Origin: Physcia stellaris | Lineage: Eukaryota; Ascomycota; Lecanoromycetes; Caliciales; Physciaceae | DNA: 31,487 bases | Direction of reading: 5' to 3' | Assembly (NCBI GenBank): GCA_018902385.1 | Contig: JABSSW010000097.1 | Coordinates: 1-31,487, forward strand | Made by a program: the position numbers and the translations under genes | In this document: positions 1-31,487 of the stretch, piece by piece | Position numbering within the stretch: position 1 is the first letter of the stretch | How the letters are laid out: each line of letters opens with the position of its first letter | Notes under the pieces: model-generated | Databases searched by the model: none | The model's input: only the letters and a program-made list of their open reading frames with translations | What the model was told of the DNA's origin: nothing

Positions 1-44
1 ATCCTCGAGTCCCTTGAGCTTACGCACAATGAGCGTTCGATGAG

Positions 45-551
45 CTAGTAAAACCGAGTCAGCCAAAGAGACTCAATCCTGTCAGGACTACTAACCCCAA
101 GGGCAAGCGTATGAGACATAGAGATGATATCTCCCCTTTTCTGGTGGGAACTCTGCACCAGACTGCTTTGAGATGTGGTTTCGGAATTGGGATTGGCCCC
201 GTTTGAATTCTCCTGTCTCATTCGCCCAGCTTGTGATGCTTTTACCGGCAGTCTAAACACGGCCATTAGTTTTGTTCTTCCTTGATATGTGGTGGCACTT
301 GCCGACATTCTTCGAATTATGGCAGTTGTTGAGCACTGAGCGTTCGGGACGCTCGTAATCAAGGCAAGACTGGATAATCGAATAAGCATAAAAGTTGAAA
401 AGGAAATGAAAAAATGAAAAAGTCGAGGAAGTCTGGGATTAAGTAGACATGGACATAAGGAAGTCATCAGTGACGTGACGTGGGGTTTAGCAAGCGGGCC
501 GAAGATACCGAGATGGTTTGCCTGAGTCAGCAAGATCAATGCATCATCCAT
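45..551 (-). CDS. Doubtful ORF, no recognised product
   Basis: An open frame of 168 codons downstream of the 3' end of uba1. I recognise no family. The N-terminal third is hydrophobic and Leu/Phe-rich, followed by a Ser/Gln/Asn-rich tail. Nothing such as a domain motif or intron supports it as a gene, and it may be chance. Neighbouring genes carry many single-base indels, so a real but frame-broken gene here could be missed. Confidence 0.15.
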   Translation of the reverse strand: MDDALILLTQANHLGIFGPLAKPHVTSLMTSLCPCLLNPRLPRLFHFFISFSTFMLIRLSSLALITSVPNAQCSTTAIIRRMSASATTYQGRTKLMAVFRLPVKASQAGRMRQENSNGANPNSETTSQSSLVQSSHQKRGDIISMSHTLALGVSSPDRIESLWLTRFY

Positions 552-719
552 TTCTTACATGCTTACTAAGTCTACCCTGTCTTATGTAATTGCTTGCCAT
601 CTTCTGGTCTATGCATCGCTAATACTCAAGGCCATGAGCGCCTGCAAAGCTCAAAAAACCGCTCTGTCTTTGCTCTAATACAATCTTAAACGCCTTTGGA
701 CAATGTTGATACCGAACGA

Positions 720-3700
720 TTACTTTCGAAGCTTGACCATGGCATACGGCACTTCGACATCTTCCTCGGTCTCATCTTCAACCGTCATCTCGAAGATGAC
801 ATTCTTTTGGTGTTCCGGGATGGGCTTCTTGCCGATCGTTTCCGCAATTTGCTCAACCCTAATCACACATTAGCGAGCACTGCATTGTCGGGGATACCAC
901 TTACTTGAGGGCATATCGATCTTTGAGCTTGGCTGGGCCGTAGAAGCTTGCATACAAAGGCTGACTCCGAGCTTAGCATCGTAATTTTCAGTCCTTTCTC
1001 ACTGGAAATGATCGATAAGTTCTCGTAAGGTGATGTCGTCCACTTCAAGCGATCCCACAGTTTGTCGATTGTCACCTCACCTGTTTGCCTAAATACTTGC
1101 CCTTCGGACTTTCGATCGGTTCACTGAAGCCGAAGAATGGTAGGGCCAGGTTGACGAAGCCGTTCTTGTATTGTTCCAAGTCCTTCTTATCGTCGATAAT
1201 CTTATACAACTCAAGAATCGCAAGTCCGGTCACCAGCGCGGTGGTGGTGGCAATGGCCGGGATGATCTTGCCAGCGATGAACTTGGTCTTGTGCCGGTCG
1301 GCTTCAGGCGATCTGATAGTTCTCCGCCCGGAGATTGCTGGCCGCCGCGATGAAATCAATGTGGTGGTTGCTGTCGTCGTCCTTCTCAAACTCCACAGGC
1401 TCCATCTTAAAACCTGACAGTGATTTGGGGGCGGCAGCTTTGGAGATGAGCTCATCAATTTCCCACTATCATCAAAATTCGATCCTGCTGCAGCAGCATT
1501 TGGATCCAGCTCACTATCACTAGCCTGTATCTTTACTGACGAACTCGGCTTGAACTCGGGAATTATCATGTTATCCATGACTTCCTTGTAATGTTTTTCC
1601 GTGAGACCCTTGTCTGCTTCAATCCCGTAGTTGAATGCATGCAGATGTGAACCTGCAATTATATAGCCAAGATGGGTGGGGTTTTCGCTGTCGAACCTCA
1701 ATGGGTTAGGAGCACGTTTAGGCCCCGACCAGAATGGAGCACCGCTTGATGTCGTCGAGTCTTTGGGAAAGTTATATAGCAACTGCTGAATGTCATTATT
1801 ATACTCCTTTTCGAATCGTTGGCGAGCCCAAGTAATGCAGTCGTCGAAGCTTGCAGGCTTATCCGTGACCAGGTATTCCCGAATACTTTCCAGAGTTGGT
1901 ATCTCATTCCCAGACTGCTTCAGGGTTGTTCCAATGTAGTCTGGTTGTGTCAAATACAGATTGACTGTCTCAGGAGGGCCCACATAATACTGCTGGAATT
2001 TTTCTTTCGCCCATGCAATGGTGTGCTCAATTTTGTTCGGAAAGCTTCGTAATGTACACATTGGAAAAGACTGCTCCGGTGGATCTTGCGAGCTCGAGTA
2101 CGATTCTGTTAGAAAGGGAAGAACGACTTGGACATTTCCCTTGGTTCCGAGTGTACCACTGTCGAGAAGCGGTTTGCGGAAGAAGACACAGCGCCGGTCG
2201 ACGTATTGCCTAGCATCAACGTTGTCCAGAGCATTGGTAACGCCATCCAATGACTCCCAGAAGTCTTCGTGAAGATGTGCTCTGTGTCTGGCCCTACTCT
2301 GTCTGGTAGACACGTGATTTTCTTGGAGAGATCTGGATTCATAGCCTGGACAGCCTCAGCCGCACAGACGCTCTTCAACTTCCAACATCTTTCGGTCGGA
2401 AGAGAAATTGTCTATTGAGGTTGCTCTTCTCAATTTGATCCATATCGGTGATGGTGATCTTGCCCTTGGGGCTGTAGAAGACGATCATAGCCCAATTCTT
2501 TAACATTTCGCATCCGATAGCACCAGCCCCAAAAGGAATTCGTTGATGTTTGCAATTTTGTCCTGAAATTCCTTGCCGAAAACTGCTATTTGTCCATCAT
2601 ACCGACCGCCGGTAGGCTTGCGGAAACTCTTCTGACCGCTGTACCGAAGCAGGAAGAGACTCCAACGAATCGAAATAAAGCCATTGAACAACGGGGGTGG
2701 AATTTCCCAGACACAGATTTCAGGACCTCCTGCGCCGCCAAACCACCAAGAATGCTGCCATTGGAGCCAAGTCACCCCGAGCCTGATAACTTAATTCTCT
2801 TAGTAGCTTCTCGTCAAGTTCGACCTTTTCTTCGCCCTCACCAGCCAAGCCCTGAGCGTACTTGAAGACTTCTGAAGCATCTTCATCATTATGGGCTCGG
2901 GGTAGTTGACCTTTGTGGTAATTGGCGAATTCATGAAGCGCTTGGAAGCCAATATGTAGCTGAGCCGGTCGATCAAATTTAGCAAAGTCAGACGTTAATA
3001 ATTCCGGTTTCTTTAGTTGCTCGGCCAGAGGCTGGAAGTTTATTATCTTTGGCATTTTTGACCTGTGTGTAAAGCCCGCCGCTCTGGTATTGCCCCAAGC
3101 CAGAACATCACCAATCGAGAATGTATATGGGCCTTTGACTTCAACCTTAGGGGCTCTGCGTCATTCAAGGCCTCCATACCCTTGACTTCTGAAAATGTGA
3201 CATAGTCTCCATCTTGCAAACCATAGCGTGTCTCATCCAAAGCTGAAACTAGACCCTCGTTGTCAATGCCTGCCACAATACCAGAAGAGGGTTCTCTCCT
3301 GTCGGATCAGCGCAAGCAAATTTGTCTCCAAAGTCTGTAAAGATCGACCCAAAAAGACCGAAGATGTCTGCAATAACCCGTAGATTCCATTTTTGTGACA
3401 GTGCTCTGATATAGCGATCTGGTCCGCGAGAATGCCCCAGTAAGCACAACCACTTGGTATTGGTTTAGCTGAGCTAGGTCGTGGCGGGTAGGGTTTTCGA
3501 TGGGTGCACAGTGACCGGAGTATAAGCGTTTAACTCTGATACTCTAGGAACAGTGACTTCCGCTCGTGGTTTGCCAACATCTTCTGGATGTAGGAAGAAT
3601 TGTGAAGAAAGGTCGGATGTGGTGGCGGGTTCGGGATCGAACAAGGTGAGGACTTGACGCCGGCCAGTGCAATATTCTTAGCTATACAATGTCAGCACTG

Positions 3701-3973
3701 GAGCCTCTGTGGTCCGAGCCTTTCACATACCTATTTCCACGCCAAGGCCCCGAAGACCAACGATCAGGACATGAGATGCGCCCATCCGCTTCATAGCCTC
3801 GTGCCCCAGCACATACAGCGACGGCTGTACAGTGACTCGTCGATGTCACCATTTTTAAGTTGGCCGATGTCCATCCCCGGTCCATCTATCTCCATCTTGT
3901 TTCCCTGCAAGTCAAAATGGTCGTCAGTGGAATGGAAGCTTGATGCAGGTGAATTCAAGGATAGAGCGCCCAT
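720..3973 (-). CDS. uba1: Ubiquitin-activating enzyme E1, full length but frame-disrupted
   Basis: E1 adenylates the C-terminus of ubiquitin with ATP, captures it as a thioester and passes it to E2 enzymes in the cytosol and nucleus. With two introns removed the span is about 1,050 codons, the usual fungal UBA1 length. In order I can read the N-terminal motif DIDESLYSR, the first ThiF-like half, GENPLSGIVAG-like and [14 protein letters not shown] blocks, the active adenylation domain (around NWAMI near 2500 and ALDNVDAR near 2215), the catalytic cysteine in [16 protein letters not shown] (Cys codon 2056-2058), the [22 protein letters not shown] crossover region, and a C-terminal ubiquitin-fold domain ending [12 protein letters not shown] with TAA at 720. 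The start chosen is the ATG at 3971-3973, in good context (gccATGg); an internal ATG at about 3892 is an alternative. About 22 single-base indels break the frame, mostly losses, for example near 3820, 3652, 3485, 3072, 2751, 2528, 2379, 2274, 1432, 1316 and 1080. Residues between breaks are well conserved, so either the sequence has errors or a copy decayed very recently. Confidence 0.9.
859..904 (-). other. Last intron of uba1 (46 bases)
   Basis: On the minus strand it starts GTAAGT and ends GATTAG, with a GCTAATG-like branch site close to the acceptor. Removing it joins the ALK codons to [14 protein letters not shown] in the ubiquitin-fold domain. Confidence 0.85.
3682..3730 (-). other. First intron of uba1 (49 bases)
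   Basis: On the minus strand it starts GTATGT and ends TATAG, with a GCTGACA branch-like site. Removing it restores the conserved E1 stretch [13 protein letters not shown], with the Ala codon split by the intron. Confidence 0.85.
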
Positions 3974-4861
3974 GGCGAACGACAAATTTGCAGGCAGGTG
4001 TGCAGCCTATGTAGGGAAGCATCTATGGCGAAGGCCAAGGAGGCGAGCCACAGCCTTTCACGAACGGATGTGACTCCAAGTGTAATCAGTCATCATGGTC
4101 TTCACTTACTGTCATGATCTTCTTCTCTGGTCGAACGTGTTCGTCAGAGGCTTTTCTCTTACCCAGTTTGGGCACCTCTGGTATGTCGACGTGGGAGGGA
4201 ATGGTGAGTGAATGGGGGTTGCTTGCACCAGAGCAAGCAAACGTTGGTGAAGTAAGGCAGTGCGCTCCTTAGTGGGATGAGATCATGTAAGACCTGAATT
4301 CGAAATTCGCGGATAATTAGGAGCTCGTGGTTGCCGGTTTTCGAGTTCGTTCACAACACAGCTTTTGAGGAAAAACAAAGTTGGAAAAAGCAGGTACGAT
4401 GCGAAGAGATGTAACGGATCAGATAACACGCTGAATGAATATAAAAACAGAGAGCTTTGGACTTTGTAGCAGCGTTTCAGGCAGGCGTTACTGTCAGAGC
4501 CCGGAAATGCCCAGACAATCGGCGGATAGGGCCGCCTGGTCCGCTGCAGGGGGCTCCACAGGCTTCACATGTGATCAGGGTTTGAATTGGAAGCTTCTCT
4601 CGATCAAGCTACGCCAGTCGGAGGACCGTGGATTGCAGAGTCTGATCATTCGCAGCCAGCAGCCTCCGGCCCCGTCATAGTAGCTCTGACACGCATAGAC
4701 AGCTCGCCCAACTCTTGTCTTTGCAGTCATGATCCCCAGAGACAATCGACTCGCCAAATGCTGAAGCAAGAGCCATCGCGCGCGCCAACTTGTTACGTTG
4801 AAGCCACACTCAAGACGCCCGGATCTAGTTTCGCATACCCCTTCGAATACACTCGGAAGTC
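3974..4861. promoter_or_regulatory. Divergent intergenic region between uba1 and the GH125 gene
   Basis: No gene is supported in these 888 bases. They must hold the promoters of both flanking genes. On the minus strand a good donor (CAG then GTAAGTGAAG, at about 4110) lies upstream of the uba1 start and could open a 5' UTR intron. I see no convincing TATA box or named factor site. Confidence 0.4.
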
Positions 4862-6587
4862 ATGATATTTTTAGGTACTTTTCTGCTTACTGCAAGTTGT
4901 ATCATCGCCAGCGTCAATGGGAAAGGTAGCCAGGAGCCATTGATAGGGAACGAGGAGCAAGGAAGATACAAGAAAGCATGCCCGGATTACAGACATTTAT
5001 GCAGTGATTGCTCAGTACGTTTTCGACGTCATCCCCGCTTTACTATGCTGATGCTTTCGCAGTCGACCATACAGTGATGGTCCTTTAGCGTTGCCATTCC
5101 AAAGACCCGATATCCCACTGCCGGACCTTCCATTCTCCAACCGTCGAGAAAGTCATCGCCCATGTCACATCCCGTATGGAAGACAAAGACCTTGCAAGGA
5201 TCTTCGAAAATGCATTCCCGAACACGTTGGACACAACGATACGATGGCATGTAGACGGGTCGGGGAAAAAAAGAAAGTATACCTCGAGTTGGGGTCAATG
5301 GGATGGGGCCCAGAGCTTTGTCGTGACTGGAGACATCAACGCTGAATGGCTGAGGGATTCTACAAATCAATTGCTGCAGTATCAAGGTCTTGCAAAGAAA
5401 GAGAAGAAGCTCGAGAACCTCATTCTGGGAGCGATCAATACTCAGGCCGAGTACGTAATAGAGTCGCCATACTGCAATGCATTCAACCGCCTCCCCCAAG
5501 TCATGGGCCACCGGTAGGGAACGGTCAAGATGATGCGGTACACCCAGCTTACGAACCTTCGAGGGTGTTTGAATGTAAATGGGAGGTCGATTCGCTGGCT
5601 CATTTCCTCGCGCTAGGCAATCAATTCCACAAGAGTACAGGGATCAAAGGCATACCTACGGGATCGATATTACACCGCTCTTGAGACTGTCCTAGAGGTG
5701 CTTGATGAGCAGTCTAAGCCCATTCGATCGAGACGAGTAAGTTTCAAAGACCCGAGTATACCTTTCGACGGACTACAAACTCAGCAACAGAGACACTCAA
5801 CCTAGGCGGCGTGGGAAATCTCTCGCCAACGGTACTGGCCTTATTCGAAGCTCCTTTCGTCCCAGTGATGATGCAACGATCCTACAATTCCTTATTCCGG
5901 CTAACGCCCAGATATCCGTCGAGCTCAAGCGAACTTCTGAGATTGTGAAAGCGGCCGGTAAGAAAGCCTTAGCGGCCAGGCTTCTGGAACGGGCACAAAG
6001 CATCAACAAAGGTGTCTGGGAGCACGGTGTCGTAAACCACAAAGAAATATGGGAAGTCTTTGCCTTTGAAGTAGATGGCTACGGATCAGCCATCATCATG
6101 GATGACGCCAACATACCTTCCTTATTGGCACTGCCTCTCCTCGGTTTCTGCGATGTTGATGACAAAGTCTATCAAAATACCAGGAAGATGATATTGGATA
6201 AAGGTGGTAATCCGTACTACTTGACCGGACGGGCTTTCGCTGGGGTAGGCGGTCCACATATCGGACTACAATATGCCTGGCCGATGAGCAGGCTGGTTGA
6301 AGCCATGACTAGTAATGATGATGACGAAATCATGGATGCTCTGCATGCCGTTAAGGGCGCAAGCCAGCTAGGCCCTTGTTCATGAGAGTGTCAATGTCGA
6401 TAGAATCACTGATTATACCAGTAAGTCCGTTTTCCCACCGGCAAATTCGTAATGCTGACTGGATCTAAGGAGTTGGTTTGCCTGGGCAAATTCCGTCTTT
6501 GCACAAACCATCCTCAACGTGGCTGCAAGGAAGCCAGATCTATTGTTCGGCAAGAACGCCGAGCCCTTCGTACTCGAAGAAATCTGA
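4862..6587 (+). CDS. GH125 exo-alpha-1,6-mannosidase (Mug157 / DUF1237 family), frame-disrupted
   Basis: GH125 enzymes remove non-reducing-end alpha-1,6-linked mannose from glycans. The start at 4862 begins a hydrophobic signal-like segment (MIFLGTFLLTASCIIASVNG), so the product probably enters the secretory pathway. After removing two introns the span is about 542 codons, normal for fungal members. Family blocks in order are CPDYRH, RPYSDGPLALPFQRPD, VTSRMEDKDLARIFENAFPN, GDINAEWLRDSTNQLLQYQ, AEYVIESPYCNAF, VDSLAHFLALGNQFH, LNLGGVGN, FEVDGYGSAIIMDDANIP, GGPHIGLQYAWPMSRL and the C-terminal FGKNAEPFVLEEI, then TGA. About nine single-base indels break the frame, near 5004, 5114, 5483, 5650, 5725, 5752, 5819, 6373 and the 6420 splice junction. 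The stretch from 5820 to 6370 is uninterrupted. Conservation on both sides of each break argues for sequence error or very recent decay. The gene converges on pdx3, with 134 bases between stop codons. Confidence 0.88.
5015..5062 (+). other. First intron of the GH125 gene (48 bases)
   Basis: It starts GTACGT and ends TTCGCAG, with a TGCTGATG branch-like site. Splicing joins YAVIA to HRPYSDGPLALP, which is continuous in the family. Confidence 0.85.
6421..6469 (+). other. Second intron of the GH125 gene (49 bases)
   Basis: It starts GTAAGT and ends TCTAAG, with a GCTGACT branch-like site. It lies between DYT and SWFAWANSVFAQTILN. One exon base at the donor junction appears to be missing, so the frame does not continue exactly. 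Confidence 0.8.
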
Positions 6588-6721
6588 GGACTGAAGCGTG
6601 GTTGCAACAAGGCGTTTGGTGTATATGGTTGCTTTGAGATACCACTGTTGCGTATAGAGGGCATGGACATACTACAAAGCAATTCTCATTCACATCTTCA
6701 ATCCCTCTCCCGCTCTCCCCA

Positions 6722-7552
6722 CTACGGACTCAACCGCTCAACCTTCCACTCCCCTCCTGCCCCTCCCCCTCAACAAGCAGGTACCTAAACCGATCATGCA
6801 GCCGACTCTCCCTCCCTGCCAAAACTCCACCATCCTGGGCTTCACCCTCAACCCGCCCCAAAACTCCGGCACCGGAATCTCCTCATCTTTCGTCCCCTCC
6901 CACCGCTCCTCCTGCTCCCTCACCTGCCGCTCCAACACCTCCCTCTCCGCCAGCACAGCCGACTGCCGACTCGCCCACGCCCCAATCTTGCTCCCCCGCG
7001 CCCGCACACTGAAATACACCTGACTCTCCGCGCTGCTCAACCGCTCGACCGGCCCCTCCACTCTTACCTGGCGCTCCTGCTCGCGCCACCAGAACGCGAG
7101 GCTCGCTTGCGGGTTACTGGCCACGTCCTGCGCCTTCCGGCTCGTGCCCCAGTTCGAGTAGATGACGAAGCCTGTGGAGTCGAGTTCCTTGAGGTAGACG
7201 TAGCGCGAGCTTACGCTGCCGGTGGGCAGGGACGCGGTGGAGAAGGCAGACGGTTTCGGGTTGGTGCACGCCGCTGCGTTGGGCCGAGAGGAACCAGGTG
7301 TGGAATTGGCTGAAGGGGGAGGGGACAGTTAAGTGCAGGTCTAGGGTGCCTTTTCGGTACTGCTCGGCTTGGGCGGAGGTGTTTTGGCCTGCTGGGGCGA
7401 CTGCGGGAAGGGGGTTTTAGCTGTGTTTTGGATGGGGTGGGGTGGGGAGGGGAGGTGTATGGGAGATGGGGGAGGGGAGGGAACGCACGGAGGCATACAG
7501 ATTAGCTTGTCTTTCGCTGCCTGCTGAGCGGGTGCGGCGACGAGGTGGACAT
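6722..7552 (-). CDS. pdx3: Pyridoxamine 5'-phosphate oxidase (PNPOx), frame-disrupted
   Basis: This FMN flavoenzyme oxidises pyridoxamine or pyridoxine 5'-phosphate to pyridoxal 5'-phosphate, the last step of vitamin B6 salvage. With one intron removed it is about 244 codons, close to fungal homologues. I read KLIFAP at the exon junction, SGVHQPETVCL, SSRYVYLKELDSTGFVIYSN followed by WGTSRKAQDVASNPQASL, the WWREQERQVRVEGPVERLS segment, RGSKIGAWASRQS, PEFWGGLRVKP, a FWQG/SRLHDRF block and the family C-terminus ERLSP, with TAG at 6722-6724. The start ATG at 7550-7552 (MSTSSP) is the best candidate, but its frame is lost before KLIF. About five single-base indels occur, near 6750, 6818, 7243, 7325 and 7530. 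The family call is firm; whether the breaks are real is not. Confidence 0.87.
7401..7498 (-). other. Intron of pdx3 (98 bases)
   Basis: On the minus strand it starts GTATGC and ends TTCCCGCAG after a pyrimidine-rich stretch. Splicing rebuilds the codon for Phe in KLIFAP, a hallmark of fungal PNPOx N-termini. Confidence 0.75.
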
Positions 7553-8147
7553 GATGCGGATATGGCGCTGGCGGAGGCGTAGGCGGAGGATGGTGCGCAT
7601 TAATCGACTGTGGACGGTGGAATTGTAATGCGAAGGAAAGCTCAAGTAGTGACACCCAGATGCCTTCATTCACCACACTAAACCCTCCCAGCTTTCCCGC
7701 AACTCTCCCTCGAACCTCCCGTAAAGTTGCGTAAAGTTGCTTTCCCTAAACCGGGTTTCTGGGCTCGGCCGTCGGATCTCTCGTTGCACGGAATAAGCCC
7801 AGGAGCTCTGGAGGCCTTTCCCGAAGGAGTTGTCGGTCCGCTTTCGAGGCTTTTGAGGGAGGAAACCTCGATGTGGTGTAGCGCGTCCGGAGTTCTCCCG
7901 GCGGTTAGGGCGGATTTTTTTGCTGGGTCGAGATGATCGCACATTTATATCGGATCGAATTCCTCACAACGCCTGGAATTATATTGTGCATAGCCACAAC
8001 CTCTGGCTCGCGTCCACTCCCAAACCTCATCACCATCCACCCCATCCCCCTACTTCCACCGCTACAGCTCCCGCCACACCATTCAACCCACCCCACAACA
8101 ATGCCCAAAAAGCTCATAACCCTCCCTACGCCATTCACTCACGAACA
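7553..8147. promoter_or_regulatory. Divergent intergenic region between pdx3 and the small membrane-protein gene
   Basis: No gene is supported. Open frames here lack recognisable domains. A CATTTATATCGG stretch at about 7942 is TATA-like and lies about 200 bases before the downstream ATG. The 8030-8100 stretch is strongly C/T-rich on the plus strand, as is common upstream of fungal starts. Confidence 0.35.
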
Positions 8148-8648
8148 ATGCCCCCGCACCCCTCCCTCCACCCCCGCTCCCGCCTCACAACCTCCCTCTT
8201 CACCAGCACGCTCTTGCTCTCCTTCCTCGTCGTCGGCATGCCGCACATCTTGCCTTGTCCCCGGCCGCGGGTGGAGTATTCTGATGAGGACCGCGCTGCC
8301 GGCGGAAGAAGTCTGGTTCGCAATCATATCGTGTCGTGGACGAGCAGGGGTTGGAGGAGAGCTTAAGGAGGGGGGGGGCCAGATGACGAATCAAGGAACA
8401 CGCAGGGGCAGCGGCTAGATGAGAGATTAAAACCCCAGCTGGAGGATACCATCTGCGGCGCAAAAGGCAGGATGGATGTTGCGAGGATGGAATTAGATAG
8501 GGGGAGGGAGAGAGAAGAGATGGAAGCCAGAAGAGAGGTGAGCGAGAGGAGGAGAAGGGGGCATGAGTGTCCGGTGCCGAAGCCGGGGGCTGGGTTGGGG
8601 CGCTGTTGGGGTTTCGAGAGGGCAGGGGGAAGGAGATGGGGAGAGTGA
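8148..8648 (+). CDS. Small single-helix membrane protein, probably frameshifted at a G run
   Basis: From ATG 8148 the first frame reads MPPHPSLHPRSRLTTS, then one hydrophobic helix (LFTSTLLLSFLVVGMPHIL, residues about 17-35), then LPCPRPR, and stops at 8366. Just after comes a run of nine G (about 8370-8379). In another frame beyond it a charged, helix-prone segment (RLDERLKPQLEDTICGAKGR, then MELDRGREREEMEARREV) runs to HECPVPKPGAGLG and ends with TGA at 8646-8648. The layout of short basic N-terminus, one helix, charged helix and Cys-Pro tail resembles small inner-mitochondrial assembly factors of fungi. I recall cytochrome oxidase assembly-domain proteins of this shape, but cannot confirm the family. 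The join across the G run is inferred from the frame change. Confidence 0.45.
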
Positions 8649-9239
8649 GAGGCGTGAGGAGTGAGAAGGGGGTGAGGAGGGTGGGAGATAAGAGCGGGTG
8701 AACCGGGGAAGGGAGAATTTGGGTGGGTGAAGGGGGAGGGAGTGAAGATGTGTGTATCTGTGAGGGATGAGAGAGAGGGTGTATATACGGGTCTCAGGCA
8801 TTGGAGAGGGTTGCATTCGATGGCGTTTGTGGGGATGGTACCTTTTGGGGCTAGATATAGGTATGGCCAATCCATGTTCATGCATCGACACGGTTCGCCT
8901 TCTTGGTGCTATCTACCTCGAAGCAGAATCAAGCGCAAATCGTGGTGTTGGGGGAGATTTCATTCATCGGCCCTAACTTGTCCCTCCTCTAACTAGGGTG
9001 GCGCAGTGTATACAGGTAAGGTACAGCTGCAGATCCGCGTATTGGAACACAGTTCTCATGTCTTTGATGCTTTATTTTCCAAGGAATATCCGAAATAACA
9101 TCTATGGTGCCATCCCAACCATTACCACCGTGGAGAATGACGTGGATTAACATAACGATAGCGAAGTCGCCATTCATCTTTTCGTCCTCATCTCCGTAGT
9201 TGATATCTACTACCAATCTACCTTCCTTCCCCTCCCCGT
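8649..9239. other. Intergenic, no gene seen
   Basis: The first 80 bases are almost purely G/A on the plus strand. A 75-codon minus-strand open frame (8989-9216) has no recognised motif and no supporting context. I see nothing else. Confidence 0.4.
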
Positions 9240-9591
9240 CTAAACAACAATACCCAAGGCACTAAACATCTCATATCCTACCCCTATCCCATTCCCCTTT
9301 CGATCGACGCCCACATAGAAAGGAGCCCTATCACCCCACTCGTCCCAGAATAGCAAAGGATCAGAAATGCACGCTGACGATGGAAATGGAAAAGGTTAAT
9401 ATGCACTTACCCTCCCCAGCTAGGTGGAATATATGATGGATTTGATTCGGAACAAGCGGTTCTAGTTGGCGGTCTTCGATGGGGTGTCTACTTTCGATCT
9501 TTTGAGGGGGGGATATATTAGCCGGGGGTCTCCAGTGTTTTTTTTTTTTTTTTTTGGGGATTGTGGCGTGGCGTTGAGATATTGTGGCCAT
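9240..9591 (-). CDS. Doubtful small spliced gene, product unknown
   Basis: From the ATG at 9589-9591 the minus strand encodes a Lys-rich start (through the long A run), then IESRHPIEDRQLEPLVPNQI and HHIFHLAGE. A 37-base GTAAGT...CAG candidate intron (9374-9410) with an ATTAACC branch site then joins to CISDPLLFWDEWGDRAPFYV and GVDRKGNGIGVGYEMFSALG, stopping at 9240. The second exon has the look of real protein (Trp, Asp and Gly in varied composition), but I recognise no family. The 18-base homopolymer inside the first exon makes the reading frame there uncertain. It could be the tail of a longer gene. Confidence 0.25.
9538..9555. repeat. Homopolymer run of 18 T
   Basis: Eighteen consecutive T on the plus strand. 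If the minus-strand small gene is real, this would be a poly-Lys codon run. Otherwise it is a simple intergenic microsatellite. Confidence 0.9.
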
Positions 9592-10765
9592 TGTTGTGCT
9601 TGCTGGTACTAGTCGATGTTTGATCGAGGACTTTGACGGATGGAAGCTTCCAAGCTGTAAGGTAGTTGATTTTGACCAAATTCAATACTTTCAGGCGATC
9701 GAGATTTGTATAAGCTCGTCGGATCTCGTGTCTTGACTGAGCGTCGTGACTGTTGTAGTGTTTCGGCGATTGACTGTAAATACAATTTCATGGCTTTGGC
9801 GGAATCCCTGCTTCCAACGGCTTTAGCTCACAAATTCGATATTGAGGTTCCCAAAATTTTGCGTCGAGTGTCCAGGGAGTCTTGGCCAATGTTGGGATTC
9901 GCGAGAAGTCGTTGATTAATTCTCACCATCACAAGAGAGTGAAACTTAAATCGAAACTCTCCATATAAGTGCCCATGATCAAATCTCGTGTGCAAAGCTG
10001 CGAGTCCGTATGAGTTGAGTGAATGAACGCAAAATCAGCTTGGCCTTCAAGCACCATGAAGCAGAAACCTCACTTTAGGTTTTAGCAATAACTCCGTCGA
10101 AAGTAGTATCTGGCCCAGATCTGGCCCCACTGTCTATCGTCGATCCTACAGATCAGGGAAGCTTCACGTGAGGTTTTCAGCGACCTTCATTGAATCTCTG
10201 GTCTCGATCGAAGTCGGGGAAGCGTCATCTGAATCGTCCACGCCATGGTGACTTTGGGAATCTGAGGACTTTCTTCAGATTCCCATGAATGTCGTGTGTC
10301 TCGATCGGAGTCAGGGAATCAATTTCCAATCAACACCACGGTCTCCATTCATAGAAATATCGTGGGATTTCGACGATCGAGCCAGAGAGACCTCGATGAC
10401 GGCGGAAAGCATTGGATCTCGTACCTCGCCCCGTGGTTGGGATGTCTTAAAAGGTACCGAGGATGAAGGCGTGTAAGCGGAGTCGAAAATTGCTCTGCTC
10501 TCGATGATCTAGTGTTGAGATTCCCAAAAAGAGGTTTTGCTGGGAAGTCTGTCGGAAGCCGAGTCCCGACTGTGGTTGGGAGCACGTGAGGGGCGATGAG
10601 TACCAAGGAGCACGAAAGCGTTTATACTGCGTGGGAATTCCTCTGCTTTCGATGGTCGCTTTGAGAAAACCTAAATCGAGGTTCCCATATTGTGGCAGAA
10701 TGTAGTACGTCAGCCGGAGCACGGAAAGCGGTGCATTGACTGAGCTTGCCACCCCCAGCGCTATC
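9592..10765. other. Intergenic stretch with diverged repeats, no gene seen
   Basis: Open frames here are short and lack family motifs. The sequence between about 9840 and 10700 re-uses motifs such as GAGGTTCCCA/GAGATTCCCA (near 9845, 10517 and 10678) and TCTCGATCGAAGTCGGGGAA / TCTCGATCGGAGTCAGGGAA (near 10201 and 10299). This points to old, diverged local duplication. It sits downstream of the MBOAT gene, so it also holds that gene's 3' UTR. Confidence 0.5.
10432..10700. repeat. Two diverged tandem copies, about 140-160 bases each
   Basis: The same motifs occur twice in the same order: GTGGTTGGGA (10432, 10572), then GTACC(G/A)AGGA, then CTCTGCT(C/T)TCGATG(A/G)TC (about 10492 and 10640), then GA(G)(A/G)TTCCCA (about 10517 and 10678). 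Spacing differs by up to 20 bases, so the copies carry indels. Confidence 0.55.
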
Positions 10766-12175
10766 TTACGCCCACATCACCCACCCCCTTCCCACGACCC
10801 CTTGAACCACACTCACAGGCATCGGCCACACACGCCAGTACCCCAGCTCTCTGAACGGCGGTACAATCAGCGGCAAACTCACGCACAGCCACGCAATCAC
10901 CCAAACCAGCACGCCCATCCTCATCGCCCTCCTCTCGGTCCCTATCCCCGGGAAAAAATACCCCCACGCCTGCGCCCCCAAAACCTCAAGCCCAAACCCC
11001 AGCACCTGCACCCAAAAGAAAGCCCCGATCCACAACCTCATCTCCATCGCGCCCATACCCGTGTTGAGTGGTTTCGGCGGGATCAAACCCATATGCACGA
11101 TCCCGCTGAACCCGAATGCCGATACCGTCACCAGCGCCCAGCGAGCCCAGCCCTGCCATCCGCGCTTTCCTTCCCTTCCTCCGTTCTCCAAGCCAAGAGC
11201 ATCAGCGAGCGACCGTCCGGGCGTACTGACGACTTGCCGACTCATCTGGTGCCACCACTGGCCCCACAACCCCTTTAGCCCGTGGCGCGAGACGGCGGAA
11301 AAGGGCCCGAAGAAGGAGGGCCAGGTGTGTGGTGACCATTCGTCCGGGAGGAGAGTGGGGAAGAGATAGTTGAGGCCGATGGCGGGGAGGACGGGGAGGT
11401 GGAAGAGGCAAGGGATTAGGGCGTAGATCTGGGAGGCGAGGATGGTGGTGCGGAGGAGGCGGGGTAGGATGATTTGTAGTATGACTGGAAGCGGGGATGA
11501 AGGGTTAAAAAATGAGGGGGAAAGCGAGGGAAGGGGAGAAGAGATGGGTAGAGGGGAGTGGAAGTAGGGGTCTAGGTGCGCGTACGATGATGTTAGGTCG
11601 AGGATTAGGTAGCCGGTGATGATCTGGCGGAAGGCGTAGAGGGCGAAAGTGCGTCGTGAAGCGGTGTTAGGCGGTGGAAGGTGGGCGTCGTGGGCTGGGT
11701 CGTTGAGTTTCCAATTTGTGAGGCGGATTGAGAGGACAAGAGTGCCTACCCAGGAGATGCGAGGGCGGAGAGTTTGGGGGTAGGGTTCTTCCAATGTTTC
11801 CGATTGGATCTCATCTTCTGGATTTTTCCTATCTGAGATGAATTTTGGGCTGGGCTGCCTCTTGATAGTATGAATGCGTCTGAAATCCCTCCTTGGATCT
11901 TTAAGCGCCAAGAGCGTCAAACTCCACAACGTTAGATTTACAGAAATGACGTCTATGCCTCCCATTTGCCTCCATGACCGGAGCTGGAGAGCATAGATGA
12001 TTGGAAGGAAGAGGGAGTAAAGGACTCGGTGAGAAAGTATTGACGGCGGAATTAGGAGAGATGTAGGAAGTAAGAAGAGTGCAAGAAAGTAGCTGACATT
12101 GTTAGGTCCTGGTACGATGCTTGTAGTAAGATGGTTGTAAAAGTGGACTATCTGGTCTGTATCAGGTAGAGGCAT
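10766..12175 (-). CDS. Wax-synthase-like MBOAT membrane acyltransferase (intact, 469 aa)
   Basis: The protein belongs by motif to the fungal wax-synthase-domain branch of the MBOAT superfamily, membrane O-acyltransferases that move acyl groups from acyl-CoA to alcohols. Members act in lipid or secondary-metabolite acylation; the substrate cannot be told here. It has several hydrophobic segments (about residues 27-65, 80-92, 142-152, 180-195, 228-272, 345-365, 380-410 and 418-440). RLTNWKLNDP lies at about 151-160 and a WGQWWHQMSRQ motif at about 304-314, with the expected catalytic His in GIVHMGLIPP (His361). The C-terminus YWRVWPMPVSVVQ is typical. The ATG at 12173-12175 gives one uninterrupted exon and TGA or TAA is reached after Ala469. 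There are no frame breaks, unlike the genes to its left. It is the last gene before the AT-rich block, whose edge lies about 200 bases upstream of its start, and it shows no AT shift. Confidence 0.85.
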   Translation of the reverse strand: MPLPDTDQIVHFYNHLTTSIVPGPNNVSYFLALFLLPTSLLIPPSILSHRVLYSLFLPIIYALQLRSWRQMGGIDVISVNLTLWSLTLLALKDPRRDFRRIHTIKRQPSPKFISDRKNPEDEIQSETLEEPYPQTLRPRISWVGTLVLSIRLTNWKLNDPAHDAHLPPPNTASRRTFALYAFRQIITGYLILDLTSSYAHLDPYFHSPLPISSPLPSLSPSFFNPSSPLPVILQIILPRLLRTTILASQIYALIPCLFHLPVLPAIGLNYLFPTLLPDEWSPHTWPSFFGPFSAVSRHGLKGLWGQWWHQMSRQVVSTPGRSLADALGLENGGREGKRGWQGWARWALVTVSAFGFSGIVHMGLIPPKPLNTGMGAMEMRLWIGAFFWVQVLGFGLEVLGAQAWGYFFPGIGTERRAMRMGVLVWVIAWLCVSLPLIVPPFRELGYWRVWPMPVSVVQGVVGRGWVMWA

Positions 12176-12369
12176 TGAATGTAGAGTTCGATGGTGCTGG
12201 ATGTGTTAGATTCGATATTTGCCACGATGTCTCGTAAGTATCATCACTGCGGATGATGACGAATCAAAAGCTTCTTTCGAATTTCTAGCTCCAAGCTAGG
12301 CCAGATTAGGGAAATTTTTCTTTTGTATTAGAAAATGGGATTCCTAGCAATACGCAGAAACTGCAGAAT
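12176..12369. promoter_or_regulatory. Promoter side of the MBOAT gene and composition boundary
   Basis: This short stretch must hold the MBOAT promoter. Sequence is ordinary up to about 12,300 (CTAGCTCCAAGCTAGGCC), mixed to about 12,365, and then uniformly AT-rich with the CpR-only cytosine pattern. I see no certain core promoter element. Confidence 0.4.
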
Positions 12370-13018
12370 AGATCACTAATAAAAAATGTAACGTGAATTT
12401 GATCGAATGATTCTGAAAATGCTTGTTATGATTTATTTACAAATGTGTTACGAACGATTTTTTAGTAAATTTATTGTCAAGCAATTAAGATGCGTCACGT
12501 GACGTTTCGTTTATTGATCAATTATCAATTTTTTCGTTTTTTTTTTTAACAGTTTTTCGCATAACAAGATGCTGTTTTCAACATCATTTTCAAATCGTTT
12601 CTAAAAACATGCAAATAACAAGTTCATATTTTTAATAATTTTGATATCAAATTTTGAATCAAATGAATTGAATTTGAATTGAACAAACAGAAAATCTATT
12701 AATGAATGAATGAAAAAATTCTGAAAACAAAAAAATAAAAATTGAATATTGTCAAATGATTTTCACATGCAAATGTCTGATTTGCAAATTCGAAATGTCG
12801 AAATCGTATTGTGTTTCGAAATTTTCGATTTTGAACGTTTCGAGATTTTGCAAAATGTCGATGACGTAATTTTGATTTGTATAAAATTTTGACTGATTTC
12901 GTTAATGATAATTAATCGAATTCGAATTGTATGATATTCATTGTTCGAACGATTTATTGATTTGTTGTTTCTTATTTATTTTTCGCATAATTTTTTTTCT
13001 GATTCGTCGTAAATTTCG
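12370..13018. other. AT-rich flank of element 1, unidentified
   Basis: No open frame of note, no LTR pair and no recognised domain. It shares the mutated composition of the block, so it is probably part of an older repeat into which element 1 inserted. Confidence 0.4.
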
Positions 13019-13023
13019 AAACA
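13019..13023. repeat. Target site duplication AAACA (left copy) of element 1
   Basis: AAACA directly before the 5' LTR and again at 19580-19584 directly after the 3' LTR. Five bases is the usual Ty3/gypsy duplication. Confidence 0.85.
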
Positions 13024-13338
13024 TGTAAGAAATTCAGAATTCAAAATCTGCAGAAAGTGCGAATCGCATTTCGATTGTCAAGAATTTAAACTTTGCAAAT
13101 TCGAAATATCAAATCGATTATATTATGAAACAAACAATTTCGTCATATTAATAAAATCAACGCAATAACGATTAACGCATCGATATTGACGCATATGCGA
13201 CAATTGATGTGTACGTTGCATTTAACAGAACGTGTATATAATCAATTTTCTGTAAAATAATTAGTTTTGCAATTATTAGTTTACGAACAATATTATTTCT
13301 CGTTACATTATACATTTTTGATGTTCATACGTTTTACA
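13024..13338 (+). repeat. 5' LTR of element 1 (315 bases)
   Basis: It aligns without gaps to 19265-19579, starts TGTAAG and ends TTTTACA. The two copies differ at roughly 21 positions, all of them transitions. About 15 lie in CpT or ApG context. Confidence 0.92.
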
Positions 13339-13685
13339 TTTTAATAATTACAATAATTCACGATTAACATCATTCGTGTATAAGTTAAATATCATTCATG
13401 ATTTCACGTATTTTTTTTTCTTGTTCGATAACGAAAACGTTTTGTCAAAATTTGATCGAACAACAAATCAAATCGAATGAAAAGTTTATAATCGACAACA
13501 AATGAATTTAATCATTAAACGTATTCAAGTCACGATGCAATTTTTTTTGTTTCAACAATTTTTCGCAATGACAAATTTTATTACATCAAAATCATCGAAC
13601 AAACGTTTGCGTTCTATATTGAGAAATTTTATGTCGAATGAATGTTTTACATCAAATTCATGAAAAGTCAATTCAAAATTAATCA

Positions 13686-14460
13686 ATGCGATCGTTTTGC
13701 AATGAATTCGAACGACGTCAAATTCGTGTATGTCGAAATCTTTTTGAAAAGAAAAACACATTCACATATGTTATGAGAAACAGAAATCATTGCGAATTCG
13801 AACAAAAAACGTATCTAAATCGATTACAAAAAGTTTTTGAAATTGAACGTTCAGAAAACATTCATTAAAATGAAAAACATTTATGATAAATATTTGAATT
13901 ATAAACAACATGTTAAACAATCAATCATGAATTATGATGTTCATCGAATTTTTTTAATGACACAATTCATTTCGAATTTGAAATTCAACAACAAAAAAAA
14001 ATTGCAAAATTTCGTTCGAGAATTGTTATCGAAACACAAACGCTTTTTTGCAAAAAAACGTAATATGCATTTTAAAATCGAAATCTTGAATCGTTTCAAG
14101 AAAATCGAAAACGTTGATTATCAAGATAATTTACACAACAAACAAAAAATCATCGAAAATCATATTCACGATGACTCAAATAAACGCAAACGAAATGATG
14201 AAAATTCTATCAACAATGAAAAACAATTCAACAAAAAAAACAAAACAAACAACAATAACAACAATGAAAATGATAAAAAATTCAAATTCAATAATTTTAA
14301 TCAAAAGTCAATCAAGAACAAATTATGACGTTGAACGAAAAACGAATATAAAAATATCGTCGATAAAAACAAATGCAAAAATTGCGATAAATCAAATTGC
14401 AATTTTAACAACGATTGCAAAAACAAAAAGTCGAAAATACATTCAAAAAAAATAATTTTC
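13686..14460 (+). pseudogene. gag: Element 1 gag remnant with zinc-knuckle-like cysteines
   Basis: Open segments at 13686-13868 and 13837-14328 encode a basic, helix-rich, Lys/Asn-rich protein consistent in place with a Gag. In the frame of the second segment, read through TGA codons at two probable Trp positions, a cysteine cluster follows (codons at 14374, 14383, 14398 and 14416, spacing C-x2-C-x4-C-x5-C). This is close to the retroviral CCHC knuckle, but His is replaced and spacing is one longer. The frame then changes into protease across an A8 run near 14447, which could be a programmed shift or an indel. Confidence 0.6.
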
Positions 14461-14960
14461 GATTTACAAACAAAAAATTAAACGATTTGATTATTTTCGA
14501 ACAAATTGACATAATGAAAAATTTTTTAACAAGCAATAATAACAATGACGAATTTTCGTCGACGAATTTCAACAAAATTTTTGTCAAACGTCGTCGAAAA
14601 AAATTTCGCACGATTAAATGCGACAAAATCAAAATTAAAATCAATGACAATGAAATTTTTGCAATCATAAATTCAAAAACAGAAATTAATTTAATAAATA
14701 ATGTTTTCGTTAAAAAGTTCAAATTAATTTTGTTCGACGTTTCTTTTTGCGAAATCATGATTTTCGATAACAATCAATTCAAATTTTATGACGTCTATTT
14801 CGTACGATTAAAAATTTCGAACGAAAACGACGTCAATCGTTTTTTCAACGAAAATTTTCTAAAAGTCGATTTGAATTGAAATATATCGTTAAATTTGTTT
14901 TGATTCAAATTATCGAAAACAGAAATGAATTGAATCGCAAATAAAATTCGATTTTGACAA
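14415..14960 (+). pseudogene. pol: Element 1 aspartic protease remnant
   Basis: Retrotransposon proteases cleave Gag-Pol and need an Asp-Ser/Thr-Gly triad. Here the motif position reads AIINSKTEINLI, with the catalytic Asp codon now AAT at 14670-14672 and the Gly now Lys, all explained by G-to-A changes. The following NNVFVKKFKL and FCEIMIFDNNQF blocks fit a gypsy-type retropepsin fold. It is inactive as written. Confidence 0.75.
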
Positions 14961-14975
14961 TTATCAATTCAAATT

Positions 14976-15960
14976 TTGTTTTTCATCATGAATCGTATCG
15001 AGAAAATCGAATCGAAAAAATTAATCAACGATGTGATTGACAACAAAAATGAAATTTTCGTCATGTTCGTACGAGCATTTCATGACAAAAAAATCGATTT
15101 GAATGAAATACATATCGAACGACGAATTCAAATAAATTCAATTTTAATGAAAATAAAAAAGAAATCAAATATCAAAATCATCATATTCGAAATTTTGAAG
15201 AAATTCGCAAAAATCATTGACGAGAAAAAAATTTACGAATTATTTGCTCATAAATTTAACGATCATTCAATAAATTTGAAATCGAACAAGAAATTTTTTT
15301 ACGATTTTATTTATTTTTTATTTGAAAATGAATTAACGATATTGAGAATTTATTTGAACAAACATTTGAAAAACGATTTCATCAAATCGTTTATTTTCGC
15401 AATCGAAATTTCGATTTTATTCGTTAAAAAAAAACGAAAATTTACGATTGTGCGTAAATTACAAAAATTTGAATTTGTTAATTATCAAAAACAAATACTT
15501 TTTATCGTTGATCGATGAAACTTTAAATCGTTTGAACAAGATTCGCATTTATACAAATTTCGATATAATCGCAACATACAATAAATTTCGTATCAAAAAA
15601 GATGATGAATGAAAAACAACGTTTCGAATTCGTTATGAACATTTTGAATATATCGTTTTATTTTTTGATTTCATTAATACATTTGCAACGTTTCAGAATT
15701 TCGTCAATAAAATTTTGACGAAACGATTCGATTTTTGCGTGATAATATATTTGAACGATATCGTCATATATTTTATGAATCGCGAACAACACATTGAAAA
15801 CGTCAAATGAATTTTACAACGTTTGAAAAAAAACAAACTTTTCATCAACAACGAAAAATGCAAATGATTCACAAACAACATCGATTTTTTGAATTTCGTC
15901 GTCTTTTCGAAAAGTGTGCAAATGCAAAAAAACAAAATAAAAACGATACAAAATTGATTT
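14976..15960 (+). pseudogene. pol: Element 1 reverse transcriptase remnant
   Basis: The first 180-codon open segment holds the start of the RT domain (ILKKFAKIIDEKKIYELFAH, LFVKKK). An A-run indel near 15427 shifts the frame, after which CVNYKNLNLL, LIDETLNRL, TYNKFRIKKDDE and the catalytic loop follow. The YxDD motif reads YLND at 15748-15759: the first catalytic Asp is Asn. Several Trp positions are TGA. Downstream, KCK then TGA, DFLNFVV and IQNFLNLCNFYKRFIRNFNK are the RT thumb and connection region. Confidence 0.85.
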
Positions 15961-15972
15961 GCATCGCGAAAC

Positions 15973-16620
15973 GTGTCGAAAATTCAAAACTTTTTGAATT
16001 TGTGTAATTTTTACAAACGTTTCATTCGAAATTTCAATAAATTGACATTATTTTTAATTTCGATGTTAAAAAAATCAACAAAATTTCACAAAAAAAACGT
16101 CAAACGCAAACGATTTGCAAACAGAAATCGAAATAAAAATCGAAACAAAAAGCGTGTATTAAACAGTTTTTTGATTTTCGAAATTTACGAATTTTTTAAA
16201 CGATTGCGAAAAACGTTTTGAATGATTTTCATTTTGCGACATTTCGATTCGACTAAATTTATTCGTGTGAAAATCGACGTTTTCGACAAAATTATCGATG
16301 ATATTTTCAATCAATCAAACGACGAAAATCATTGACATTTTGTAATTTATTTTTCGCGAAAAATGATTTCGATCGAATGTAATTACGAAATTCACGATAA
16401 AAAATTTCTGACAATTGTTTTCGTTTTCAAACAATGACGTTATTATTTTGAGAAAATCAAAAAACAAATTTTAATTTTGACGAATCATCGAAATTTCAAT
16501 CGTTTCATGTTAATTACAAAGTTTACATTTCGACAAATGCGATAAATTCAAAAACTGTTTCGTTATAATTTCGTCATCGATTATCGATTTGACAGCAAAA
16601 ATTTTGCGAACGATTTGTTT
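15973..16620 (+). pseudogene. pol: Element 1 RT connection and RNase H remnant
   Basis: After the LCNFYKRFIRNFNK block and a basic insertion (about 16085-16155), RNase H landmarks are readable: LRHFDSTKFIRVKIDVFD near 16235, HFVIYFSRKMISIECNYEIH near 16335-16390, and ILTNHRNF near 16475. RNase H removes the RNA strand after first-strand synthesis. The frame is kept apart from TGA codons at Trp positions. Confidence 0.75.
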
Positions 16621-16869
16621 CGACGATTTGATCATATGAAAATCAATGAAAATAAAATCGAAAATAATCGTCAAATATTGACACAATTACGAAAATTTTT
16701 GCAAACGAATTCAAACGAATTTCGTGCGTGCGTCGATGCGATTCAAACAACAATACAAAAATCAATTCAAAAAAAAATTGCGAATTCGAATTTTATCGAA
16801 CGAACAACGTGCGAAATCGACGATTTCGTTATTATCGACAATACATCAAACGTGATCGTTGACGAATGA

Positions 16870-18050
16870 AAAATTTTCATGTTAAATAATGCAATAATTT
16901 TCGAATCGATTTTCGCGATGATTGCGTCAAAACATATTCAAAAACATGATACAACGTATAAATGCGACAATGAAACGATTAATATCATTGTCGATCGAAT
17001 TCGATTATTGTTGAAAAAAAAATCATGCGCGATTCAAATGAAACAAAAATTAATTATTTTTGATACATCATTTCGACATTGACATGACGAAAATAAAATA
17101 TTATAACACGAAAATTGTTTGTACGTTTCGTCGAATTTGAAAAAAAACGTCATTAATGCAAATCATGACAATTTTTTGATCGAACATTTCGATGTGAAAC
17201 GCACTTTGAAATTTGTACGTCGAAAATATTATTGATCGAATCAAAAACGAAATGATCAAAAAAACATCGAACATGATTTTAATATACGTGCACAAATCAA
17301 AAAATATTGCGAAACATCGCAAAATTTGCAAAAGAAAAAAAATTTCTCGTCACAAATCATATGAAAAATTGTTTTTTTTTTTCAATATCGAAATTCAAAT
17401 GAATTGACATTACAATGAATTTCGTGACAAATTTATTCGAAAATAAAACATGAAACGAAATTATATACGATTCAATATTCGTTGTAATGAATAAATTGAC
17501 GAAAATAACACATTACATTTTCGTCACGAAAACGATGATCGCAAAAGATTTCGTCGAGATTTTGATACGTGAAATTATAAAATTTCATGATTTTTCGTCG
17601 TCAATAACAACAAATCGAAATTTTATTTTCACGTTCAAATATCATGATTCGTTGTGTTACGCATTCAAAATCAAATTCAAATTGTTCACAATATATCATT
17701 CGCAAATCGATGATCAAACAAAACGACAAAATAACATCATGAAACAATATTTTCGAACGTTCATCAATTTCGAACAAAACAATTGAATGAAATTGTTATT
17801 CATGACGAAATTCGTTTACAACAACAATAAACATGCATTTATTCAAATGTCATCATTCGAAATCATGCAAAAATACACTTCGAAAATGTCATTCGAAAAT
17901 TTCGCGAATTTCAAAATTAAATCAAAATATGTCAACGAACATGTCAAATACTTGACAAAATTGTTAAATGTATTTAAAATCAATTTAGTTCACACGCAAA
18001 AACAACAAATCAAATACAAAAATGTAAAATTAAAACGTCGATAAAATTCA
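16870..18050 (+). pseudogene. pol: Element 1 integrase remnant
   Basis: The N-terminal HHCC zinc-binding region lies at about 17170-17330 (EHFDVKRTL, KYCETS, KICKRKKISRHK), with a one-base frame change near 17297 and another near 17412. The catalytic core has the family blocks MNKLTKITHYIFVTKTM, SSITTNRNFIFTFKYHDSL, YHSQIDDQTKRQN and MTKFVYNNNKHA. In the DDE triad the first Asp is Asn (17490), the second is Asn (17613) and the Glu of the QTERQ block is Lys (17721). It cannot be catalytic as written. Confidence 0.87.
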
Positions 18051-18203
18051 AAATGAAAAATTACGTCAATTTTAACGTCAAGAATATTCGCACAAAACGT
18101 GTTAAAAAATTCGAATGAAAATTCTTCGAATCATTTAAAATATTCGAAATTATAAAAAATCAAATTTATCGTATAAATATATCAAAACGTTGACGAATTC
18201 ATA

Positions 18204-18500
18204 ATGTTTTTCATGTATCGTTTTTTGAAGAAATCAAAATTAAACGAAAAAAAAATTTCGTTAGAATTCACATATCAGTTCAAAAATATTGACATTGAAA
18301 AAAACGAAATCACAAAAAAAATATACGACGTTAAGACAATTGAAAATAATAAAATTTTCAAAAAAAATCAAATTTCGAAAAAATCATACAGCGAATTAGA
18401 TTTTTACTATTTCATTCGTTGAAAAAACTATGAAAAACGCATTTGAAAATCAATATCGATAATCAAACATTTGAGAAATTTGATACGAAAATTTCACACA
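18204..18500 (+). pseudogene. pol: Element 1 chromodomain remnant at the Pol C-terminus
   Basis: After the linker (FLKKSKLNEKKISLEFTYQF), the segment at about 18390-18490 reads SELDFYYFIR, TGA (Trp position), KNYEKR, TGA (Trp position), KSISIIKHLRNLI. This is the YLVKWKGY-type chromodomain of chromoviruses, which in active elements directs integration to modified histones. Confidence 0.75.
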
Positions 18501-18626
18501 AAAAATTCAAAAAAAAAAAAACGATGTTAACAAATTGTCGAATCGACGTCGTATTCGACGTCAAATAAATGCAATTTTCTTGATGAAATCATTGATTAAA
18601 AAACAAATTCATCAATGATTTTGTGC

Positions 18627-18694
18627 TGTTTATTGTCAAAAATTTACGTCGCATAAAAAACTGAATTGTGTCAAAAACATTTTCAAAAACTGTT
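18627..18694 (+). repeat. Segment shared with element 2 (inverted relative to the plus strand)
   Basis: About 65 bases, including ATTTACGTCGCAT and GTGTCAAAAACATTTTC, recur on the minus strand at 20470-20538 in element 2. In both elements it lies downstream of the integrase/chromodomain region, so it is in the same sense relative to each element. Confidence 0.7.
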
Positions 18695-19074
18695 GAAATT
18701 TGATTTAATGAACGTCGAATATCGTGATAAAATAAAAGTAAAAAATCGAAAAATTTTTCGAAGTTTGATATATTCAATGCGATCGCGTTTATTCGACGTT
18801 TTTCGCGATTAATTTTTTTTTCGAACAATTCGTCGATTTCAATATTCGAAACAAGAAAATAAAAAATAATGATTGATTCAAATTCAAATTTCATTGTCAT
18901 TCAGTTAATTGTTAATCATCAAATCGAAAATCGTGAATTGTACGAAATCAAATTTTCGATATTGAAAGCAACGAACAGTCAAATCATCAAATCATGCTTT
19001 TTTTGAATCATTCAAAAAAATGTATTTTCAGATTTTTAACGCAAATTGACTAAAAATCGAATAAAATGATAAAA

Positions 19075-19165
19075 TATTCGATGCGAAAATCACGATCACA
19101 ATGATTTTTCAAATTATAAAATTTTCGAATGCGAAAATCGCGATTACAGCGACTTTTCAAGTTTC
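19075..19165 (+). repeat. Tandem duplication of about 45 bases near the 3' end of element 1
   Basis: Two adjacent copies start near 19077 and 19121 and share TTCGA(A)TGCGAAAATC(A/G)CGAT(C/T)ACA and then the block (A/G)ACTTTTCAA or GATTTTTCAA. They differ mainly by transitions. The location is noncoding, just upstream of the 3' LTR. Confidence 0.7.
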
Positions 19166-19264
19166 ATGAATACAACATATGAACACAAATTTACAATTTC
19201 AACAATAATTCAAATCAGATAATATTGTTATTTCAAAAAACTTCGATATTTAAAAGAAAACGCG

Positions 19265-19579
19265 TGTAAAAAATTCAAAATTCAAAATTTGCAAAGAATG
19301 CGAATCGCATTTCGATTGTCAAAAATTCAAATTTTGCAAATTCGAAACATCAAATCGATTATATTATGAGACAAGCAATTTCGTTATATTAATAAAATCA
19401 ACGCAACAACGATTAACGCATCGATATTGACACATATGCGACAATTGATGTGTACGTTGCATTCAACAAAACGTGTATATAATCAATTTTCTGTAAAATA
19501 ATTAATTTTGCAATTATTAGTTTACGAGCAATATTATTTCTCGTTACATTATACATTTCTGATGTTCATACGTCTTACA
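19265..19579 (+). repeat. 3' LTR of element 1 (315 bases)
   Basis: It matches 13024-13338 end to end, starts TGTAAA and ends CTTACA. The target duplication AAACA follows at 19580-19584. Confidence 0.92.
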
Positions 19580-19584
19580 AAACA

Positions 19585-20063
19585 TCGAAAAATTTTGTTC
19601 GTTAAATGATCGTAAATATTTTTCGCGTACAAAGAAAAATCGTAAATGATCGTCATGAAATTGATTTGATGTTTTATTGTCGTTCATTTTCAAAAGTTTG
19701 TAATTGAAATTGTGTTTGTTCGTTTTATTTGCAATGACAAATGACGTTTTTTTTTCGTCAACGAGAAAATCTTTTAACGAATATTGAATTGATATTCAGT
19801 AAAAAAACGTATTGTTCAGAAATAAACATTTTGACGTTGACTTTTTTATCGTAACGAATTTTCATACGTTGTTTTGATTTTCGTGTGCGTTAAATTACGT
19901 TTTGACGTATTTGTTTTCGTTTAATCATGTGATTTTATACGTACGATAACATTTTTTCGACAATAAAAAAAATTATTTTATTAAATAACATTGTCGTTTT
20001 GATTGATCGTACAATTTGTTGAATCAGAAATTCGATATCATGTAATATTTGATTCGAAATGTA
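19585..20063. other. AT-rich spacer between the two elements, no gene
   Basis: No open frame of note and no recognised motif. By the target-site evidence it was adjacent to both 13023 and 26774 before the two insertions. Confidence 0.4.
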
Positions 20064-20068
20064 ATTTA

Positions 20069-20292
20069 TATCATGAATCGTGTTTGAATAGACGTATTAT
20101 TGATTAGTTAAACGAAAACAATAAGTTTGCAAAAACAAATAAATACAAAATGTTGAAATTGCAAACAATGTGCGACGTCAAATTTCAAATCACGTTAATT
20201 TCAACGTAAAATTAAAACATAATTCGTTGCTCGATCACATATCATATCAATTATTTATTTATCAAATTTATCTGTCAGACATGTTCGTAACA
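20069..20292 (-). repeat. 3' LTR of element 2 (224 bases)
   Basis: It matches 26545-26768 end to end without gaps, with about eight differences, all transitions and seven in CpT/ApG context. In the element's sense it starts TGTTACGAAC. The other end (CATGATA) does not show the usual CA, so that edge is uncertain by a few bases. Confidence 0.85.
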
Positions 20293-20538
20293 CTATTTTT
20301 TTTTTTCGCGAGCGTCGTCTCGACGATTCGTTGTTGCTTCGAAATTGAAAAATTTTGTTGAGAATTTTGCTGACTGATTTGCGTGTTTGCAGAATTCAAA
20401 AATTTCACGATCATCATTTTTCATTTTCAGATGTTTCGTTATTGTTTCAAAACTCGATAAAATTTGACAACAATCTTTGAAAATGTTTTTGACACGATTC
20501 AATTTTTCATGCGACGTAAATTTTGACTGTAAATAACA
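20293..20538 (-). pseudogene. Element 2 3' open region of unknown function
   Basis: A minus-strand open segment (20293-20502 and a little upstream) reads KLNRVKNIFKDCCQILSSFE, then TITKHLKMKNDDREIFEFC, running almost to the 3' LTR. Its upstream part is the segment shared with element 1 (KFTSH then KLN.VKNIFK.C in both). I recognise no domain. It may be an extra reading frame or merely conserved untranslated sequence. Confidence 0.35.
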
Positions 20539-20944
20539 TCGAAACGATAACGAAAATTAAAAATTGCGCGAACGTTGCGAAAATGAAATCGAAATGAATG
20601 TATTGAATTCGAAATTTTCAAATTTTAATCGAATGTAATTTCGATTAATGTCAACATGACGATTTTTTTTCGAAAACGACGACGATTCGTTGAAAAATTT
20701 GATTCGTTGACAACGTTTTGAAATATTGAAATCAACGTTTTGAACGATTTTGAATTTGCAATCGTGAAATGAATGCGATAAAAATCGTTCATCACGTCGC
20801 GAACATTATCAAACTTTTCGTTGTCGACATAATATCATGTTCGATCATGCGATCAATTCGATCAATTGACACGATATTGAAAACGATTGTAATAATATCG
20901 AAATTTCAAAATATCGTTCATTTTTCATTCGAAATTTTCGTTGA

Positions 20945-22010
20945 CTATGACAAAATCAAAAAATTCGTTGATTTGATTTTCGAAAAAATCACGAAAATTT
21001 TGCGAAAAAAATCAACAATGAAACACATCGTAAATATGCATGATTTCAAATAATTCGAATCGATAAAATTGTTCATACGTTGTAATATTTTGTAAAGATT
21101 TAATTTTTTGTCATCGAGTTTGTCAAACGATTTGATCGTTTTGATATTTCGTCGATTCGAAAAAAACGAAATTTTTTCGACGTATTTTACGATTTTTCGA
21201 TGTTTGTTGATTTGAATTGTCATACGTTTTTGAATCATTTTTGTATGATTTCGTACGTAGTTGAAAATATTTTGCATCGTGTCGATAATATTTTTTGTTT
21301 TGACGATCAAAAATCGCTTTCTCGTTGTAATATACGAGATAAAATTTGATGAAAAACTCATACGAAAATGAAAATCTTTATTGATAAAAAATGAAAATAA
21401 TTTTGTTGTTGCAAATATCGCGTTGTTGTTTGCAAATTCGATCATGAACAATCAAACGTTTCAATCGTTTTGCATGTAATTGCAATATTGTCGCAATTGT
21501 TTTTCGATATTCTGATTGATTTTTTCGATTTGTTCATCGATTTCTGAATGAAAAACGATGAAGAATTTACATTTGATGTCGAGAATTCGACAAAATGTTT
21601 GTTAAACGAACGATATGAATTGAAAATCTCGATCAAACGTTATCGAAAAAAATAATTCATGTGTACGAAATACGTAATTGATGAATATTTTGATCGTGAT
21701 TTCAGCATTGATATTCTCGTCGTCGACGATACAAAACACGTAATGACGTTTTTTGCTAAATTTGTCAATTATCGTGCATATGACATTATGATCGTGAACG
21801 TCGAACAATTCGATAATGAAATTCATTGATATGTCGATTCAACGTTGCAAAAATATAATCAAAAAAATAAATAAATCGTTTTTGCGATTTTTGAAAATTT
21901 TCGTGCGTTGACATTCATAACAATTACGTACGTATCGACGAATCGCTTTGCGCATGTTGAGTCAATAATAATCGCGACGTATAAAATTTTTCATGCGATT
22001 AAAATCTGAA
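20945..22010 (-). pseudogene. pol: Element 2 integrase remnant
   Basis: Read leftwards, the zinc-binding pair NCYECQRTK lies near 21920. The core follows, with ISMNFIIELFDVHDHN (the usual Asp of MDFI is Asn), CTIIDKFSKKRHYVFCIVDD, then SITFDRDFQFIS, where the second Asp is kept. The FANNNAIFATTKLFSFFINK block and NRRNIKTIKSFDKLDDKKL, LYKILQRM then follow, which is the C-terminal GPF/Y-like module of fungal gypsy integrases. Confidence 0.87.
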
Positions 22011-22531
22011 TGTCTTGAAACAAAAAATTCATGAATTTTTTTGAAAAAATCAACGAGTAAAAAAACATCGACGAACATTCAAAGTCGATTTTTTCGATAC
22101 AAAACGTCGTTTTTTTCAATGCAATTTCGTAAATCAATTTCATTCATTGAAATGAAATTTTGCTCGATGATTTCACGATAAATCGTGCAATCATCGTCAA
22201 TTCTGTTGACAGCAAAAACTCGTTCATAGATAAATTCGTCAATTTTCATCGCGTGAATTTCGAATCGTTTCGAAATAAACAGTATTTGTTTTCGATATTG
22301 ATGTCGTTCGTCAATATCGTTTTTTGATCGTGAATCAAACATACGAATCAAAACATTTGTTTTAACGTTTTGAGTTTCGAATTGAAATTGAATGACAATA
22401 TTGAATTTCGAGAAAATTTCTGCTCAACGAATCTGACGAAAAATTAATTTTTTTGACGTTATGAAAATTTTCAAATTTTTGTGATCGATGAAAATTTTGA
22501 TCGATTTTTCAATGTTTTCAAATTCAAAACG

Positions 22532-22753
22532 TCAATGTTTTAAACAACGAATAATGATCAACAATTTTTTGTCGTAAATTTCGTAATTGCATTCGATTGA
22601 AATCATGTTGCGATTATAAAAAACAACAAAATGCAAAATTTTTTCGTCGTCGTATTGAAATAACATTTTCGCATTGACGTAATCAAAAAAATCAATTTTC
22701 AAAATGATTTGTTTGATTCGATCGTAATGTCGTAATATGAAAATTTTCGTCAT
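22532..22753 (-). pseudogene. pol: Element 2 RNase H remnant
   Basis: An open segment reads LRHYDRIKQIILKIDFFDYV, then MLFQYDDEKILHFVVFYNRN and MISIECNYEIYDKKLLIIIR. These are the standard blocks of gypsy RNase H, with the first catalytic Asp (KIDFFDY) preserved. The frame stops at a TGA where Trp is normal. Confidence 0.85.
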
Positions 22754-22759
22754 CGTTTT

Positions 22760-23535
22760 TTTGAGAAAATTGAAAATTTTTTCGATTTCAACAATTCATT
22801 CGAAATTCACGAACTTTTTGATCATTCGAGTGAAAATTCGAATTTTTTTCGAAAAGTCACGAATGAATCGTCTGTAAAAGTTGACGAAATTCACGAAAAT
22901 TTGCATTTTTTTCAGATTTGTAAAACGTTTTCAATTGACAATGATTTTTATTTTTTTCGAATTCATGCGAAAATCATTCATCGATAATATGACGTTCAAA
23001 AATGCTATTTTTTTTTGAAAAATTCGCATTTTTCAATATTCATTTGTAATTCGATTTTTTTGAATTTTTTCAGTATTTTACGAACGTGAACGATGTGCTT
23101 TTTTTTGAATTTGTTGTAAATAAAAATATCATTTAAATAAATTTGACAAAAATCGTTCAGAAAATTGAACAGCAAATCGTTCATGTAATGTTGTCAATTC
23201 GCGAATTCGTTGATCAATTCGAAAAATAATATTCGATATTTGTACGATTTCATGAAAATAACGAATGTGATGAGTTTTTCACTTTTTTCACTCATTCGAA
23301 ACTTATTGAAAATCGATATGATATTCAGCTTGATCAAATATTTGCAATTTTGCATTTTAATCAGAATTTTTTCGATCAGAAAAATGAAATATCGATTGCG
23401 TTTCGTGATGTGATTAAGTCGTCGATAATTCACACACAAACGTAATTGATTATTTGATTTGATTGCAAATAAAACGAACGAAACGTATGTTGTTTGATTG
23501 AATACGATGAAATTTTTTTGAAAATTATTTTTCAA
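22760..23535 (-). pseudogene. pol: Element 2 reverse transcriptase remnant
   Basis: The open segment 23194-23535 reads YVSFVLFAIKSNNQLRLCVN, YRRLNHITKRNRYFIFLIEK, KYLIKLNIISIFNKFRM and YKYRILFFELINEFA. The first catalytic Asp in KLD is Asn (KLNII). The YxDD loop at 23128-23139 reads YLND, the same change as in element 1. The thumb region continues towards 22800 with TGA codons. Confidence 0.88.
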
Positions 23536-24428
23536 GTATTTTTGAATTTTTGAAATTTGAGTTCGAACAAAAATATATTTCGATTTCGAAACAATGTATT
23601 GTTATCGTTTAAAATTCGATTTTGTGATCGTAAATTCGATACGACGACAATTGATTGTTTTTGAAAATCGAATATTTTTGACAAATGTTTGAAATATTTC
23701 GATATTTTTTTCATTATACGTTCAAAAATCGACTTGATTTGTTCGTGTTTCAAAATTTTTTTGATCATGACGACAATTTTCAACGATTCAAAATTTGTTC
23801 GCAATGTTTTGAATGCGAAATCGATTTGATTGATCGTAATGAAAAAACATTGCATTTTTTGTTTTCGATTTTTGAAATCGACGAATAAACAAAAAAAAAT
23901 CGCATCAATCATCGCGATATTCATCGAATCGTTTGAATTCAATTTCGAAAATGAAAAAATTTCGAATTGTTGTTTTTTGATTTTTCAACGTTTGTTGCGT
24001 TGTTTTTTCAAATTTTTTTTTTTGACGAATGTCGTTTTCGTAATCGTTGTAATATCAATTTTTGAATGATTTGATTGACGATGAACGACTCGTCATTTTG
24101 ATCGATTTTCGAATGAATAAAGCAATCGAAACATTTTGAATCGAATACGTTTGATTCGTTTTGTACATAAAACGTTGAAAAATTAAATTGCGAACGAAAT
24201 AAAATCGTATATCGAAATTTTATTGCAACAATATGTTTCGCGTTATTTGTTTTCGATAAAAAATATCGCGACGTCAATTAAATACGTTTTATCGACGATT
24301 TGAATCAAAATTTTCAAACGTCGAATTTGAATTGTTTTGATGAATATATTGTCATGATGATTACATTTGAACGATTTGAAAATCAATTTATCGTAAATCA
24401 TATTCAAAATAATTTCATGTTTGTTCAT

Positions 24429-24827
24429 TCACGATTTTTTTAAAATTATCGAATGATTGTTCAGATCGATAATGAACAAAAAAATTGTCAATTCGAAATG
24501 CAAATCAATTGTCAATTTGAAATAAATGACATGAATTATTGAAAAAATTTGACGATCGTCGAATTCGATAATGAATTTCGATTTTAATAAAAATACGAAA
24601 TTCATGTTCAACATGTTGCATACAAATTGCGCAATTTTTTTATCAATGAAAGCATAATCAATTGCATCAATGTTTATTAAAATTTCTAATTTATGTTTAT
24701 TATCGTTGAATGACAACGTACAATTGATAATTAAAAATCGTTTGACAAAAAAATCAAACAATTCGTCATAATGAATAAAGAAAATTTTTAAACATTCATC
24801 AATCGCGTTTTTGATGTGAATTATCAA
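24429..24827 (-). pseudogene. pol: Element 2 aspartic protease remnant
   Basis: One 132-codon open segment contains the retropepsin region: HKLEILINIDAIDYAFIDKK, with the catalytic Asp changed to Asn (codon 24672-24674) and the Thr and Gly changed to Ile and Asp. QFVCNMLNMNFV, FDDRQIF and LNNHSIILKK follow, as in gypsy families with LVDTGAT-type motifs. Every change at the active site is a transition in CpT or CpC context on one strand. Confidence 0.83.
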
Positions 24828-24919
24828 TTTTTCGAATCAAATTCGCTCGATTCGTTGATCATGTTCATGTAAAATATTTGCATTTTGTGTCAATGACGTT
24901 TTTGATGTTTGTGAACGTT

Positions 24920-26280
24920 CGAACATTTTTTTCATACGTGATCGATTTTATCACATGTGAAACATTTGTTCGTGACGATTAATTTGTCGATCATCGAATC
25001 ACGAATTTTGATTTCAACGTTGAAATGAAAATGAACTGTAAATTTCACGAAAAAAGTCGAGATGACAAATTTCGTAAAAAACATCGAAATCGAAACGACA
25101 AAAATTGATTTGAATTAAAACAATTCAAAACGTTGTTGACGTGTCGCGATTTTTTTTTTTCGAAAATTCGATTGTCGATTGTATATTTGTTGCAAAATGA
25201 TTCGAATTTCATCGAACGTGATGAATTCACGTGAATATACATTCATCGTTTTTTTCAGATTTCAGAAAATTTTGTTCATCAATTTTTCGATTTTGATGAT
25301 TTCGTTATAATCAATTGAATTGCTAAGACGAAAAAAAATGAAATAAAAAAATTGAAAATTTTGAATATTCATGATCAATGTTCGAAATTGATTACGCATA
25401 TTGCGTTTGAAATCAAAATTTTCGTAAATAATGTTCAAAAATTTCAACATTATATGTCAAATTTTGAAATGATTCATATCAATATCACGAATCGATTGTA
25501 TGTGATCATCAATATCATTTTCAATTCAATCAATCACAATAATGATTGCGATCATGTTCGTGTCGTAATGATCAACGTTGATCGTCATTTTATCGTGTAT
25601 TTTTGTTTTTCAAACACGTCAAATGAAGTTTTATTTCATCGATGAATTTAAAAAAAATTTGAATGTGCTTTGAAACGTCGTTTGTTTTTGAGAAAAATTA
25701 ATTACGTTGATTTTATCGTCGTTTTTCATCGTCGACGTCAAAATTTCGTGCACGATCGCGAGTTTTGATCAGCAAAACGTCGTGATTTTTTTCAAAAAAT
25801 GTAATTTTTTTGTTTGATCAGAAATAAATCATGTTGTTTTTCGTATTCGTTTTTCAGAATATTCAATTTTCGACGAATTTCATTTAATTCGACATTCGTA
25901 TTGATTAGTTCGTCACGATCGACGTTGACAATATTGTACAAATTTTGATATTGAATCAGAACGTTCAAATAATTGTCGCGATCGATGCGTAATCGATCAA
26001 ATTTCTTTAAAAAATCGACGATTTTATGATTGATTCATCATTTCAACTGATCGATGATGACGATATTCAGAAAATGAATGATTTCGTTATTTTTCATTTT
26101 TATGAATTCGATCGTTGATACAAATCGACGACGTTTGAATTGAATAACGAAATTTTCGTCAAAAAAATTGTCGTTAATTTCATGCAACATACGATTCACA
26201 TTGACGTGTAACGTTTTGAGACGTTGTTTCATCGAAATAGAAAATTCGAAAAGAATTGTTTCGTGATGATTTCGAATCAT
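24920..26280 (-). pseudogene. gag: Element 2 gag remnant
   Basis: Open segments at 26038-26280, 25262-25450 and 25045-25242 lie between the 5' LTR and protease and end in a zinc knuckle. At 24923-24964 the minus strand reads C-FT-C-DKID-H-V(stop)KK-C, an exact C-x2-C-x4-H-x4-C spacing, with TGA at a Trp position. The N-terminal segment has HHETILFEFSISMKQRLKTL and is otherwise unremarkable. The frame between segments is interrupted. Confidence 0.7.
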
Positions 26281-26544
26281 AACTGAAAATGAAAAATTGA
26301 AAATGATAAAAGAAAAAAAAATTAATCGTGTTAGTTTTCGTTTTCTATCGTCGATTGCGTGAAAATTCGATTTGTTATTTCACGATTTTCGTCAAATGTC
26401 TCGTCAGGAAAATTTTTGAATCGTTTGCTTGATCAACAAGAATTTTTCGTCGTTTGTTTCGTCAAAAAACTTAATCGATTTGAGATTTTATTTTTGAACG
26501 TTCGCGTATCACGACGAGCGATAGAAATTGAAAATTTATTGTAA

Positions 26545-26768
26545 TATCATGAATCGTGTTTGAATAAACGTATTATTGATTAATTAAACGAAAACAATAA
26601 ATTTGCAAAAACAAATAAATACAAAATGTTGAAATTGCAAACAATGTGCGACGTCAAATTTCAAATCACGTTAATTTCAACGTAAAATTAAAACATAATT
26701 CGTTGTTCGATCACATATTATATCAATTATTTATCTATCAAATCTATTTGTCAGACATGTTCGTAACA
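26545..26768 (-). repeat. 5' LTR of element 2 (224 bases)
   Basis: It is the same length as 20069-20292 and colinear with it. Its right edge (TTCGTAACA on the plus strand, TGTTACGAA in the element's sense) is followed by ACTTA, the probable target duplication. Confidence 0.87.
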
Positions 26769-26773
26769 ACTTA

Positions 26774-29700
26774 AATGTTTCACATAACGTTCGTTGCATG
26801 TCGATGCATTTTTTTCAACGTATCGATAAAATTTTTATTTGAAAATGTTATTTTGTTCATTATCGTTCGAAATGTTTTATTATTTCGTTTTATAATTTTC
26901 AATGATTTATGCGATTGATTGAAAACGATGATACAAATAATTTCTAATTCGTTAAATATTTTTGCATTTCGTTCGATCTGAATGCAATATTTGCGTTTTA
27001 ATACATTGCGACGAACAAAAAATAATCATTGAATTTATGATATTCAAATGATTGTTTCACGTTTGAAATTTTCGTATTCAATTGTTGAGTACGAAAATAA
27101 ATCGTTCGAAAAATAATTTATTATGTTACAAATATTCTTGAATTCATATTTCGAAAACGTGAATCAATTCATGAAATCGATATCGAAAAAATCGTAAAAT
27201 TGATAAATCTGAATAAATGACAAAAATACGTGTCGATCGACGATGATTCATTTGCGCAAAATAAACATTTTTGTATGTATGATTTGATATTCGAAATCAT
27301 TGAAAAATCAAAAAATTTGATTTTTGATTCGATTGAATATGATATTTGACGAAAAATGATCGATTTCGTCATGTGATTTTTTGCAACAAAAATGCGATTT
27401 TCTTTTTCGTGATCAAATATTTCGTTTATCGTTGTTTTGATGCAATAATCGTTCGAAAATTTCGTTTTATCGATATTTATTTATTTTACGTTTGAATAAA
27501 TCATTACGATTTTGTTCGCATTTGTTGAAATTTTTGCTTTGCGTAATAGTCGTAAATATTTGAATATTATTTTTTTGAATGTAATTTGATCGAACGTCGA
27601 TTTTTTCGCTCAATTGAAATGTTCGTATCGTTGTTTGAAAACGAAAACAATTAAATGACATGATTCGATGAAACAAATTTCAAAATTTTGTTTTTTCACA
27701 AAAAACGTTCGAAATTTCGATTTTGATTATGATTTTCATCGTATTTTTCGATTTTTCGCTTTTCGTTTTCGATCGATAATTGTTTCAAAATATCACGATG
27801 ATTTTTTGTCAATCTTTCAAAATCATTTGAATATCGTTTTGTGATTTTTGACTTTCTTGTACAAATTTTTGATTAATTGATTCGATTCGCAATTTTTATC
27901 GTTGAAAATTACGCGTGAAAAATCGTCGATTTTGATTTTTTTATTCTCGATATATTTGATCTGAATATTGTGATTTCGAAATTTGTTTGTTGACGAACAT
28001 ATATATTTTCGTGTTTTTGAACGTTGATGAAATTAAATCAAAATTTATGATTCGTGTATATCGTATTGCGTTTCAAAAAGTCAAAAATGTGTTCGTGTTT
28101 TTTAATGAAATGAACAATGATATACAATTTTCGTTTGTATGTATCGTAATTGCGTTGCGTGACGTTGAATCAATTTGATTATAAAAAATAAATCGTTTTT
28201 TTTTTGCAATTGACGAATGTAAATATTTTAAAAACGAAACGATGTCGATGCGTCTGTGTATGTTTCGCAAAATAACGAAAAATCATAATCGAACATTTCA
28301 TTACGTTAAAACATAATTGTTTCAATATTTGAAACGACAAATTTTTGATTTTGATCATCGAAATTCGATTTTATTGTCGCACAAACGTTGAAATGATTTT
28401 TGAAATTAAATCGAAATTGATATTTAACGTCTCGTAAATTGTATTGTTTCGAGAAAATTTCGTAATCGATAAATTTTGAAAAATTGATCAATTGCGTATT
28501 TTATCGATGAATTTTTGTTTAACGTTCAATATTTAAATCGATTAAATGTATTTGATCGAATGTTTTGAATTTTTGATTTCGATTTTAGTTTGAAAAATGA
28601 AATTTTCATTAATCGCGATCGTTAATAATTTTAAAAAAAATGATATTTTAAAAAATAATATTGTTTTTCGAAAATTTTATGATCGTCAAAATATCGTCGA
28701 TGTAAAAAAATATATTTGACGACGTCGTATGCATTATCGCATGTAATAATCATTAACGATTTTGAATACGATTTCGATATCGAATTAAAACGATATTGAT
28801 TAATTCGATAAATGTAAACGAAAACGTTTTGATATTTTGTGACATGCGAATTGATTGTTTGATCGATTTCAAATACGTGAAAAATCAAATAATGACAATT
28901 TTCGAAAAAATTGTTATATTTTAATAATCGATGTTTCGACATATTTGTCGCAAAAAGAATATTCGATGATTTGAACGATTTAACAAATCAAATTGTACGT
29001 TATGTTAATTTTATCATATTTTCGACGAATTTCTTATACACGAAATGATAATTGAACGTGAATTTCGATTTTGTTTAATTCGATTTTGATATCAAACAGA
29101 TGCGTTTTTATTTGAAAACAATTTTGCGATGATTGTACGTTTTTACAATATCGATTTCGATATTTTTCTGAATAATAATTTGATAAAAATTTTTTATCTG
29201 AAATAAATCGATGTTGTTTTGTATTGTAAAATTTCAAATTAAAACGAAAAATGATTCGATGTACGATAAAATCGATAATCGATATTTTGACAGTTTTTTC
29301 GTTTCGACATCACGATAAATTCATATAAATTTGTAAAATTTTAAAACGAAATGCAAAATTTGAAATTGCAAATTTGATTTTTTTATGTGATTTTTTCGTT
29401 TTTGAAATTTCAAAAACAATTCGTTGAATTGATTGATATTGATTTTTTTCGTCGAATTATTCGTCGAATTGTAAAAAAAGTTTTGAAATTTGCTGATTTC
29501 ATTGAAATAAAATTGACGTTGTTGATTCGTCATAAAAAATTATGAAATTCGACTTTATTTTTTTGTTCGTTTCAATGAAATATCGTATTTTATCGTTTGA
29601 AGCATTTGTAATCATATTTGATATTTGTATTTTCAATTTGTTTGAAAATCGAACGATAAAAAAATAAATTTTCTTGATTGTTTCAATGCAATAAACAAAC

Positions 29701-31487
29701 GTATTCAATATCACAACGCATTTGCGAATTATTTTCGAAATTTTGAACAATGTTAAAAACGACATTAAATATTCGAATGTTGTTTTTTTATTGATCATTT
29801 AAATCGAAACGAAAAATTACATGATTCGATATTTGCGTTGATATAATCGATGCAAAAATCAACGAATTGATATAACGTTTTTTTTTGAAAATGTTGTAAT
29901 GTTTTTTTAATTTTTACACGTGAATTTTCTTTAAAATCGTTAGCAAAATTTATTGAAAATTTTCATGTCATTTGATTTGATAATTTTATTTTTCGTATTT
30001 GATTTCGATATATCGTATTCGTTTGAATTTAATTTTTCATCGATATTCATATTCATAACACGTTGCGTCGTTGATTTAAATTTTTTGATTATGTTTTTGA
30101 AAAATTTTTTTTTGATCGTTTTGTAATGTTATTTTTTTGCATAATTCGAAGAATTTTTCATGTGTTGTTCAATTAACTTTGAAACATTGACAAATTTTGT
30201 TGTTTTATTCGTAGTTTTGTCATCAATGATGATTTTTTTTTTCTGTATATTTATCAAATTGTTGAAATCGAATCTAATCATAAAAATTCGAATAACAATT
30301 GAATTTTATTATGATTCGAATTGACGAAAATTCAGATTTTTCGAATGATTTTCTTCACATGAACGTGAAAAATGACGAAATAATGAACTTTATGATAATT
30401 ATCATTGATCACGTCGTTCGAATATTTCGAAAATCGATTTTGATAACAAAATTCATTTTTAAATCTAAATTATTTATCAATTTTTGATTGATTATAATCA
30501 AATTCGATTTTTGATCGATTTTGATCATATCGAACGATATTTTAATGATTAGAAAATTTTTCTTGTCAAATTTATTGCAATTGATGAACACATAAAAAAC
30601 GTTAAATGATTCGTTAATTGTTTGCAAATACTTTTTAGTAATTTATTTGTTGTTTTTGCTTTTATCGATTTCGACGAAATTCGTATTGACGATTTAAACA
30701 TTTATGATTTGAATAATTTTTTTCGTGCGTGATTTTCGATAAACGATAATAAAACGTTTTGATTCGTCACGAAAATAAAATGAAAATTGATACAAATGCA
30801 TGTCGATAAAATAATCGTATTGTTAATGAAAATGTTTTTACATTGATTTTTGATTTTTTTCATTTTCGAAATCGATTTCATCATTTTTTTTTTTTTTTCT
30901 TTTTTTTTTTTTTGAATTTATCGACGAAAAAGTCGACAATACGTTTTTGTTGAATGTTTTAAATCAATATTTGAATTGTTGTTTTTGACGTTTGCGTGTT
31001 TTCGTAACGTTAAATAACACGATCGAATCATCGAATTTTCGTGAAATAAAATGACGAGATTAATTTTGTTAATTTCGCGAAATGTGAAAATTTTTATTTC
31101 AAAGTCGTCGTAATCGAACATTTGAATAAACGTTTTGAATCAAAACATTTCAAAAACATATTTCAGTAAATTGCAATTAGAATCGTGTTTCGTTTACGTT
31201 GTTTGAATTGAAACATACGATCAATATATTTTAATGAAACAATAAATGTTAATGCAAATATTACAATTTCAAAATGAAAATCACGTCGTAAATTTCGTTG
31301 TAATACGTGATTTGATTATTGCAAATTGCGAAAATGATTGGTCGTATTTTCGTTGTTGATTGATGATTACGTTCGATATTTTGTTGTTTTTGAAACGATC
31401 GAATTGTATATTATTTGAAATGAAATTAAAATCGTATAGATTTTTTTAAATGTATTACGAAATGTCGAAAAATTATAATTCGTTGTT
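26774..31487. other. AT-rich mutated DNA, unidentified
   Basis: About 4.7 kb with the same composition and CpR-only cytosines. Several minus-strand open segments of 60-103 codons (for example 28631-28942, 29034-29237, 29499-29798, 30409-30627 and 30918-31121) lie in mixed frames. I could find no RT, integrase, protease or transposase motif in them. No LTR pair is seen, so an element here would run past the window end. The interval also holds two adjacent long T runs (about 30885-30913). The likeliest reading is an older repeat, class unknown. Confidence 0.45.

Follow-up and report, generated by a model that had tools for sequence, protein, structure and literature searches.

The AT-rich part of the window analysed here, a stretch of 31,487 nucleotides from the lichen-forming fungus Physcia stellaris, probably bears the mark of RIP, or of a RIP-like process, with the specificity CpC > CpT >> CpA > CpG, acting on a largely multi-copy block. 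Both strands are affected, nearly all of the changes being C:G to T:A, and GC-balanced DNA sampled from the same genome is spared. The initial annotation had described the block (positions 12370-31487, 19,118 bases) as depleted of CpC and CpT, with CpA and CpG spared. The observation was correct and is stronger than first stated. Over the whole block, the share of cytosines preceding A or G (94%) equals that first seen in nine lines of sequence (63 of 67).

Across the 19,118 bases, C is followed by A 1087 times, by G 1158 times, by T 143 times and by C not once. The mirror pattern noticed for G likewise persists, with only two GG (at 26407 and 31340) and 178 AG (o/e 0.19), when the base composition of the block predicts about 298 CC and 349 GG. 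TpA is scarce, as had been remarked, its o/e of 0.43 lying under the 0.66 of the control part (1-12369), and the o/e of CpG reaches 3.59. Expressed as C/(C+T) over both strands, the block retains 2/2715 before C and 321/7191 (0.045) before T, next to 2331/4563 (0.511) before A and 2316/4647 (0.498) before G. The corresponding control values are 0.494 before C, 0.497 before T, 0.630 before A and 0.453 before G, so that CpG stands at the control level and CpA slightly under it. A CpY index, defined as (CC+CT+GG+AG)/(TC+TT+GA+AA), summarizes the pattern with 0.034 in the block vs 0.981 in the control part.

This signature escapes the standard RIP indices, for which thresholds of 1.1 and 0.75 are used. 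TpA/ApT is 0.424 and (CpA+TpG)/(ApC+GpT) is 1.374 for the block as a whole, and none of 37 overlapping 1-kb windows of the block passes under either these thresholds or those of 0.89 and 1.03 (PMC3897900), the maximum TpA/ApT being 0.63 and the minimum substrate index 1.04. Because the usual indices read such a block as RIP-free, index-based surveys may have overlooked species like Physcia stellaris.

The window falls into two parts. Its GC-balanced, un-mutated part (1..12344) carries host genes, including an E1 ubiquitin-activating enzyme piece (1072-2313, minus strand), GH125 mannosidase pieces (within 5176-6385, plus strand) and an MBOAT gene (10766-12175, minus strand). With the final CC/GG upstream of the block at 12343, the hypermutated block starts at about 12345-12377 and, annotated as 12345..31487, reaches the contig end with a GC content of ca. 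0.22-0.30. It comprises a mutated repeat of unassigned class (12380..12980), found at six near-full-length genomic places, including the window's own and an allele-like copy on contig C73, together with further partial copies. This is followed by a mutated LTR retrotransposon on the plus strand (13024..19564), with LTRs at 13024-13323 and 19265-19564 that are 93% alike and a reverse transcriptase (RT) at 15427-15897 carrying three TGA. A second one, on the minus strand (20068..26768), has LTRs at 20068-20292 and 26544-26768 that are 96% alike and a pol region, also on the minus strand, aligned over 21486-24948; its family is that of two un-mutated copies, L058 (C12) and L059 (C5). The remaining DNA (26769..31487) displays the same dinucleotide signature.

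The most direct evidence comes from un-mutated and mutated copies of the same LTR elements, which coexist in one assembly. With the un-mutated L057 as reference for the mutated element L056 (7.4 kb, 7372 columns), C was changed to T in 941 of 946 CC, 923 of 970 CT, 57 of 935 CA and 4 of 920 CG sites. C:G>T:A accounts for 1932 of the 1955 substitutions, leaving 23 others, and the two strands differ little (909/1848 for C>T and 1023/1935 for G>A); the change is thus a burst, nearly without accompanying substitutions of other kinds. Comparison of L058 with the second retrotransposon of the window gave the same order (CC 947/976, CT 722/833, CA 51/869, CG 28/900), as did L013 and L030, which represent the RT part of the L057/L056 pair (CC 434/436, CT 452/463, CA 26/443, CG 0/409; 918 C:G>T:A vs 2 other substitutions). 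The context order was identical in ten other L013 pairs, which are not independent since they share one reference copy. These alignments support the earlier proposal that the process prefers C before a pyrimidine and show that CpA to TpA is not the dominant change; they also refine it, as CpC is converted more fully than CpT. No strong preference for the 5' base was observed in the paired copies, and the rare CpA changes fall preferentially where the A is itself followed by a pyrimidine (CpApY 46/415 vs CpApR 11/508). In L057/L056, spared CpY were more frequent towards the two ends of the element (end bins 11/128 and 11/88), a tendency less clear for L058 and the window element.

The same dichotomy was found in a survey of the best 30 of 150 scored RT matches. 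The top four (L013-L016) are un-mutated, with C/(C+T) before C of 0.44-0.49, and 22 of the other 26 have values of 0.026 or less, all 26 ranging from 0.495 to 0.615 before A and from 0.431 to 0.573 before G. The resulting coding effect is distinctive: each of the 56 Trp codons counted was turned into a stop, TGA or in rare cases TAA, Gly and Pro vanish from the coding sequence, and Gln codons mostly survive. Of 64 related proteins predicted in a public collection, some of which may be from Physcia stellaris, 53 have neither Gly nor Pro. These predicted proteins, a set biased because the query itself has neither residue, raise the idea that other material might share this specificity.

Stretches shown to be multi-copy are mutated, and borders are sharp, copy number having been measured for the smaller part of the mutated DNA. 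A search for a mutated host-gene paralogue among 108 p450 matches, judged on the stop column alone, gave no clear case. Two un-mutated pairs stand against this: L058 and L059, both un-mutated members of one family in the same assembly, are 96% alike over 6.7 kb, and positions 1-9000 of the window have a second copy on C73 that is also 96% alike, the base-by-base comparison of the window's contig (C97) with C73 over 1.5 kb of the GC-rich part revealing un-mutated DNA. Such pairs are contrary to the prediction of strict RIP in one nucleus, but are explicable if new arrivals and alternative alleles are considered.

Explanations other than RIP were weighed against these data. A depletion of CpC and CpT throughout the genome, independent of repeats, found no support and deserves almost no credence: positions 1-12369 of the window are normal, and the genome sample (60 one-kb pieces, or 60 kb of 44 Mb) refutes it within its own extent, the 46 pieces with GC >0.42 showing no such depletion, with C/(C+T) of 0.463 before C and 0.510 before T. 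Slow decay, in which CpY in repeats would be methylated by a DIM-2-like or other enzyme and then deaminate spontaneously to T over long times, is an unlikely alternative, even though a DIM-2-like methyltransferase gene occurs in the genome and the CpG signatures of some fungi have been ascribed to methylation and deamination (Amselem et al., PMC4352252). It should have brought ordinary substitutions, of which the L057/L056 pair has 23 to set against 1932 C:G>T:A, and its RT part 2 against 918; moreover, about 99.5% of CpC was converted while CpG stayed.

Retrotransposons being the clearest cases, and the L056 burst spanning one whole element copy, it was also considered that a cytidine deaminase edits the single-stranded cDNA while an element retrotransposes, which appears very unlikely. 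Editing of cDNA is strand-biased, yet C>T and G>A are similarly frequent within one element (909/1848 and 1023/1935), and cytidine deaminases of this kind typically depend on the 5' base, whereas here the 3' base sets the specificity. APOBEC_N (PF08210), the one family searched, had no genome match at E 0.1 in six frames without introns, so that neither mark of APOBEC-like editing, an APOBEC-type deaminase or strand bias, was found. An artefact of sequencing or assembly, conceivable for a hybrid Nanopore/Illumina assembly (PMC7513301), or an intrinsic bias of the elements is extremely improbable: un-mutated copies of these elements are present in the assembly itself, the C73 copy matches at ca. 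96% where compared, the 53 of 64 public predicted proteins lack the same residues, and about 1900 changes per element beside normal DNA are unlike read error.

The preferred reading remains RIP or a RIP-like process striking a block made mostly of multi-copy DNA, namely two LTR retrotransposons and another repeat. The enzyme would read the base that follows the target cytosine, converting CpC almost always, CpT nearly always, CpA in about 6% of cases and CpG almost never. Sequence duplication would be the trigger and the timing presumably premeiotic; the sequenced culture was grown from ascospores (PMC7513301). The genome search proposed in the initial annotation recovered two RID-type genes and one DIM-2-like methyltransferase gene, RID-A (C5:501700-498816), RID-B (C6:790906-792561) and a DIM-2-like gene on C3; no further member of the DNA methylase family was found. 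RID/DIM-2 involvement is compatible with this gene content. The agent could be a RID-class cytosine methyltransferase, RID-A or RID-B, with a changed 3'-base preference, perhaps assisted by the DIM-2-like enzyme. RID-B is present in Physcia and Heterodermia, and in both the segment past its catalytic PCQ motif is altered, conserved T, D and N being replaced. Searches of solved structures returned none named RID among 45 sequences for RID-A or 41 for a 403-residue piece of RID-B. Tentatively, RID-B might be a dedicated mutator reading a 3' pyrimidine, near-full conversion of CpC and CpT might take one or a few rounds, and at least one specificity class of fungal genome defence might be invisible to index-based surveys, a scenario that we regard as possible rather than probable.

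Fungi studied so far mostly mutate C before A, and the target-selection rule of repeat mutation is changed in this fungus. A near-absolute inverted specificity, both copy states in one genome and the finding of just three methylase genes make the basis of the dinucleotide preference of RIP testable. A literature search, covering its sources in part, found no case of repeat-directed mutation led by CpC. In short rDNA repeats of S. nodorum, CpT changes unaccompanied by CpA changes have been reported, and the authors doubt that these are linked to RIP (PMC2621366). Basidiomycota share the C-to-T bias, and in Rhizoctonia solani AG8 heterozygous SNPs are commonest at CpC (Table 2: 1 per 214 bp, next to 370 for CpG, 422 for CpA and 491 for CpT), but the authors name CpG as the bias of this RIP-like hypermutation, and the AG8 changes are polymorphisms between nuclei, few per kb, in genes and repeats alike (PMC4014442); Physcia repeats are near-completely converted, with CpG intact.

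Mutated repeats are also known from other lichen fungi. Cladonia rangiformis has sharp AT-rich, transposon-derived blocks like those of Physcia, with RID and DIM-2 homologues reported; the text mentions neither CpA, CpC nor dinucleotide, and its blocks peak near 16% GC, which would imply that more contexts are targeted there (PMC12542154). Endocarpon pusillum passes the classical indices, with TA/AT of 1.47 (PMC3897900). In Botrytis, Sclerotinia and Magnaporthe, whose genomes have one or two RID/Masc1 copies, RIP is CpT-biased and similarly favours a 3' pyrimidine, but there CpT joins CpA, whereas in Physcia CpC exceeds CpT and CpA is nearly spared; CpC receives no mention in the main text of that study (Amselem et al. 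2015, PMC4352252). As in the RIP of N. crassa and other Pezizomycotina, multi-copy DNA of Physcia has undergone C:G to T:A changes on either strand, sampled GC-balanced DNA is spared, and genes of RID and DIM-2 type are present. The preference in N. crassa is CpA>CpT>CpG>CpC, and CpC likewise comes last in T. reesei (PMC5496416). The Physcia order is the inverse, with CpC first and CpG untouched, and, unlike in classical CpA-type RIP, TpA does not rise and CpA was changed in just 57/935 and 51/869 sites.

In the block at 12370-31487 (19,118 bases), cytosine is followed by A 1087 times, by G 1158 times, by T 143 times and never by C, with a mirror pattern on G (two GG; AG observed/expected 0.19), as the initial annotation had described; TpA, noted there as scarce, has an observed/expected ratio of 0.43 vs 0.66 in the GC-balanced part at 1-12369. 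On both strands, C/(C+T) in the block, sorted by the following base, is 2/2715 (C), 0.045 (T), 0.511 (A) and 0.498 (G), against 0.494, 0.497, 0.630 and 0.453 at 1-12369, so that CpG is at the control level and CpA somewhat under it. The left edge lies at about 12345-12377, the final CC/GG upstream being at 12343. Most of 13024-26768 consists of two LTR retrotransposons, element 1 (13024-19564, + strand; LTRs 13024-13323 and 19265-19564, 93% alike) and element 2 (20068-26768, - strand; LTRs 20068-20292 and 26544-26768, 96% alike). The first LTR of element 1 has at least 40 matching places genome-wide (40 scored among 208 candidates), and 12380-12980 is also repeated, with six near-full-length places including the window copy and an allele-like copy on contig C73.

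The same assembly carries un-mutated copies of mutated elements, namely L057 (C52:252957-260314; LTRs 99.5% alike) and L058 (C12:57396-64107; LTRs identical, 100%), which look recent by LTR likeness, and L059 (C5:1163593-1170313; LTRs 89% alike). From L057 to its mutated counterpart L056 on C55, 7372 columns hold 1932 C:G>T:A changes, 23 other substitutions and 37 gap columns, and C to T change affects 941/946 CpC, 923/970 CpT, 57/935 CpA and 4/920 CpG. From L058 to element 2, the corresponding counts are 947/976, 722/833, 51/869 and 28/900, and this pair represents an older event since it shows more ordinary divergence. These alignments uphold the preference for C before a pyrimidine previously proposed from composition, CpA-to-TpA not being the dominant change in either pair. 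The reverse-transcriptase part of L057/L056 (L013 to L030) gave 434/436 CpC, 452/463 CpT, 26/443 CpA and 0/409 CpG, with 918 transitions vs 2 other substitutions, and the order was unchanged in ten further pairs, each of more than 1,500 columns and all with L013 as common reference copy (CpC 0.953-0.997, CpT 0.756-0.978, CpA 0.035-0.147, CpG 0.017-0.072). Using rates from -ln(1-p) in thirteen pairs, CpC was struck 1.4-2.4 times faster than CpT.

The 5' base had little influence on C to T change, and the rare CpA changes favoured a pyrimidine one position further on in both pairs (L057/L056: CpApY 46/415 vs CpApR 11/508, p 2e-8; L058/element 2: 33/378 vs 16/483, p 9e-4). Towards its ends, L057/L056 retains more spared CpY sites: 11/128 in the initial 500 columns and 8/125 and 11/88 in the final two bins, compared with 0-8 in each bin of the interior. 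In L058/element 2 this effect was weak (19/153 at the start, 17/138 and 3/62 at the end, 1-14 in each interior bin). Un-mutated elements sit within mutated DNA and are sharply delimited from it; mutation is less complete around L058 (CpT 0.14-0.26) than around L057 or L059, and normal DNA resumes about 160 bases past L056.

The coding effect was counted in three open L057 frames (748, 435 and 435 codons) and two L058 frames (1151 and 519), which may overlap, leaving out gapped codons. All Trp codons became stops in the mutated copies (30/30 and 26/26, respectively), as did 1/82 and 1/62 Gln codons; the numbers of Gly codons (from 102 and 70) and of Pro codons (from 97 and 101) dropped to zero.

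The published P. stellaris genome, from a culture derived from ascospores, has 43.3% GC and 46.57 Mb in 184 scaffolds (PMC7513301); the assembly analysed here is somewhat smaller (44.0 Mb, 147 contigs). Ten 6-kb stretches from nine contigs yielded 60 one-kb pieces, of which 46 had a GC content above 0.42, 12 below 0.32 and 2 in between. C/(C+T) in the 12 AT-rich pieces is 0.010 before C and 0.059 before T (0.504 before A, 0.454 before G). The 46 GC-rich pieces, at 0.463 and 0.510 (0.599 before A, 0.445 before G), argue, within this 60-kb sample, against a general loss of CpC and CpT. Of the 30 reverse-transcriptase loci that matched best, L013-L016 rank highest and are un-mutated; in L017-L042, C/(C+T) before C is at most 0.026 in 22/26, the exceptions being L018 (0.146), L029 (0.056), L027 (0.405) and L041 (0.502), and before G it is 0.43-0.57 in 26/26. 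In 150 scored reverse-transcriptase matches (of 527 candidates), 10 had no stop, 112 TGA only and 28 some TAA/TAG, with totals, tallied from hand transcription, of 250 TGA, 33 TAA and 3 TAG.

Un-mutated second copies count against a RIP or RIP-like process. Window 1-9000 has one further copy, on C73, 96% identical, and the GC-rich stretch examined of this pair is un-mutated. Yet window 1-20249 and C73:160220-180405 (contig end) are 96% alike in 1-9000, 10866-14819 and 17752-20249, in GC-rich and mutated parts alike, and because this likeness persists through the compared stretches of the mutated block, with shared mutations, the C73 copy probably represents an alternative allele that the assembler retained, the culture having grown from multiple ascospores. 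L058 and L059, both un-mutated and 96% alike over 6.7 kb, also count against a RIP-like process; they may be recent arrivals or copies united by a cross. Between L005 (C73:177941-180405) and window 17752-20249, which are allele-like copies of mutated DNA, the 31 C/T differences fall before G (14), A (8), T (8) and C (1), a hint of faster present-day mutation at the spared CpG sites. No clear CpG excess is seen with L002, part of which is un-mutated (45 differences: 16 before T, 14 before G, 8 before C and 7 before A).

As for enzymes of the RID/DIM-2 type, which the initial annotation had in view, a PF00145 profile search returned four matches representing three genes: RID-A (C5:501700-498816, 934 aa), RID-B (L054; C6:790906-792561, 513 aa) and a C3 gene with a 1118-codon open frame, of which 1009 residues were scanned and contain DNA_methylase and DUF7893 domains; we take this gene to be DIM-2-like by size and motifs. 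Residues 200-934 of RID-A are 100% identical to the hypothetical protein G7Y79_00005g016670 [Physcia stellaris] (932 aa). In a tree of 50 sequences, 49 of them hand-picked from 238 listed proteins, RID-A clusters with RID of other Lecanoromycetes and RID-B lies near DmtA proteins of Eurotiomycetes on a long, weakly supported branch. Both retain PCQ and GNAVPP; RID-B deviates just past PCQ (S for T at 301, F for D at 307, K for N at 310), Heterodermia RID-B deviates from conserved residues in the same segment, and RID-A shows few departures at such columns. RID-B, a second RID paralogue found in Heterodermia too, could be either an old paralogue or a transfer.

A mutated frame of 218 residues, used as query, matched 64 proteins, 53 of them with neither Gly nor Pro. 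This suggests that the same mutation type is present in other material, but the outcome is biased by a query that itself lacks Gly and Pro, and some matches may come from P. stellaris. Five public predicted proteins similar to such mutated DNA (P0239, P0250, P0289, P0290 and P0298) have 5-6 Trp each and no Gly/Pro, a composition expected if TGA had been translated as Trp during gene calling; transposons mutated in this way may mislead genetic-code prediction.

In published reports, RIP follows CpA>CpT>CpG>CpC in N. crassa, with CpC also last in T. reesei (PMC5496416), and fungi broadly show CpA, CpT and CpG signatures, RID being tied to CpA and CpT (PMC4352252). CpA and CpT are reported for Anisogramma (PMC10998396), CpA for Mycosphaerella graminicola (PMC4522978), Ophiocordyceps ITS pseudogenes (PMC7493409) and rDNA pseudogenes (PMC5555474), CpA plus CpC-to-TpT double changes for Monilinia (PMC8959702), and classical indices for Ramichloridium, where 'CpC' is a strain label (PMC5602860). 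CpT to TpT is the dominant change in the alignments of PMC7882544, and CpA-led changes with CpC depletion alongside in S. nodorum, as well as CpT changes in N. crassa Tad1, are described in PMC2621366. Neither a repeat-directed CpC-led case nor near-absolute CpY specificity was found in the open-access passages searched, though the main dinucleotide survey, Clutterbuck 2011, could contain such a report. The sole table found with CpC in front, for Rhizoctonia solani AG8 (PMC4014442), concerns polymorphisms that distinguish nuclei and occur both in genes and in repeats, and its authors describe the pattern as CpG-biased.
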